A DNA stretch of 64,000 nt, taken from assembly GCF_004766125.1 (NCBI RefSeq), contig NZ_SJSA01000002.1, positions 620,001 to 684,000 of the forward strand. Direction: 5' to 3'. The stretch's first letter is position 1. Each line of letters opens with the position of its first letter. Below the pieces are notes generated by a model. The model was given only the letters and a program-made list of their open reading frames with translations, had not been told where the DNA came from and did no database searches. This document shows positions 1 to 64,000 of the stretch, one piece after another. The position numbers and the translations under genes are program-made. Source of the stretch: Duncaniella freteri. GTDB lineage: Bacteria > Bacteroidota > Bacteroidia > Bacteroidales > Muribaculaceae.

Positions 1-1779
1 TGCCCTGAAAGTGTAATCCGTACCGGTTATTATATGGACGCTTTGCTGTGACCTGATATCTTTATTGAGAGTGATTGACTGGTTCCCAAAGCCGTCAGCG
101 ACAGCCATACGATATTCCTTATAAAAAGGTGACTGATAATACAATCCTGTAGCAAACCGGAATGCCCATCCCGGATGCTCCTCCGGAATAAAACCGACTG
201 ACACTCGCGGACTCACAAGCGTTTCTTTATTGAAACTCCAGTGACACATCCTTACACCGGCATTAACTGTGACAAACCCGGCAGAAGTTGATAACCTCCA
301 GGCATCCTGCAAAAACGCCGTAAAACGTAATGATGACACATCATGTTTGGAATCAAGGCTGTACACCATAGAAAGTTCCGTTGGCGATACCGGGATGGAA
401 AATCCGGCAGAATCCCTGAGCTCCCATTCCCTGCTGCGATCCATGACACACTCTCTTTGGATACCGACACCATACCCAAGAGTGTGGCGTGGATTTATGG
501 CACTCTCACCTTTGATGGCAAATGACATTACTGATGCTTTCAATCTGTTCCGTGCATGTTCACGGTAACGCCCCACCCCAAGTTCCCCACCAATATCGGA
601 TGTCCCAGCCTGATCAAGCCAATACTCTCCGGATATATCGTAAGCAACAAGTTCATTGGTGAGATAACTTGATGCCACAAGCCTTAACGCTGTGCCACGG
701 TTCACTCGATACTCCAACGAAAGAGCTCCTAAATATGTCTCGAAGCGATCCTTTTCCTGACCATCAAAATACACAGTAAACTGCCTGGCGTCCATCGACG
801 TGCCAAACGTAGTGGTTCTGTTTACAGGTGTGAAAACATAATTGTTTATAGATATATTGCCAAGAAACGATCCCTTCAGCCTATCGGAGAACTTATATGT
901 AAGAAATGTCTGGTAATCGAAATAACGAGGGCCATACTCCCCTTTGGTGTCCATTGAACTAAGTAGTGATGAAGCCGACTTGTATCTCACACCATGAAGC
1001 TGGCTGAATCGGTTGGAGCCCTGCCCTAAGGACAGAGCACCCCCCATAAGGCTTCCTGTCAATGATCCTTCGAATGAATCCAACTCACGATAGGTTATAT
1101 CCAGCACCGACGACATTTTGTCACCATATTCTGCCGGATAACCACCTGTCGAGAACCCGATCGACCCTACCAGGTCAGGGTTTACAATACTCATCCCCTC
1201 TTGCTGCCCAGCCGAAACGAGCTGAGGCCTATATATCTCTATATCATTTATATACACCGAATTTTCATCATATGAACCACCTCTCACAGAATATTGCGAC
1301 GACATCTCATTGCTACTGTTAACACCAGCCATCGTTGTAATCAACGACTCCACACTCCCGCCCGATACATCAGGCGAACTATGTAACTGTGAAGCATCAA
1401 TTATAGCAATCGATCCTGTCTGTTTTTTCAGTTCAGCCACCTCTACCTGTTGCAGCATTTCGGAATCGAACTGCATGCGCATATTCAATGCAACCTCTCC
1501 TGAAGCTCCGACCAGCCTCCGCTTCTCCTCCCTATATCCTATACATGAAAAAATTATAGTAATGGTATCCGACATGGCACACGACAGAGAATAATCCCCA
1601 TCTGACCCTGATGTGGTGCCGACAGCAGTCCCTTCTATACGGACAGTAGCAAACTCTATAGGCCCACCTTTAGTATCTGTGATCTTTCCATGCACCTTTA
1701 CCTGCCCCACAGCTATAACAGGCAACAGTATGCCTGAAATTAAAAGTATACATATTATAATGTGACGCAGTATTGACAT
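1..1779 (-). CDS. TonB-dependent outer membrane receptor, 3' end outside window
   Basis: The frame is open from an ATG at 1777-1779 to the window edge (593 codons), so the C-terminal barrel is missing. The N-terminus is a signal peptide (MSILRHIIICILLISGILLP). It is followed by a carboxypeptidase-regulatory-like fold (roughly residues 27-105, with VHGKITDTKGGPIEFATV) and a plug domain (roughly 110-230, with SVRGGSYDENSVYINDIEIY). The rest looks like alternating beta-barrel strands. Such receptors import ligands across the outer membrane using TonB energy; the ligand cannot be read from sequence, and no SusD partner is visible in the window. It lies 64 nt after nhaC on the same strand and may be the last gene of that string. 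Confidence 0.9.
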   Translation of the reverse strand, partial: MSILRHIIICILLISGILLPVIAVGQVKVHGKITDTKGGPIEFATVRIEGTAVGTTSGSDGDYSLSCAMSDTITIIFSCIGYREEKRRLVGASGEVALNMRMQFDSEMLQQVEVAELKKQTGSIAIIDASQLHSSPDVSGGSVESLITTMAGVNSSNEMSSQYSVRGGSYDENSVYINDIEIYRPQLVSAGQQEGMSIVNPDLVGSIGFSTGGYPAEYGDKMSSVLDITYRELDSFEGSLTGSLMGGALSLGQGSNRFSQLHGVRYKSASSLLSSMDTKGEYGPRYFDYQTFLTYKFSDRLKGSFLGNISINNYVFTPVNRTTTFGTSMDARQFTVYFDGQEKDRFETYLGALSLEYRVNRGTALRLVASSYLTNELVAYDISGEYWLDQAGTSDIGGELGVGRYREHARNRLKASVMSFAIKGESAINPRHTLGYGVGIQRECVMDRSREWELRDSAGFSIPVSPTELSMVYSLDSKHDVSSLRFTAFLQDAWRLSTSAGFVTVNAGVRMCHWSFNKETLVSPRVSVGFIPEEHPGWAFRFATGLYYQSPFYKEYRMAVADGFGNQSITLNKDIRSQQSVHIITGTDYTFRA

Positions 1780-1842
1780 TTAGTTATAGTTGGTTGGTCC
1801 AACTATAAAACGCTACATATATTAAAAAATTGCATCCACACC

Positions 1843-3162
1843 TCACAGAACTCTCCTGCTGAGCCTGCGTGGGAACAAGAATACTATTGATAAAGCCACC
1901 ATGACTGCAAGAGCCCAAGGATAGTAAAGATAAGAGAACGGTGCAGCAGGCGCTATTCCTGCCAAAGACGCGGCAAGCAACGTCTGTGCTCCATAAGGGA
2001 TAAGGCATTGGACTATACAGGAACATGAATCGAGCAGTGATGCATTCTTCCTTGGATCAATACCATACTTCTCCCCTATCTCACGCGCTATTCCCCCCAC
2101 AGTTATTATAGCTACTGTGTTGTTGGCTGTACACATATTGACTATCCCAACAAGAAAGGCAACACAAACCTGCGCGCCCCTAAGCCCTGACACCTTGGCT
2201 GTGAGCACTCTGAGCAGATATTGGATACCGCCTGCCGCCTTTATGACACCAAGCATACCTGCGGCAAGAAGTGTCACAATAATAAGATCCCCCATAGAAT
2301 CGATACCCTTGCCCATATATCCGAAGATTGAAATCATGTCAGAGCCATACAACAAACCCATACCGACAGCCGTAAGTATCCCAAGAGTCAGCACAATAGA
2401 CACATTGACCCCACCTACGGCAGCCACAATGACGACCAGATACGGCAACACAAGCCATGGATTGGCATCATCGCTGATCGGCACATCGGGAGCACCTATA
2501 CTCATAAAAATGTATACCATAAGAGTAGCCAATGCCGCCGGAAGGGCTATCCACAGATTTGCCTTGAACTTGTCAGCCATCTTGCAGCCCTGCGACCGAG
2601 TCGCGGCAATCGTCGTATCGGATATAAACGACATGTTATCACCGAAAAACGCACCTCCGAGCACCACTGCGACATAAAATGGCAGACTTGCCTCCGATGC
2701 TTCCGCCATCTCCACCGCTAACGGAGTGAGTGCCACCACCGTGCCAACCGATGTGCCTATTGATAATGAAATGAAACAGGCTGCGACAAAAAGTCCGGGC
2801 ACAATATATTCCGACGGAAAAATTCTCATTGTGAAATTGACCGTGGCATCGATTGCCCCGATCTCCTTTGCCAATGACGCAAATGCACCCGCAAGAATGA
2901 ATATCCATATCATATACAGGATATTCGGATGTCCGGCTGAGCGTGAGAATGTCTCGATCCTTTCAGCCAACGAGCCCCCGTTTCGGTATATGACAACACT
3001 CCACATAGATGCGGTAAGCAATGCCACAGAAAGCGGCATCTTGTAGAAATCACCTATTATAAGTGACACCGCAAGATACATACACAAAAACACGGCGACC
3101 GGCGACAATGCCCACAGTCCTTGCCGTGCACCTATCCTCGACAACTCTACAGGTCCGCTCAT
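1843..3162 (-). CDS. nhaC: Na+/H+ antiporter, NhaC family
   Basis: A 439-residue integral membrane protein with about a dozen hydrophobic segments. Its family-typical stretches include GTSVGTVVALTPLAVEMA, GGAFFGDNMSFISDTTIAA and MCTANNTVAIITVGGIAREI. NhaC-type carriers exchange Na+ for protons at the inner membrane. The start ATG overlaps the stop of the upstream acetyltransferase by one base (TGATG at 3160-3164), so translation is probably coupled. The exact ion or substrate is not certain, because related carriers in this superfamily exchange organic acids. Confidence 0.85.
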   Translation of the reverse strand: MSGPVELSRIGARQGLWALSPVAVFLCMYLAVSLIIGDFYKMPLSVALLTASMWSVVIYRNGGSLAERIETFSRSAGHPNILYMIWIFILAGAFASLAKEIGAIDATVNFTMRIFPSEYIVPGLFVAACFISLSIGTSVGTVVALTPLAVEMAEASEASLPFYVAVVLGGAFFGDNMSFISDTTIAATRSQGCKMADKFKANLWIALPAALATLMVYIFMSIGAPDVPISDDANPWLVLPYLVVIVAAVGGVNVSIVLTLGILTAVGMGLLYGSDMISIFGYMGKGIDSMGDLIIVTLLAAGMLGVIKAAGGIQYLLRVLTAKVSGLRGAQVCVAFLVGIVNMCTANNTVAIITVGGIAREIGEKYGIDPRKNASLLDSCSCIVQCLIPYGAQTLLAASLAGIAPAAPFSYLYYPWALAVMVALSIVFLFPRRLSRRVL

Positions 3163-3728
3163 CAGCCGAGATACTGCATGTGATCCATCATGACATGAAC
3201 AAATGGGCGGTCTCCAACCTTAGTGAAGCCCACTCGTTCATACAGTCGGCGCGCTTTAGGGTTAACCGGATCAACAAGTAACCCTGCCGGTTTGCCACAC
3301 TTGGCAGCACGCTTTATGGATTCCTTAAGCAGCTCACTGGCAATGCCTTTGCCGCGATATTCAGGCAACACTGCAAGAGTGTCGAGATAAAACTCTTCGG
3401 CATCACACTCATCCTCCACACCTTCAAGGCTAAGACCAAGGCAAGAGGAAACGGCTTCAAAAAACGGCAACCGAAGCTCATGTAGGCGTGCTCCGTCATA
3501 TCCCACGCATACCCCCACAGGATTGCCCCGGTCATCAAGTGCGACAAGTGTGTTGGTGTAGCTGTACTGTGTGTCGTCACGTTTTGCCAACATTGCAAAC
3601 ATATCCACGACATCCTCTAAAGTATGATTCTCACCGGCAAGGTTCTGCGCAATCTCAATGCCTATTGCTTCCACCACTGATTCACCTATAAGATGGCTGT
3701 CTTCAGGTCGGGCAGGTATTATTTTCAT
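3162..3728 (-). CDS. GNAT-family N-acetyltransferase
   Basis: 188 residues with the GNAT acetyl-CoA binding pattern LAVLPEYRGKGIASELLK (about residues 116-133), followed by the typical C-terminal strand ARRLYERVGFTKVGDRP. It transfers an acyl group from acetyl-CoA to an amine; the substrate is unknown. The start overlaps the ribD stop by 4 nt and the end overlaps the nhaC start by 1 nt, so it sits in a tightly packed operon. The neighbourhood gives no clear clue to the substrate. Confidence 0.85.
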   Translation of the reverse strand: MKIIPARPEDSHLIGESVVEAIGIEIAQNLAGENHTLEDVVDMFAMLAKRDDTQYSYTNTLVALDDRGNPVGVCVGYDGARLHELRLPFFEAVSSCLGLSLEGVEDECDAEEFYLDTLAVLPEYRGKGIASELLKESIKRAAKCGKPAGLLVDPVNPKARRLYERVGFTKVGDRPFVHVMMDHMQYLG

Positions 3729-4711
3729 ATAAGCGTATTTACGTTTTTAATATTTATAATGCGGTTCATGTCGACAATATCGACACTCTCCACCTCACAG
3801 TCACTGCTCAGACAGGGGGCTTTCACCTTCCCATTGATATTTTTGCAGCCACGTTCAATCCTCATTGCATCCCAAAGCCCAGAATCAATGAAAGATCTAT
3901 GCAGCTCTGCACCGCCCTCGACAAGCACACTTGTTATGCCGCGTTTATACAGATCCTCAAGCACATCATTCAGAGATGAAAATTCTCGATATATGATCGT
4001 GGTGCCATCTACCGCATCCATCACTCTGCCTCTGCGGTCAAGTATTACACGCAATGGCGAATGTCCGGCATAAAGACGCGTGTCAAGACGTGGATTGTCA
4101 GCCAAAACCGTCCCGCTTCCGACAAGAATAGCATCATGCGTTGCACGAAGCCTATGAGTGAGCATAGATGTAAGCGGCGTTGATATCTTTCCATCGATGT
4201 ATCCGTCAGCACTCTCAGCCCATTTGAGGGTCACAAAAGGACGCTTCCGGCGATGCGAGGTCACAAACTTCTCATTTAGTTCAAGGCACTCTTTCTCAAG
4301 ACATCCGGTGACGACCTCGACCCCGGCATCCTTAAGCATTCTTACACCCCTGCCGGCAACCTTCTCGAATGGGTCAAGACACCCTATCACCACTCTTGGT
4401 ATCCCCTTTTCGATAATCAAGGATGCACAGGGCGGCGTTTTGCCATAATGAGAACATGGCTCAAGAGTCACATACATTGTGGCATTGCGCAACAGAGAGG
4501 TGTCAGCCACCGATGCCACAGCATTGACCTCGGCATGACCTTCACCACAACGACGATGCCACCCTTCCCCGATTATCTTTCCTGAAGGATCGACCAGAAC
4601 AGCTCCCACCATCGGATTAGGGGATGCGTCAAGCAATCCATTGCCGGCGAGACACAAGGCTCGGCGCATATATCGCTCATCGACTTCCATACATCTGAAC
4701 TTTTTTATCAA
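3725..4711 (-). CDS. ribD: Bifunctional riboflavin biosynthesis deaminase/reductase RibD
   Basis: 328 residues with two domains. The N-terminal cytidine-deaminase-like domain (about 10-130) has the zinc site HAEV and PCSHYGKTPPC. The C-terminal RibD reductase domain begins near RPFVTLKWAESADGYIDG and is somewhat short. Together they deaminate and reduce the pyrimidine ring in the second and third steps of riboflavin synthesis. The listed start overlaps the ispG stop as ATGA. An internal Met at residue 8 (4690; MEVDERYMRRAL) fits the usual family N-terminus better and is an alternative start. Confidence 0.92.
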   Translation of the reverse strand: MIKKFRCMEVDERYMRRALCLAGNGLLDASPNPMVGAVLVDPSGKIIGEGWHRRCGEGHAEVNAVASVADTSLLRNATMYVTLEPCSHYGKTPPCASLIIEKGIPRVVIGCLDPFEKVAGRGVRMLKDAGVEVVTGCLEKECLELNEKFVTSHRRKRPFVTLKWAESADGYIDGKISTPLTSMLTHRLRATHDAILVGSGTVLADNPRLDTRLYAGHSPLRVILDRRGRVMDAVDGTTIIYREFSSLNDVLEDLYKRGITSVLVEGGAELHRSFIDSGLWDAMRIERGCKNINGKVKAPCLSSDCEVESVDIVDMNRIINIKNVNTLI

Positions 4712-6366
4712 GGTTCCACCCAGTCGCCATGTTCCTTAATAAGAGCAATGAGCCGAGGAAGAGCCTCTGACGCAGGAATATTCTTCACCACACATTCCTT
4801 GCCTTTGTACAGGCTTATATGCCCGGGTCCTGCGCCTACATATCCGTAATCGGCATCTGCCATCTCTCCGGGACCGTTCACAATGCATCCCATCACACCT
4901 ATTTTCAATCCTTTAAGATGAGATGTCGCAGCCTTTATTTCCTTCAATGTCGACTGAAGGTCATAGAGCGTGCGCCCGCACCCCGGACATGATATAAACT
5001 CCGTCTTGGATATGCGGTGACGAGTCGCCTGTAGAATATTGAGCGACAACCTGTTCAGCTCTTCACGTGTCACATCCGGAGCACCGATAAATATCGCATC
5101 CGCAATGCCGGAAAGGAGCACATAACCGAAATCGACCGCAGCAGTGATCTGCAATGCCTCGAAAGAAACAATGTCGTAGAACTTCGCTACAATCACAGGA
5201 TTCTCAATCCCGCGTGCTGACATCCCATTTACAAACGACTTTACCTTCAAAGCCCAATCGGCACCATCGGCAGTCACAGTTACCACGGCATCATGCCTTG
5301 CAGATATTTTATCATATTCAAGACCCCAATCACCGTTCAAGTCAGCCCATATACCATCCTTGGTTTCATCATTTATAGGATCAAGCCCCACTACCTGAGT
5401 GACTCTGCCGTCCCATGCCGACTTTCTTCGAGAACAGACAAACGGATCTGCATCTTCTATGTATCCGTTCATCACATAATCACCGGATGCTCCTGACACC
5501 TCATCGATATGACGCAGTATCGCTTTCGCTACAGGTATTTCCTGTTCAGGCTCTTCACTGAGTGACACGCGTATAGTATCCCCTATACCATCCATCAGCA
5601 ACGATCCTATTCCGACCGCCGACTTTATTCTGCCATCCTCTCCATCGCCGGCCTCGGTCACACCGAGATGCAACGGAAAATGCATATCCTCCGCATCCAT
5701 AGCTGCAACAAGACGGCGCACAGTCTCAGTCATCACAAGCACATTGGAGGCCTTGATCGATATGACCACATCATTGAACTCATGACGTACACATACACGA
5801 AGAAACTCCATGGCACTCTCCACCATACCGGCAGGGGTATCGCCATACCGGCTCATGATTCGGTCGGAAAGAGACCCATGGTTAACTCCGATGCGCAAAG
5901 CAGTGTGATGCTCCTTACAAAGGTCAAGAAGCGGGACAAGAGCATTCTCAATCTTTATGAGCTCTTCGGCATATTCCCCGTCAGTGAACTCTATCTTCTT
6001 GAATGTACGTCCCGGATCAACGAAATTGCCTGGATTGATACGTACTTTCTCAACCCTCTCCGCAGCGGCAAAAGCCGCACGCGGGTTGAAATGCACATCA
6101 GCGACCAAAGGCACCTTAACACCCATCGTGCCAAGCGACTTCTTTATCTCGTAAAGGTTCTCTGCCTCACGGACACCCTGTGTAGTGAGGCGGACTATCT
6201 CGCCTCCGGCCTCTACAATGCGTCGTGTCTGCTCAGCCGAGCCTTTAGTATCATTGGTGGAGGTAGTTGTCATTGACTGCACAACCACCGGATTGTTTCC
6301 GCCAATAGTCACGTCACCTACCTTGACCGGAGAGGTGACGCGACGTGTCCATTGGAATTTTTCCAT
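4708..6366 (-). CDS. ispG: 4-hydroxy-3-methylbut-2-enyl diphosphate synthase, long form
   Basis: Penultimate enzyme of the MEP isoprenoid pathway. The TIM-barrel part carries NPVVVQSMTTT, VPLVADVHFNP and RINPGN. The C-terminal iron-sulfur part carries CPGCGRT and GCIVNGPGE, which supply the [4Fe-4S] cysteines. At about 552 residues it is the long type with an extra domain between barrel and cluster domain (about residues 280-450), as known for Bacteroidetes, Chlamydiae and plants. I chose the Met at 6366 (MEKFQW); an upstream in-frame Met at 6381 would add five unremarkable residues. The stop overlaps the ribD start. Confidence 0.95.
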   Translation of the reverse strand: MEKFQWTRRVTSPVKVGDVTIGGNNPVVVQSMTTTSTNDTKGSAEQTRRIVEAGGEIVRLTTQGVREAENLYEIKKSLGTMGVKVPLVADVHFNPRAAFAAAERVEKVRINPGNFVDPGRTFKKIEFTDGEYAEELIKIENALVPLLDLCKEHHTALRIGVNHGSLSDRIMSRYGDTPAGMVESAMEFLRVCVRHEFNDVVISIKASNVLVMTETVRRLVAAMDAEDMHFPLHLGVTEAGDGEDGRIKSAVGIGSLLMDGIGDTIRVSLSEEPEQEIPVAKAILRHIDEVSGASGDYVMNGYIEDADPFVCSRRKSAWDGRVTQVVGLDPINDETKDGIWADLNGDWGLEYDKISARHDAVVTVTADGADWALKVKSFVNGMSARGIENPVIVAKFYDIVSFEALQITAAVDFGYVLLSGIADAIFIGAPDVTREELNRLSLNILQATRHRISKTEFISCPGCGRTLYDLQSTLKEIKAATSHLKGLKIGVMGCIVNGPGEMADADYGYVGAGPGHISLYKGKECVVKNIPASEALPRLIALIKEHGDWVEP

Positions 6367-6396
6367 AGAAAAACAAGCCACAGAAGTGACTGAGAA

Positions 6397-6900
6397 TTAC
6401 ACTTTGTATTCGTACTTGACTTCTCTGAGCTCCTCATTAGCCTTGACTATCTTCTTGGAGAGAGTGGCGCGGTAGGCTTCATAACGAGCTGCAAGATCCG
6501 GATCGGAGAGAGCGAGTATCTGTACGGCTGTCACAGCAGCATTCATCCCGGCATTGATACCCACAGTCGCCACTGATATACCCGGAGGCATCTGCACTAT
6601 AGAGTAGAGGGCATCCATTCCGCTAAGTGTGGAATTGATAGGAATGCCTATGACCGGAAGCGGAGTCATTGCGGCAATCACTCCAGGCAGAGCAGCAGCC
6701 ATGCCGGCAGCAGCGATTATCACCTTTATGCCTCGCGCCTGTGCCCCTGTGGCAAACTCCTCCACCTCACGTGGAGTGCGATGTGCCGAAAGGGCATTCA
6801 TCTCAAAAGGCACCTGCATATCATTCAGAAAATCGGCAGCCTTCTTAAGAATAGGGAGATCGCTTGTGCTCCCCATAATAATACTCACAATTGGTTTCAT
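6397..6900 (-). CDS. purE: N5-carboxyaminoimidazole ribonucleotide mutase
   Basis: 167 residues, typical for class I PurE of purine synthesis. Visible motifs are the nucleotide phosphate loop GSTSDLP, the catalytic SAHRTP and the conserved YSIVQMPPG. The loop written AGGAAHLPG in E. coli reads AAGMAAALPG here, a variant I recall from other Bacteroidetes. No purK lies next to it in the window. It is 30 nt upstream of ispG and 47 nt downstream of the PAP2-like gene on the same strand. Confidence 0.95.
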   Translation of the reverse strand: MKPIVSIIMGSTSDLPILKKAADFLNDMQVPFEMNALSAHRTPREVEEFATGAQARGIKVIIAAAGMAAALPGVIAAMTPLPVIGIPINSTLSGMDALYSIVQMPPGISVATVGINAGMNAAVTAVQILALSDPDLAARYEAYRATLSKKIVKANEELREVKYEYKV

Positions 6901-6947
6901 CAGTCAAATATGCAATATTGATTGGTTATTGAAATATTACGGAAAAA

Positions 6948-7565
6948 TCATTGAGGGAGATGTATCATTGTGCAGAACCATACACAGACAAAACCGTTGA
7001 GCGCACCCGCCAACACCTGCATAAGTGTATGGCATTGCAGATACACACGTGCAGTCATCACAAGCCCTACAAGCACCACTGTCACCGAGAGCCACACATT
7101 CAGGTCGCATACAGCCTGATGAGATGCCGCAAGACGGAACATCATGGCTGCCAGTCCTCCCATAGCGGCAGAGTGTGCCGATATCTTCCATTTAAGATTC
7201 ACGATTATGTTCACGAATGCGGCTATCGCGCCACCCGCAAAAAATAATGTGAGCCACTGAGGGGCACCTGCCCTGAAAAGGAAATATCCGCAACCGAGAT
7301 AACAAAGTATGATAAGGATATACGGTATTGAACGCTCCGACCTGGAATTCAGCCCTGGATCGTTTACAACCCCTGATTTATACAACCCGATTATGCCGGC
7401 AAAAGGTATCACACAGGTCAGCACGAATGTTATAGCGATCGTGGTCCACAGTACCTTGGAGGGCAGCACCACAAGCATCGAAAGGAATGATGCAAGTATC
7501 ATCGCATAAGTGGGCACCAACAGCGGTGTAAAAATGCTGGAGATGATCTGTGATATCCGTTTCAT
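6948..7565 (-). CDS. PAP2-superfamily-like membrane protein
   Basis: 205 residues with about six hydrophobic helices. The layout recalls PAP2 lipid phosphatases: RSERSIPY near residue 77, KISAHSAAMGG near 126, and a late ARVYLQCHTLMQVLAG near 172. The second motif reads AHSA rather than the usual PSGH, although the histidine is kept. The third motif keeps Arg and His but lacks the usual Asp after the His. It may act on isoprenoid or phospholipid pyrophosphates, or be catalytically changed. The start lies 2 nt after the rpoN stop, suggesting co-expression. Confidence 0.7.
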   Translation of the reverse strand: MKRISQIISSIFTPLLVPTYAMILASFLSMLVVLPSKVLWTTIAITFVLTCVIPFAGIIGLYKSGVVNDPGLNSRSERSIPYILIILCYLGCGYFLFRAGAPQWLTLFFAGGAIAAFVNIIVNLKWKISAHSAAMGGLAAMMFRLAASHQAVCDLNVWLSVTVVLVGLVMTARVYLQCHTLMQVLAGALNGFVCVWFCTMIHLPQ

Positions 7566-7567
7566 AA

Positions 7568-9013
7568 TTATATTTTTTTTCTTAGTCTGGCCACAGGTAT
7601 TCCGAGACGTTCACGATATTTAGCCACCGTACGCCTGGCTATGTTGTAGCCCATTTCATTCAACATGGTCGTGAGAGCATCATCGCTGAGAGGCGAAGCG
7701 GTGTCCTCATCTGATATCAAGCCCTTTAGGGAGGAAAGAATTTCGTGCGATGAAGCGTCCTCCTCGTCATTTACCCTTTCATTGAAAAAGAATTTCAGAG
7801 GATACACGCCACCCGGAGTGGCAACATACTTACCGGCTGTGGCTCGTGAAATAACCGAAATATCCAGTCCGGTAAATGAAGAGATATCTCTCAACACCAT
7901 GGGCCTGAGTCTGCTCTCATCTTCAGAGACAAAGAAATCTTTCTGCCAACGTACTATCGCCTCCATCACATTCATCAGCGTGGAGCGTCGCATCCTAAGG
8001 AGCTCTATAAAGTCCGAAGCCTCCTCCCTCTTTTTTGTTATGAATGACTGAGCTTCGCTCTGTCGTTTTCCCGAAGATGCATTCCATGGCTCTCCCCCAT
8101 TATCATACGCGACAAAGCTCCGTTCTATCACCAGATCAGGGATATTGTTGGGCATGGTTACGGTCACACGGTCATTCTGATCCACATCGACATAGAAATC
8201 AGGGATTATATGTCGTGTACGGTCATCGGCATCGCTCTCTCCTATCCGGCTTGCGGGCTTCGGATCAAGAGAGCGTATCACCTCATCAGCAGCCTTAAGA
8301 GATTCACGGCTCACGCCAAGCATTGATGCAAGACGATCAAAATGTCTTAGTGAGAAGATGTCGAAATAATCCCTCACAATCTCACTCGCAAGGCGTGTCG
8401 AATCATTCTCCGGGAGCCTTTTAAGCTGCAAAAGCAGACAATCCCTGAGATCATTTGCGCCTACTCCTGCCGGATCAAGACGGCGTATGGCATTATAGAC
8501 GGTTTTTAGTTCCTCAGCAGTAACTTCGATACCGGCATCAAAAGCAAGGTCGTCCTCAATCTGCTGAAGCGAACGTGTCATATATCCGTTGTCATCAAGA
8601 TTTCCTATCACATATCTTGATATGTCAAGCTGGCGTTCCGACATTTCAGTCTCAGCAAGCTGTGTCATCAGATAGTCTATCAGTGACCCGCCGCCAGCAA
8701 CAGCAACAGGCTCGAATACAGAATCGTCGGCACTTCTGTTGTTTATCCCCAGTCGATAAGGAGGTATATCATCCTCACTCGCATAATCGGCAAGCTGCAT
8801 ATCGTCAGCCGTTTCATTGAACGACTCTTCCGCACTGTCATCGCCAGCCACGGAGTCAGCTACCTCAAGAGCAGGATTGTCGTCAAGTTCGCGGCGCACC
8901 TCCTCTTCGATTTCGGGTTCGGACATCTCAAGCATACGCACAAGCCTGATCTGCAACGGCGACAGACGCAGCTGCATTCTCTGTTCAAGCGATTGGCTGA
9001 GAACTTCCTTCAT
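7568..9013 (-). CDS. rpoN: RNA polymerase sigma-54 factor
   Basis: 481 residues with the three RpoN regions. The Gln/Leu-rich activator-interaction region I is at the start (SLEQRMQLRLSPLQIRLVRM). An acidic linker follows (about 50-85), then the core-binding domain (about 100-290). The C-terminal DNA-binding part ends with the RpoN box near residues 459-475 (ARRTVAKYRERLGIPVARL). Sigma-54 needs AAA+ activators to open promoters; none is encoded in the window. It heads the minus-strand string that runs to the window start. Confidence 0.95.
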   Translation of the reverse strand: MKEVLSQSLEQRMQLRLSPLQIRLVRMLEMSEPEIEEEVRRELDDNPALEVADSVAGDDSAEESFNETADDMQLADYASEDDIPPYRLGINNRSADDSVFEPVAVAGGGSLIDYLMTQLAETEMSERQLDISRYVIGNLDDNGYMTRSLQQIEDDLAFDAGIEVTAEELKTVYNAIRRLDPAGVGANDLRDCLLLQLKRLPENDSTRLASEIVRDYFDIFSLRHFDRLASMLGVSRESLKAADEVIRSLDPKPASRIGESDADDRTRHIIPDFYVDVDQNDRVTVTMPNNIPDLVIERSFVAYDNGGEPWNASSGKRQSEAQSFITKKREEASDFIELLRMRRSTLMNVMEAIVRWQKDFFVSEDESRLRPMVLRDISSFTGLDISVISRATAGKYVATPGGVYPLKFFFNERVNDEEDASSHEILSSLKGLISDEDTASPLSDDALTTMLNEMGYNIARRTVAKYRERLGIPVARLRKKI

Positions 9014-9095
9014 ACATTACAATTTATCAAGATAACGACATAACCGCACTCATGGTTTAACCCTAATCAGGCAACATGACACACAGTCATAACGC

Positions 9096-10085
9096 TCAGA
9101 CATTATAGATTCCTGTCTTATACTTGGCAAGATTTTCTGATTTTAAGAACCATTCTATAGTGGCTTTCAATCCGTCACGCAGAGTGTATCGGGGTCGCCA
9201 ATCGGTCATCGAAGTGATAATAGTATTATCCCCGCAAAGACGGAACACCTCACTTCCTGAAGGACGCAGCCTTGCAGGATCAGTAACATATTTCACGTCC
9301 TCGCCCATAAGCTCAGCTATGGTCTCAAGTGTTTCACGCATGGACACCTCTGTGCCTGTGGCTATATTGATCTCTTTACCTTCCACACCCGGAGTTATGC
9401 CCAATGCGATAAATCCGGCAGCTGTATCGGCAACATAATTAAAGTCTCGCGTAGGAGTAAGATCACCTACCATTATCTCACGCCTTCCTGACGCAATCTG
9501 GGATATGATCGATGGAATTATGGCCCTCGCGCTCTGGCGCGGACCGTATGTGTTGAACGGACGGGCTATAACTACCGGCAGGCTGAACGCATTATGAAAG
9601 CTCAGGGCTATGGCATCAGCCCCTATTTTCGTGGCACTGTAGGGCGACTGAGGCTGCTTGGGATGCTTCTCGTCAATAGGCACATAACGTGCTGTACCAT
9701 ACACCTCGCTTGTGGATGTCACCACAAGGCGGCTCACCCCGGCATCCCTGCAAGCCTGACATATATTGAGTGTGCCCTTGATATTGGTATCGACATAACT
9801 GTCAGGGGCTATATAGCTGTAAGGTATAGCGATTAGAGCAGCAAGATGATACACAGTTGTGCAGCCCTTGACAATCTCCCGACACAGGTTTGGGTCACGG
9901 ACATCTCCAGTCACCACTTCAAGCCCCGGATGCTCGATTCCCTCAAGCCATCCCCAGTAATTGAACGAATTGTATTGGCTGAGTGCCCTTACATCATAAC
10001 CGGCTGACAGAAGAGCTTCTACAAGGTGAGACCCTATGAATCCGTCAGCTCCGGTAACGAGCACTTTTTCTCTTTTTGATTGCAT
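9096..10085 (-). CDS. legB: NAD-dependent 4,6-dehydratase, LegB-like
   Basis: A short-chain dehydrogenase-type sugar nucleotide enzyme of about 329 residues. It shows the Rossmann motif GADGFIGSHL, the active-site TSTSEVYG, the catalytic pair in SPYSATK, and RPFNTYGPRQSARA. The strings FNYWGW, YVDTNIKGTLN and PTRDFNYVADT match my memory of LegB, the UDP-GlcNAc 4,6-dehydratase of legionaminic acid synthesis. That assignment is from memory and needs a search; GDP-mannose-type dehydratase is the alternative. I chose the Met at 10085 (MQSKREKV) over 10100. The other legionaminate genes are not beside it. Confidence 0.78.
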   Translation of the reverse strand: MQSKREKVLVTGADGFIGSHLVEALLSAGYDVRALSQYNSFNYWGWLEGIEHPGLEVVTGDVRDPNLCREIVKGCTTVYHLAALIAIPYSYIAPDSYVDTNIKGTLNICQACRDAGVSRLVVTSTSEVYGTARYVPIDEKHPKQPQSPYSATKIGADAIALSFHNAFSLPVVIARPFNTYGPRQSARAIIPSIISQIASGRREIMVGDLTPTRDFNYVADTAAGFIALGITPGVEGKEINIATGTEVSMRETLETIAELMGEDVKYVTDPARLRPSGSEVFRLCGDNTIITSMTDWRPRYTLRDGLKATIEWFLKSENLAKYKTGIYNV

Positions 10086-10112
10086 TATAGATGATTCCAA
10101 ATAAATTTCTGT

Positions 10113-10562
10113 TTAATAAGCCTTTCTTAACACATATCGGTATTTAACACCATCAGTATCCGAGACATACCATAACCGCATGTCCGAATAGGTCAGGGTC
10201 TCTATATTCAATGGTGTTATATCATTGTCAATTAGATGCAATGCCGAAACTATCGGGGCATAACTTGAGGATGAGAACTTGAGCATCAACATATCGTTGT
10301 CCCTGGTCCACATTCCTCCTGTTGCATAAACCTCATTATGAAGTCTGGACTCTCGGATCATGATCATATCACCCTGAAAATCCCAACTGTAAAGAAGCAC
10401 ATCATTATTATAAATCGGTAGCTCCTCTCCGTCGGCACTGAGTGACACAAGCTTCCAACGGCCGAACAAGTCACCTATATCCCCGTCATTGTGTGTGCAT
10501 CCTCCAAAAAACAGAGGAAGCATCATCAGCAATAGTATTATACAGCGAAACTTGGCAAACAT
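10113..10562 (-). CDS. Lipocalin-like lipoprotein
   Basis: 149 residues. A lipoprotein signal ends at MLPLFFGGC, so the lipid-modified cysteine is about residue 22. The mature part opens with GDLFGRWKLVSLSADGEELP, the pattern of the small lipocalin-like domains common in Bacteroidales, and then consists of short beta strands. It is presumably anchored to a membrane surface; the ligand is unknown. It lies 5 nt downstream of wzi and 27 nt upstream of the chosen legB start, so the three genes are probably one transcript. Confidence 0.7.
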   Translation of the reverse strand: MFAKFRCIILLLMMLPLFFGGCTHNDGDIGDLFGRWKLVSLSADGEELPIYNNDVLLYSWDFQGDMIMIRESRLHNEVYATGGMWTRDNDMLMLKFSSSSYAPIVSALHLIDNDITPLNIETLTYSDMRLWYVSDTDGVKYRYVLRKAY

Positions 10563-10566
10563 GATC

Positions 10567-12084
10567 TCAGAAATTTAATAGTCCGTTATACTTTACTGAC
10601 ACCATCGCACCAAATGAATTGCATGGCATATCGCCACGGTCCAGCCCTAACTGGGTGTTCACGCTCAACCCTTTCACACTTTTAGACCGCCAATTGATCT
10701 CTGCCAAGAATGATGCCAGATGAATAGGCTTGACAAAGGGTATGCTGCTGTTGCCGTAGGCCTTTCGGTATCCGCCTTTTAGCCTGTAAGACACACTCGA
10801 AGTCATGTCTCCTTCTATGCCCACATGAAATGCTCGCATCACATTACCTACAAATTTAATATAACCATCTCTGTTATATATAGGTGACATCATGGCAGGA
10901 GTACCTATCGACATTCCGAAATAGGCATATGAAGCATACAGCCCATGGTTATAATAATTATCCTGACCTGACACATGGCTTGTGATCGATGTGCCGGGAT
11001 AGTCGGCTGGATTATGTGTTATAGGTCCTCCATGGTTGGTGAGATCAAGATATTCAATCAACGCTCCTGATATCACACCCTTATTAGGAGCCTTATATTC
11101 AAGCCCCCACAGACCGTCCCAGCCATTCTGTTTGGCTATGCCGGAACCATCCTCAAACGGCCATGAGAAATATCCTGCCACCTCATGACCACCCTTAAAC
11201 CTGTATCGAGCCCTAAAGTCCCATGCTCCAAGATGATTTCCGGAATAGAAGCCTTCTCCTCCATCTTCTGTAGGCATCAGCATCTGAAAGAAGGTATGCA
11301 GCTTGATGGGCTTGTTATCTGTTCTGACCAGAACCCCCTTTGAATAATAATCCGAAATCCCGCCAAACTCTCCGGCAGCCTGCATGCCAAATGTAACGCA
11401 GAAAGGCTCAGACGGTCGTGTGCGGAAGTAGCACCGTTTATAATTGTACCACTCATTACGTGGCAGATAATCGTTATAATAGTTATAATGATCGCGCCAC
11501 CACCCATTGTCCAGCCTTTTTCCGTAAGACACCTCGCCTTGAATCTGCATCCACCCATTCGTGAATGGGATATCCTGAAAATCAACGAATCCCACCCTTA
11601 ACTGCGGAATCGGACGGCAATTTCCGCTCTCCACAAGGTCACCGCTTGTCAGACGTTGATTCAACAATGCGGAGGTGTGTTCCTTCATCCCGAATGAAGC
11701 GAATACTCCTCTGTACTTCACTTCTCCATATAGCTGCTGAATCCATACGGAAGAAGGGCGTTCAGTATGACACACCCATCCTTCGGTGTCTTTGTCATAT
11801 CTTTCATACCCAACCCCTGATGCATATCCGGCTATCACATCCGCACTGTAGCCATACGAGAACCGGTCACCCTTATTCATCGCACGCGACACAGAGATCT
11901 CAGCCTGCAAATTTTTAGAGCTGGAAAACCGTCCATGCTTCAATGAGGATATATAATAAGGAGCGAAGTCTCCGCTACCATACCCGGCAGAAAACGACAC
12001 CTCACAATCCAGCCCTTGCTGCGAGAACGACGGTAACACAACGACGGCAAATGCCATGAGCATTATGAGGGATCTTGTTTTCAT
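10567..12084 (-). CDS. wzi: Wzi-like capsule assembly outer membrane protein
   Basis: About 505 residues from the Met at 12084, where a signal peptide begins (MKTRSLIMLMAFAVVVLPSF). An upstream in-frame Met at 12126 lies before the inferred transcription start and is rejected. The body is rich in alternating aromatic and polar residues, as in an outer membrane beta barrel. Segments such as SFSAGYGSGDFAPYYISS and SVWIQQLYGEVKY match the Bacteroidales Wzi family as I recall it. Wzi proteins bind capsule at the cell surface. The gene has its own canonical promoter and is about 16 kb from the capsule island. Confidence 0.75.
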   Translation of the reverse strand: MKTRSLIMLMAFAVVVLPSFSQQGLDCEVSFSAGYGSGDFAPYYISSLKHGRFSSSKNLQAEISVSRAMNKGDRFSYGYSADVIAGYASGVGYERYDKDTEGWVCHTERPSSVWIQQLYGEVKYRGVFASFGMKEHTSALLNQRLTSGDLVESGNCRPIPQLRVGFVDFQDIPFTNGWMQIQGEVSYGKRLDNGWWRDHYNYYNDYLPRNEWYNYKRCYFRTRPSEPFCVTFGMQAAGEFGGISDYYSKGVLVRTDNKPIKLHTFFQMLMPTEDGGEGFYSGNHLGAWDFRARYRFKGGHEVAGYFSWPFEDGSGIAKQNGWDGLWGLEYKAPNKGVISGALIEYLDLTNHGGPITHNPADYPGTSITSHVSGQDNYYNHGLYASYAYFGMSIGTPAMMSPIYNRDGYIKFVGNVMRAFHVGIEGDMTSSVSYRLKGGYRKAYGNSSIPFVKPIHLASFLAEINWRSKSVKGLSVNTQLGLDRGDMPCNSFGAMVSVKYNGLLNF

Positions 12085-12114
12085 ACTTACTTGCACAATT
12101 ATGGAATCAATCCA

Positions 12115-12144
12115 CAAATTTAGCAATTATTTTATAATACACAA
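12115..12144 (-). promoter_or_regulatory. Promoter for wzi
   Basis: On the minus strand TTG (12144-12142), a 19-nt gap, then TAAATTTG (12122-12115) match the Bacteroidetes TTG-N19/21-TAnnTTTG promoter. Transcription would begin about seven bases further, near 12108, giving a leader of about 24 nt before the Met at 12084. Confidence 0.7.
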
Positions 12145-12238
12145 AATGACGATTTCCAACACATGTGGCAATTTAACAAAATCACGTCACATTAACAATA
12201 TTTTTGTCAAGCCATAGTGCGGAATGAAAAATAATTGC

Positions 12239-12246
12239 TAACTTTG
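12239..12246 (+). promoter_or_regulatory. -7 element of fba promoter
   Basis: TAACTTTG, a preferred Bacteroidetes -7 sequence, lies 56 nt before the fba start. I see no TTG at the expected -33 distance, so the promoter is incomplete by the consensus. Together with the wzi promoter it makes 12085-12301 a divergent promoter region. Confidence 0.5.
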
Positions 12247-12301
12247 CGCTCGGTACGATTCTAATATTATACTTCATCAATAACAAATTTATCTGTATAA
12301 A

Positions 12302-13297
12302 ATGGTAAATTATAAAGAATTAGGGCTCGTAAACACCAAAGAGATGTTTGCCAAGGCCATCAAGGGAGGCTACGCCGTTCCCGCGTTCAACTTCAACAAC
12401 ATGGAGCAGCTCCAGGCTATTGTCAAGGCTGCTGCCGAAGAGAAGTCTCCTGTGATTCTTCAGGTATCAAAAGGCGCGCGCAACTATGCCAATGCCATAC
12501 TACTGCGATACATGGCCCAGGGAGCTGTTGAGTATGCCAAGAGCCTCGGATGGGAAAATCCTCAGATTGTTCTCCATCTCGACCACGGCGACAGCTTCGA
12601 GATCTGCAAAGACTGCATCGACAACGGATTCTCATCAGTAATGATCGACGGCTCCCACCTCCCCTACGAAGAGAACGTCGCTCTCACAAAGCAGGTGTGC
12701 GAATACGCCCACAAATTTGACGTGACCGTAGAAGGTGAGCTTGGTGTGCTTGCCGGCGTAGAGGACGAGGTTTCATCCGACCATCACACATACACCGATC
12801 CTGAAGAGGTAATCGACTTCGCTACCCGCACAGGCTGCGACTCGCTCGCTATCTCTATAGGCACAAGCCACGGCGCATACAAGTTCACTCCCGAGCAGTG
12901 CACACGCAATGAAGAGGGCAAACTCGTTCCCCCGCCGCTGGCATTCGATGTGCTCGATGCTGTAATGGAGAAGCTCCCCGGTTTCCCCATCGTGCTTCAC
13001 GGCTCATCTTCTGTTCCCCAGGATGAGGTTGACACCATCAACAAGTATGGCGGCAAGCTTCCCGACGCTATCGGCATTCCTGAAGAGCAGCTCCGCAAGG
13101 CAGCAAAGAGTGCAGTATGCAAGATCAATATCGACTCTGACAGCCGTCTCGCCATGACAGCCGCCGTACGCAAGGTCCTCGCAGAAAAGCCTGCCGAGTT
13201 CGACCCCCGCAAGTACCTCGGTCCTGCTCGTGAAAACATGGAGAAACTCTACAAGCACAAGATCGTCAATGTGCTTGGCTCCAACGGTAAAGCATAA
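12302..13297 (+). CDS. fba: Class II fructose-bisphosphate aldolase
   Basis: 331 residues. Zinc ligands and active-site residues are visible in LHLDHGDSFE (His92, Asp94, His95), VEGELGVLAG and IVLHGSSSVP. It cleaves fructose-1,6-bisphosphate in glycolysis and works in reverse in gluconeogenesis. The codon choice is strongly biased toward C-ending codons, as in pgk, tpiA and gyrA here, which suggests high expression. It is followed by an intrinsic terminator, so it is probably a single-gene transcript. Confidence 0.96.
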   Translation: MVNYKELGLVNTKEMFAKAIKGGYAVPAFNFNNMEQLQAIVKAAAEEKSPVILQVSKGARNYANAILLRYMAQGAVEYAKSLGWENPQIVLHLDHGDSFEICKDCIDNGFSSVMIDGSHLPYEENVALTKQVCEYAHKFDVTVEGELGVLAGVEDEVSSDHHTYTDPEEVIDFATRTGCDSLAISIGTSHGAYKFTPEQCTRNEEGKLVPPPLAFDVLDAVMEKLPGFPIVLHGSSSVPQDEVDTINKYGGKLPDAIGIPEEQLRKAAKSAVCKINIDSDSRLAMTAAVRKVLAEKPAEFDPRKYLGPARENMEKLYKHKIVNVLGSNGKA

Positions 13298-13355
13298 TGA
13301 TTATCTAAGGAAATTATTCTTTTAGACATTATTTATAATTTTTGCACTGACAATG

Positions 13356-13393
13356 ATTCGTTCGGGCGCGTGATGCCTCCGGGCGAATTTTTT
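13356..13393 (+). terminator. Intrinsic terminator after fba
   Basis: A 10-bp stem (ATTCGTTCGG at 13356-13365 with CCGGGCGAAT at 13379-13388, two G-U pairs) and a 13-nt loop are followed directly by a T run to 13393. It lies between fba and nhaA and argues against nhaA starting at 13370. Confidence 0.65.
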
Positions 13394-13474
13394 ATTCTGC
13401 CGTTTGAGTTGACTTTTTCAGTTCCACGAAAAACACCTTGCATATCAAGATTGTTAATATCACAAAAACTAACA

Positions 13475-14929
13475 ATGACAACTCATCACTCTTCAACTCC
13501 CAACATTCACAATGCCGAGAAAGAGACGTTTGCTGACAATGTGTTTTTCTCTGCCCGCCGGGCACTCTCCCACCATGCCAGTGGCGGCAATGTGCTCATG
13601 TTAGCCACTCTGCTCGCACTGCTTGCAGCAAATATCCCAGGGATCAGCACATTTTACAGTGAGTTCTGGGGCCAGGAAATGCGATTGCAGATCGGAGACT
13701 TCAACCTGTTCTCCCACGCCGGCCATCCAATGACCGTCCTACAGTTCATCAACGATGCACTGATGGCGATATTCTTCTTCAATATCGGGTTGGAAATCAA
13801 GCGCGAAATACTTGTCGGAGAACTATCCTCCTTCCGTAAGGCACTGCTTCCGGTACTCGGAGCGATAGGTGGCATGATCATACCTGTGAGCATATTCTTC
13901 ATCATGTCACAAGGCACAACTTATACTGACGGAGCCGCCATCCCCATGGCTACCGACATTGCCTTCTCGTTAGGCATCATAGCCTTGCTCGGCTCAAGAG
14001 TGCCGTCATCACTGAAAATTTTCCTCACCACTCTTGCTGTTGTCGACGATATCGGAGGCATAATCGTCATAGCCACGTTCTATTCCGGACATATCGACAT
14101 GGCGTTTATAGGTTACGCAGCCATCGGACTGCTTGTTCTTCTTGCCGGAGGGGCAGTGCTTAAGATTCAGACCAAGATGTTCTACTTCATCATAGGCGGT
14201 GTTGTATGGTTCCTTGTCCTGAATTCCGGCATACATCCCACTATAGCCGGAGTGCTTGTGGCATTGTGTGTGCCGTCAGTGCCTGTCTACGCCCCAGGCA
14301 AATACATAAAAATCATACGTGAGAACATACGCAGATTCCGTGAGGATGACGATCTAGACCCGAATTCACGTACCATACTCAGCCATGAGCAGATGGACTG
14401 GCTCAAGGAAATCGAGACAGCATCCGACCGTGTGATATCTCCGCTCCAGGACATGGAGGACCAGTTGCACCCGCTCACCGACTATCTGATCATCCCCCTG
14501 TTTGCCTTCGCCAATGCAGGAATATACCTTCTTGACATCGAGCCAACAGCTGTTGTCAGCGGCATAAGCCTGGCAATAATGGTATCTCTCGTTGTCGGAA
14601 AGTTCGTTGGCATATTCCTGTTCTCATGGTTAGGAGTCAAAACAGGCATAGCCCCGATGCCGGAAAAATCCAACTGGAAGATGATGAGTGCGATATCACT
14701 TCTCGGAGGCATAGGGTTCACGGTGTCCCTTTTCATCGCGTCACTGACATTCGACACCTCATATCCGATAGGGGCTGAGATGCTCGACAACGCCAAACTC
14801 GGTATCGTCGCCGGCTCCCTCACAGCAGGACTGTTGGGCTATATGCTTCTGCGCATCACTCTTCCAAAAAGCGCAAATGCAATAGCGCCCGGCACAACAT
14901 CTGCCACGCACAATGAACAAAGACAATAA
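13475..14929 (+). CDS. nhaA: Na+/H+ antiporter NhaA
   Basis: About 484 residues from the Met at 13475 ([10 protein letters not shown]). The longer frame from 13370 would begin inside the fba terminator, so it is rejected. The paired aspartates of the ion site are in [19 protein letters not shown], preceded by [21 protein letters not shown], both hallmark NhaA segments. A hydrophilic loop (about 275-330) interrupts the membrane helices. It exports Na+ in exchange for protons at the inner membrane. It is the second sodium/proton exchanger in the window besides the NhaC-type gene. Confidence 0.93.
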
Positions 14930-14968
14930 AAAAGCTTCTAAAATTATACAATTAAAGAAATTTTTCCG

Positions 14969-14976
14969 TAAATTTG
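14969..14976 (+). promoter_or_regulatory. -7 element of pgk promoter
   Basis: TAAATTTG lies 36 nt before the pgk Met. No clear TTG is seen at -33. The site supports pgk starting at 15012 rather than at an upstream in-frame ATG at 14913. Confidence 0.5.
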
Positions 14977-15011
14977 CATCCGTAAAAAAGAAACCCAAAA
15001 TATTATCATCA

Positions 15012-16259
15012 ATGACTATTGATCAGTACAATTTCAACGGCAAAAAGGCTATCGTGCGCGTTGACTTCAACGTTCCCCTGGACGAGAACGGCAACATCAC
15101 TGATGACACCCGTATCCGCGGTGCCCTCCCCACCCTCAAAAAAATCCTCAATGACGGTGGAAGCCTCATTATCATGAGCCATATGGGCAAGCCCAAAGGA
15201 AAAGTCAACCCCAAGATGTCACTCAGCCAGATAAAAGAAGCCGTAGGCAATCACCTTGGCACAGAGGTAAAATTTGCCGATGATTGCGCCAACGCATCAG
15301 AATTTGCGGCTGCTCTCAAGCCCGGCGAAGTGCTCCTGCTCGAAAACCTTCGCTTCCACCCCGAAGAGGAAGGCAAGCCTGTAGGCATCGACAAGGAAGA
15401 TCCCGCTTACGAGGCTGCAAAGAAAGAAATGAAAGAGAAGCAGAAAGAGTTTGCCAAGACCCTCGCTTCCTACGCTGACGTATATGTCAACGATGCATTC
15501 GGAACAGCTCACCGCCGCCACGCATCCACTGCTGTGATCGCCGATTATTTCGACGCTGACAACAAAATGCTCGGCTACCTCATGGAGAAAGAGGTAAATG
15601 CCGTTGACAACATCCTCTCTGACATCAAGCGTCCTTTCACCGCTATCATGGGCGGATCGAAAGTTTCCACAAAAATAGGCATCATCGAAAACCTCATGGA
15701 CAAGGTGGACAACCTCATCCTCTGCGGTGGTATGACCTACACATTTGCCAAAGCTCTTGGCGGAAATGTTGGCAAGTCAATCTGCGAAGAGGATAAGCTC
15801 CAGCTCGCTCTCGACATCATCGAAAAAGCCAAGCAGAAAGGTGTCAACCTCGTGATCGGAACTGACTGCGTTGCCGCTGACGATTTCAGCAACGATGCCA
15901 ACACCATGGTGGTACCGTGCATGGAGATCCCTGCTGAATGGGAAGGTCTTGACGCTGGTCCCAACACACGTGAGGCTTTTGCCAATGCTATCAAGGGCGC
16001 AAAGACCATTCTTTGGAACGGACCCGCCGGAGTGTTTGAATTCGACAACTTCACAGCCGGCTCACGCGCTATCGCTGATGCCATCGTTGAAGCTACCGAA
16101 AACGGTGCATTCTCTCTCGTAGGTGGAGGCGACTCTGTGGCCTGCATCAACAAGTTCGGCCTTGCTGACAAGGTCAGCTATGTATCCACCGGTGGTGGTG
16201 CCCTCCTTGAAGCCATCGAAGGCAAGGTGCTCCCCGGCATAGCAGCTATCCGCGGCTAA
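15012..16259 (+). CDS. pgk: Phosphoglycerate kinase
   Basis: 415 residues from [20 protein letters not shown]. The frame extends to an ATG at 14913, but that part ([10 protein letters not shown]...) lies before the -7 element and is not family-like. Seen motifs are [18 protein letters not shown], the ADP/ATP-side [10 protein letters not shown], and the late GGGDSV and STGGGALLE. It makes ATP from 1,3-bisphosphoglycerate in glycolysis. Its codon use resembles fba and tpiA. A terminator for it lies inside the convergent dus gene. Confidence 0.96.
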
Positions 16260-16291
16260 AACAAACTATTCTATAAATAGCTGCATGATGA

Positions 16292-17251
16292 TTAGTGATT
16301 AATCCGCATACAGCGTCCCACAGCGTCGTCATATTTACGTAATGACGACGCTTTCTTTATATCCTTATAAGCCTTTCGGTCAACATTAGGAGCCATGTAC
16401 TCCCAGAACGGTTTCATCTTGCCAAGTATCTGCACATCACCACACAGGGTGTCACAATAATGGGAATATATGGAATTATGCAGCCTGACGAAAGCCTCCA
16501 TCTTCTTATCGAGATCCCACTCGACCCCATTTCGCCATTCTTCAACTATCGACGGACGAGAGAACAATCCCCTGCCGATCATCACACCAGCCACACCGGG
16601 ATATGCCGACATCACTTCATCTATCTGTTCGGGGCGCACTATATCTCCGTTATATATAACCGGATGTGCCGACGCGCCGAGCACCATTGCAAACTCATCC
16701 ATAAACAAATCCCCGGAATACTGCTGGCGAGCTGTGCGCGGATGCACAGTCACATGCCGTAGAGGTATGGTGTTCAGGACAGCAAGCGCATCTCGCCATT
16801 CATCGGGACACTCGACACCGAGACGCATCTTTGCTGAAAACGACAAGTCGCCATACTCTGCCGTAATGACCGCCGACACCTCTCTCAAAAGCTCTATATT
16901 ACCCAATATGCCGGCTCCTCGTCCGTGATGGACCTGTGGAGGAAAAGGGCACCCCATATTCATATCCGCTACACTATAACCTGCGATCCGGATCTCATCA
17001 CAAAGCATTCTGAACTCCTTGATGTCTCTGAATATGATCTGCGGCACAAGTGTAAGCCCTTGATTGAACTCCGATTTCAGGTCTCTGACATCACGACGCC
17101 TTACCTCTCCACGCTCCACACGCATAAACGGAGTGTGATAAGCTGCGACAGAACCACCACCATACACCTGATGATGAAAATGTCGCCATACAGGATCAGT
17201 CAACCCTTGGATGGGTGCTGAAAAAATCATAAAACTGTTCTTTTCTTCCAT
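16292..17251 (-). CDS. tRNA-dihydrouridine synthase family protein
   Basis: 319 residues of an FMN-binding TIM barrel that reduces uridines in tRNA. Motifs seen are SAPIQGLTDPVWR at the start, the catalytic cysteine in DMNMGCPFPPQVHHGRGAGIL, the phosphate-side VHPRTARQQYSGDL, YNGDIVRPEQ and GVMIGRGLFSRP. The subfamily (which uridine is modified) cannot be fixed by eye. A second Met at residue 8 is an alternative start. The gene converges on pgk, with 32 nt between the stops, and its 3' end carries the pgk terminator hairpin. Confidence 0.9.
   Translation of the reverse strand: MEEKNSFMIFSAPIQGLTDPVWRHFHHQVYGGGSVAAYHTPFMRVERGEVRRRDVRDLKSEFNQGLTLVPQIIFRDIKEFRMLCDEIRIAGYSVADMNMGCPFPPQVHHGRGAGILGNIELLREVSAVITAEYGDLSFSAKMRLGVECPDEWRDALAVLNTIPLRHVTVHPRTARQQYSGDLFMDEFAMVLGASAHPVIYNGDIVRPEQIDEVMSAYPGVAGVMIGRGLFSRPSIVEEWRNGVEWDLDKKMEAFVRLHNSIYSHYCDTLCGDVQILGKMKPFWEYMAPNVDRKAYKDIKKASSLRKYDDAVGRCMRINH
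16322..16358 (+). terminator. pgk terminator embedded in the dus coding region
   Basis: Perfect 11-bp arms, AGCGTCGTCAT (16322-16332) and ATGACGACGCT (16342-16352), with a 9-nt loop are followed by TTTCTTT-like bases on the plus strand. The hairpin lies within the last 60 bases of the convergent dus gene. Confidence 0.65.
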
Positions 17252-17289
17252 ATCGATGGCAAAATTAGTGAAAAAGTCAGCTCGATGTG

Positions 17290-17320
17290 TTGACAGTCTT
17301 GATTTTTTTGACTATTTTTG
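17290..17320 (+). promoter_or_regulatory. Promoter for the Trp/Gly-rich secreted protein
   Basis: TTG (17290-17292), a 20-nt gap and TATTTTTG (17313-17320) match the Bacteroidetes consensus. Transcription from about 17327 would leave a leader of about 125 nt before the gene at 17453. The minus-strand dus gene starts at 17251, so the 200-nt gap serves two divergent genes. Confidence 0.65.
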
Positions 17321-17452
17321 TATCAGTCCAGGAGAATATTCGGCGTTTTGCGACAAATAAGATCCAATACGTCAATGGGTTTAAACCTTTTGTCCTCCCG
17401 GATGTCTAATATATTAAAAGCAGATTACAACAATAGTTAATTATCTCTTCCG

Positions 17453-18526
17453 ATGAAAATCAATCGCATACTTCTCACCCTGGCAGGCATAGTGGCAGTC
17501 ACTTCGGCAGCCACTGCCCAGTCGTTCTTCGATGACGACATCTATTATGATGCCTCGAAGGATAAGTCTACGCCAAAAACGACCAAGACAATTCGTCAGA
17601 CATATTCCACTCCATCAACAGTCATAGTAGCCGAATACCCTTCTGCTGACACCTATACTGTAAACGGCACACGCAGGATAAGCATTGACGACTATAACCG
17701 CCGCGGTATATTCGCCAAGGATTCCCTGTCCAACGACACCACTGCTACTGACTTTGCATACACTCGTCGCATAGAGCAATTCTACAACCCCGAAATCGTG
17801 AGCGGTTCCGGCGATCAGGAACTTGCCAACATATACTACATGGAGCCTGAGCGTGTCAACATATATGTCAACACACCATCAGCCTACTGGGGCTATGATT
17901 ATTTCTATCCTCACTTCTCATGGTACTCTCCTTATTGGAGCTTCAACTGGAGATGGAACTCACCTTGGTATTGGGACAGCTGGCATGATCTGTATTGGTC
18001 CTGGAACTGGGGATGGGGTCCTGCTTGGGGACCATCCTGGGGCTGGGGACATCCCAGTTGGGGATGGGGCCCTGCGTGGGGTCCGTCCTGGGGCTGGGGA
18101 CATCCCGGCTGGGGACCAAGCCACCCGGTCAATCGGCCAAATGTACCCGGATATCGTCCCGGCAATAACCGCCCGGCATATGGCAACAACACTTCAGGCA
18201 TAATCAACGGAGGCCGTCGCCAGCAGATACGCAACAGCAATTCCGGATCATACAACCGCCCGTCTACAAACGGTCGCCGACCCGGCGTATCAACCAACTC
18301 CGGCAACTCCAACCGCCGTCCGAACCGGGGTGTCACCACACGACCATCCTACAATAACAACAATGACGGATACACTCGTCCTTACAACACAAATGGCGGG
18401 CGCAGTTCCGGATTTGGCAACTATAACGGAGGCTCGTCACGTGGCAGTTCCATTGGCAGCGGCTCATACGGAGGCGGCGGACGCTCAAGTGGCGCAGGAC
18501 GTTCAGGCGGACGTGGACGCCATTAA
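17453..18526 (+). CDS. Secreted Trp/Gly/Asn-rich repetitive protein, function unknown
   Basis: 357 residues with a signal peptide (MKINRILLTLAGIVAVTSAA, cleavage near ATAQS). The first part (25-140) is an ordinary mixed sequence with YNRRGIFAKDSLSNDTT. The middle (about 150-225) is extremely rich in Trp, Tyr, Gly and Pro and holds two copies of a 17-residue repeat. The tail (225-357) is low-complexity Arg/Asn/Gly/Ser. No enzyme motif is seen. It may be a surface or periplasmic structural protein. It has its own promoter and terminator. Confidence 0.7.
   Translation: MKINRILLTLAGIVAVTSAATAQSFFDDDIYYDASKDKSTPKTTKTIRQTYSTPSTVIVAEYPSADTYTVNGTRRISIDDYNRRGIFAKDSLSNDTTATDFAYTRRIEQFYNPEIVSGSGDQELANIYYMEPERVNIYVNTPSAYWGYDYFYPHFSWYSPYWSFNWRWNSPWYWDSWHDLYWSWNWGWGPAWGPSWGWGHPSWGWGPAWGPSWGWGHPGWGPSHPVNRPNVPGYRPGNNRPAYGNNTSGIINGGRRQQIRNSNSGSYNRPSTNGRRPGVSTNSGNSNRRPNRGVTTRPSYNNNNDGYTRPYNTNGGRSSGFGNYNGGSSRGSSIGSGSYGGGGRSSGAGRSGGRGRH
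18011..18112 (+). repeat. Two tandem 51-bp coding repeats (Trp-rich)
   Basis: Repeat 1 (18011-18061) and repeat 2 (18062-18112) each encode a 17-residue unit (GWGPAWGPSWGWGHP, then SW or GW). The DNA copies differ at several third positions, so the duplication is not very recent or is held by selection. A third unit begins and decays at 18113. Confidence 0.9.
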
Positions 18527-18538
18527 TCCATAATGAAC

Positions 18539-18578
18539 AATAGAATCATCAGGCGTTTTTGCCCGATGGTTCTATTTT
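18539..18578 (+). terminator. Terminator after the Trp/Gly-rich gene
   Basis: A stem of about 15 bp with mismatches (ATAGAATCATCAGGC with GCCCGATGGTTCTAT) and a loop GTTTTT are followed by TTTTC. It lies 12 nt after the stop. Confidence 0.6.
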
Positions 18579-18668
18579 CATAACCATTATCCCCCCATCC
18601 TCTCTCAACTATTTCGCAACCAATAATGTTGTAATTAAATAATACTCACATTATTCAACAGCACATTT

Positions 18669-20366
18669 ATGAACAAGCATCATCTCTTAGCACTCGCCAT
18701 AACTCTCCCGGCATGTGCTTATGCCCAGACAGCTGTGGACGCTTATTCCGCATCCCAGCTCGACCTGCGCGGATCAGCACGCTTTATGTCGATGGGCGGA
18801 GCCTTCACAGCTCTTGGCGGAGACATATCTACATTGAACCAAAACCCCGGCGGCATAGGAGTGTATCGCAGCAGCGACATATCGCTGACTCTTGATCTCG
18901 AACCTCAGTCCACAAAGTCCTCTGTAGGCTCTCTTACCGACAAGAACAGCCAGACCAAATTCGGAGTCAACAACTTCGGATATATCGGCTCAGTCAACAC
19001 CGGCAGCAGCGCAATGCCATTCTTCAACTGGGGTGTCAGCTTTTCTCGTGCAGCATCATTTGATCGCCGTTACGGCGGTCGCCTCGGCGAGATAGGCACT
19101 TCCTACACCAATATGGTTGCCGATTACACTACCTATGACGGTTTCACTCAGGGCGATCTCTTAAACAATAATCCGTATTTCGATTCGGATGCCCCATGGT
19201 CAAGCATACTGATGTTTGACGGATTCGGCATAAACCCTACAGGTCCAGGAGCCAACAGTTATACAGGTCTATTCAATTACGGCAGCACCACAGGCGAAGG
19301 ATGGTACGATATTGAAGAGAAAGGACATGTCGATGAGTACTCTCTCAATTTCGGCGGCAATGTAATGAACATCCTGTACTGGGGCATAGGTTTCGGAATA
19401 ACCGACATAGATTTTAAGCAATATGCCTATTATGGGGAAGCGTTCAATGCTCCCAATGTGCCGAGTTTCACACCTAAGCCCACTCCTGACGATCCAAATG
19501 CCGGAGACTATGGCTACTATTCCGGAAAAGATTATCCTCAGAACACAGGGGATTACGGCTTGACCAATTACAAGCACATCTGGGGAAGCGGATTCAACTT
19601 CAAGGCCGGCGTCATTATAAAACCGGTCAATGAATTCCGACTTGGTATTGCAGTCCACACCCCTACCTACTACAATCTCTCATATGAGGGCAACGCCACT
19701 ATGGCATTCGGTTATGACTCGCCACAGTACACTCAGAATGAAGCTAATAAATTCAACAACGGTCAGACAAGCACCGAATGGGAAGATTTCGACTGGAAGC
19801 TCCAGACTCCATGGCGTTTCATGGTGGGAGCTGCCGGTGTGATCGGCGGACGCGCAATAATCAGTGCCGATTACGAATACCGTGCTTACAGCGACATGAA
19901 AGTCAAGGACTGGAACGGCAACAACTATAATGCCTACAATGATAACATAAAGACCTTCTATAAGGGTGTAAACATCATACGCCTCGGAGCCGAATACCGC
20001 GTGACTCCCGCATTCAGCATCCGTGCCGGCTATAGCTATGAGTCGAGTCCGGTACAGACACAGCTCATTGATCCCGCAAATAACAGCGAAGTGATCTATG
20101 TCCCCACATCAGGTGCTTACGACACCGAGACTCAGCCATCATTCACACTCGACCGCAGCACAAATTATATCACATGCGGACTCGGTTATCGCTACAAGAA
20201 TTTCTACGCTGACCTCGCATACGTATACCGTCACCGCGAAAGCGACTATCAGGCATTCACCAATTATGAGGAACTTATGAATCCCGGCTCTTTTGTCTAT
20301 GCCCCTAAAGCTAAAGTAACATACAACAATAGCCAGTTAGTGCTCACTCTTGGTGTCCGCTTCTAA
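18669..20366 (+). CDS. Outer membrane protein, OmpP1/FadL-like transporter
   Basis: 565 residues with a signal peptide ending at ACAYAQ. The N-terminus reads DLRGSARFMSMGGAFTALG, then LNQNPGGIGVYRSSD, the pattern of the FadL/OmpP1-like family that is often labelled hemin receptor in Bacteroidales. The rest is a predicted beta barrel ending in a terminal strand with Phe (LVLTLGVRF). It presumably carries hydrophobic molecules across the outer membrane; the substrate is unknown. The helicase gene starts 16 nt downstream. Confidence 0.82.
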   Translation: MNKHHLLALAITLPACAYAQTAVDAYSASQLDLRGSARFMSMGGAFTALGGDISTLNQNPGGIGVYRSSDISLTLDLEPQSTKSSVGSLTDKNSQTKFGVNNFGYIGSVNTGSSAMPFFNWGVSFSRAASFDRRYGGRLGEIGTSYTNMVADYTTYDGFTQGDLLNNNPYFDSDAPWSSILMFDGFGINPTGPGANSYTGLFNYGSTTGEGWYDIEEKGHVDEYSLNFGGNVMNILYWGIGFGITDIDFKQYAYYGEAFNAPNVPSFTPKPTPDDPNAGDYGYYSGKDYPQNTGDYGLTNYKHIWGSGFNFKAGVIIKPVNEFRLGIAVHTPTYYNLSYEGNATMAFGYDSPQYTQNEANKFNNGQTSTEWEDFDWKLQTPWRFMVGAAGVIGGRAIISADYEYRAYSDMKVKDWNGNNYNAYNDNIKTFYKGVNIIRLGAEYRVTPAFSIRAGYSYESSPVQTQLIDPANNSEVIYVPTSGAYDTETQPSFTLDRSTNYITCGLGYRYKNFYADLAYVYRHRESDYQAFTNYEELMNPGSFVYAPKAKVTYNNSQLVLTLGVRF

Positions 20367-20381
20367 AAAACATCTTTTTTA

Positions 20382-22448
20382 ATGGCAAGAAAAAAGACCG
20401 CTTCACCTCCTTCACGTCAGAATGACGCGGAGGAGGTGATTGACCTTGACAATCCCGAGTTCCAGAAGGCTTGGGAATTGTTGCAATATACCAGTCAGTC
20501 CGTGTTCCTGACCGGAAAGGCAGGCACAGGCAAATCCACATTCCTACGTTACATCACCCGCCACACAAGCAAGCCTTATGTGGTGCTCGCACCTACAGGC
20601 ATTGCGGCGGTGAATGCCGGAGGACAGACCCTCCACTCATTTTTCCGTATACCGTTCAAGCCCATCACGCGCGATGACCCCGACTTTAAGCGTGACCGCC
20701 TGAGACAGCGAATGAAATATCCGGCATCACTCATCAAACTTATACGAAATCTTGAATTGATCATCATCGACGAGATATCGATGGTGCGTGCCGATATAAT
20801 CGACTTCATCGACAAGCTTCTTCGATTCTATACCCACAATGAGCGGCAGCCTTTCGGTGGCAAGCAGCTGCTGCTCGTAGGCGATGTGTTCCAGCTTGAG
20901 CCTGTGGTGACCGGTGATATGCGCGACATTCTGCGCAACTATTACCGGAACTTCTATTTCTTCAATGCCGATGCTTTCCGCGACATAAAGATTGTACCTA
21001 TCGAGCTCAGGAAAGTGTATAGGCAGACCGATATTGACTTCATTTCACTCCTCGACCGTATACGTGCCGGCATATCTACCCCCGACGACCTTGCACGACT
21101 GAATTCTCGTGTGGCACCTATGCAGTTGCCAGGAACCAGCAGCACAAAAAGATCCGACAAGGATTTCACCATGACACTCGCGACTCGCCGCGACATGGTC
21201 GACAACATCAATGAAGCCCATCTCAGCGCAATAAAGAAACCCACAGTCACTTTCACCGGCACCATCAAAGGTGAGTTCCCCGATAACTCCCTCCCCACCG
21301 ATCTGGACCTATGCCTGAAGGAAGGGGCACAGGTTGTTTTCATAAAGAACGATCCTGAACGCCGGTGGGTAAACGGCACGGTGGGAAGAGTGTCAGCTCT
21401 CGCTGCCGACCTTCTTGAGATCACCCTCGAATCTGGAGAAACTCATCGGGTCCGCCAAGAGATATGGAGCAATATCAAATACACATTCAACCCTTCATCC
21501 AAAGAGATAAAAGAGGAGGAATTGGGAAGTTTCACACAATATCCCATCAAACTTGCCTGGGCTCTGACCGTGCACAAGAGCCAGGGTCTGACATTCAATA
21601 ATGCTATAATCGATCTCGGTCATGGCGCATTTGCCGGAGGGCAGACCTACGTGGCTCTCTCTCGTTGCCGAAGTTTCGAAGGGCTCACGTTAGCCTCTAC
21701 GGTGGCTGACAGGGATATATTTGTCAATCCCGCGGTGACACAATTCTCTCGTTCGTTCAATGACCAGACGCTGATAAATGAAGCCCTGGAGAAAGCTCGT
21801 GCCGACAGTTGCTACGATAAAGCCCTAAAACTTGCCGATAAAGGTGAGTTGCCTGAAGCGTTTGACATGTTTGCCGAAGGATTGCGTAACCGTTCCATCC
21901 TTAATAATCCTGCACTTATGCGTTTTGCCCGCAGGAAACTCAATGTGGTGAAACTCATGAGCGACCGCATAGCTCATCTTGAAGCCAAAATCAAAGCCGA
22001 TGCCGAACGGTTTGCCGATATGGCAAAAGAATATATCTCCTTAGGGGATGATTGCCTGCAAGATGAAATGCCGCTTCCGGCAATAGCCAACTACGGCAAG
22101 GCCCTCACCCTGTCCCCTACTCTTATCCCGGCTCTCTACGGCAGAGCAAAAGCACACGCTATGCTCGGAGAAACGGATAAAGCTCTTGATGACTATAAAA
22201 CAATCCTTGACAATGACAGAGCCGACATAAGGGCCGTTATCGAAATGGCATCATGCTATATGGCTGAAGGGGATATCCACAATGCCATGGACCGATGCAT
22301 GCTTGCTCTTGACATGCTCGACGATATCGAATGTCCGCGCCAGTTGCAATGCAGACTGCACACATGCCTTGCCCACATATTCGAAGAGACAGGCGACTCC
22401 GAGGAAGCAGCCCGCCACAGAGCTATAGCAAAAAGGCTGAAGCGTTAA
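20382..22448 (+). CDS. PIF1-like ATP-dependent helicase with C-terminal TPR region
   Basis: 688 residues. An SF1B helicase core has Walker A LTGKAGTGKSTFLRYIT (about residue 45), LAPTGIAAVNAGGQTLHSFF, Walker B IIIDEISMVRADI and the late motif LAWALTVHKSQGLTFNNAI with YVALSRCR. The C-terminal part (about 470-688) is helical with TPR-like units (PAIANYGKALTLSPTLIPALYGRAKA is typical). PIF1/RecD2-type enzymes unwind DNA 5' to 3' and resolve difficult structures. The TPR tail suggests a protein partner. It probably shares a transcript with the upstream porin. Confidence 0.9.
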   Translation: MARKKTASPPSRQNDAEEVIDLDNPEFQKAWELLQYTSQSVFLTGKAGTGKSTFLRYITRHTSKPYVVLAPTGIAAVNAGGQTLHSFFRIPFKPITRDDPDFKRDRLRQRMKYPASLIKLIRNLELIIIDEISMVRADIIDFIDKLLRFYTHNERQPFGGKQLLLVGDVFQLEPVVTGDMRDILRNYYRNFYFFNADAFRDIKIVPIELRKVYRQTDIDFISLLDRIRAGISTPDDLARLNSRVAPMQLPGTSSTKRSDKDFTMTLATRRDMVDNINEAHLSAIKKPTVTFTGTIKGEFPDNSLPTDLDLCLKEGAQVVFIKNDPERRWVNGTVGRVSALAADLLEITLESGETHRVRQEIWSNIKYTFNPSSKEIKEEELGSFTQYPIKLAWALTVHKSQGLTFNNAIIDLGHGAFAGGQTYVALSRCRSFEGLTLASTVADRDIFVNPAVTQFSRSFNDQTLINEALEKARADSCYDKALKLADKGELPEAFDMFAEGLRNRSILNNPALMRFARRKLNVVKLMSDRIAHLEAKIKADAERFADMAKEYISLGDDCLQDEMPLPAIANYGKALTLSPTLIPALYGRAKAHAMLGETDKALDDYKTILDNDRADIRAVIEMASCYMAEGDIHNAMDRCMLALDMLDDIECPRQLQCRLHTCLAHIFEETGDSEEAARHRAIAKRLKR

Positions 22449-22451
22449 GCC

Positions 22452-22685
22452 TCAGCCATGATAACTGTTTAACGGTATAAACCTCAAAAAACTGTTTTCG
22501 ATTACCGCTACGCCGTTGAAATCAACGGTGGAGTGGCATTCTCCTGTGAATTCTCTTACCGAACATTCACACTTCCCGACGTCAAGTCCGCGGTCTGAAG
22601 GCACAGTCTCACCGGAATATGTCACTATGACATTCCGGCACCTCCTGCCATTAACAACAGCCATGTGGCATCTCACTGAAGCCAT
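22452..22685 (-). CDS. Small hypothetical protein, cysteine-containing
   Basis: 77 residues with five cysteines (RCHM, RRCRN, KCECS, ECHS) and no membrane segment or recognised domain. It starts 12 nt after the DUF4296 stop, with a purine-rich GGATCAGG just ahead of the ATG, so it could be the last gene of the ileS string. It converges on the helicase gene with 3 nt between stops. Whether it is translated is unproven. Confidence 0.45.
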   Translation of the reverse strand: MASVRCHMAVVNGRRCRNVIVTYSGETVPSDRGLDVGKCECSVREFTGECHSTVDFNGVAVIENSFLRFIPLNSYHG

Positions 22686-22697
22686 GACCTGATCCGT

Positions 22698-23483
22698 TTA
22701 TCGGTTTTTGACAACATTCTGCCCCTCTCGGGCCCTTACATTGTCGTTTCTGCCACGCGTACGCACAAGGCTTATCGAATCCAGATAGGAAATCTCCTTG
22801 GGAGACGCGGCATAATGTATGGCTCCATACACCGTTGACGCAACTTTAGCCGAATCCAGCACAAGCAGCAGACGGTTCATGCCGTCGGCAGGTCCATTGT
22901 ACCATCGGTACTCGGTTGTTCCGTCATTATAATCAACCGCCATATTGAGTGTCACAAGATTATGTGTATTCACACCCTTGACCGACAGGGTGTAACGGTC
23001 ACCACGATCCCAGTTCTTATCCGACGACACATTGAACGATATGAAATCCGAAGGTATGTTGGCAGTGTTTCTACGCATCTTTATGCCTGACCAAATATCC
23101 ACAGAATCACCGTCAAGGCTCATATGCCGTGGAGCACCATCCGATTTGCCACCTGCGCGCTCAGCCTCTTCGATACGTTTCTGAAGAATCTCTTCCGTCT
23201 TGTCGCACATTTCCATATATGCCTGTATATTATGGCCGTACCAGTATAGCGAGGTGTCCACAAGTTCGCGAGTCACACCATGCTTAGCGTATATCGACTG
23301 TTGCAACACCTTACGGAGCGAATCATTGCCGAACGTACGGTGCTCGGTCTCTACCACCGCATCCCCTATATATATGTCCGCCATGAGGCGTGCCATCTTG
23401 TCCTCCGAAATCACATAATCGGGGGTCCTGCTGCACGACATGAACATTACTATAAAAAGCAGTATGACAGGTATACGGCACAT
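22698..23483 (-). CDS. DUF4296 domain lipoprotein
   Basis: 261 residues. The signal ends MFMSC, so the lipidated cysteine is about residue 17. The DUF4296 domain (about 24-110) reads SEDKMARLMADIYIGDAVVE and KHGVTRELVDTSLYWYGHN. A second half (about 120-261) has no known fold to me. Its role is unknown. Following lspA, the enzyme that processes lipoproteins, is an arrangement I recall from other Bacteroidales. Confidence 0.8.
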   Translation of the reverse strand: MCRIPVILLFIVMFMSCSRTPDYVISEDKMARLMADIYIGDAVVETEHRTFGNDSLRKVLQQSIYAKHGVTRELVDTSLYWYGHNIQAYMEMCDKTEEILQKRIEEAERAGGKSDGAPRHMSLDGDSVDIWSGIKMRRNTANIPSDFISFNVSSDKNWDRGDRYTLSVKGVNTHNLVTLNMAVDYNDGTTEYRWYNGPADGMNRLLLVLDSAKVASTVYGAIHYAASPKEISYLDSISLVRTRGRNDNVRAREGQNVVKNR

Positions 23484-23503
23484 TTTCAGGATAATGGGTG
23501 TAA

Positions 23504-24157
23504 TTACATCCTGCCTCTCTTCGAATAACTGCGGAGCGAAAGGTCACGCAGTCCCGAAGGGGAAAGAACATACTTGTGATAAAAGACTATAAGCACGAAT
23601 ATTCCGCACGAAATGGCAGCATCGGCAAGATTGAACACAGGCTGGAAAAACAGAAAGAACTGACCTCCGACAAACGGCACCCAATCAGGCCATGTGAACG
23701 AGAACAACGGAAAGTAGAACATATCGACCACCTTACCCATAAACACAGGCGCATACCCCCCGCCCTCCGGAAAGAGGCTCGCCACCTGCGGAGGCATAGG
23801 ATTATTGAATATCAATCCGTAGAATACACAGTCAAAAATGTTTCCGGCAGCCCCTGCAGTAATCAAAGCAAGGCATATCAGATACCCTTTCGGCACCACT
23901 CTTATACGAATTATGCTATGGATATACCATACTAATGCCGATACAGCCACTATACGAAAAAGTGTAAGCGCAAGCTTGCTGCCTATGGTCATTCCGAATG
24001 CCATCCCATTGTTCTCAATGAACAGCAGATGAAACCATGAAAAAACAGGCATATCCTCGCCCAGATAGAAAGATGTCTTTACAGCTATCTTTATTATCTG
24101 GTCGAGGAGTACCGTTACAATAATGATGATGGCTACAATAGTGCCTCGTGAACGCAT
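23504..24157 (-). CDS. lspA: Lipoprotein signal peptidase (signal peptidase II)
   Basis: 217 residues with four membrane helices. The catalytic aspartates are most likely Asp145 in MGKVVDMFYF and Asp179 in VFNLADAAI; conserved FIENNGMAFGM and GAAGNIFDCVFYG are also present. An extra loop (about 115-140) separates helix 3 from the first catalytic Asp. It cleaves the signal peptide of prolipoproteins in the inner membrane, such as the neighbouring DUF4296 product. It begins 5 nt after the dksA-like stop. Confidence 0.94.
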   Translation of the reverse strand: MRSRGTIVAIIIIVTVLLDQIIKIAVKTSFYLGEDMPVFSWFHLLFIENNGMAFGMTIGSKLALTLFRIVAVSALVWYIHSIIRIRVVPKGYLICLALITAGAAGNIFDCVFYGLIFNNPMPPQVASLFPEGGGYAPVFMGKVVDMFYFPLFSFTWPDWVPFVGGQFFLFFQPVFNLADAAISCGIFVLIVFYHKYVLSPSGLRDLSLRSYSKRGRM

Positions 24158-24162
24158 ATGTG

Positions 24163-24543
24163 TTATTTTCTTTTCATATTCTTTGCCTCCACACTGCGTG
24201 TGGCGTGCGGCACAGCGCGTAGACGCTCCTTAGGTATAAGTTCTCCTGTCTCGCAGCATACTCCGTAAGTCTTGTTCTCGATACGGATCAATGCATTCTG
24301 CAAGTGTTGAATGAATTTCAACTGACGGGTAGCCAACTGCCCGGCCTCCTCTTTGGAGAGGGTCGTGGCCCCCTCCTCAAGAATCTTGAATGTCGGCGAT
24401 GTGTCGGCGATGTCATTTCCATCGGTGTTATTTATATTGGCACGAAGAGTATCATACTCCTTCTGTGCCTTGGCGAGCTTCTCCAGAATAATCGCTTTGA
24501 ACTCCTGAAGCTCCTCGTCGCTATATCTATTTTTCTCGCTCAT
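24163..24543 (-). CDS. DksA/TraR-family protein with degenerate zinc finger
   Basis: 126 residues. A long N-terminal coiled coil (about 8-90) is followed by a C-terminal region YGVCCETGELIPKERLRAVPHATRSVEAK. The classical C4 finger has two CxxC pairs; here the first pair is the adjacent Cys-Cys and the second is replaced by Ser and Ala. Zinc binding is therefore doubtful, as I recall for other Bacteroidetes members. DksA-like proteins enter the RNA polymerase secondary channel. It lies between ileS and lspA. Confidence 0.85.
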   Translation of the reverse strand: MSEKNRYSDEELQEFKAIILEKLAKAQKEYDTLRANINNTDGNDIADTSPTFKILEEGATTLSKEEAGQLATRQLKFIQHLQNALIRIENKTYGVCCETGELIPKERLRAVPHATRSVEAKNMKRK

Positions 24544-24584
24544 AATAGTGTGAGTTAGGTAATTATATGAAACGTGTTAATTCC

Positions 24585-27500
24585 TTACTTATTTAACGAA
24601 ATTTTCACATAAAGGTTCACATCATCTATGGCGAGTTCGCTGACTCCTTCCTCTCCGGCTGCAACAGGTGCGATCTCAAGAGAATTGGCAAGTACCTGAC
24701 GAGATATGTAAGATGAATACTCCCTGATAGCTTCATCAGTAGCATCGCAGGGTGAGAACACAAGGCAAATACGGTCGGTGACCTCAAATCCGCTCTGCTT
24801 ACGTATGTTCTGCACACGGTTGACTATCTCGCGAGCTATGCCTTCGCGCTTCAACTCCGGTGTGACAGTCACATCGAGTGCGATTGTCACCTGTCCGTTG
24901 TTTGCGACGAGCCAGCCCGGGATATCCTCCGAAACTATATCAACATCGCAAGCGTCAACATGAATCTCTGCGCCATTTATATTCAGGTCAATATATCCCT
25001 GCCCCTCAAGAGTTGCCACGGCCTTTGAATCAAGCGACTTGATGGCTTCTGCAACAGCCTTCATATTCTTGCCATGCTTCGGACCAAGCTTTTTGAAGTC
25101 AGGTTTCGCACTCTTTACAATGATGTTTTCATCATTGCCTACAATCTTGAGCTCTTTTACATTTATCTCATCCTTCACAAGCCCGGAGATCGCGTCAAGC
25201 ATCGAATGCATTTCATCGTCAAGCGCAGGCACCATAAGAGAGCCGAGCGGCTGACGCACCTTAATGTTGACCTTTCTGCGTAGAGCAAGTGTCATGGATG
25301 TGATATCCTGAGCCAACTGCTGACGCTTCTCAAGCTCGGGAGCCGAGAGTGACTGATCCATCTTGGGGAATTCTGCAAGATGCACTGATGTGCCGGATGC
25401 TGTGAGGGCGCGATACAGCTCGTCGGCATAGAACGGTGCAAAAGGAGCGATGAGACGCGATACTGTCTCCAGACACTGATAAAGAGTCTGATAAGCGGCG
25501 TTATCACCACTCCAGAAACGTTTGCGGTTGAGGCGTACATACCAGTTGGAGAGCGAGTCGACAAATTCTGATATCGCACGTGCTGCACGTGTGGGCTCAT
25601 AATCGTCAAGCGACTCGGTGACAGTCCCCACCAGAGTGTTGAGCAGGGAGAGCACCCAGCGGTCTATCTCGGGACGCTCGGCAACAGGAATTGCCGGAGC
25701 AGTCGGATCAAATCCGTCAAGGTTGGCATACAGTGCGAAGAAACCATATGTATTGTATAGCGTGGAGAAGAACTTGCGCGAAGTCTCCGCCACTCCGTTC
25801 TCATCATACTTGAGATTATCCCATGGTGATGAATTGGATATCATGTACCAGCGCACCGGATCGGCACCGAATTTCTCAATCTGCCCGAAAGGATCCACCG
25901 CATTGCCAAGACGCTTTGACATTTTGTTGCCAAACTTGTCAAGGACAAGCCCATTGGATACCACAGCCTTGTAAGCTACAGAGTCAAAGAGCATTCCGGC
26001 GATCGCATGGAGAGTGAAGAACCATCCGCGGGTCTGATCGACACCCTCGGCGATGAAGTCGGCGGGATATACCTCACGATTGTCAAACGCCTCCTTGTTC
26101 TCAAACGGATAATGAATCTGTGCATAAGGCATTGATCCGGAGTCAAACCACACGTCTATGAGGTCTTTCTCGCGATACATCGGCTTGCCGGACGGCGACA
26201 GGAGCACTATATCATCGACATAAGGACGGTGCAGGTCTATCTTGTCGTAATTTTCCTTTGCATATACTCCGGGCTCAAATCCAGCCTTGCGATAAAGGTT
26301 CTCCTTCATGAGTCCGGCTTCAACCGCACGGTCCATCTCGGCACAGAGCTGCTCTACCGACGAGATGCACATCTCCTCGGCTCCGTCCTCTGTACGCCAT
26401 ATGGGCAGAGGTGTCCCCCAGTAACGGCTGCGTGACAGATTCCAGTCCTGAAGGTTCTCAAGCCATTTTCCGAAACGGCCCGAACCTGTGGACGCAGGCT
26501 TCCAGTTGATGCCCTCATTAAGCTCCATCAGACGCTCACGCACTGCTGTGGTCTTTATGAACCAGCTGTCAAGCGGATAGTAGAGCACCGGTTTGTCGGT
26601 ACGCCAGCAATGAGGATAGTTGTGTGTATGCTTCTCTATCTTGTACACTTTGTCGGTGGCTTTAAGCTCCATGCATATCTGCACGTCAAGAGTCTCGGTC
26701 TCCTCTGTGGCAGCAGGGTCGTAAGCGTTCTTGACATACTTACCTTCCCATGCCTTGTAAGCCTCCGCATCAACCATCTCGCTGACAAACTTCGGATCAA
26801 GATCACTCATCAGATAGAAACGGCCTGTCATGTCGACCATCGGACGGATATTGCCGTCACGGTCTATAAGATGTAGCGGCGGCACTCCGCTCTGCTTTGA
26901 CACGCGGAGGTCATCGGCACCGAACGTGCCGGCTATATGCACAATGCCTGTTCCGTCCTCAGTGGTCACATAGTCTCCAGGTATCACACGGAACGCGCCC
27001 TCTCCCGGGTTAACCCAAGGAAGAAGCTGCTCATAATTTATACCCACAAGGTCGGCACCCTTCACTGTTGCCACCACCTCATAAGGCACAAGCTTGTCAC
27101 CCTTGTTATATTCATCGAGTCTGAGCTCGCAGGCCTTTGCATTGAAAAGCGAGCCCATAAGCGCATCAGCGGCAACCACAGTGATAGGCTTGCCCGAATA
27201 TGGATTGTAGGTGCGTACGATATTGTAAGCAATTTCCGGGCCTACAGCCAGGGCGGTATTTGACGGAAGAGTCCATGGAGTGGTGGTCCATGCCAGGAAA
27301 TAAGGTGTACCCCACTGGAAAAGAATATCCCTGTAGGGAGCAAGTGCAGGTGAATTGTCGTCAACCACCTTGAACTGGGCCACACAGGTAGTGTCCTTAA
27401 CATCACGGTAACATCCGGGCTGGTTGAGCTCGTGAGAGCTCAGTCCTGTACCGGCAGCGGGAGAATAAGGCTGGATGGTGTACCCTTTATAAAGGTAGCC

Positions 27501-28013
27501 CTTCTCGTAAAGCTTGCTCAGCAGCCACCACACAGTCTCGATATACCGGTTGTCATAGGTGATATATGCATTAGGCATATCCACCCAATATCCCATACGC
27601 TTGGTGAGGTCCTCCCACTGGTCAGTGTACTTCATCACCTCTCGACGGCATGCAGCATTGTATTCATCAACAGATATCTTCTTACCGATATCCTCCTTGG
27701 TGATGCCGAGCTCCTTTTCAACGCCAAGCTCCACAGGAAGCCCATGGGTGTCCCATCCAGCCTTGCGCTTCACCTGGAATCCCTGCATAGTCTTATAACG
27801 GCAGAAAATATCCTTGATAGTCCTGGCAAGCACATGATGGATGCCCGGACGGCCGTTAGCAGAAGGGGGACCCTCAAAAAACACAAACGACGGACAACCT
27901 TCGCGCTCCGACATGGTACGGCGGAACACATCCTCGTCACTCCACTGTCCGAGCACTCTCTGATTGATTTCGGGCAGATTCAGCCCGCCATATTCCTTGA
28001 ATCTCTTCGCCAT
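24585..28013 (-). CDS. ileS: Isoleucine-tRNA ligase
   Basis: 1142 residues, the long eukaryote-like class known in Bacteroidetes. The HIGH equivalent is in RPGIHHVLART (about residue 57) and the KMSKR loop in FGNKMSKRLGN (about residue 696). An editing domain lies between, with TTPWTLPSNTALAV, and there is a C-terminal anticodon-binding part. It charges tRNA-Ile. It is the first gene of a minus-strand operon with dksA-like, lspA and DUF4296, and it borders the capsule island. Confidence 0.97.
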   Translation of the reverse strand: MAKRFKEYGGLNLPEINQRVLGQWSDEDVFRRTMSEREGCPSFVFFEGPPSANGRPGIHHVLARTIKDIFCRYKTMQGFQVKRKAGWDTHGLPVELGVEKELGITKEDIGKKISVDEYNAACRREVMKYTDQWEDLTKRMGYWVDMPNAYITYDNRYIETVWWLLSKLYEKGYLYKGYTIQPYSPAAGTGLSSHELNQPGCYRDVKDTTCVAQFKVVDDNSPALAPYRDILFQWGTPYFLAWTTTPWTLPSNTALAVGPEIAYNIVRTYNPYSGKPITVVAADALMGSLFNAKACELRLDEYNKGDKLVPYEVVATVKGADLVGINYEQLLPWVNPGEGAFRVIPGDYVTTEDGTGIVHIAGTFGADDLRVSKQSGVPPLHLIDRDGNIRPMVDMTGRFYLMSDLDPKFVSEMVDAEAYKAWEGKYVKNAYDPAATEETETLDVQICMELKATDKVYKIEKHTHNYPHCWRTDKPVLYYPLDSWFIKTTAVRERLMELNEGINWKPASTGSGRFGKWLENLQDWNLSRSRYWGTPLPIWRTEDGAEEMCISSVEQLCAEMDRAVEAGLMKENLYRKAGFEPGVYAKENYDKIDLHRPYVDDIVLLSPSGKPMYREKDLIDVWFDSGSMPYAQIHYPFENKEAFDNREVYPADFIAEGVDQTRGWFFTLHAIAGMLFDSVAYKAVVSNGLVLDKFGNKMSKRLGNAVDPFGQIEKFGADPVRWYMISNSSPWDNLKYDENGVAETSRKFFSTLYNTYGFFALYANLDGFDPTAPAIPVAERPEIDRWVLSLLNTLVGTVTESLDDYEPTRAARAISEFVDSLSNWYVRLNRKRFWSGDNAAYQTLYQCLETVSRLIAPFAPFYADELYRALTASGTSVHLAEFPKMDQSLSAPELEKRQQLAQDITSMTLALRRKVNIKVRQPLGSLMVPALDDEMHSMLDAISGLVKDEINVKELKIVGNDENIIVKSAKPDFKKLGPKHGKNMKAVAEAIKSLDSKAVATLEGQGYIDLNINGAEIHVDACDVDIVSEDIPGWLVANNGQVTIALDVTVTPELKREGIAREIVNRVQNIRKQSGFEVTDRICLVFSPCDATDEAIREYSSYISRQVLANSLEIAPVAAGEEGVSELAIDDVNLYVKISLNK

Positions 28014-28256
28014 AATGAGATGATTTTTACTTTATTTCATCGGCAAAACCGCCGTCCTTTCAGCGCGGAATCACCCATAGTCTTAAAAATTTTCGCAAAA
28101 TTAGCAAATTTTCCTCGCATTTCCCAGAAATTCCAAAAAAGATTTTCTCCAAATACTTTAATATTATATCATATATAAAAACTGCGGTGATATCCTAATA
28201 CATATCTTAGACACCACCACAATTAATTTAAGTTGTATGACTGATACAGATCTCTC
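28014..28256. other. Intergenic gap between ileS and the capsule island
   Basis: 243 AT-rich bases. A minus-strand TAATTTTG-like -7 (28103-28096, read CAAAATTA on plus) may serve ileS, but no TTG lies at the right distance. I see no convincing terminator for the epimerase gene that ends at 28257. Confidence 0.4.
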
Positions 28257-29264
28257 CTACTCTGATTTGAACGTGATGTCGTCGGTGCGTGGATGCACAA
28301 ATTCGAATTCGAGTGTGCGGGCGAGGCCTTCGTCAAGGGTGTATGGAGCCTTGAAACCTGAGGAGTGTGCCTTTGTGGCGTCGAACTCGGTGGTGGCACA
28401 GAATTTCTTTACGCGGACCGATGACACAGTGAGCTTCCGTCCCGTAATCCTGGCAAGGAGGTCGAAGCAGTAGCCGCCCATCATTCCGAGCCAGTATGGG
28501 AAATGCGTTGCCGGGATGTGCTTGCCGAGGACCTTGCTGACATGGGATACGAGCTGGTTCATGTTGTTGTCAGGCTTGTCGATGTAGTTGAACACGTTGT
28601 AGCCCTCTGTGACATTGTCGATAAGGTATTTCACAAAAGCCACGATGTTGCCGACATAGGCCATCGACTTCTTATTCTCGCCCTTGCCGACCATCAGGAA
28701 CTTACCGGATGAGATCTGCCTGAGCAGGTTGTAGACGTTGCCGCGGTTGCGCTCGCCGAAGATCACTGTAGGGCGCACGATGTCGATGTTCCACTCCGGA
28801 TGTGACTCGTGCCATCTCTGCAACACCTGCTCTGCCTGCCATTTGGATTTGCCGTAATGATTGAACGGATCAGCAGGATAGTTCTCTGCTGGATTGGGCT
28901 TGTCAAGACCATACACAGCCACGGACGAGAAAAATATAATGCGTTTGCAGCCGTTCTTCTCCATGGCTTTCAACGTGACCTCCATGCCTCCTACGTTGGT
29001 GTCGTAGTACAGGGAGACAGGCGAGATGTCATCGCGGTGCTGAGCGGCGAGAAGTATCACGACATCGGCGCCCTGGAGCCCGCGGTCCATCTGCTCCTGA
29101 GAGCGCACGTCGCCTATTGTGGTGATCTCATTGAAGAAGTGGCTCGGAAGGAGGTCGATGTTCCTGCAGTCATATTGCTGCGGGTATTCACTCAGAAGCC
29201 CCAGAAGCCTCGTGCCAACAAATCCGCTGGCCCCTATCATTGCGATTTTCATAGAATCAATCAT
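28257..29264 (-). CDS. NAD-dependent sugar-nucleotide epimerase/reductase
   Basis: 335 residues of extended SDR type with Rossmann GASGFVGTRLL, active-site FFSSVAVYGL and catalytic FNHYGKSKWQAE. It probably modifies a nucleotide sugar for the left capsule. The late, non-terminal position and the short sugar domain recall reductases of N-acetylquinovosamine or fucosamine pathways, but the product is not determinable here. The listed start overlaps the upstream glycosyltransferase as ATGA; Met5 (29252, MKIAMIGASG) is an alternative. Its base composition is GC-richer than the rest of the left operon and resembles the chromosome. Confidence 0.85.
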   Translation of the reverse strand: MIDSMKIAMIGASGFVGTRLLGLLSEYPQQYDCRNIDLLPSHFFNEITTIGDVRSQEQMDRGLQGADVVILLAAQHRDDISPVSLYYDTNVGGMEVTLKAMEKNGCKRIIFFSSVAVYGLDKPNPAENYPADPFNHYGKSKWQAEQVLQRWHESHPEWNIDIVRPTVIFGERNRGNVYNLLRQISSGKFLMVGKGENKKSMAYVGNIVAFVKYLIDNVTEGYNVFNYIDKPDNNMNQLVSHVSKVLGKHIPATHFPYWLGMMGGYCFDLLARITGRKLTVSSVRVKKFCATTEFDATKAHSSGFKAPYTLDEGLARTLEFEFVHPRTDDITFKSE

Positions 29265-30307
29265 CGATTTACAATTTTTTCATATATATTCAAATATCCA
29301 TTTACCATCTTATCAACTGTAAACTGATTCTCATACGTTGACACACAATGCCGGAACATTGCTTCTTTCTTCTGTGTCGGCAAAGTTATAATCTCCTTGA
29401 TTTTTTCTGCCATTATACCAGCTTCATTCTTCAACGCATACCCATTGTCACAATCGAGTAGCTCTGATATACCACCCACATCAGAAGCAACAACAGGTGT
29501 TCCATTCGATAAAGCCTCAATAATCACCATAGGCAAGCCTTCGTAATTGCTTGGAAGCATAAATACGTCGGCATATTTAGCATATGATCCAGCCCCTTGA
29601 ATATTACCTATAAAATAAACATTTTTAGGATAATCAAAATTTGGCAAAGACTGATTCCCTATCCAAATAAATGCATATTCAGGAAGCAATCTTGCAACAT
29701 CAATAAATAGTTTAGTATTTTTTTGAGGAGACAACCTTGCTATACATAACACTTTGCCTTTATATCCTTTAAAATCTTTAAATGGGTCAGCATCTAATTC
29801 TTTTGGTTTAAAAATACCATTATATACAACTGACACATTTTGATTAATTCCTTCGTCAAGAAGATTACGCTCGTCATACCTACTAACTCCAACAATATAT
29901 GCACATTGATACTGCAAAATTTTCTCTAATGGAAGGAACTTTCTATATGCAATTCTGATAGAATCAAAACCATGTACAGTATAAACAATCTTACTTTTGG
30001 GGAAAGCGATACGCCCAAGAATTCCAGCTTTAGAAGAGTGCAAATGAATTATATCCGGATGATATTTACGATATATTTTTTTCAATTGCAACATTGCTTT
30101 TAATTCATTTATCGGAGACAGTCTCCGCATAAGAGATGGAACTCGCTCAGTAGTTACTTTTAAACTAAGCCCATCAAACATTTTCCCATCCCCTTCCCCA
30201 GCAGCAACAATCACCTCATGATTTTCACAAAGCTTGTTGGCTAGATTGATGACTACGGACTGCGCTCCGCCTAATTCGCTAAGGGTTATTACCTGTAAAA
30301 TCCGCAT
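29261..30307 (-). CDS. Glycosyltransferase family 4
   Basis: 348 residues of GT-B fold. It opens MRILQVITLSELGGAQSVV and has IIHLHSSKAGILGRIA, TVHGFDS, a donor-site SPQKNTKLFIDVA and the late EX7E-like SNYEGLPMVIIEALSNGTPVVASDVGG. It adds one sugar to the left-operon repeat unit at the cytoplasmic face; the sugar is unknown. AT-rich composition suggests it was acquired by transfer. Confidence 0.88.
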   Translation of the reverse strand: MRILQVITLSELGGAQSVVINLANKLCENHEVIVAAGEGDGKMFDGLSLKVTTERVPSLMRRLSPINELKAMLQLKKIYRKYHPDIIHLHSSKAGILGRIAFPKSKIVYTVHGFDSIRIAYRKFLPLEKILQYQCAYIVGVSRYDERNLLDEGINQNVSVVYNGIFKPKELDADPFKDFKGYKGKVLCIARLSPQKNTKLFIDVARLLPEYAFIWIGNQSLPNFDYPKNVYFIGNIQGAGSYAKYADVFMLPSNYEGLPMVIIEALSNGTPVVASDVGGISELLDCDNGYALKNEAGIMAEKIKEIITLPTQKKEAMFRHCVSTYENQFTVDKMVNGYLNIYEKIVNR

Positions 30308-30331
30308 ATATTTTTAATTTAATTAAACCAA

Positions 30332-31420
30332 TTATGAAAATATGGTATTAAAAGGCATGAACTCATGTTCATATGACATTAAATATGTATAGAAACGTAT
30401 TATGTAATAGCACCAAAGCACAAAGAACAATAACAATCGATTTGCCATTCGTTTTTGATGGACCAAAATTGTTGAGATCAAAAAAATTTGAACAATATCC
30501 ATATATACTGCAACGCGAGCTAAGGATATGCTTAATGGTAATAATGAGCAATATAGTATGGTCCCAAACACATATACATTTAAAAGTCCGTTTAATAGCC
30601 GGTCATTTTTTCTTACTGACTCCTTGAATTCAAATAGAAATAAAATTAGTAGCACACACCGATTAGCAAAGCCTTTTAGGAGTATAAATGATGTTGAGTA
30701 GCTCATTGAATTGTCATTTGTACCAAGCTCAAGATATGTATTGATTTTCGCTTCTATCACTCCGGAAAACAATACCCCTAATGTCCCTAATATAAATTTG
30801 GACATTGCTAATCCGACTACGACACTCACCAATAAGCCAATGGTTATTGTTTTCTGAGTGTAAACTCTATTGAATAAGGGATAAACTATAATAAAAGCCC
30901 ATGCCGTTCGATGGAACAATGAGGCTATGAATACTGAGAATATAAAACCTTTAAAATCATGCCTATAAGCACACATCAATGATATAAGGAGAATAGCTCC
31001 CGCCACATTCTGTCTAACAAACAACATGCTTGCAAATGTGACGCAAAAAGAAACCCACAAGGCAACCATTGGGTAACGACAAAGCCTCGGATATGCATAA
31101 CAGATACAACCATATATGATCAAGGCAAATATAAACAGGACTCCAGTATAGTCATCAAATATTGATTTCCCTAAATTCTCTACAAATAAAAATCCGTATT
31201 CCATTCCAGAGTCAAAATCTTCCCATGGAACACGAATCCAAAAATACATTTTTAGGTAATGTTCCCAATCAGTACCGGTCTCCCATCGTATAAATGAAAG
31301 GATGAATAAAATGAAAACACTTGTACCAAATAGAAGCTTTGTAATCCCACACTTCCTTGATAAAAGTTCAATTATAGAAAATAATGCAAATAGAATATTT
31401 AGGGCAAAATAAAACAGCAT
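30332..31420 (-). CDS. wzy: Capsule repeat-unit polymerase, EpsG/Wzy type
   Basis: 362 residues with about ten hydrophobic helices. The N-terminal FIRWETGTDWEHYLKMY and FRQNVAGAILL are typical of the EpsG family. Such membrane proteins join lipid-linked repeat units in the periplasm. As in most Wzy proteins the sequence is poorly conserved, so the call rests on topology, the EpsG motif and position among capsule genes with a Wzx in the same operon. Confidence 0.82.
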   Translation of the reverse strand: MLFYFALNILFALFSIIELLSRKCGITKLLFGTSVFILFILSFIRWETGTDWEHYLKMYFWIRVPWEDFDSGMEYGFLFVENLGKSIFDDYTGVLFIFALIIYGCICYAYPRLCRYPMVALWVSFCVTFASMLFVRQNVAGAILLISLMCAYRHDFKGFIFSVFIASLFHRTAWAFIIVYPLFNRVYTQKTITIGLLVSVVVGLAMSKFILGTLGVLFSGVIEAKINTYLELGTNDNSMSYSTSFILLKGFANRCVLLILFLFEFKESVRKNDRLLNGLLNVYVFGTILYCSLLPLSISLARVAVYMDIVQIFLISTILVHQKRMANRLLLFFVLWCYYIIRFYTYLMSYEHEFMPFNTIFS

Positions 31421-31442
31421 TTATTATTGGGAATACATCCGT

Positions 31443-32552
31443 TTATAAAAATTCTATAAGTTTACTTGCAGAAGCCGACCATGTAAGTTCTGTTTTAAAG
31501 TATTCATACGCTCGTCTATTCCTTTCACGAATAGTATTGGGGTGCTTATAACAATTGGTTATGGCATTTGCCAGTTCTATAATATTACCTGGATCGACAA
31601 TCAATCCGCCTCCAGCTTCAACTTGCTCTTTTAAGCCACCCACATTACTTGCTATAACAGATCTCCCGGCACTGAATGACGCTGCAGCAACACCTGATTG
31701 AGATGCTTCCACATATGGCAAAATGGTCATATCTGACTCCGCAAAAAGCCTTACAATCTTATCTTCCGATATCCAATCATTGATAAATGTAACATTGGCG
31801 TTTTGTCTTATCAGATCTTTTTCACTACTTGTTATATCTCCATTCCCTGCAATCACAAGCCTAAGAGACGGCAATGTCTCTTTCACATGTTCCATAGCTT
31901 TGAGCAGGATTCCCAAACCTTTGTATGGGGTGATCCTTCCAAAAAACAATATTGTATTTTTAATCGTTGAGAAGTTCGGCAAATCTCCGTTTTTATTAAA
32001 ACAGAATCCGGCATGTGGTATAAAACACACTCGTTCCTGAGAGACATTATACATTTGAGCCACCTTATTTCTAAAGCTCTTTGTCAGAACAATGAATTTT
32101 GTACTTTTCTTCTTTATTTGCTCAAATATATTGTATTGTATCGGATTCTGCTCGCCAGGATGTGGATACAAATCATGAACTGTTGTCACAATATCTATTC
32201 CCTTGAAATGCTTGATAATCTTTCGCGCATTCAAACTCAACATTGGAATATATATCACATCAAGTCCCCATGACTTCAGATCATATACGCATCGCATATA
32301 TTCTCTATTTGGTAAAAAGCTTTTCAGAAATCCAAATTTGGATGAATATGTCGGTAAAAATACAATTCTCATCCCATTATTCTGAAAAAGATTTTCCCAA
32401 CGATCTCGATTCTCTATATCTTTTGCTATTACAGCAAATATCTCTAATCCTTTTTCAATCAAGGCTTGTGCCATTTCATAAGAATATGTGGCTCCACCTC
32501 CTTTTCGACCAAGATAAACAAGCCCGATTTTTCTATTTTTTGAGATTCCCAT
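31443..32552 (-). CDS. Glycosyltransferase family 4
   Basis: 369 residues. N-terminal domain with GRKGGGATYSYEMAQAL, mid-part TVHDLYPHPGEQN, donor domain with LFFGRITPYKGLGILLKAM, and VEASQSGVAAASFSAGRSVIASNVGG in place of the usual EX7E signature. It acts in the left capsule pathway with an unknown sugar. The low GC content is shared with its neighbours. Confidence 0.85.
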   Translation of the reverse strand: MGISKNRKIGLVYLGRKGGGATYSYEMAQALIEKGLEIFAVIAKDIENRDRWENLFQNNGMRIVFLPTYSSKFGFLKSFLPNREYMRCVYDLKSWGLDVIYIPMLSLNARKIIKHFKGIDIVTTVHDLYPHPGEQNPIQYNIFEQIKKKSTKFIVLTKSFRNKVAQMYNVSQERVCFIPHAGFCFNKNGDLPNFSTIKNTILFFGRITPYKGLGILLKAMEHVKETLPSLRLVIAGNGDITSSEKDLIRQNANVTFINDWISEDKIVRLFAESDMTILPYVEASQSGVAAASFSAGRSVIASNVGGLKEQVEAGGGLIVDPGNIIELANAITNCYKHPNTIRERNRRAYEYFKTELTWSASASKLIEFL

Positions 32553-32563
32553 ATTTTATATTA

Positions 32564-33661
32564 TCAAGCCATTGATGATAAGAAATAAGACATCTTGTCA
32601 CTGAGGGCATTGGTTTCATACTTTCTAAGGAATATGTTGCGAGCGTACCTGGCGCATTGGATTAACACTTCTGATGTTCGCATCCTATTTATCGCATCAA
32701 TAAACTCCTTAGCAGTATTGCATTGAGCACCTATCTGATTATAATCCACATCATATCCTTCAAAAGCTTCTTTCGAACCAATTATAGGACATCCATACAT
32801 CATTGCCTCAGCAGTCTTTGTCTTCATACCTCCTCCATGAAAAATCGGACTGATCACAATGTGGCATTGCTCATATACTTCTTCAAGATCCTCTACATAA
32901 CCGGAAACCTTTACACGAGCATTCCGAGCATCGTCATAAGACTGCGTGAAATGTTTATCCATGTTTTTACCAATAATTAGCAGCTCTACATTAGAGAGTT
33001 TTGAGAACACATTTTGAAGAAGCCACTCTAATCCATCTATGTTTGCAAAGAATGCCGACCCAACAAAAATCAATTTCAACATGATATTAGGATTATTGAA
33101 TCTGTCAGGACTAATTGACTTCAGATAAACATCCGACATCCCCAATGGTAATATTAGATCGGCAGTCCTATTATAATATCTTTTTAAAAGCATGTTGTCA
33201 CGCTGATTCATCGTTATAAGAGAATTACTGTTTTCTACAGCGTGTCGCTCATTTGATCTGACAACCAAATTTATGAACCTGTTTTTTAAAGACGGTGCGA
33301 TCTTGAGCTCCTCTTCCCCATATTGAATCTCTACATTATGAAAAAATGTCACAATTTTGATTTGATGGAATCTATTAGCTATTTTCTTAGCAAGCTTCCC
33401 TGATTTTGAGCTCCATAAAAACACAACGTCTACCGGCTCTTCGTCTAGTATTGAAAAGATTTCTTTAACCCGCTTATACCGTATACCTCCACAATAGCCC
33501 TCAAGTAGTCCTATAAATGTTTGTACTTTTGTTGTCAATGGTACTTCAAAAGTCTTTACTTCTGCCATTGACTGTTCAAGAAGCTCTCTATTCCTAATAT
33601 TTACTCGCTCAAGCCCAGCCTGTTGTTCCTGTGGTTTAGGATATATATATAAGACCTTCAT
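32564..33661 (-). CDS. Glycosyltransferase, GT-B fold (family 4-like)
   Basis: 365 residues opening MKVLYIYPKPQEQQAGLERVN. TFFHNVEIQYG lies in the middle and the C-terminal domain carries LIFVGSAFFANIDGLEWL and FHGGGMKTKTAEAMMYGCPI, the pattern of family 4 enzymes of the type that read HNVE. It is part of the left operon, 12 nt from each neighbour. Donor and acceptor are not identifiable. Confidence 0.8.
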   Translation of the reverse strand: MKVLYIYPKPQEQQAGLERVNIRNRELLEQSMAEVKTFEVPLTTKVQTFIGLLEGYCGGIRYKRVKEIFSILDEEPVDVVFLWSSKSGKLAKKIANRFHQIKIVTFFHNVEIQYGEEELKIAPSLKNRFINLVVRSNERHAVENSNSLITMNQRDNMLLKRYYNRTADLILPLGMSDVYLKSISPDRFNNPNIMLKLIFVGSAFFANIDGLEWLLQNVFSKLSNVELLIIGKNMDKHFTQSYDDARNARVKVSGYVEDLEEVYEQCHIVISPIFHGGGMKTKTAEAMMYGCPIIGSKEAFEGYDVDYNQIGAQCNTAKEFIDAINRMRTSEVLIQCARYARNIFLRKYETNALSDKMSYFLSSMA

Positions 33662-33672
33662 AAATATTTGAC

Positions 33673-34962
33673 TTAATGTTTTCGCAGATTTTCAAACTTG
33701 GATTTATAACCTAAAATATGGAGCTGATCTTCAGGCCGAGAATATCCTCGTAGGAATCTCAAAAACAAAAAGTATTGTGATGTACCGATAAGCCTATGAA
33801 GCATCCGAAATCCAGCATTAATTATCCTAACTTTATGCCCGACCTTAGGCACATCTGTTTTTTGAATTCTAACATTACTATCCCTCCTGACATTCAATAG
33901 CCTATTATTCTTTAACAATGTGTAGAATTGTGACTTTATGTCAAAAGGAGAGATCGATGATTGGATGTTTTCAGAATAAGCACGGTACAAACGTCTGTGA
34001 TATTGTTCTATAGGGATATTATTGTCAAATCTATTATAGGAATATTCGCTTTTAATAGTGACATCAAATAACTCTTGATTCGACCGAATGGCATCGGCAT
34101 AGACATTAAGAATCAGATTTATATCTTTATATTCACGAATGTCAGCTATGTTCTTCTGAAATATTATACCATCCTTCAATTTCGAATAATCATAACCTGA
34201 AAAATGCGTAAAAATTAATGGGAAAACCTCATTAGAACCATTATTTTCTCTGAGTGTCACAAAAGCAGCATCACCGTTCATCATAATTCTGCGCTCAAAA
34301 AAGTTCCATGGCGCGAGGTTACATCCTAAATTATTTGAGATTAAAAGTTCTGTCGAATCAAAAGAGGAAGGTATAAAATTCATCCATTTTTGATCAGTAT
34401 ATTCTCCTTTTTCAAAATCGACAAAGCATTGATCTCTCAGGCGTTCGCTCCACCATCTCAACATCTTGCGCACCTTTGGATTATCTTGCACCCCCATAAA
34501 CCCTAAATTGAATATTCCACATGACAACCATATGTTTTCAGGTGAATCAGTCTCCCCCAAACGAGGAATTGTAGTAATATGTGGTGTCAGTATGATTTGA
34601 TACCTGTCAAGACTCTCAAATATCGGTGCTATCGAACTGAAAAAATATATATCCGGATCAAGATAAATAACCTTCTCATATCCTTGGGAAAGAATATATA
34701 GTATAGAATCAGGCTTTATTGCCGTGCAGAATTCCGTCAAGTCATACTTGAATGCCATCTCATACCATTTCTTATTATCAATGCCTAATTCATCTTTGGC
34801 AAAAATGATATTTTCAGGCATATCTGATAGTTCTGATGATGGCTCATCAGCCACCACAATGAAAAAGTCCAAATCTGTGTAATATCTCTTTATAGACTTT
34901 TCAAGTATCATTGCCAAGCCGATATAATTCTTGGCGACAATTGTGAATGCACAGTTTGTCAT
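33673..34962 (-). CDS. Glycosyltransferase, GT-A fold with DPD motif (GT8-like)
   Basis: 429 residues. The N-terminal half opens MTNCAFTIVAKNYIGLAMIL and carries the metal-binding DxD as KVIYLDPDIYFFSS (residues 102-104). HFSGYD near 265 resembles the second metal-side histidine. The C-terminal third (about 300-429) is unassigned and basic. It differs from the GT-B enzymes around it, so the left repeat unit probably uses at least two transferase folds. The start overlaps the upstream gene by 4 nt. Confidence 0.78.
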   Translation of the reverse strand: MTNCAFTIVAKNYIGLAMILEKSIKRYYTDLDFFIVVADEPSSELSDMPENIIFAKDELGIDNKKWYEMAFKYDLTEFCTAIKPDSILYILSQGYEKVIYLDPDIYFFSSIAPIFESLDRYQIILTPHITTIPRLGETDSPENIWLSCGIFNLGFMGVQDNPKVRKMLRWWSERLRDQCFVDFEKGEYTDQKWMNFIPSSFDSTELLISNNLGCNLAPWNFFERRIMMNGDAAFVTLRENNGSNEVFPLIFTHFSGYDYSKLKDGIIFQKNIADIREYKDINLILNVYADAIRSNQELFDVTIKSEYSYNRFDNNIPIEQYHRRLYRAYSENIQSSISPFDIKSQFYTLLKNNRLLNVRRDSNVRIQKTDVPKVGHKVRIINAGFRMLHRLIGTSQYFLFLRFLRGYSRPEDQLHILGYKSKFENLRKH

Positions 34963-36113
34963 TTTTCCCGATTTTTTATGATCTTTTTTATTTTATCAGA
35001 TATAGTCACCACGAGTGAAGGCCAATTAAACACTTCATCCGACAGTTTAAATGCTTTAGGTATAGTGTTTTTTAGTCTACTGTCATCATCAATAAGTTTC
35101 TGAAGCTCATTCGACAATTGGGTTGAAGAATCAAATGCAATGAATTTACCTAATTCTTCATTATCAGTAATTTCTTTTGCTCCTGTAACCGGTGTTGTCA
35201 ATATATAATTACCAAAGGCGAGAGCTTCGCTATATACCTGTGCCATACATTCAAATGTGGATGTTAGGCAGAATATCTTAGCCCGGTTATACCATTCCCA
35301 AAGTTCTTTCTTATCATAAATAGGACCAGTGAACAAAACTTTTTCGGCAAGCCTTGGATTGTCCTTAAAATATTTATTGACATACGGCTCAAAATCATGT
35401 TCCACAGGTCCTATCAATACCACTTTATAATCCCGTAAATTACACTTTGCAACAGCATCCAACAACATTTGAGTGTTTTTCTGTTTACTCCCCAACCTTC
35501 CTACCGTGATAATCAGGTTCTCTTTTTTGTCATAACCTTTTCTAATCACATGCAAGTCTTGTCGCAACTCGGAGTCATGCCCATTTGGCATCCATTCCAC
35601 TACATTCTTTAAGTAATCGCCACAACACCCTGCTTTTATTTCATCATAATTATTCTTTGTCTCAACAGAAAGTATGTCAATGGACTTATATAACATGCCT
35701 TTTATCCAACCTTTTAAACCATTACCCAAGACAGGGACAGAATTCATATCAGCTTTTATATATACTATCCCTGTAGGATTAATTTTTTTATAGACCCAAG
35801 AGAAAACCAAGTTCCTTCGATTCATCCAAAAAAGCTGCAAGACATCTATTTTCTTAGCATTTTTTATGAGATACCAAAACATCTCTTTCTCACTCCAAAT
35901 AGTAGCTTCATATTTGCTTTTGGATTTTATTGGGATCATATTGACACCTCTATATACCCCTGAAAATTGCTTATTATGCTCTGCTTTTGGAAATACATAG
36001 TCAACATTCGCGTCAAGCATTCCTCCAAGATATTTTGACACCAAAAACATATCTTTCCCGACAATTCCTGAGTCAAGATAGTGAAAAAGCATCGTTATGT
36101 TGAGTGTTTTCAT
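34959..36113 (-). CDS. Glycosyltransferase family 4
   Basis: 384 residues with MLFHYLDSGIVGKDMFLVSK at the start, donor-domain ENLIITVGRLGSKQKNTQML and STFECMAQVYSEALAFGNYILTTPVTGA. The usual EX7E glutamates are present in this last segment (FEC...SEA). It overlaps both neighbours by 4 nt, so translation is coupled. AT-rich. Confidence 0.84.
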   Translation of the reverse strand: MKTLNITMLFHYLDSGIVGKDMFLVSKYLGGMLDANVDYVFPKAEHNKQFSGVYRGVNMIPIKSKSKYEATIWSEKEMFWYLIKNAKKIDVLQLFWMNRRNLVFSWVYKKINPTGIVYIKADMNSVPVLGNGLKGWIKGMLYKSIDILSVETKNNYDEIKAGCCGDYLKNVVEWMPNGHDSELRQDLHVIRKGYDKKENLIITVGRLGSKQKNTQMLLDAVAKCNLRDYKVVLIGPVEHDFEPYVNKYFKDNPRLAEKVLFTGPIYDKKELWEWYNRAKIFCLTSTFECMAQVYSEALAFGNYILTTPVTGAKEITDNEELGKFIAFDSSTQLSNELQKLIDDDSRLKNTIPKAFKLSDEVFNWPSLVVTISDKIKKIIKNREK

Positions 36114-36745
36114 TTTGATAATGATACTATTTTTATAGGATTCCCTACTGCTAACGAATATGGGGGTATATCCTTATTGACCACAGCATTTGCTCCGATT
36201 ACAGCTCCATCTGAAATTGTTATTCCAGGCAAGATTGTGACCTTATCACCAATCCATACATTATTACCTATTACAACAGGACCTTTTGAATAGAGTTTGC
36301 GTTGTGTTGGTTGGATATGCAATGTGCCAACACCTGTATCTCCATGACTGTTGTCTGTAATGGTTACCCATCGTCCGGTCAATGTTCCACGTCCTATTTT
36401 AATGGAATTTATGGCTGTTATGTGAACATATTCTCCTATTTGGACATCATTCCCAATTTCTATATTCGGAGAAAATGTGTCTCCAGCATAATTATCCCAT
36501 GCAGTCAATACTGAGTGGTGATCTATCTTGACATTTTTACCTATACTTATATATCTTTCTCCGACCAAGGTACATGGACGACATATTTGTGAAGAGGCAC
36601 CAAAATTAACGAACGATTTGCTAATCCATGCATTATAAAATTGATCAACTACTCGCTTCTGTACAACAGCTAATCTATATGGATATATGTAATGACATAT
36701 CCTGGCAAGCCATTTTACTATAGTGTATAATACATCATGAATCAT
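36110..36745 (-). CDS. Left-handed beta-helix acyltransferase (capsule O-acetyltransferase)
   Basis: About 211 residues from Met at 36745 (MIHDVLYTIV); the ATG at 36760 would overlap the upstream gene by 26 nt. Hexapeptide repeats span about 45-205: IGKNVKIDHH, IEIGNDVQIGEYVHI, IGRGTLTGRWVTITDNSH, and the end IGNNVWIGDKVTILPGITISDGAVIGANAVV. The DNSHG histidine is the likely catalytic base. It would acetylate a sugar of the left capsule. Confidence 0.85.
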   Translation of the reverse strand: MIHDVLYTIVKWLARICHYIYPYRLAVVQKRVVDQFYNAWISKSFVNFGASSQICRPCTLVGERYISIGKNVKIDHHSVLTAWDNYAGDTFSPNIEIGNDVQIGEYVHITAINSIKIGRGTLTGRWVTITDNSHGDTGVGTLHIQPTQRKLYSKGPVVIGNNVWIGDKVTILPGITISDGAVIGANAVVNKDIPPYSLAVGNPIKIVSLSK

Positions 36746-37427
36746 TGCCCTTACTCCCATATTTATTCATAAACTCATCAACACGTGAAAATTCTGTGTA
36801 ATGCTGTTCAATCCAGTTCCAGTCATTGTCCCACCATCTGATTCTCATTAAATGATCACGTCTGTCCTTTGGGAAACGATATCTAATTACTCTTGCAGGG
36901 ACACCCACAACTACAGAATATGGCTCAACATTTTTTGTCACTACTGCTCCTCCTCCAATAATTGCTCCATCCCCTATTTTTACATTATCCATTATTAGCA
37001 CATTGGATCCTATCCACACATCATTACCAATCTCAACAGTATATTTATTATACCGGTCTACATATTGTAGTGACTTGAACAGTTCCGGCTTTCCTTTATG
37101 AAATGAGTAGCCGCAGACTTTTGAAACATCTGAATAAAACGCAGGATGTGTTGATATATTTTCAGACACGGGATGCCGACCCAAACCGATCCTCACATTA
37201 TCTCCAATACTGCAATAACGACCAATTTTAGCCCAACAAATATGCGAATCAAACGAGATATAGGACCCTCTTCCTAATACCACAGACATTAAGAAAACAT
37301 TATCTGCAATCATATTAAATCCCTCAAATGTACAACCGGATATAAAGGCACGCCCATTAAATTTCACTTTATACCGATATCGAAGATATATCTTTTTTAG
37401 ATAATTCTTGAACGGAAATCTCATCAA
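36735..37427 (-). CDS. CatB-type (xenobiotic-like) acetyltransferase
   Basis: 230 residues of hexapeptide beta-helix. GRYCSIGDNVRIGLGRHP contains the probable catalytic histidine, then VEIGNDVWIGSNVLIMDNVKIGDGAIIGGG, and the XAT-type tail IRWWDNDWNWIEQHY. It would acetylate a capsule sugar. The stop overlaps the next gene by about 11 nt and the start overlaps the wzx stop as ATGA. Confidence 0.85.
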   Translation of the reverse strand: MMRFPFKNYLKKIYLRYRYKVKFNGRAFISGCTFEGFNMIADNVFLMSVVLGRGSYISFDSHICWAKIGRYCSIGDNVRIGLGRHPVSENISTHPAFYSDVSKVCGYSFHKGKPELFKSLQYVDRYNKYTVEIGNDVWIGSNVLIMDNVKIGDGAIIGGGAVVTKNVEPYSVVVGVPARVIRYRFPKDRRDHLMRIRWWDNDWNWIEQHYTEFSRVDEFMNKYGSKGNDS

Positions 37428-38866
37428 ATATTCATTTTAATAAATCGGTTGACAGGTAGCAACCTGAGAGTCGAGTTTTTCATAAGAATCTGTAACAATA
37501 TATATACACAAAACCCGATTGCCACATAGGATATGATCAGCAACCAGCCACTAAATAACTTTGACAGCCCCAATATTAAAGGATAGAATACGCCACATGA
37601 TATTATGGTTTTACATATGTCCTTTTTCGGAATAATCAACCTGACTGGCGTACGATATTTTACATATAAAAAAGAAATAATAAAAATTATAATCTCGGCT
37701 GTCAATGAAGAAATAGATGCCCCTATTGCACCAAGATGACGGATCATAAAAATATTTAATATAACGTTGCAAACGGAACCTGTAAGAATTCCTTTTAAAA
37801 AAAGCTTATCACAACCTAAGCCAATTAATATTTGCCCCCCTGTAATGTTATTGAATCCAATCACACATATCACTCCACTCATTATGATTAAAGGGATTAT
37901 AGAACCCTCAAAATTAGGACCAAAAAACAATGGCACAAACTGTGATGCCACACAAATTACCCCAATCATCATTGGAATCGACAGGAAAGATACTATAGAA
38001 AATGATTTTTGTAGCAAAATATCAATCTCTTTATAATTGCTGTTACTGGCATAATATGAGATACGAGGTATTGCAACTGCCGAAAGGCTTGTGACTATTG
38101 CTAAAAGAGACTTTGATAGATTATTTGCATTATTGTAATATCCCACTTCACTATAATCTGTCATAAATCCTAACATTATCGTGTCAAGCATGGAATAAAC
38201 CGATACAGCTAATGACGACGCAAAAAGTATACATAGAGAATTGATGTGCCTTTTCAGTTTTTGTATCCTGAACTTTGGCTTTATGCCTTCACGACACAGC
38301 ATTATATAATTCCAAATATCTCCACCTATGGTCCCTGACACTCCTATTATCACATATATGAGTAGATCTTGCTTTGTCCTAACAAACACAAACATACATA
38401 TAATAGAGATAAATCGTATAACGAGCACACGAATTGTTATATATTTGAACCGTTCCAATCCAGAAAAATACCAATCAACCCTTAATGGTGCCACATATAG
38501 AATAAATCCTGAAACTAAAAATATTATATTGTTTTGCGTAAGTTGTGGAATACAGAAAATTGTAAACACATACACAATGCTGATCATAACAGTTGTTACG
38601 ATCGAGATTGAATACATATCAGACACAAATTCAGAAAGATCCTCCTTTGACTCTCGGATTTTTGACACCTCTCTTACTCCATATACTGGTATCCCAAGAA
38701 GAGCAAATAATGCAAAATATCCAGAATATGTATTTGCAAAATTATACAATCCAACACCTGTCGGTTCAAGTATTCTGGATATATATGGTGCTGTGATCAA
38801 TGGGAATACAACCCTTGACACATTTAACAATATATTATACAGAAAATTACGTCTGATTGATACCAT
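37424..38866 (-). CDS. wzx: Capsule repeat-unit flippase Wzx (left operon)
   Basis: 480 residues with 12-14 membrane helices. The N-terminus RRNFLYNILLNVSRVVFPLI and PYISRILEPTGVGLYNFA are classic for the polysaccharide transporter (MATE-like) family. It moves lipid-linked repeat units across the inner membrane. It is the first gene after the left upxY, 77 nt away, with no further canonical promoter seen in that gap. Confidence 0.9.
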   Translation of the reverse strand: MVSIRRNFLYNILLNVSRVVFPLITAPYISRILEPTGVGLYNFANTYSGYFALFALLGIPVYGVREVSKIRESKEDLSEFVSDMYSISIVTTVMISIVYVFTIFCIPQLTQNNIIFLVSGFILYVAPLRVDWYFSGLERFKYITIRVLVIRFISIICMFVFVRTKQDLLIYVIIGVSGTIGGDIWNYIMLCREGIKPKFRIQKLKRHINSLCILFASSLAVSVYSMLDTIMLGFMTDYSEVGYYNNANNLSKSLLAIVTSLSAVAIPRISYYASNSNYKEIDILLQKSFSIVSFLSIPMMIGVICVASQFVPLFFGPNFEGSIIPLIIMSGVICVIGFNNITGGQILIGLGCDKLFLKGILTGSVCNVILNIFMIRHLGAIGASISSLTAEIIIFIISFLYVKYRTPVRLIIPKKDICKTIISCGVFYPLILGLSKLFSGWLLIISYVAIGFCVYILLQILMKNSTLRLLPVNRFIKMNI

Positions 38867-38943
38867 CTATATTAATGATTTTTACAATCTTCACCTCTAA
38901 AAATAGGTTATGAACCAATTTCGTTTATTAAATAATCAATAGA

Positions 38944-39531
38944 TCATACAGCGGCTTCAACATTCAGTCTGTCGATGCGGAGGCGGGCGCAGCCGAGAAC
39001 GGAGAGCTCTATCAGCAGCTCGCTGTCTCCGCCGGTGAGGTCGACGATCTCTCCCTCAAGGCCTCGGAGACCACCGCGGACGACTCGTACGCGGTCGCCG
39101 CGCCGAAATGCGCGCTCCTCTATGCTGACAGGGGTGTCGGAGTTCCCCAGGATGAAGCGTAGGGTCTGCATCTGGGGCTCTGGGATGACGGCAAGGCGGC
39201 CTGTGCCTGTGGCGGCGCGGTCGGTCATGAATCGCTTGATGAAAGGGTATGAGACTATCAGACGACGCTCCGGCTCGCTGCACCTTACGAAGACTACCGA
39301 GCGGATGACCACCTGTTCTGATCGTGCGCGCCTGCCGTTCTTCCAAACCTTCACCTGCTCCTGGGTGGCTACGTAAGATGTGTGACCTAAAGACGTGAGC
39401 TTATCGCGGACGCTTTTCTCGCTGTTATTATTTACTACAGCTACATACCACTTGGGAGAGGATACGCCTACGGCGTCGCCAACGCCTGGAAGCACTGCCG
39501 CAACGCTCGTGTCTTTCGATTCCGATGCCAT
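38944..39531 (-). CDS. upxY: UpxY-family transcription antiterminator, left copy
   Basis: 195 residues from the ATG at 39531 (MASESKD); a GTG further up (39546) is possible. A NusG N-terminal domain (about 25-125: KWYVAVVNNNSEKSVRDKL, VFVRCSEPERRLIVSYPF) is followed by a KOW-like domain (FRRGDRVRVVRGGLRGLEGE). UpxY proteins let RNA polymerase read through the leader of capsule operons. It is almost identical to the right copy; only the last residues differ (VEAAV here). In this assembly no promoter faces it. No upxZ follows. Confidence 0.92.
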   Translation of the reverse strand: MASESKDTSVAAVLPGVGDAVGVSSPKWYVAVVNNNSEKSVRDKLTSLGHTSYVATQEQVKVWKNGRRARSEQVVIRSVVFVRCSEPERRLIVSYPFIKRFMTDRAATGTGRLAVIPEPQMQTLRFILGNSDTPVSIEERAFRRGDRVRVVRGGLRGLEGEIVDLTGGDSELLIELSVLGCARLRIDRLNVEAAV

Positions 39532-39575
39532 CTGACAAAATAGCACTAAGTGATGTCAGTATCTCTTGCTTAGAG
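38960..39575. repeat. 616-bp inverted repeat, left arm
   Basis: Reverse complement of 39756-40371, with the same length, no gaps, and about ten substitutions counted by eye (about 98% identity). It covers nearly all of the left upxY plus 44 bp upstream. The inner edge holds the quasi-palindrome ATCTCT-TGCTT-AGAGAT (39561-39577); identity to the other arm stops at 39575. Confidence 0.95.
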
Positions 39576-39755
39576 ATGCGGATATCAGATAATAAATTGA
39601 TAGATAATTCATTGCTGCAAATACACACTGAAATCTTAAAACAATAGCCACCATTGTTATATCCGTGGTTTAACAATCCGACCAATTTTATTCACTAAAT
39701 TTGCCTCATATAAGGATTTTTGTTAATTTTGCATTTGATTTAAAAAAGTGATGCA
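39576..39755. promoter_or_regulatory. Putative invertible promoter spacer between two upxY copies
   Basis: 180 AT-rich bases between the two 616-bp arms. The only canonical promoter (39701-39731) faces right. No CAAAnnTA, the minus-strand -7 pattern, is found between the two start codons. An internal short palindrome AACAAT-N7-ATTGTT lies at 39640-39658. Inversion of this block would redirect transcription to the left operon; that it inverts is an inference. Confidence 0.7.
39701..39731 (+). promoter_or_regulatory. Capsule promoter facing the right operon
   Basis: TTG (39701-39703), a 20-nt gap, then TAATTTTG (39724-39731). Transcription would start near 39738 and give a leader of about 60 nt before the right upxY ATG. 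The leader can fold by pairing GCACTCTAAG with CTTAGTGC (39753-39789). Confidence 0.75.
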
Positions 39756-40371
39756 CTCTAAGCAAGAGATACTGGCATCACTTAGTGCTATTTTGTCAGA
39801 TGGCATCGGAATCGAAAGACACGAGCGTTGCGGCAGTGCTTCCAGGCGTTGGCGACGCCGTAGGCGTGTCCTCTCCCAAGTGGTATGTAGCTGTAGTAAA
39901 TAATAACAGCGAGAAAAGCGTTCGCGATAAGCTCACGTCTCTAGGTCACACATCTTACGTAGCCACCCAGGAGCAGGTGAAGGTTTGGAAGAACGGCAGG
40001 CGCGCACGATCAGAGCAGGTGGTCATCCGCTCGGTCGTCTTCGTAAGGTGCAGCGAGCCGGAGCGCCGTCTGATAGTCTCATACCCTTTCATCAAGCGAT
40101 TCATGACCGACCGCGCCGCCACAGGCACAGGCCGCCTTGCCGTCATCCCAGAGCCCCAGATGCAGACCCTACGCTTCATCCTGGGGAACTCCGATACCCC
40201 TGTCAGCATAGAGGAGCGCGCATTTCGGCGCGGCGACCGCGTACGAGTCGTCCGCGGTGGTCTCCGAGGCCTTGAGGGAGAGATCGTCGACCTCACCGGC
40301 GGAGACAGCGAGCTGCTGATAGAGCTCTCCGTGCTCGGCTGCGCCCGCCTCCGCATAGACAGACTGAATGT
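39756..40371. repeat. 616-bp inverted repeat, right arm
   Basis: Partner of 38960-39575. It begins in the leader of the right upxY and ends ten codons or fewer before its stop, where the two copies suddenly diverge. The sharp edges and equal length point to recent duplication or continuing gene conversion. Confidence 0.95.
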
Positions 40372-40393
40372 CGAGCCCTCATCAATGCTTTGA
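39800..40393 (+). CDS. upxY: UpxY-family transcription antiterminator, right copy
   Basis: 197 residues from the ATG at 39800; the frame also allows GTG at 39785. Same NGN and KOW domains as the left copy, and identical in protein sequence except for the tail (VEPSSML). In this assembly it lies directly behind the canonical promoter and should be the expressed copy. It would act on the right operon, beginning 147 nt downstream after a strong hairpin. No upxZ follows. Confidence 0.92.
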   Translation: MASESKDTSVAAVLPGVGDAVGVSSPKWYVAVVNNNSEKSVRDKLTSLGHTSYVATQEQVKVWKNGRRARSEQVVIRSVVFVRCSEPERRLIVSYPFIKRFMTDRAATGTGRLAVIPEPQMQTLRFILGNSDTPVSIEERAFRRGDRVRVVRGGLRGLEGEIVDLTGGDSELLIELSVLGCARLRIDRLNVEPSSML

Positions 40394-40435
40394 CAGATGA
40401 CAAAAACTCACATTGACATCATATTCAATCGGCAT

Positions 40436-40454
40436 CCGGGACAGGTAGTCCCGG
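40436..40454 (+). promoter_or_regulatory. Hairpin between right upxY and first capsule gene
   Basis: CCGGGAC (40436-40442), loop AGGTA, GTCCCGG (40448-40454): a perfect 7-bp GC stem, extendable with flanking GC/GC. Only TTT follows a few bases on, so it is a weak terminator at best. It may be a pause or an antitermination target for UpxY. Confidence 0.5.
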
Positions 40455-40540
40455 CGGCTTTCATATTGACCAATCGCAGATTCTGCATATTATAAAAACA
40501 GCCTGCAAACCCTCTCTCATAGTCATCAAATACCATATTT

Positions 40541-41248
40541 ATGATTGTCTCCAACCCAAAACAAAAGATCACTGCTGTCATCCCTATCCGACGGGGATCT
40601 CAGCGCGTAAAGGACAAGAACCTGCGCCCATTCGGCGACACATGCCTCATGGAGCTAAAGATCCGCACCCTGATGCAAGTGCCAGAGATTGATGAGATCA
40701 TCGTCAATACGAACAGTGAGGACGCCATCCGAATTGTTAACGAATGTTATGCAGTGGGGGGGGTAAAAACATACCGCAGGGAGGAGTATTACGCCTCGTC
40801 CGAATGTTCAGGCAGTGAATTCTTCCGCAATCTCGGTGAGGTCACTGACACGGATGTGTTCATGTATTGCCCCTGCACCTCTCCATTCGTAAAACCAGAA
40901 ACCATATCCCAGTGCATACGAGCCTATGCGGAACGTGGCGAAAACGACTGCGTATCGACAGTAAGCCAGATCAAGGAGTTCCTATGGCTTGACGGCAAGC
41001 CGTTGAACTATGATCCGTCCAACGCTCCCAATTCACAGGACCTGCCGGACATGGTGGCCCTCAATTTCGGTGTCACTGTCATCGGAAGGCAGGATCTGAT
41101 CAACAACCGCAATATAATAGGCAAGAACCCCAGATTTGTAGTGACCTCTGACATTGAGGCGATCGACATTGACACTCCATTGGATTTCTATATTGCCGAG
41201 CAGATATACCGAAAAACGGTGATAGAAAAGCTGGAGTTGCTGGAATAG
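40541..41248 (+). CDS. CMP-sugar synthetase (acylneuraminate cytidylyltransferase family), copy 1
   Basis: 235 residues. The nucleotide-binding IPIRRGSQRVKDKNLRPFGD, IIVNTNSEDAI and YCPCTSPFVKPETI place it with NeuA/KdsB-type enzymes that link CMP to acidic sugars such as nonulosonates. No nonulosonate synthase is encoded in the window, so the sugar is unknown. It contains a run of eight G at 40756-40763 (Val-Gly-Gly-Val codons) that could slip. It is the first structural gene of the right operon; composition is near the chromosomal average. Confidence 0.83.
   Translation: MIVSNPKQKITAVIPIRRGSQRVKDKNLRPFGDTCLMELKIRTLMQVPEIDEIIVNTNSEDAIRIVNECYAVGGVKTYRREEYYASSECSGSEFFRNLGEVTDTDVFMYCPCTSPFVKPETISQCIRAYAERGENDCVSTVSQIKEFLWLDGKPLNYDPSNAPNSQDLPDMVALNFGVTVIGRQDLINNRNIIGKNPRFVVTSDIEAIDIDTPLDFYIAEQIYRKTVIEKLELLE
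40756..40763 (+). repeat. G8 homopolymer inside a CMP-sugar synthetase gene
   Basis: Eight consecutive G bases spanning codons GTG GGG GGG GTA. Insertion or loss of one base would truncate the enzyme. Confidence 0.95.
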
Positions 41249-41313
41249 ACCGTTGCCTGCCGCTGCCGCGCCGATGCACTGTAATTGACCAGGACATAAC
41301 ATTAATGACTCAT

Positions 41314-42018
41314 ATGAAAACAATTACAGCGATCATCCCGGTAAGGGCAGGCAGCACACGCCTGAAAAACAAAAACGTGGCACCCTTTGCAGGCACAAAT
41401 CTACTGGTGAATAAAATCAACCAGCTGAAACAGGTGAAAGATATCACCAAGATAGTGGTATCGTCCGATTCCGACCTGATGCTGGAGATGGCAAAAGCAG
41501 CCGGAGCTGACACCCATAAGCGTGCGCCGGAGTACTGTGATGAAAAGACAAAGACCTTTGGGGAAGTGGTCCGTCATATTGCAGAGAGTGTCGACGGTGA
41601 CACCATACTGTGGGCAACATGCACATCGCCATTGGTGTTCCCAAAGGACTACAGAGAGGCTATCGAAGCATATTATCCGGCATTGGAACAGGGATTTGAC
41701 TCACTGATGAGTGTGGAGAGCTTCAAGCGTTACATCTGGAATGAGGATGGCCCGCTCAACTACGAGCTCGGCTTGAAGCACGTCCCAAGCCAGCAGTTGC
41801 CTACACTGTACTTCGTCACTGACGGCATCCTCATGGCTCCGCGTGAAAAGATGATCGAATGGGCATATTTCCATGGCAGGAATCCATACAAATTCGTGGT
41901 GGACAAGAGAACCGGATGTGACATCGACGACGGACTCGACCTGGCATGCGCCCGAGCCTGGCTCGACATGGACGAATCCGTCAGTCAGATAGACCCCTAC
42001 ATCATAGGTAAAAAATAA
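41314..42018 (+). CDS. CMP-sugar synthetase (acylneuraminate cytidylyltransferase family), copy 2
   Basis: About 234 residues from Met at 41314 (MKTITAIIPVRAGSTRLKNKN); another Met lies at 41305. Motifs match copy 1: VVSSDSDLML, WATCTSPLVFPKDY. The two differ widely in the middle, so this is an old paralogue rather than a recent duplicate. Two consecutive synthetases suggest either two acidic sugars in the right capsule or one dedicated to another ligand. wzx starts 10 nt downstream. Confidence 0.83.
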   Translation: MKTITAIIPVRAGSTRLKNKNVAPFAGTNLLVNKINQLKQVKDITKIVVSSDSDLMLEMAKAAGADTHKRAPEYCDEKTKTFGEVVRHIAESVDGDTILWATCTSPLVFPKDYREAIEAYYPALEQGFDSLMSVESFKRYIWNEDGPLNYELGLKHVPSQQLPTLYFVTDGILMAPREKMIEWAYFHGRNPYKFVVDKRTGCDIDDGLDLACARAWLDMDESVSQIDPYIIGKK

Positions 42019-42028
42019 GGATCTGTAA

Positions 42029-43327
42029 ATGTCTATAAACCGGATACTCGGTTCATCACTGGTGAGGAATTCCTTTGTTTATGTCGTATGTGACGGCATA
42101 AACAAGGCTATTCCATTCCTGCTTCTGCCATTTATCACCTACTATCTCACACCAGGCGACTATGGTGTGGTGACTAACTTCAATGTGTATGTCCAGATCC
42201 TCTCGGTATTCTGTTTTCTGTGCACAGCCGGGGCGTTGCCTGTCATGTTCAATAAGTTAGACAAGAGCGAGATCCGATCGTATGTCTCCAACATGATGCT
42301 ACTGAACACGGTTGTGACATTCGTATGCCTGATAATAAACATGTTTATATTCCGGTGGATCGACAGAGGCCTGAACATAAGCCCCACATTTCAAATGTAT
42401 GCCATTGTGGTGGTATGGTTCACAGGCATCACCAACATAAACATGCTTTTGTGGCGATGCGAGGAACGGCCTGTGGCATTCGGGGTCTACCAGATATCCC
42501 AGTCGGCAGTGAACGCAGCCACCACCGTAGTGTTCGTGATAATACTGCTTCTCGGCTGGCAAGGAAGGGTGTACAGCATGATGTGTTCCGTCATTGTGTT
42601 CGGCATCATCAGCCTCTACATCCTGTACAGACGCGGCTACCTTGAAGCGAGGATACGCAAAGAGTTCCTGGTGCAGACACTGTCCTTTGCAGTGCCCATA
42701 ATTCCGCATGCGCTTTCGTTCTGGTTCAGGGGCGGGGTCGAAAAGATCCTTCTCACAAACATGTGCGACCTCTCAGAAAACGGCCTTTATTCAGTGGCCC
42801 TTACATGGGGATCGGTGGTCATGATGTTCCTGACAGCATTCAACAACGCATATGCCCCATATCTCTATAAAAAGTTGGCGGCATTCGATAAAGCCCCCAA
42901 TGAGACCGTCCATCAACAGCACTCGTTGATAAGGCTCATCAGGCTATGCCTGTTAGGGACTGTGGTGTTCGTGGTCCTGTCATACCTCGTTTCGATAGTG
43001 ATGATAAGGTCCATCTATCCTGCCGACTATCTCGGGTCTCTGTCATTCCTCCCATGGGTAATGCTGGCACAGATGTTTCAGGGTGGATATCTTATGTTCG
43101 TGTGCTTCTCGCACTACACGTTCAGGACCAAGCCTCTCGGCATCATAACTTTCACGTGGAGCCTCATTGCCTGCGTGCTTGCATGGGCAGGCATCAGGCT
43201 GTTTGGTCCGGTGGGGGTCTCTATGGCTTCGGCATTCGTGAGTTTCGCCATATTCGTATCCGTTACGCTCCTTGCCGTCAGGGTATATCCCATGCCGTGG
43301 CGTCACCTGTTTTCATTCAAGCTATGA
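42029..43327 (+). CDS. wzx: Capsule repeat-unit flippase Wzx (right operon)
   Basis: 432 residues with about 12 membrane helices. The N-terminus GSSLVRNSFVYVVCDGINKAIPF and YLTPGDYGVVTNFNVYVQIL is typical of oligosaccharide flippases. It is clearly different from the left Wzx, which supports two separate polysaccharides. Its stop overlaps the next start as ATGA (43324-43327). Confidence 0.88.
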   Translation: MSINRILGSSLVRNSFVYVVCDGINKAIPFLLLPFITYYLTPGDYGVVTNFNVYVQILSVFCFLCTAGALPVMFNKLDKSEIRSYVSNMMLLNTVVTFVCLIINMFIFRWIDRGLNISPTFQMYAIVVVWFTGITNINMLLWRCEERPVAFGVYQISQSAVNAATTVVFVIILLLGWQGRVYSMMCSVIVFGIISLYILYRRGYLEARIRKEFLVQTLSFAVPIIPHALSFWFRGGVEKILLTNMCDLSENGLYSVALTWGSVVMMFLTAFNNAYAPYLYKKLAAFDKAPNETVHQQHSLIRLIRLCLLGTVVFVVLSYLVSIVMIRSIYPADYLGSLSFLPWVMLAQMFQGGYLMFVCFSHYTFRTKPLGIITFTWSLIACVLAWAGIRLFGPVGVSMASAFVSFAIFVSVTLLAVRVYPMPWRHLFSFKL

Positions 43328-44577
43328 CTAATAAAGAACGATACCGTCTCCTCCACAGCAAACTGACTGCGACGCATCGGGGCATAGTGCTCAACAAGGT
43401 GCTTTGCGCTAATTTGATGTGGAAAGCCGGAGGCAACACAGACCCATTCGGGACTGTCAGGTCCATCGCAAAACTCCTGTTCACATTCGATGTGACAGAA
43501 CTGAAAACTACGGAGCTCAAACCAGTCCTGACAGTGTTTGGGTTCTATCCGTTACGCAATGACCACAGAGAGCTCATGAGCACTGTGGCATCAAGGCTCG
43601 GCGAAGGCAACACATACATTGACACGAGCCGGTGGAGCGACCGGAAAATAAAGTTCTCACCCAGGAACATACTCAAGGGTCTGCGCACAGGTCTGTGCGG
43701 TATGAAAGGATGCGGGCTCTCACTGAAGGACAGACTCATACTGTCGTCTCAGGTCACATTCTACTGCAACACAATCGATGAGCTCCTTAAGGTCGACCTC
43801 TCGAACATAAGGAAGTTCCTATGCCTTGCCAACACCCTGAACCTTGAGAACATACTCACACAGCATTTGAGGAATCTCGGAGCGAAGACATACTCGCTGA
43901 TGGAAGGCACATATTTCGTACAGGGCGGGGACATCCCGATCAATGACATCCCATTTGAGAACCTGACCTCCCACATCCAGCTGTGCTGGGGGCAGTACTC
44001 CAAGGACGAGTTCATAAAATACGGATATGAGGAGGGTCGCATGGAAGTGGCAGGCTATCCCAAGAATGTCGAATGCAGGCCAATGAAGGCTGACAATCCC
44101 ATGCGCAGAGGGGTCGTCCTGCTGTCACAGTACATCATGGACAAGCAGAACCGCGATTTGATCCGAATGCTCGGCAGGTTCTCCGACCGGCAGGAATTCC
44201 ACCTTAAGCTTCATCCATCCCTTGACTACGACGAATATTCCAGACTGGCATCCGAGAACGGCATGCGGATAATCCCGAAGTCAACAACCGTAAATGAATG
44301 CATCGACAACACCGCGTTCGACTTTGCTATAGCCATAAACTCCACCACATATTACGAAGCACTGATGCGCGGCGTCCCATGCCTCCGATACTATGACGGC
44401 AACTACACACCCCTGGCCGGATACGACGACGAGTTCTCCACCCCAGAGCAATACTCCGGGCTAATACTCCGGATAAAGGACCTGCCGTTGGCTGACTACC
44501 AGACCGGAATCGACAAGGCACTGAGGTACGCTGTCGGACTGGGAATAGATGAGTACCATAGGATTATGCTTGAATAA
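43324..44577 (+). CDS. Sialyltransferase-like GT-B protein, candidate CMP-sugar transferase
   Basis: 417 residues from the ATG at 43324; the frame runs open upstream to 42946 inside wzx, which is rejected. I recognise no exact family, but three features recall bacterial sialyl/polysialyltransferases: LMEG (about 192-195) like their acidic-Gly motif, an HP motif in HLKLHPS (297-298), and a Ser/Thr motif with following Glu in INSTTYYEALMRGVP (340-346). Those enzymes use CMP-linked sugars, which fits the two CMP-sugar synthetases just upstream. Alternatives are a CDP-glycerol-type transferase or another surface carbohydrate enzyme. Confidence 0.6.
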   Translation: MTNKERYRLLHSKLTATHRGIVLNKVLCANLMWKAGGNTDPFGTVRSIAKLLFTFDVTELKTTELKPVLTVFGFYPLRNDHRELMSTVASRLGEGNTYIDTSRWSDRKIKFSPRNILKGLRTGLCGMKGCGLSLKDRLILSSQVTFYCNTIDELLKVDLSNIRKFLCLANTLNLENILTQHLRNLGAKTYSLMEGTYFVQGGDIPINDIPFENLTSHIQLCWGQYSKDEFIKYGYEEGRMEVAGYPKNVECRPMKADNPMRRGVVLLSQYIMDKQNRDLIRMLGRFSDRQEFHLKLHPSLDYDEYSRLASENGMRIIPKSTTVNECIDNTAFDFAIAINSTTYYEALMRGVPCLRYYDGNYTPLAGYDDEFSTPEQYSGLILRIKDLPLADYQTGIDKALRYAVGLGIDEYHRIMLE

Positions 44578-44583
44578 GATAAA

Positions 44584-45207
44584 ATGAGTAACATTATTTG
44601 CTCTATATTTTCATCCATATATAATGGATCTTTCATTCCTCATCTACGAGGCATATATTTTTCTTTATTCAATAAAGAATCTTCTGGGAAAACGATAATA
44701 TATCGACCGATAAGATTTACAAAGAAATTTATCACCCTTAAGGAAAATGTATCCATATTCTCGAATTGCAGAGTTGAAGGAATATCCCATTATGGATCTC
44801 AGAACTATATTCCATCTATAATTTTACACTCTGGTGTCTCTGTTCAACAGAATTGCCATATTACTTGTGCACAAAGAATTGAAATCGGATCAAATACAGC
44901 ATTGGCAAATAATGTTACAGTTACGGATATTGATCATCCATACACTGATATCAGCATTCCGATAGAGAGTCAAGATCTTATCGTAAAGCCAGTAAGAATA
45001 GGCAAAGATTGTAAAATATACAATAACGCTGTTATCCTTCAGGGGACTATTATTGGAGACCATTGTGTTGTGGGAGCAAACTCTGTTGTGAAAGGCATCT
45101 TTCCTGATTTCTCAATAATAGTCGGGGTGCCTGCCAGAATTGTAAAAAGATACGACTTTACAAAAAAACAATGGAGAAAAACATCTCCCAATGGAATATT
45201 TATATAA
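44584..45207 (+). CDS. Hexapeptide-repeat acetyltransferase 1 (right operon)
   Basis: 207 residues. Beta-helix repeats IEIGSNTALANNVTVTDIDHP (with the probable catalytic His) and VRIGKDCKIYNNAVILQGTIIGDHCVVG, then a tail IVKRYDFTKKQWRKTSPNG. The tail is shared with the next gene, so the two are paralogues, yet this copy is AT-rich while the next is GC-rich. It likely acetylates a capsule sugar. Confidence 0.83.
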   Translation: MSNIICSIFSSIYNGSFIPHLRGIYFSLFNKESSGKTIIYRPIRFTKKFITLKENVSIFSNCRVEGISHYGSQNYIPSIILHSGVSVQQNCHITCAQRIEIGSNTALANNVTVTDIDHPYTDISIPIESQDLIVKPVRIGKDCKIYNNAVILQGTIIGDHCVVGANSVVKGIFPDFSIIVGVPARIVKRYDFTKKQWRKTSPNGIFI

Positions 45208-45218
45208 TCTAAGTTGCA

Positions 45219-45824
45219 ATGTATAATTTAAATCAAATCCATCTTGGGATATATAAACGAATTATGTCCTTTAAATGGAAGTTCAGGCTGTCACATTTTG
45301 GTAATAATTCTCTGATACATAAACCATTGCAAATCATTGGCGGGGGGGGTATTTCAATCGGTTCGAATGTCATTATACAGTACAGGAGCTGGCTTGCGGC
45401 CGAACCCCTGACAGGTGCTCACGATTGCCGTCTTGAGATTCATGACAGCTGCATCATCGGTCACTTCAATGAGATCTATGCAACAAGATCCATAATAATA
45501 GAGAAAGACGTGCTGACCGCCGACCGGGTGTACATATCGGACAATCTTCACGGCTATGAGGACATAGGCACTCCCATACACCGGCAGCCTATCGTGCAGA
45601 ATGGCGACGGGGTGCGCATCGGAGAGGGATCATGGTTGGGGGTGGGAGTCTCAGTTCTCGGGGCAAACATCGGCAGGCATTGTGTCATCGGGGCGAATGC
45701 GGTTGTCACAAAGGACATCCCGGATTATTGCGTTGCAGCCGGCATACCGGCAAGAATAATAAAGAGATATGATTTCGATAGCAGGGAGTGGCGAAAGACC
45801 ACTCCTGACGGACATTTCAAATAG
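45219..45824 (+). CDS. Hexapeptide-repeat acetyltransferase 2 (right operon)
   Basis: 201 residues. IEIHDSCIIGHFNEIYATRSI is not typical, but VRIGEGSWLGVGVSVLGANIG and HCVIGANAVVTKDIP are standard hexapeptide repeats, and SDNLHGYED holds the probable catalytic His. The tail IIKRYDFDSREWRKTTPDG matches the preceding gene. An eight-G run at 45342-45349 (codons for Ile-Gly-Gly-Gly-Gly) could switch the gene. The first 110 bases are AT-rich and the rest GC-rich, suggesting a recombination joint in or near the G tract. Confidence 0.83.
   Translation: MYNLNQIHLGIYKRIMSFKWKFRLSHFGNNSLIHKPLQIIGGGGISIGSNVIIQYRSWLAAEPLTGAHDCRLEIHDSCIIGHFNEIYATRSIIIEKDVLTADRVYISDNLHGYEDIGTPIHRQPIVQNGDGVRIGEGSWLGVGVSVLGANIGRHCVIGANAVVTKDIPDYCVAAGIPARIIKRYDFDSREWRKTTPDGHFK
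45342..45349 (+). repeat. G8 homopolymer inside acetyltransferase 2
   Basis: Eight consecutive G bases in the 5' fifth of the gene. This is the second such run in the same operon. Confidence 0.95.
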
Positions 45825-45837
45825 GAAACAACCAGAT

Positions 45838-46980
45838 ATGAAGAATATACTTATAACCGGAGGAGCTGGGTTCATAGGCTCCAATGTGGCACTCAAGCTC
45901 ATTGAAAAGGGCTACTATGTAAGAGTTCTTGACAACCTCTCAAAGCAGATTCATGGGGACAATCCCGAGGAGACCTCCCCTCTTTACAGGTCGATAATCG
46001 GGAAGGTCGACTTCATCAGAGGCTCTGTCACATCACGTGAAGACTGGCTCAGGGCTCTCGATGGGATTGATACGGTGCTGCATCTGGCAGCAGAGACCGG
46101 CACCGGACAGTCGATGTATGATATTGAGAACTACGTTAACACCAATATCGGCGGCACAGCTATCATGCTCGACATCCTGACCAACGTCAGGACCCTGGAC
46201 GTCAAACGGGTAGTTGCCGCGGAGAGCAGGGCCATATACGGAGAGGGACGTTACTGGTCGCCCGACCTAAATTCATACGTATACCCCGACGAGCGCACAG
46301 ACGAGGATATGTCAAACGGCGATTTCGAGGTCAAGTTCAAGGGCTGTGACACACCGCTGGAGCTTGTGGCCACCACTGAGGATTCGGCTATCCATCCCAC
46401 AAGTGTGTATGGGATCACAAAACAGGTCCAGGGACAGCTTATACATCTCTGCTGCAAGGCGATAGGAATTGATGCGGTCACATTCCGGTATCAGAATGTC
46501 TACGGTCCTGGCCAGTCTTTGTCCAACCCCTACACCGGCATCCTCTCCATATTCTCCACTCGCATAAAGAATGGCAATGAGATCAATATATTCGAGGACG
46601 GACTTGAGACCAGGGACTTTGTGTACATCGATGATGTCGTCGACGCCACGATCCGAGGCATCGAAGTCCCCAGGGCAGCAGGCCATGTGTTCAATGTCGG
46701 GACTGGTGTAGCCACCGATGTGCTGACTGTTGCCAGGACGCTCATGGAGAGCTATGGGACAGAGGTCCCGCTCCGTGTGTCAGGCAATTACCGACTCGGC
46801 GACATCCGTCACAACTATGCTGACATCACCCTGGCCCGGGAGATACTTGGATTCCAGCCCAAGGTCGACTTCCCAACAGGCATCTCTCGATTCGCCTCAT
46901 GGGTAGACTCACAGAGTGTACAGGAGGACAGATACGATGAATCGATCAAAGAAATGAAAGATAAAGGACTGTATAAATGA
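45838..46980 (+). CDS. NAD-dependent epimerase, dTDP-rhamnose 4-epimerase-like
   Basis: About 380 residues from Met at 45838 (MKNILITGGAGFIGSN); an upstream Met at 45769 lies inside the preceding gene and is rejected. Extended SDR features are TGGAGFIGS, LDNLSKQIHG, AAESRAIYGEG and the catalytic TSVYGITKQVQ. The extra segment about 160-200 and SRAIYGEG recall WbiB-type dTDP-L-rhamnose 4-epimerases, which make 6-deoxy-L-talose; that is from memory. No dTDP-rhamnose genes are in the window. The stop overlaps the next start. Confidence 0.72.
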   Translation: MKNILITGGAGFIGSNVALKLIEKGYYVRVLDNLSKQIHGDNPEETSPLYRSIIGKVDFIRGSVTSREDWLRALDGIDTVLHLAAETGTGQSMYDIENYVNTNIGGTAIMLDILTNVRTLDVKRVVAAESRAIYGEGRYWSPDLNSYVYPDERTDEDMSNGDFEVKFKGCDTPLELVATTEDSAIHPTSVYGITKQVQGQLIHLCCKAIGIDAVTFRYQNVYGPGQSLSNPYTGILSIFSTRIKNGNEINIFEDGLETRDFVYIDDVVDATIRGIEVPRAAGHVFNVGTGVATDVLTVARTLMESYGTEVPLRVSGNYRLGDIRHNYADITLAREILGFQPKVDFPTGISRFASWVDSQSVQEDRYDESIKEMKDKGLYK

Positions 46981-48056
46981 CATCTATAAGTGGAAAGAGA
47001 ATACTGCTTGTAGTTCCAAAATTCGCACCATTAGATTCACAAATAATGAATGAATTAGAGATACAAGGAGCATATGTTGAGATCATTTATGATCAATGTC
47101 AAAAATTCAATCCTAATTTTATCAAATCATCTTTTAGAATCATACGAAAGTGCTATTATAAATTAAATAATTTAAATATAAAATATCACTCACAGTTTGA
47201 TCAATGGGATAAAGAATGGGATTATTTATTATGCATTAATGGTTGGTCTATAGATCCAATCCTATTAAAAAAAATAAAGACATTAAATCCAAACATCAAA
47301 TGTATATTATACTTATGGGATTCTTTGAAAACTTTTAGATTTAATTGTTTATTTCCATTCTTTGATAAAGTTTACACTTTTGATTATCAGGATTCCATCA
47401 AATATAATATTGATTATCTACCGTTGTTTTGGGTTGAAAACAAAAATGGCAACCATTCTGAGATAAAGTACGATCTTAGCTTTATTGGGAAGCTCCATAG
47501 TGATAGATATGAGGTCATTAAGAAAATTGAAAAATATTGTAGAAATAATGGGATTAATTATTATTTCAAAATTATCATCACAAACCGAGGTTCAAACATA
47601 ATTGAGTATATAAAACATCTATTATTTAAATTAAAAAATCGAGGACAAATTGATTATCGATATGATCTTTTGTATGGAAAAATTATTGATCCAATAATTT
47701 CATTCAATTATGTAGATCCAATAGTAGCACAAAACATTATTAATGCATCTCGATGTATTATAGATATTGAAATTCCAGAACAAAGTGGTTTGACTAATCG
47801 AACAATTCAAGGATTGGGCTATCAGAAAAAAATTATCACAACAAATTTTAAAATTAAAAATGATGTCTTATTTCAGAATAATCCAAATATAATTGTCATT
47901 GATCGATATAATCCAATTATCAATACTGAAGCAATATCACAAAACTATAGCAGTGATAAACCAAATAATACAATATTGGAAAAATTAAGAATTGATAATT
48001 GGATAAAGATTATATTAAATATGAAGAAAATTAATGATATGATTGTATTCAAATAG
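46977..48056 (+). CDS. Unrecognised, probable glycosyltransferase of the right operon
   Basis: 359 residues, strongly AT-rich and Ile/Asn/Lys-rich. I do not recognise the family firmly. It has a Rossmann-like start (KRILLVVPKFAPLD), a central CILYLWDSLKTFRFNCLFPFFDKVYTFD, YDLSFIGKLHSDRY, and ending IPEQSGLTNRTIQGLGYQKKIITTN. The last part resembles the donor-side loop of CgeB-like/GT-B transferases. Position between an epimerase and Wzy supports a sugar transfer role. The sudden drop in GC exactly at the ATGA junction with the upstream gene indicates separate origin. Confidence 0.55.
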   Translation: MTSISGKRILLVVPKFAPLDSQIMNELEIQGAYVEIIYDQCQKFNPNFIKSSFRIIRKCYYKLNNLNIKYHSQFDQWDKEWDYLLCINGWSIDPILLKKIKTLNPNIKCILYLWDSLKTFRFNCLFPFFDKVYTFDYQDSIKYNIDYLPLFWVENKNGNHSEIKYDLSFIGKLHSDRYEVIKKIEKYCRNNGINYYFKIIITNRGSNIIEYIKHLLFKLKNRGQIDYRYDLLYGKIIDPIISFNYVDPIVAQNIINASRCIIDIEIPEQSGLTNRTIQGLGYQKKIITTNFKIKNDVLFQNNPNIIVIDRYNPIINTEAISQNYSSDKPNNTILEKLRIDNWIKIILNMKKINDMIVFK

Positions 48057-48113
48057 ATAAAACCAATTAATCTATTCTATGTTCAAAATCATTCCTCAGT
48101 TGTAAAGGAATAT

Positions 48114-49325
48114 ATGGCTTTGAAATATATTTTTTTATTTTTCTGTTTTTTTCCATATATACAGATTGTACCGTTGTCGACTGACAGTCAACCATATGGG
48201 CTTATATTTGGAGGATTAATAGTTTTTCTGAATAAATCTTGGAAGTTAAATAAAGATTTATTTATGCTTTTTTTGATTGCTATAACATCTATATTTATAT
48301 TCTTTTTTTCTCCTTTTGATTTTAATTCAATTAGATCTCTTGTTAACTATATCTCCATCTTTATTATTGCCTGGGCTACATATATTGTATTATCTGACAG
48401 AGAATCTTTTTCGTTCAATCTCTTTAAAAAATGTGTATATGTATGGTTAGTATTTGGACTTGTTCAGCAATTTGTATATAGGCCATTTGGCTCTTTTCTT
48501 ATTTCTCGTCTATGGGTTGGATATGGGGATAGAGGTATGAGCGCATTGGCACCAGAACCAACATTTTATGCAATTATTTGTGTCCTGTTTTCAATTATTT
48601 GTTTCCTTAATTTCAGTAATGAAAAAGAATATAAAAGAATTCAAATCCTACTTCTAATACAAATAGTTCTGCTATCGCGTTCTGCTACAATAATAATGTT
48701 TGGAGGATTTGCAATCATGGTCTATTGCATATTTATTTTGATGAGACGTAATCTAGCCTCTTTTATGTCTGTTATAATTGTTACAGCAATAATGGTTATT
48801 ATAGTCCCAATATTATTACCTTATATTACACAGTATCGAGTAGGCAAATTGCTTTCATTATTTATTGAGAATCCAGCATTATTTATAACTTCTGACGATA
48901 GTGTTAATGAGCGATTTACGCACGCATTTTTCCCTATTCACGGTTTTTGTACAAATTATGGATTGCCTCATTTTTATGGCAATTTTCAGGAATATCTGAA
49001 TACGATTTATAATAGTGGGGAGTTCTCTGAATACATTTCATTTTTTAGAAATAATTCAAGAATAATGAGTGGATTTGGATCCATATTTTTTGAGTTGGGT
49101 TTTATAGCAATACTGTTAGTATATATAATTATACATGATTTTATCATTATTGGAAGAAAAAGACAGTCTTCTTTTCTCTTTTGTTTGATGTTTTTAATAG
49201 TTTTATTAAATGCAATGCCGTTCAGTAATTCGCTAATAGGCTTTGTGATTGGCAATATTATCTATTGTTCAGATAAAATTTTAATAAAAAAACATCTCTC
49301 CTGTAATGTCACAACACACATATAA
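48114..49325 (+). CDS. wzy: Capsule repeat-unit polymerase Wzy (right operon)
   Basis: 403 residues with about ten to eleven hydrophobic helices and a large periplasmic loop (about 245-320). GMSALAPEPTFYAI and LLSRSATIIMFG are reminiscent of O-antigen polymerases (a conserved SALAPEP-like segment). It is not related by eye to the EpsG-type polymerase of the left operon. Very AT-rich. Confidence 0.78.
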   Translation: MALKYIFLFFCFFPYIQIVPLSTDSQPYGLIFGGLIVFLNKSWKLNKDLFMLFLIAITSIFIFFFSPFDFNSIRSLVNYISIFIIAWATYIVLSDRESFSFNLFKKCVYVWLVFGLVQQFVYRPFGSFLISRLWVGYGDRGMSALAPEPTFYAIICVLFSIICFLNFSNEKEYKRIQILLLIQIVLLSRSATIIMFGGFAIMVYCIFILMRRNLASFMSVIIVTAIMVIIVPILLPYITQYRVGKLLSLFIENPALFITSDDSVNERFTHAFFPIHGFCTNYGLPHFYGNFQEYLNTIYNSGEFSEYISFFRNNSRIMSGFGSIFFELGFIAILLVYIIIHDFIIIGRKRQSSFLFCLMFLIVLLNAMPFSNSLIGFVIGNIIYCSDKILIKKHLSCNVTTHI

Positions 49326-49388
49326 TTTAACTGCTTCTATTATTATAGATTAGGGTCTCTACCCAATTATACAGTATATTGAAAAGAC

Positions 49389-50447
49389 ATGTTATTTTTT
49401 GACAATATTATTTTTTCTCTTCAGAAAGCAGGTGGGATCTCTGCGGTTTGGCAAAACCTGATTTCTGAGGTAATCAGACAGAATATTGACGCAAAGTTCA
49501 TAGAATACCCTGATGCCTTAGACAATATATTCCGAAAACAGGTTGAGATAGCACATCAAGACATAATCAACTCTCGTCATTTTAACCGAATCCTCTCCCA
49601 ATTTCAAAAAGTAGACATCAGGGAACATAGACCATTCATATTCCATTCATCATATTTCAGACTGTGCTCAAACCCTGACGCTATAACTGTTACCACCCTT
49701 CATGACTTCACCGATTTCTTTCAGGCGAAGTCTGTCCGTAACAAACTAAGGCTCTACCTCAACAAGAGAGCCATCTCCCATAGCGATGCCGTGGTATGTG
49801 TAAGCGAGAACACGAAAAATGACCTGTTGAGGATTGTCCCTGACATCGATCCGAGTAAGATCCATGTGATTTACAATGGCGTGTCCGATGACTATCGTCC
49901 AATACAACACAAACCTTATGACAGATACAGGAATTCGGTATTATTCATAGGAGGAAGAAGCGGTTACAAAAATTTTGAATTCGTTGTAAAGGCATTGTCA
50001 GGCACTGATTATCGATTGCTGATATGTGGCGCAGAAATAACAATGGCTGAGAAAAAATCTCTTGACACCCATATCCCAGGTCGATACGATTTTATAAAAC
50101 ACCCCGACAATACAGAACTGAACAGAATATATAATTCCGTGCATTGCCTCGCATACCCCTCTTCCTATGAAGGATTCGGCATCCCGGTACTGGAGGCACA
50201 GAGAGCAGGATGTCCGGTAATTGCCTTGAAATCATCATCAATTCCAGAAGTAATGGGAAACACATGGGGCATGATGGACCGGCTTGACGAATCTGAATTC
50301 AAATGGATGCTGTCAAGGCTGCATGATACGTCTTTGCGCAACCAGACCATAACAGACGGATTGGAGAACTCTAAACGTTTCTCCTGGGAAAAAATGGCGA
50401 ATGATTACATCTGTCTTTACAATCGATTATTGAATATAGCCCGATGA
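49389..50447 (+). CDS. Glycosyltransferase family 4
   Basis: 352 residues. QKAGGISAVWQNLISE at the N-terminus, TTLHDFTDFF, VVCVSENTKNDL, and donor-domain NSVLFIGGRSGYKNFEFVV with CLAYPSSYEGFGIPVLEAQRAGCPVIA carrying the two EX7E glutamates. Donor sugar unknown; the closest typical members are mannosyltransferases. It overlaps the next gene by 4 nt. Confidence 0.88.
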   Translation: MLFFDNIIFSLQKAGGISAVWQNLISEVIRQNIDAKFIEYPDALDNIFRKQVEIAHQDIINSRHFNRILSQFQKVDIREHRPFIFHSSYFRLCSNPDAITVTTLHDFTDFFQAKSVRNKLRLYLNKRAISHSDAVVCVSENTKNDLLRIVPDIDPSKIHVIYNGVSDDYRPIQHKPYDRYRNSVLFIGGRSGYKNFEFVVKALSGTDYRLLICGAEITMAEKKSLDTHIPGRYDFIKHPDNTELNRIYNSVHCLAYPSSYEGFGIPVLEAQRAGCPVIALKSSSIPEVMGNTWGMMDRLDESEFKWMLSRLHDTSLRNQTITDGLENSKRFSWEKMANDYICLYNRLLNIAR

Positions 50448-51223
50448 AAATCTCCATCATCACCGCCACTTTCAATAGTGGCGCGACACTTCGTGACACA
50501 TTGGAAAGCGTCCTCAGTCAGACTCACAATGACGTTGAACACATTATCAAGGACGGTGGCAGCAGTGATAACACTCTGGAGATTGCCGGGAGTTTCCGCC
50601 AGAGGTATGCGGATGCCGGGAAATCACTGGTGATAGTATCCGAGAAGGACAGCGGGCTGTATGACGCGATGAACAAGGGCATAGCCATGGCGACAGGCGA
50701 TGTGATAGGGATACTGAACTCCGACGACTTCTATACCTCGAACGACATACTTTCCACAGTGGAACGAGAGATCGAAGGCTTTGACGCAGTATACGGCGAC
50801 ATTCACTATGTGAAGGACCCCGATCTTGACAGATGCATCCGTTATTACAGTTCCAGGGCATTCCGTCCATGGAAGATGCGTATGGGATACATGCCTGCGC
50901 ATCCGTCGTTCTACTGCCGACGCAGGGTCTACAGCCTGTATGGAGAATTTGACACCTCATTTAAAGTCGCCGCTGATTTCGAACAGTTGCTGCGGCTGAT
51001 ATTCATAAACAGGATAGCCATAAGATATGTCAGCAAAGATTTTGTCACCATGAGGGTCGGAGGAGTGTCGACATCCGGGCTTGAAAGTCATAAAAGGATC
51101 TTTGCGGACCACATGAGGGCTTACAGAAAGAACAACGTGCACTCATGCATATTCCTTGAAGGGATAAGATATGCCGACAGGATAATCGAAAAGATATTGA
51201 GACTCTTGCATGTGAGCACATGA
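50444..51223 (+). CDS. Glycosyltransferase family 2
   Basis: 259 residues of GT-A fold. MKISIITATFNSGATLRDTL, HIIKDGGSSDNTLEI, DSGLYDAMNKGIAMATGDVIGILNSDDFY (with the DxD-like SDD) and the later MPAHPSFYCRRRVY are typical of WcaA/WcaE-like GT2 enzymes. It is the last gene of the right operon, followed by a strong terminator. Confidence 0.9.
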   Translation: MKISIITATFNSGATLRDTLESVLSQTHNDVEHIIKDGGSSDNTLEIAGSFRQRYADAGKSLVIVSEKDSGLYDAMNKGIAMATGDVIGILNSDDFYTSNDILSTVEREIEGFDAVYGDIHYVKDPDLDRCIRYYSSRAFRPWKMRMGYMPAHPSFYCRRRVYSLYGEFDTSFKVAADFEQLLRLIFINRIAIRYVSKDFVTMRVGGVSTSGLESHKRIFADHMRAYRKNNVHSCIFLEGIRYADRIIEKILRLLHVST

Positions 51224-51245
51224 CGATATGACTGCTATTTAGCTG

Positions 51246-51288
51246 CGCACAGAGTGATGCACAATCGGCATCACTCTGTGCGTTTTTT
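51246..51288 (+). terminator. Terminator of the right capsule operon
   Basis: Perfect 15-bp arms CGCACAGAGTGATGC (51246-51260) and GCATCACTCTGTGCG (51268-51282), a 7-nt loop, then six T. It contains the stop codon of the convergent murU-like gene, and no T run is present on the minus side. Confidence 0.92.
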
Positions 51289-52026
51289 GAAAGAGATATA
51301 TTCTTCCCTTGCCTGCTGCAATGTCTCGGGCTTGCCTATATCTATCCACTTGTAGGGAGATGTCGGGGTATAGGCTTGGATCGAAAGCACCCCGCATCGG
51401 TCTATATAGAATGGGGTTATCGAAAACTTTTCCCCCGGACGGTATCCGCTTATATCCCTCATCGCCGACTGGCTGATGATGTGTATCCCCCCGAATGCCA
51501 ACAGTCTACATCTATCCGTAACCTCCTTAGGGAAAGGGGATCTCACCTCTCCGGTCCTGACATTTTTCCACCCTCGCATATAACCCGCTTCATCAAACAT
51601 AAGATACCTTGAGGTAGCGCGGCTATCTGCAAGAAGCGTCACATCAGCCCCTGATCTCTCATGTACAGCCACCATTTCTGCAATCGGGAAATCAGTAAAT
51701 ATATCAGCATTATACAGCATCACAGGCTCATCACCCTCAAGCAGGATTGATGCACGAGCTACGCCACCGCCTGTATCAAGCAGCATGTCGCTCTCATCGC
51801 TTATCATCACCCTCACTCCAAAATCATTCTCCTCAAGATACCTCCTGATCATATCGGCATGATGGTGCACATTCACCACCATCTCCCCCACTCCGGCATC
51901 TCGCAACCGCTCTATCACGCGCCTGAGCATAGGTTTTCCTCCTACCTCAATCAGAGCCTTCGGACAACTATCCGTGAGCGGAGCCAGGCGTGTACCCAGG
52001 CCCGCAGCAAATATCATAGCCTTCAT
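51271..52026 (-). CDS. murU: Sugar-1-phosphate nucleotidyltransferase, MurU-like
   Basis: 251 residues. The nucleotidyltransferase signature AMIFAAGLGTRLAPLTDSCPKAL, VGGKPMLRRVIERL, then VMLYNADIFTDFP and KWIDIGKPETLQQA. Together with the overlapping AmgK-like kinase it resembles the MurU/AmgK pair that recycles MurNAc to UDP-MurNAc in Pseudomonas; a mannose- or heptose-phosphate guanylyltransferase is the alternative. The start overlaps the kinase stop as ATGA. The last codons lie in the terminator hairpin of the convergent capsule operon. Confidence 0.75.
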   Translation of the reverse strand: MKAMIFAAGLGTRLAPLTDSCPKALIEVGGKPMLRRVIERLRDAGVGEMVVNVHHHADMIRRYLEENDFGVRVMISDESDMLLDTGGGVARASILLEGDEPVMLYNADIFTDFPIAEMVAVHERSGADVTLLADSRATSRYLMFDEAGYMRGWKNVRTGEVRSPFPKEVTDRCRLLAFGGIHIISQSAMRDISGYRPGEKFSITPFYIDRCGVLSIQAYTPTSPYKWIDIGKPETLQQAREEYISFKKRTE

Positions 52027-53432
52027 AAAGTCACCTCTATACCCTGTTCCCTATGGCACAGCAACACCCTCACCTGAGGGAACCTCTCTTTGATATGCTC
52101 CGCCGTATGCTGAGCCGAATATACGCTCCTGTGCTGTCCGCCAGTGCATCCGTAGCTCACCATAAGCGAATTGAACCCGCGGTTCAGATAGTTGCCGACA
52201 GCAGCATCCACAAGGCTGTGACATGAATCAAGGAAACGGCCTATCTCCCCTTTGGCTTCCAGAAACTCAATCACCTCACGGTCAAGCCCTGTCAGGCTTC
52301 TGTACTCCTCATACCGTCCAGGATTATCCATGGCCCGGCAATCAAACACATATCCTCCGCCATTCCCGGAAGGATCCTCAGGAATACCTTTTTTGAAAGA
52401 GAAACTGCTCACCCTCACTGTCAGCCCTTCGAAACCGTCGTCACCCACGCCGATCCCTTTGCCTGCCTCAATCAGCCTCGGCAACATCTCATTGAGATAA
52501 GGGTAATCCCCTATCCCCTCATCCAGAAGAGACCTCAGATTGCCAAGCGCAAGCGGAATGCTCTGTAGGAAATGCGGCTTCCGCTCAAACCGTCCCCTCA
52601 GCCCATATGCCCCCAGCACCTGCAGCGTACGTATGAGAGCCATGCTCCTCACCTGCTGTTTCAGCATCTCCGCATCCACATCATCATATCTGCGAGCTTC
52701 ATCGGCATACACTTCAATCAGCCTCTCGCGCAACTCATGTGAAAAACCGGCCTTTGCCTGCCACAGAAAAGAAGCCAGATCATAAGCCGAAGGCCCACGT
52801 CGTCCCCCCTGATAGTCAATAAAGTACACCTCTCCGTCTTTCACCATCACATTGCGCGACTGAAAATCGCGAAGCATAAACCGGCTCTCGTCCCTTGTGA
52901 CACGGTCCACATCCTCTGCAAGCCTCACCATATCCGCCTCAAGCCTCGGCTCGCTGTAAGAGATGCCTGAAGTGTTAAGAAACGAATATTTGAAATAGTT
53001 GAGGTCCCACATCACCGACTGGCGGTCAAAAGCATCCACCGGAAAACACTTCGTATAATCCATCCCGTCCGACCCCTCATAATGAAATCGAGCAAGCGTC
53101 CTCACAGCCTTCTCAAGCAGGCCCTCATCACCCTTTAGCGCAAACAACGACACATCCCCGAGATCGCTCTCAAGATAGCACATTCCGTCATCGCTCACAG
53201 CAATCACCCTGGGCACAGGCAAGCCTTTCTCATAAAAATGTCGCGAAAGATAAATGAAAGCCTCATTCTCCTTACAGTCAGTGCCTGCCACACCTATCAG
53301 CGACACCTCTCCGTCTCCGCCGGAAAGCCTGTAATACTTCCTGCTCGATCCGGCAGGAGTAAGCAGCTTCACTTGCGCAGCATCCTTGCCGGTATATCTT
53401 CTATATAGTTCATTCAGCTGTTTCATATCCAC
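52023..53432 (-). CDS. AmgK-like sugar kinase fused to RapZ C-terminal domain
   Basis: 469 residues. Residues 1 to about 330 are an aminoglycoside-phosphotransferase-like kinase: a phosphate loop-like PAGSSRKYYRL (26-36), catalytic FMLRDFQSRNVMV (Asp189, Asn194) and metal-binding FIDYQGGRRGPSAYDLA (Asp206). Residues about 337-460 match the RapZ C-terminal domain: YVFDCRAMDNPGR and SYGCTGGQHRSVYSA. In E. coli RapZ this part senses glucosamine-6-phosphate and controls GlmS supply; the fusion suggests recycling of wall amino sugars with built-in sensing. A TAACTTTG -7 lies at 53589-53582. Confidence 0.82.
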   Translation of the reverse strand: MDMKQLNELYRRYTGKDAAQVKLLTPAGSSRKYYRLSGGDGEVSLIGVAGTDCKENEAFIYLSRHFYEKGLPVPRVIAVSDDGMCYLESDLGDVSLFALKGDEGLLEKAVRTLARFHYEGSDGMDYTKCFPVDAFDRQSVMWDLNYFKYSFLNTSGISYSEPRLEADMVRLAEDVDRVTRDESRFMLRDFQSRNVMVKDGEVYFIDYQGGRRGPSAYDLASFLWQAKAGFSHELRERLIEVYADEARRYDDVDAEMLKQQVRSMALIRTLQVLGAYGLRGRFERKPHFLQSIPLALGNLRSLLDEGIGDYPYLNEMLPRLIEAGKGIGVGDDGFEGLTVRVSSFSFKKGIPEDPSGNGGGYVFDCRAMDNPGRYEEYRSLTGLDREVIEFLEAKGEIGRFLDSCHSLVDAAVGNYLNRGFNSLMVSYGCTGGQHRSVYSAQHTAEHIKERFPQVRVLLCHREQGIEVTL

Positions 53433-53581
53433 AAAAATAACGATTTTTGGTCATACTGTAAACCAGAAACAACAAAAATCAAAAATTTTCACTCACAATA
53501 TTTAGCTTCCCTGTATTTAACGTGAGTTCGATATAAGGATTCTGCAAAATCGACAATAAAACAATCAGCCATTTAGCCGCA

Positions 53582-53589
53582 CAAAGTTA
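53582..53589 (-). promoter_or_regulatory. -7 element upstream of the kinase-RapZ gene
   Basis: Minus-strand TAACTTTG (CAAAGTTA on plus). No TTG at the right distance was found. It would give a leader of about 143 nt. The 308-base gap 53433-53740 otherwise holds the terminator at 53686-53716. Confidence 0.4.
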
Positions 53590-53685
53590 CAAAAAATCGA
53601 CATGGTAAGTATAACCGACCGTTGAATTAAGCGACCGTCTAACCCTAAAATTTGGCTTAAAACTGCAAGTTACGACATAAAATCA

Positions 53686-53716
53686 GGGTGCCATCGAGCC
53701 TTTTTCGATGACACCC
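53686..53716 (-). terminator. Hairpin after the 74-residue hypothetical gene
   Basis: GGGTG-C-CATCGA pairs with TCGATG-A-CACCC across a short T-rich loop (one mismatch). On the minus strand it is followed by TGATTTTATG. It lies 24 nt beyond the stop of the small gene. Confidence 0.5.
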
Positions 53717-53740
53717 TTCCAATATCGTTATATCTCCTTT

Positions 53741-53965
53741 CTAAAGCCGTTCAGCCAGCCCCCTTATCACTTTTGAAATAAGCGTAGACTGCTTGATTAT
53801 AGCGTGTTTAGTCATAATTGACCCATTCCCTGAAAGACCTGCATGAAGCAGATAACCCTTGCTTGCGCCCACCTGTTCAGCCGACAGCACAGTATACACC
53901 GCAGAGATGCTGCTGAAATACCAGTACCTCTGCCTCGATCCTTCTATCGGCTTTGTCTGATGCAC
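53741..53965 (-). CDS. Small conserved-looking hypothetical protein
   Basis: 74 residues from a GTG at 53965. Reading upstream in frame gives V-K-A-K-V-I-H before a stop, so a start slightly further up at a non-ATG codon is possible (KVIHVHQTKP). The stretch WYFSSISAVYTVLSAEQVGASKGYLLHAGLSGNG, ending IIKQSTLI, resembles short hypothetical proteins I recall from Bacteroides. No function is known. A hairpin terminator follows. Confidence 0.6.
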   Translation of the reverse strand: MHQTKPIEGSRQRYWYFSSISAVYTVLSAEQVGASKGYLLHAGLSGNGSIMTKHAIIKQSTLISKVIRGLAERL

Positions 53966-54518
53966 ATGAATAACCTTTGCCTTAACCTATAATTACACCG
54001 CAAATATGCAGAATAATCATTATATGGAATAATCTAAACAAATATAAATCATACACCCACACAAAACTCCCACTCATCCCACCCCCCTTATCCTCCCGCC
54101 GATGACAGCCAATATCACATTAGAATCAGCACCGAGATCATTAAAACAGGCAATATTTTATCGCGATGTAAAAAATTTATTCCGATCTCCCCTCTAAAAC
54201 CCATTCTTTGTAAAAGGTATGTAAAAGCCATGTAAAAAATTGCACGTTTCGTTTTGAAACAAAATGTACACGAAATAAAACATAACTCTCTTATTCATAC
54301 CAAAATAACCATCAAACTTCCAACATTCAATTATGCACATTTCGTTTTATGCCCCATATTTACATTCTACCTTTTGTTAAACATCATCAAACTATTCATA
54401 AAATCATCGGCAATAAAATGTCGCTCGTTAGTGAAATAATGTTCGGCTCTCTAAACGATACCCCCTGCCGTTGCACACTCTATTTTGGCGGCTATGAAAA
54501 TTTCCTTAATTTTGCATT
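53966..54518. other. AT-rich intergenic region of 553 bases
   Basis: No credible gene. It holds two near-identical 14-mers, GCACGTTTCGTTTT (54242) and GCACATTTCGTTTT (54335), repeated ATGTAAAA words near 54218-54235, and the trmH promoter at its end. Confidence 0.5.
54485..54514 (+). promoter_or_regulatory. Promoter at the trmH start
   Basis: TTG (54485-54487), 19-nt gap, TAATTTTG (54507-54514). The expected transcript start (about 54521) coincides with the GTG start codon at 54519, so the mRNA would be leaderless or translation begins later. Confidence 0.6.
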
Positions 54519-55274
54519 GTGGAAACTATCACCAATAATATATGCAGATATGTGGCTTCGCTTGACGAGCGTAAACACCGCCGCAAGGAAGGAGGCTTTA
54601 AAGCCGAGGGCACAAAATGCGTCCTTGACACCCTCCCCCATTTCAGCCTTCGTGCTCTCTATGCCACCGAAGAATGGCTCATAGAGCATCCCGAGGCATC
54701 AACACCCCTGTCAGTCAAGGCATCACGCGCCGACCTGCGCAGGATGTCCTCTCTCACTACTCCTGCCGATGTCATCGCAGTCTACGACATACCACAGCGG
54801 ACTCTCGACCCCGGCTGTGCCTCATCAGCCCTCGTTCTCGCCCTCGACACCATTCAGGACCCCGGAAACCTCGGCACCATCATACGCGTAGCCGACTGGT
54901 ACGGAATCACCGACATAATATGCTCGCGCGAGACAGCCGACTGCTACTCCCCAAAAGTAATACAAGCCACAATGGGCTCAATATCACGCGTCTCAGTCCA
55001 TTATTGCGATCTACCGTCCACCATACAGGAGATGAACCCGCCGCATGTCTACGGCACGTTTCTCAACGGAGACGATATCGACACCGCCACCCTCTCCGAC
55101 TGCGGCATCATCATCATAGGCAATGAAGGCAACGGCATATCACACCCTGTGGCTTCCACCGTAACCTCACGCCTCACCATTCCGTCATTCCCTCCCGACC
55201 GTCCCACAGGCGAGTCGCTCAACGCCGCAATAGCCACAGCCATAACCATCTCTAAATTCCGTTCAAAACGATGA
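54519..55274 (+). CDS. TrmH/SpoU-family RNA 2'-O-methyltransferase
   Basis: 251 residues with a GTG start. A substrate-binding N-terminal part (ERKHRRKEGGFKAEGTK) and a knotted SPOUT domain: LALDTIQDPGNLGTIIRVADWYG (motif 1), IIIIGNEGNGIS (motif 2) and LTIPSFPPDRPTGESLNAAIATAI (motif 3). It methylates ribose in rRNA or tRNA using S-adenosylmethionine; the exact position is unknown. The stop overlaps radA as ATGA. Confidence 0.9.
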   Translation: METITNNICRYVASLDERKHRRKEGGFKAEGTKCVLDTLPHFSLRALYATEEWLIEHPEASTPLSVKASRADLRRMSSLTTPADVIAVYDIPQRTLDPGCASSALVLALDTIQDPGNLGTIIRVADWYGITDIICSRETADCYSPKVIQATMGSISRVSVHYCDLPSTIQEMNPPHVYGTFLNGDDIDTATLSDCGIIIIGNEGNGISHPVASTVTSRLTIPSFPPDRPTGESLNAAIATAITISKFRSKR

Positions 55275-56644
55275 AAGCCGTCAAGACAGCATGGTTCTGC
55301 AACAGCTGCGGAGCCGAATCACCGAAATGGTCAGGACGTTGCCCGGCCTGTGGGGAATGGAACACAATGGTCGAGGAAAAAATACGCCCCGAAAAGAAGT
55401 CTCGTACACTCGGACCCTCCTCGTGCTCACGCATATCCTCGCCTGTGCCTGTCTCGGAAATAGCCAGCGACGAAGAGCCTCGCATCAAGATGCCATCCTC
55501 AGAACTCAACCGCGTCCTGGGCGGAGGTCTCGTTCCCGGAAGCATCATACTCATCGGCGGAGAACCCGGCATAGGCAAATCAACCCTCGTGCTACAGAAC
55601 ATCCTATCCATCAAGTCGCGCACCATACTCTACGTGTCAGGCGAGGAGAGCGCGAAACAGATCAAGATGAGAGCCGACCGCATAGGGCGTCCGAGCGAAA
55701 ACGTGTTCATTGTCTGCGAGACATCCTTGCAAAATATCGAAGAACATATCTCCAACATCCAACCGGGGCTCGTGATCATCGATTCCATCCAGACCATCGC
55801 CTCCGACGATCTTGAATCCGTGGCAGGAAGCGTATCCCAGGTCCGCGAATGCGCCTCACGCCTCCTAAAATACGCCAAGGAGTCCTCCGTCCCCATAATG
55901 CTCATCGGCCACATCACCAAGGACGGCAACCTCGCAGGACCCAAAGTGCTCGAACACATCGTTGATGCCGTGTTACACTTCGAAGGTGACGGACAACACA
56001 TATACCGTCTGCTCCGTGCCATCAAAAACCGCTTCGGCTCCACATCCGAGCTTGGCATCTACGAAATGTGCCAGCGCGGACTGCGCGAAGTCAAGAACCC
56101 CTCCGAGATGCTTCTCTCCACCCACACCGACGGCGAGGACCTCTCGGGAATATCCATCGGCGTGACCATGGAAGGGATCCGCTCATTCCTCATCGAAGTC
56201 CAGGCCCTCGTTTCTACAGCAGCATACGGCACCCCGCAGCGTTCGGTCAACGGATTCGACTCCAAACGTATGAACATGCTCCTTGCTGTCCTCGAAAAAC
56301 GTGCCGGATTCAAGCTCGCAGCCAAAGACGTGTTCCTCAACATAGCCGGTGGCCTTAAAGTCAACGATCCGGCTCTCGATCTTGCGGTGATATGCTCAGT
56401 GCTCTCAAGCAATATCGATATCCCCATACCACACACCACATGCATCACAGGCGAAGTAGGGCTATCAGGTGAAATCCGTCCTGTAGGGCGCATAGAGCAG
56501 CGCATACGTGAGGCTGAAAAGCTCGGCATGGACACCATTCTCATTCCGCGAGGCAATCTCAAAGGCATCGACACCTCCTCGTTCAGCATACGTATAATCG
56601 AAATTGCCAAAGTAGAGGAAGCCCTGCGGACTCTCTTCGCCTGA
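55271..56644 (+). CDS. radA: DNA repair protein RadA (Sms)
   Basis: 457 residues. A C4 zinc finger (Cys10, 13, 24, 27: FCNSCGAESPKW, GRCPACGEW), Walker A GGEPGIGKST (96-105), the RadA-specific KNRFG (252-256) and a C-terminal Lon-like P domain (about 280-457). It promotes branch migration in recombination. Translation is coupled to the upstream methyltransferase by overlap. Confidence 0.97.
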   Translation: MKAVKTAWFCNSCGAESPKWSGRCPACGEWNTMVEEKIRPEKKSRTLGPSSCSRISSPVPVSEIASDEEPRIKMPSSELNRVLGGGLVPGSIILIGGEPGIGKSTLVLQNILSIKSRTILYVSGEESAKQIKMRADRIGRPSENVFIVCETSLQNIEEHISNIQPGLVIIDSIQTIASDDLESVAGSVSQVRECASRLLKYAKESSVPIMLIGHITKDGNLAGPKVLEHIVDAVLHFEGDGQHIYRLLRAIKNRFGSTSELGIYEMCQRGLREVKNPSEMLLSTHTDGEDLSGISIGVTMEGIRSFLIEVQALVSTAAYGTPQRSVNGFDSKRMNMLLAVLEKRAGFKLAAKDVFLNIAGGLKVNDPALDLAVICSVLSSNIDIPIPHTTCITGEVGLSGEIRPVGRIEQRIREAEKLGMDTILIPRGNLKGIDTSSFSIRIIEIAKVEEALRTLFA

Positions 56645-56701
56645 CAGCAGCTCTCACCTGCCCTCATTTTCCCTCCCTCGATCTTTTCGCTATTCACTCT
56701 C

Positions 56702-56732
56702 TTGCGAAAGTTGAATAAATTAGCTAATTTTG
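56702..56732 (+). promoter_or_regulatory. Promoter for tpiA
   Basis: TTG (56702-56704), 20-nt gap, TAATTTTG (56725-56732). Transcription from about 56739 gives a leader of about 33 nt. Confidence 0.75.
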
Positions 56733-56771
56733 CCACCGAAAAAACAACCCAATATCTAATTTAAGGTAAAA

Positions 56772-57527
56772 ATGAGAAAGAACATCGTTGCAGGCAACTG
56801 GAAGATGAACACCACCCTGCCCGAAGGCATCAAGCTCGCCGAGGAGGTAAACGCCGCCCTCGCTGCTGCCACACCCAAGTGCGACGTAATCATCTGCGTC
56901 CCCTTCACTCACCTCGCATCCATCAACAACGTCATCGACAAGAATAAGCTCGGTCTCGGAGCCGAGAACTGTGCCGACCACAAGAGCGGCGCATACACCG
57001 GCGAAGTGTCCGCCCCCATGGTAGCCTCGACCGGAGCAAACTACGTGATCCTCGGTCACTCAGAGCGTCGCCAGTATTACGGCGAGACATCCGAGACTCT
57101 CCGCGAGAAAGTTCGCCTCGCTCTCGACAACAGCCTCACCCCCATCTTCTGCATAGGCGAAGTGCTTGAGGAGCGTGAGAACGGCACATTCTTCGACGTA
57201 GTGAAGGCTCAGATCGAAGAAGGTCTCTTCAACCTTTCAGCAGAGGAGTTCGGCAAGATCATCCTCGCCTACGAACCCGTATGGGCGATCGGCACAGGCA
57301 AGACCGCAACTGACGACCAGGCTCAGGAGATGCATGCTTTCATCCGCAAGACCATCGCCGACAAATACGGATGCGAAGTTGCCGACAACACCTCAATCCT
57401 ATATGGCGGCAGCTGCAAGCCCTCCAATGCAAAGGAACTTTTCGCAAAACCCGACGTTGACGGCGGTCTCATCGGTGGCGCAGCCCTCCAGGCCGAGTCA
57501 TTCATGGGCATAGTCAACGCATTCTGA
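56772..57527 (+). CDS. tpiA: Triosephosphate isomerase
   Basis: 251 residues. Catalytic Lys11 in AGNWKMN, His96 in ILGHSERR and Glu168 in [12 protein letters not shown], plus [15 protein letters not shown] at the phosphate site. It interconverts the two triose phosphates in glycolysis. Own promoter, biased codons like pgk and fba, and a hairpin after the stop. Confidence 0.98.
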
Positions 57528-57546
57528 CACATAACTGTCCAATAAC

Positions 57547-57586
57547 AATTGCAGAGGTGCCGCACTATGGTCGCACCTCTGCAATT
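57547..57586 (+). terminator. Long hairpin after tpiA without T run
   Basis: Perfect 14-bp arms AATTGCAGAGGTGC (57547-57560) and GCACCTCTGCAATT (57573-57586) with a 12-nt loop. CACCACC follows instead of T, so termination would need another factor, or it may act as a transcript stabiliser before the SPOR gene. Confidence 0.5.
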
Positions 57587-57652
57587 CACCACCGTAACCT
57601 CCTCATCTCGCCTCACCGTCAAATCAAAATCTTACCACCCCGCACCCCCACT

Positions 57653-58144
57653 ATGCGCCTACTCCCCATAGCGTTATGCCTCACAGTCATCTCTGCCGCT
57701 ACCGTGCGCGCCGAGGAGACAGCCGTCGCCGTCACCATTGTCAACCACATCACAGCCGGGACATCCAATGTCATCAACCAGCCCGAGGCTCTGCTCAAGC
57801 GTCTTATGCCCATAGTCGACTCCGACAACGAGGAATCGACCCACGATGAGCACTCACGCCCCATAGGCGGACGCATGGCAGGCTACAGGGTACAGGTGTT
57901 CAGCGACAACAACGTGCGCACAGCCAAGGCTGAGGCAGCATCAAAACAGAGGATCATCTCCGCCCGATTCCCGCAGTACCAGACATATGTGCGCTACACA
58001 TCCCCATATTGGAGGCTTAAGGTAGGCGACTTCCGCACACAGCAGGAAGCCAACGATGCCGCCGACGAGCTACGCAAGGCATTCCCTGCCTACAGCAAGG
58101 AGATACGCGTTGTACGCGATCGCATAAGCCTCCCCAACGACTAA
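57653..58144 (+). CDS. Secreted SPOR-domain protein
   Basis: About 163 residues from Met at 57653, the start of a signal peptide (MRLLPIALCLTVISAATVRA); a Met at 57557 lies in the post-tpiA hairpin and is rejected. The C-terminal SPOR domain (about 80-160: GYRVQVFSDNNVRTAKAEA, YWRLKVGDFRTQQEANDAA) binds denuded peptidoglycan glycan strands. It is probably periplasmic and linked to cell division or wall remodelling. folE begins 21 nt downstream. Confidence 0.85.
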   Translation: MRLLPIALCLTVISAATVRAEETAVAVTIVNHITAGTSNVINQPEALLKRLMPIVDSDNEESTHDEHSRPIGGRMAGYRVQVFSDNNVRTAKAEAASKQRIISARFPQYQTYVRYTSPYWRLKVGDFRTQQEANDAADELRKAFPAYSKEIRVVRDRISLPND

Positions 58145-58165
58145 ACACCATCACAATATCTTGCC

Positions 58166-58756
58166 ATGAGCTCCACAACAGGTCTGTCTGAAGAAACTAT
58201 CGAAGAGATAGCTCGTCACTACGCCGCAATCATCTCTCTTTTAGGAGAGGACATAACCCGCGAAGGGCTCGTCAGGACCCCGATGCGCGCCGCCAAAGCT
58301 ATGGCCTTTGCCACACGAGGCTACCGACAGGACCCCGATGTCATAATCAATGACGCCATATTCACCCACGAAGGGTCCAATATGGTAATAGTCCGCGACA
58401 TAGAGTTCTACTCTCTCTGCGAGCACCACATACTACCGTTCTTCGGCAAAGTCTCCATCGGATACATCCCCGACGGACGCACCATAGGGCTCAGCAAACT
58501 TGCCAGGCTTGTGGATTTCTATGCCCGACGCCTACAGGTGCAGGAACGTCTCACAGCGCAGATATGCGACATAGTGATGAAGAAGCTCGGAGCCAAAGGT
58601 GTCATTGTGGCATGCACTGCCGACCATCTCTGCATGAAGATGCGCGGTGTCGAGAAACAGCTCCCCGCAACCACCACAGTCGAGACCGCCGGAGCATTCA
58701 CCGAATCAACCACCCTTCGCGAAGAATTCTTCAACGCAATCGCTTCAGGGAAATAA
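58166..58756 (+). CDS. folE: GTP cyclohydrolase I
   Basis: 196 residues. Zinc and active-site segments EFYSLCEHHILPFFGKVSIGYIP and VACTADHLCMKMRGV, with LSKLARLVDFYARRLQVQERLT. It makes dihydroneopterin triphosphate from GTP for folate. Probably co-transcribed with the SPOR gene. Confidence 0.97.
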   Translation: MSSTTGLSEETIEEIARHYAAIISLLGEDITREGLVRTPMRAAKAMAFATRGYRQDPDVIINDAIFTHEGSNMVIVRDIEFYSLCEHHILPFFGKVSIGYIPDGRTIGLSKLARLVDFYARRLQVQERLTAQICDIVMKKLGAKGVIVACTADHLCMKMRGVEKQLPATTTVETAGAFTESTTLREEFFNAIASGK

Positions 58757-58892
58757 CCTGCATCCTCTAGCACAACCTTACCATCCCCCTCTCCCATTCA
58801 CTTATTTTTAGTAAAATTCATTCGGTCCACACCCTTTTGGCACAAGGATGTGTTAAACCCCCACACCCTTTAATCAAATAGAGTTAAAGCTA

Positions 58893-58923
58893 TTGCGGGA
58901 AGCTGTCCGATACACTAATTTTG
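58893..58923 (+). promoter_or_regulatory. Orphan promoter downstream of folE
   Basis: TTG (58893-58895), 20-nt gap, TAATTTTG (58916-58923), a full consensus match with no gene on the plus strand behind it. The next plus-strand gene is gyrA, 2 kb away beyond the minus-strand rlmD. Confidence 0.65.
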
Positions 58924-58929
58924 TATCAC

Positions 58930-59128
58930 CAAAAGAAACGTACACAGCCAATAATAAGCAACTTCAACAGACAAAAACCAATCACTAATCTAAATCTGAC
59001 TCCTAAAACATTTTACTTTTTCCATCAACACCTAATGATTGAGATGTATAAAGACACAAAGCATACCGATAATTAGAATTGATGATTATAATTACGGGAC
59101 ACCTTCCGCGCGATGCAGAGGGTGTCCC
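58930..59128 (+). ncRNA. Candidate small RNA between folE and rlmD
   Basis: About 200 nt from the inferred start of the orphan promoter to a hairpin, GGGACACC (59096-59103) with GGTGTCCC (59121-59128), followed by ATTATTTC. The sequence holds only a 13-codon ORF (59036-59077). I recognise no known RNA family. The hairpin could instead end rlmD transcripts from the other strand. Confidence 0.4.
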
Positions 59129-59149
59129 ATTATTTCATTTCCACTGTCC

Positions 59150-60559
59150 TTATCTCAGCTTAAGCCCGACCACATTCTCGACATGCTGCGTATGAGGGAA
59201 CATATCCACCGGCTGGACCGCCTCCACGTCATACTTCTCATGAATCAAAGCCAGGTCACGCGCCTGAGTGGCAGGATTGCAGCTCACATAGACTATCCTC
59301 TCGGGAGCAGCATTAAGTATCACATTCACCACATCCTCATGCATACCCGCACGAGGAGGGTCCACTATCATCACATCCGGACGTCCATGCTCTGCAATGA
59401 ATTCGGAAGTGAGCACATTCTTCATGTCTCCGGCATAGAACTCAGTGTTATCCAGCCCATTGACACCGGCGTTTATCTTGGCGTCCTCTATTGCCTCAGG
59501 CACATACTCAACCCCCACCACATGGCGGCATCCACGAGCAAGGAAAAGAGCTATCGTACCGGTCCCCGTATAGAGGTCATACACCAGCTCGTCACCCTTA
59601 AGCTTTGCAAACTCCCTCGCCACGCTGTACAGGCGGTAGGCCTGGCGTGAGTTGGTCTGATAGAACGATTTCGGACCTATCCTGAATCGCAGCCCTTCCA
59701 TCTCCTCCTCGATGTACTCTCGCCCCTTGTAGCACACAATGTCGAGGTCACCGATAGTATCGTTCACCTTGGTGTTGACCACATACTGTAGCGACGTTAT
59801 CTCAGGGAACTCCGACGCCACAGCATCCATAAGCATCCCTATCTTCTCCTGGTCGTCCTCGCCCACCTGCATCACCACCATCACCTCTCCGGTCGATGCG
59901 ATGCGTATCATAAGAGTGCGGAGGAATCCGCGGTTCTCCCTCAGGTCATAGAACTCCAGCCCTTTCTCCTTGCCGAACCCCTTGATGAACCGGCGTATAC
60001 GGTTCCCCAAATCATCCTGCAAATGGCAGGCGTTGATATCGAGCACTTTATCAAAAGCCCCTGGGATATGAAAACCAGCGGCACGGCGGTCAGGGAACTC
60101 CTCTCCCGAGCGCAACTGGTCAAATGTCAGCCACATCTTTGAGGAGAACGTATACTCCATCTTATTACGGTATTCCCATATACTCTCAGATCCGAGTATC
60201 GGAGTGATCTCAGGGAACGGTATCTTGGCAATCCTTTCAAGAGCATCCTTCACCTGTTTCTGCTTGCACTGTAGCTGAAACTCATACGGCAGATGCTGCC
60301 AGCGGCATCCGCCGCATATCCCGAAATGCTCGCAGCGCGGAGTCTCCCTGATAGCCGAAGGCTTGATCATGCGCTCTATATGCCCCTCGGCATAACTGCT
60401 TTTCTTGCGGTCGAGCTTTACATCCGCCACATCTCCGGGAGCCCCGAACGGCACAAACACCACCATATCGTTGACACGCGCCAGAGCATTCCCCTCTGCC
60501 GCCACATCAATTATCTCCACCCCCTCAAGCACAGGGAGTTCCTTACGTTTTCTGCTCAT
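59150..60559 (-). CDS. rlmD: 23S rRNA (uracil-5-)-methyltransferase RlmD
   Basis: 469 residues. A TRAM domain (about 10-65), an iron-sulfur-type cysteine cluster CEHFGICGGCRWQH, then the RumA methyltransferase fold: YDLYTGTGTIALFLA (SAM site), VIVDPPRAGMHEDV and the catalytic SCNPATQARDL. It methylates a uridine in 23S rRNA. It lies 13 nt downstream of a possible small gene and about 210 nt from a canonical promoter. Confidence 0.94.
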   Translation of the reverse strand: MSRKRKELPVLEGVEIIDVAAEGNALARVNDMVVFVPFGAPGDVADVKLDRKKSSYAEGHIERMIKPSAIRETPRCEHFGICGGCRWQHLPYEFQLQCKQKQVKDALERIAKIPFPEITPILGSESIWEYRNKMEYTFSSKMWLTFDQLRSGEEFPDRRAAGFHIPGAFDKVLDINACHLQDDLGNRIRRFIKGFGKEKGLEFYDLRENRGFLRTLMIRIASTGEVMVVMQVGEDDQEKIGMLMDAVASEFPEITSLQYVVNTKVNDTIGDLDIVCYKGREYIEEEMEGLRFRIGPKSFYQTNSRQAYRLYSVAREFAKLKGDELVYDLYTGTGTIALFLARGCRHVVGVEYVPEAIEDAKINAGVNGLDNTEFYAGDMKNVLTSEFIAEHGRPDVMIVDPPRAGMHEDVVNVILNAAPERIVYVSCNPATQARDLALIHEKYDVEAVQPVDMFPHTQHVENVVGLKLR

Positions 60560-60572
60560 TTATGATAATGAT

Positions 60573-60743
60573 TTATTTGATTTCAATATTCTCAGTAGAC
60601 TCCAAAACCCTATACACAGTATCACCAAGCAATCCTTGTGACACCGCCGGCTTTAGTGTGCTACGAAGCCTGTACACCCCTAAGCGAAATAGATCCGGTC
60701 TACTCAGAAAAAATTTCGCCGGCAACAGCCTTTTTTCAGCCAT
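60573..60743 (-). CDS. Possible small basic protein upstream of rlmD
   Basis: 56 residues (MAEKRLLPAKFFLSRPDLFR start), Arg/Lys-rich, no known domain. The ATG at 60743 lies about 26 nt behind a canonical minus-strand promoter, and the stop is 13 nt before rlmD. It may be translated, or the stretch may simply be the rlmD leader. The same frame is open further upstream (to 60881), which weakens the case. Confidence 0.3.
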   Translation of the reverse strand: MAEKRLLPAKFFLSRPDLFRLGVYRLRSTLKPAVSQGLLGDTVYRVLESTENIEIK

Positions 60744-60775
60744 TATCCGACGAGAATGCACAGTTTTATCTACCG

Positions 60776-60806
60776 CAAAAGTATAAAATAGGCAATACTC
60801 CGCCAA
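60776..60806 (-). promoter_or_regulatory. Promoter for rlmD (and small upstream ORF)
   Basis: Minus-strand TTG (60806-60804), 20-nt gap, TACTTTTG (60783-60776). Transcription would start near 60769. Confidence 0.65.
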
Positions 60807-60959
60807 CCTATTTATATTAAATTTAATTATTTTTAACCATATCTTCACCGCCATTTCCAACAAAAAATAATTCCTCATCACATGCCGGTATATTGGAAAA
60901 ATTTTATTACCTTTGTGGGTAAATTTGTCGTAAAAAACATCACAATTTCAATTATAACG

Positions 60960-63584
60960 ATGATTGAAGCAGACCGTATCATTAAGATAGACATAGAAAA
61001 TGAAATGAAGAGTGCCTACATCGACTACTCAATGTCGGTGATTGTGTCGCGTGCCCTCCCCGACGTGCGCGACGGCCTGAAGCCCGTCCACAGGCGTGTG
61101 CTCTTCGGCATGAACGAGATGGGCAACACTTCCGATAAACCTCACAAGAAATCAGCCAACTGCGTCGGCGAGGTCATGGGTAAATATCACCCCCACGGCG
61201 ACTCGTCGATCTACGGCACCGTAGTGCGTCTCGCTCAGCCATGGGCAATGAGATACTGCCTCGTCGACGGACACGGCAACTTCGGTTCGGTCGACGGTGA
61301 CGGCGCAGCCGCCATGCGTTACACCGAGGTGCGCCTCGCTCGTCTCGGTGAAGAGATGCTCTCCGATATCGACTCCGACACTGTTGATTTCCAGCCCAAC
61401 TATGACAACTCACGGCAGGAGCCTGTGGTACTCCCCACTCGCTTCCCCAACCTTCTCGTCAACGGAGCGTCAGGCATCGCGGTAGGTATGGCAACCAACA
61501 TGCCAACCCATAACCTCGCCGAATCGGTCAACGCTTGTATCGCATATCTTGAACAGCCCGAAATCGACATTCCGGAGCTGATGAAATACATCCCCGCACC
61601 CGACTTCCCCACCGGAGGCACCATCTACGGCTACAACGGTGTGAAGGAAGCCTATGAGACCGGACGCGGACGCATCCTGATTCGTGCGAAAGCCGAAATC
61701 GAGGCGGAGGACAACCATGAGAACATCATCGTCACCGAAATCCCTTACAACGTCAACAAAGCCGAACTCATATCCTATATAGCTGACCTCGTCACTGAAA
61801 AGAAACTCGACGGCATCGCCGACATCAACGACGAGAGCAACTACAAGGGAATGCGCATAGTCATCAAGCTCAAGAGCGACGCCAACTCCAACGTGGTCCT
61901 CAACAAGCTCTACAAGATGACCCAGATGCAGGCATCCTTCAGCGTGAACAATGTCGCGCTCGTAAACGGCCGCCCCAAGACACTCAACCTCAAGGAGCTC
62001 ATCAGCGAGTTCGTAGCTCACCGCCACGAGGTGGTGATACGACGCACCAAGTTCGACCTCAGGAAAGCCCAGGAGCGGGCACACATCCTGGAGGGACTCA
62101 TCATCGCATCACAGAACATCGACGAGGTGATCAAGATTATCCGCGCCGCCGCCGACACCAACGAGGCCCGCGAGAGGCTTAAGGAACGCTTCGCACTCAC
62201 CGATCCGCAGACCGCTGCAATCGTTGAAATGCGTCTGCGCCAGCTCACAGGTCTCGAACAGGACAAGCTACAGGCCGATTACGAGGCTCTTGAAAAAGAG
62301 ATCGCACGCCTCGAACTCATCCTTTCCGACGACTCAGTGTGCCGTGCCGTCATAAGGGACGAACTTATCGAGATCCGCGACAAGTACAGCGAGCCGCGCC
62401 GCACCGACATCGACTATACCGCAGGCGACTTCAACGCCGAGGACTTCTATGCCGACGACGATATGATCATCACCATATCCCACCGCGGCTACATCAAGCG
62501 CACTCAGCTCAGCGAATTCCGCGCACAGAACCGTGGCGGAGTGGGAGCAAAGGGGTCTGACACCCGCGACGAGGATTTCATCGAGCACATCTACCCCGCA
62601 TCGATGCACAATTACATGCTTTTCTTCACTCAGAAAGGCCGCTGCTACTGGCTCAAAGTCTACGAGATTCCCGAAGGAGCGAAAAACTCAAAAGGCCGTG
62701 CCATACAGAACATGCTCAACATCGAGCCCGACGACGCCATCAAGGCATTCATCTGCACCAAGAACCTTGGAGACGAGGAATTCGTTAACACCCACAATCT
62801 CGTGTTCGCCACCAAGAAAGGCGTTATCAAAAAGACAAGCCTCAAAGCCTACTCTCGCCCGCGCGCCAAGGGAGTCAACGCCATAATAATACGTGAAGGC
62901 GACGAACTTCTCAGCGTGGAAATGACCGACGGCAACAGCGAAATACTCATGGCAAACCGCAACGGACGTGCCATCAGGTTCCACGAAAGCAAGGTCCGCG
63001 AGATGGGACGCATGTCAACCGGTGTCCGCGGCATGGCTCTCGACGGAGACAACGACGAAGTGGTAGGACTCATATGCATGCCTGCCGACACCATTAACAA
63101 TGTAATGGTGCTCAGCGAACGTGGCTACGGCAAGCGCACTGCTCTCGACGTTGACGTAGAAGTCGATGGAAACACCGAGCGTGTCCCCGTCTACCGCATC
63201 ACCAACCGTGGAGGCAAGGGCGTACGCACAATGAACATCACCGAACGCACCGGCAAGCTTGTTGCCATCGTGAGCGTCAACGACGGAAACGACCTCGTGA
63301 TCATCAACAAGAGCGGTATCACCCTCCGCATCCATGTCAGCGACATCAAGGTGCAGGGAAGAGCCACACAGGGCGTGCGCATCATCAACCTCGACAAGCG
63401 TGGCGACTCAATCGCATCGGTATGCTGCGTCGATTCCGATCCCGAAGAGGAAGTGACCGAAGTCGAAGCTCAGGACGAACTCCTCGAAGACCTTATCGAC
63501 GATACCACCGTCGAAGAGATCGACGAGATTGAGGAAATCGACGATGAGGAGACCTCTGCTTCCGATGACGAATCCGAAGAATAA
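60960..63584 (+). CDS. gyrA: DNA gyrase subunit A
   Basis: About 874 residues from MIEADRIIKIDIENEMKSAY; an in-frame ATG at 60882 adds 26 atypical residues. A TAAATTTG -7-like element lies at 60920-60927. Catalytic Tyr121 is in AAAMRYTEVRLA. The quinolone region reads HPHGDSSIYGTVVRLAQ, so the residue matching E. coli Asp87 is Gly. The C-terminal beta-pinwheel has a GyrA-box-like TNRGGKGV and a long acidic tail. It introduces negative supercoils with GyrB. Confidence 0.95.
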   Translation: MIEADRIIKIDIENEMKSAYIDYSMSVIVSRALPDVRDGLKPVHRRVLFGMNEMGNTSDKPHKKSANCVGEVMGKYHPHGDSSIYGTVVRLAQPWAMRYCLVDGHGNFGSVDGDGAAAMRYTEVRLARLGEEMLSDIDSDTVDFQPNYDNSRQEPVVLPTRFPNLLVNGASGIAVGMATNMPTHNLAESVNACIAYLEQPEIDIPELMKYIPAPDFPTGGTIYGYNGVKEAYETGRGRILIRAKAEIEAEDNHENIIVTEIPYNVNKAELISYIADLVTEKKLDGIADINDESNYKGMRIVIKLKSDANSNVVLNKLYKMTQMQASFSVNNVALVNGRPKTLNLKELISEFVAHRHEVVIRRTKFDLRKAQERAHILEGLIIASQNIDEVIKIIRAAADTNEARERLKERFALTDPQTAAIVEMRLRQLTGLEQDKLQADYEALEKEIARLELILSDDSVCRAVIRDELIEIRDKYSEPRRTDIDYTAGDFNAEDFYADDDMIITISHRGYIKRTQLSEFRAQNRGGVGAKGSDTRDEDFIEHIYPASMHNYMLFFTQKGRCYWLKVYEIPEGAKNSKGRAIQNMLNIEPDDAIKAFICTKNLGDEEFVNTHNLVFATKKGVIKKTSLKAYSRPRAKGVNAIIIREGDELLSVEMTDGNSEILMANRNGRAIRFHESKVREMGRMSTGVRGMALDGDNDEVVGLICMPADTINNVMVLSERGYGKRTALDVDVEVDGNTERVPVYRITNRGGKGVRTMNITERTGKLVAIVSVNDGNDLVIINKSGITLRIHVSDIKVQGRATQGVRIINLDKRGDSIASVCCVDSDPEEEVTEVEAQDELLEDLIDDTTVEEIDEIEEIDDEETSASDDESEE

Positions 63585-63645
63585 ATTTCCACTCTCCAAA
63601 ACTGAATTCTTAATATATCTACTCAATTCTAATAACCCTACTATT

Positions 63646-64000
63646 ATGAAAAAGATCTGCGTCCTGACACTCGGCATCATCGCCGCAGCGTCCATGTCAG
63701 CCCAGACTGCCACCGTCAAGGAGGCTGAGAAAGCTTTTAAGGGTGTTAACTCTTATAGCAGCTATCAGAATGCCGTAAAGACCATCACTCCGGCATTCTC
63801 CGATCCCGAGACATCGGGCAATGCACAGACCTACTGGATACCCGGCAAGGCAGGCTTCAAGCTCTATGATGATATGTACGGTCAGAAAATTATAGGCAAG
63901 GATGTCAACCTCGACGACATGGGTTCTGCTCTTCTCGATGGATACAACTACGCCCTCAAGGCTCTTAAGGTTGACACTGTGATTGACAAGAAAGGCAAAC
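63646..64000 (+). CDS. Secreted protein, probably TPR-containing, 3' end outside window
   Basis: The first 118 codons only. A signal peptide (MKKICVLTLGIIAAASMSAQ) and then KEAEKAFKGVNSYSSYQNAVKTI and GSALLDGYNYALKAL, helical segments of the sort seen in Bacteroidales periplasmic TPR proteins. It starts 62 nt after gyrA and may share its transcript. Function unknown. Confidence 0.7.
   Translation, partial: MKKICVLTLGIIAAASMSAQTATVKEAEKAFKGVNSYSSYQNAVKTITPAFSDPETSGNAQTYWIPGKAGFKLYDDMYGQKIIGKDVNLDDMGSALLDGYNYALKALKVDTVIDKKGK

Follow-up and report, generated by a model that had tools for sequence, protein, structure and literature searches.

A short invertible promoter segment between head-to-head upxY genes likely moves transcription between two polysaccharide clusters

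Variation of surface polysaccharides in gut Bacteroidales bears on phage sensitivity (PMC8375218). At the PSA-PSH loci of Bacteroides fragilis (Mpi/FinA, UpxY/UpxZ), a short stretch with the promoter is bounded by inverted repeats and precedes the polysaccharide operon, with upxY near the operon start and one global invertase (PMC12632263, PMC3090145, PMC8375218). Bacteroidales invertons that lie beside an invertase gene have also been described, as the ICE and IP-ARG types (PMC8748976), and the tyrosine recombinase Tsr19 is placed at the large capsule (PMC3090145). In such invertons the invertase adjoins invertible promoters with similar repeats, and upxY is often the first gene after the promoter (PMC8748976, PMC3090145).

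The locus described here lies in a 64-kb window, the whole stretch of DNA that was analysed. It resembles the PSA-PSH loci in having a promoter segment between inverted repeats before upxY and a polysaccharide operon, but it has one promoter between two operons in place of the one on/off promoter per operon described for them, and its repeats include two upxY genes. The promoters of the ICE, IP-ARG and Tsr19 invertons are described as serving one side, and no selector for two operons is reported in those accounts. In Campylobacter fetus, an invertible promoter segment between divergent sapA-type genes with conserved 5' parts chooses the surface protein; that system concerns S-layer proteins, has a larger segment and is RecA-dependent, whereas the window carries polysaccharide operons and antiterminators. 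Inversion in the Hin flagellar switch of Salmonella likewise selects between two surface antigens, the second by way of a repressor, whereas here one promoter would be aimed at either operon. Our literature search returned no account of one invertible promoter for two divergent capsule operons, although Jiang et al. 2019 could contain one. The coats of gut Bacteroidales usually vary through several independent on/off promoters, and a selector would build the choice into the geometry of the DNA.

Two upxY genes stand head to head and point outward (Table 1), as the original prediction had it, and both match PF02357. upxY-R, which may start at GTG 39785 or at ATG 39800, is the first gene of a polysaccharide operon and its NusG-type domain scores 112.4 bits with NCBIfam NF033644 (UpxY) against a cut-off of 100; upxY-L is assigned to the family through PF02357 and its identity to upxY-R. 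The two proteins are the same over 196 codons, across which the genes show 10 synonymous differences and no nonsynonymous one, a pattern with a chance of about 1e-6 under a simple site count with random hits. Both copies look kept, judging by these substitutions, although part of this pattern may come from recent gene conversion. A NusG-family search of the genome pointed to three places, these being the two upxY genes and one stronger match that is presumably nusG. UpxZ was sought in 27 genomes and matched in none, and the control was silent as well.

Each gene sits in one arm of a long inverted repeat, composed of a short leader and nearly all of the upxY. Comparison within the window gives arms of 619 nt with 11 mismatches (~98% alike). 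The repeats had been predicted as 616 bp at 38960-39575 and 39756-40371, which was right as to inverted repeats but a few bases short in length and at the outer ends; the 180-bp spacer between them was found as proposed. GC content is 29% in the spacer and 58% in the left arm. A DNA search with the spacer in 61 genomes gave, in 60 relatives, pieces of 24-43 bp and no long match, so there was no other genome's DNA to set against this locus.

Table 1 Features of the head-to-head upxY locus and its flanking operons, in window coordinates
Feature	Position	Strand	Basis
Left polysaccharide operon	28257..38866	-	Pfam, TM estimate
Left operon EpsG-family candidate polymerase	30332-31420	-	Pfam, TM estimate
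Left operon wzx	37424-38866	-	Pfam
upxY-L, NusG-like antiterminator gene, head of left operon	38944..39546	-	PF02357 + KOW
Left arm, leader and most of upxY	38957..39575	-	repeat comparison
Left site GTATCTCTTGCTTAGAG, predicted crossover	39559..39575	+	sequence, site-class survey
Spacer, 180 bp, invertible	39576..39755	.	repeat comparison; inverted form in P0001
Predicted promoter TTTG-n20-TAATTTTG, rightward in the present assembly	39700..39731	+	motif scan
Right arm of long inverted repeat	39756..40374	+	repeat comparison
Right site, 17 letters of GTATCTCTTGCTTAGAG inverted	39756..39772	-	sequence
upxY-R, UpxY family antiterminator, head of right operon	39785..40393	+	PF02357, NCBIfam NF033644
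Right polysaccharide operon	40541..51223	+	Pfam, NCBIfam, TM estimate
Right operon wzx	42029-43327	+	Pfam/NCBIfam
Right operon candidate polymerase	48114-49325	+	about 8 predicted TM segments

A predicted promoter lies between the inverted repeats. It is the single full promoter in the spacer, one base longer than the 39701-39731 first proposed, and its call rests on the -33/-7 consensus of Bacteroidota. A second perfect -7 at 39696-39703, without a -33, also faces right. No leftward TAnnTTTG occurs within the spacer, which agrees with the prediction that a leftward -7 is absent there. The strict motif turns up 5 times when both strands of the window are scanned; of 20000 mononucleotide-shuffled spacers, 23 carried it on a given strand. 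When the spacer is inverted in silico, the promoter comes to lie 54 nt from the GTG and 69 nt from the ATG of the left upxY, exactly as it now does for the right one, because both arms have the same leader.

The inner arm ends carry short near-palindromes, ATCTCTTgcttAGAG, which the original prediction did not mention. These sites of ~17 bp are probably the working repeats, and the 600-bp arms are probably a duplicated leader plus upxY; the long arms were demoted as crossover site in favour of the short ones. Exact matches to the site GTATCTCTTNNNNAGAG lie at 9 places in the genome. When 2 mismatches are tolerated, the pattern has 59 and 73 matches and a reversed-pattern control has 43 and 66; the counts hardly exceed the control, so weight is given to exact and paired sites only. 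Same-centre inverted pairs 172-202 bp apart, with up to 2 mismatches allowed, occur in six of seven other regions of the same genome around sites or near matches, and the centre varies between most regions; a repeat finder with a minimum of 16 nt listed the pair in only three of these six.

Inverted pairs of the same class, 183-202 bp apart, were observed in that genome at C1:930690, C1:2072146 and C2:759223 (L075, L076 and L078). An inverton of this class lies upstream of a gene for a 461-aa protein (L074, C1:86000-95000, locus positions 3520-4905, + strand) with a UpxY-like domain at residues 279-453 that scores 54.6 bits (cut-off 100) and was overlooked by the NusG-family search. Its 278-aa N-terminal part has no Pfam match, and two later open reading frames were read as nucleotidyltransferase-like.

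The site class also recurs at upxY genes of relatives. A relative of upxY at an E value of 1e-15 or better is present in 86 of 397 family genomes, with 97 matches in total. The upstream DNA of 81 matches was read and 16 weaker matches were left out; with three weaker same-genus hits the set came to 84 hits in 82 loci. Of these hits, 74 have at least 330 bp upstream, and the 10 shorter ones were left out. Paired sites with matching central six bases lie upstream of 26 of the 74, a number that includes our own locus twice, G120 twice and two near-identical G009 contigs once each; the other 48 are without paired sites. Mononucleotide shuffles yielded no pair in 1440 trials, in a survey that omitted two near-identical G377 loci, the addition of which gives the 74 hits and leaves the 26 unchanged. 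At the 23 single-upxY loci with a pair, counting the short L147 and both G009 contigs, a -7 near the site points toward upxY in 7, away in 14 and both ways in 1, and none was found in 1. The distance from -7 to site is 14-17 bp in the 21 one-sided loci as against 25 bp in the window, and a -33 match by the rule used occurs in only 10 of the 21. On the strength of these paired sites and -7 boxes, the switch in the window is most likely one of a widespread class of upxY invertons.

Inversion of the segment, which had been proposed from the repeats, is well supported across strains by comparison of sequences. One line of evidence is a public protein record, P0001, from a cluster of 175 member sequences, whose 964-bp contig shows the right side of the locus only. 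A comparison of its body with the right UpxY, which takes in the right-flank tail EPSSML, finds 196 of 197 residues identical. The record also connects the right upxY with the end of the spacer that in the window adjoins the left arm. In its N-terminal extension, 22 of 25 spacer-encoded residues fit the frame formed by an inverted spacer before the right upxY. The open frame fits only this construct: the native right arrangement gives 0 of 25 and a stop, and the native left copy, which does have the extension, is interrupted by a stop in that frame and ends in a different tail. For P0001 to be a left copy, the stop would have had to disappear and the right-flank tail to be acquired as well, which is unlikely. 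Extension, tail and open frame together point to an inverted form of the segment elsewhere, so that both orientations are seen across strains, P0001 against the window, rather than in one culture; the segment would presumably flip within one population too.

The same site class is found inverted between two single-upxY loci from two species of one genus, L135 and L136. Their flanks are collinear and the spacer aligns in inverted orientation, with 145 of 184 bases alike and a score of 87 against 6 for the direct orientation (best of 100 shuffles, 11); ~100 bp beside the left site differ in length. This pair bears on a different route to inversion, RecA-type homologous recombination between the 619-bp arms, under which the short sites would be relics. 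The arms are indeed long and 98% alike, the sap system of C. fetus works in this way, and the window yielded no recombinase gene. However, paired sites with matching cores occur at single upxY genes that have no long arms, and it is at such loci that the L135/L136 spacer is inverted, and we consider recombination between the arms an unlikely explanation.

For site-specific inversion at the short sites, the original prediction had named recombinases such as Mpi, known to flip Bacteroides capsule promoters, and this part calls for correction. Mpi is a serine recombinase in the accounts of PSA-PSH cited above, whereas PF00239 had no match in the window's genome (the control was positive in 10 of 14 genomes). 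The sites are like those beside a tyrosine recombinase, which together with the missing PF00239 makes an Mpi-type serine invertase unlikely. Tyrosine-recombinase matches number 39 in the genome, 38 of them above the cut-off and none inside the window. One of 400 aa adjoins same-class sites at C1:2092357 and C2:881846. A relative (67%) lies at C2:277330, and C1:88862, close to the inverton at C1:89145, gave a match to a short fragment. Relatives of this recombinase, with identities of 42-76%, lie directly upstream of upxY in 9 of the 82 upxY-bearing loci, and five of these nine have paired sites; this is not significant (Fisher p = 0.15), so the survey alone does not tie the recombinase to the site class and the invertase step is inferred. 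The likely invertase is a tyrosine recombinase that would act in trans, given the placement of this family beside such sites.

The two regions with the adjoining recombinase (L077, C1:2088000-2097000, and L080, C2:879000-888000) have 4.5 kb in common at 96%. Both contain the tyrosine recombinase beside several same-class sites, and in L077 TerD-like open reading frames, identified by reading, come next, which suggests that these regions have invertible promoters as well.

Both sides of the switch lead into a Wzx/Wzy-type operon, as predicted: each contains a Wzx and a candidate polymerase, and the operons differ. The left one also encodes two hexapeptide acyltransferases, glycosyltransferases and an epimerase (Pfam). 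The right one encodes two cytidylyltransferases, acyltransferases, an epimerase, a WaaS/CpsH-family transferase and glycosyltransferases, and its candidate polymerase has no Pfam or NCBIfam match.

Given the 180-bp promoter segment, the short inverted sites and the head-to-head upxY genes, we are fairly confident that a flip would move transcription between the two clusters. A tyrosine recombinase of the family found at C1:2092357, C2:881846 and C2:277330 would act in trans at the short sites, and the promoter in the flipped segment would serve the upxY that it faces together with that operon. UpxY from the switched-on side would let polymerase run through its own operon, and the opposite operon, left promoterless, would fall silent. 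The usual on/off capsule switch would in this way become a choice between two coats, and because of this geometry we infer exclusive expression of one operon.

Exclusive expression would be lost if only the right operon were switched and the left had its own promoter, the locus then being an on/off switch beside an independent operon. Two leftward promoter-like strings speak for this, a strict one at 37939, absent from the original prediction, and a relaxed one at 38769; with further relaxed strings at 31268 and 31158 they leave room for some independent transcription within the left operon. The first two, however, fall within wzx, so that a transcript from either would lack the beginning of that gene. 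In addition, the left and right upxY encode the same residues over their common part, and a second genome (G120, below) has the same layout. We regard a switch of the right operon alone as improbable, a shade more so than recombination between the arms.

A close head-to-head upxY pair on one contig was found in two genomes, that of the window and G120, from another genus. The G120 arms are 706 bp and 96.3% alike with the same site class at their inner ends, enclose one promoter, TTTG-n20-TATTTTTG, that faces left, and are flanked on either side by a flippase-like gene. Between its two upxY copies there are 20 synonymous and 6 nonsynonymous differences. Because the contig is 5.9 kb long and has repeated ends, less reliance can be placed on its outer parts. 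Those ends (L126, G120:C49, 1-138 and 5763-5902) are inverted copies of each other (98%) with a glycosyltransferase-like frame, the left end being chimeric-looking. That the head-to-head pair is an artefact of assembly or strain mixing of a repeated upxY, as the short G120 contig with its repeated ends and chimeric-looking end gene might hint, is very hard to credit, as the window arms differ at 11 positions, of which the 10 in compared codons are all synonymous, the sequences flanking the arms are unlike each other and the window's genome assembly consists of 5 contigs. The either/or reading first proposed for the window gains support from P0001, from the L135/L136 inversion and from the G120 layout with its opposite promoter.

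A third pair, broken by assembly, probably exists in G073, where two contigs both start in upxY (98.7% alike over 236 bp) and continue into two different polysaccharide operons, each of which has an EpsG-family gene; the head-to-head order is unseen there. Since repeats of this kind may drop out of short-read assemblies, the number of head-to-head pairs is likely a lower bound. Synteny comparison matched upxY in 13 of 14 fetched stretches, the fourteenth, L130, containing a upxY end, and several sugar genes were matched in G073 (L129, L130). No conserved housekeeping flank was seen in the 14 stretches, which gave one weak ileS-like match.

On balance we lean somewhat towards an obligate capsule selector, which two lineages of the family at the least, and probably three, would have made out of an on/off switch by placing an inverted duplicate of leader and upxY around a single inverton, and in which exactly one polysaccharide would always be on. 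If so, the cell could change its coat at the locus but not drop it, the locus could not leave the cell bare, and no cross-locus inhibitor would be needed. Two near-identical UpxY proteins on a common leader would also make a natural system for UpxY specificity.

A scan of genome contigs with one protein gave 1 distant match, and a viral contig search gave no relative. Among the 49 relatives listed for upxY, the only one under an organism name, at 70% identity, comes from an uncultured Duncaniella (Muribaculaceae, Bacteroidales), from which the host is likely a gut bacterium. The tail of the left UpxY, LNVEAAV (window 38944-38958), recurs in a public protein, P0002, that is 79% identical, hinting that the left upxY keeps the older 3' end and that the right copy is derived.
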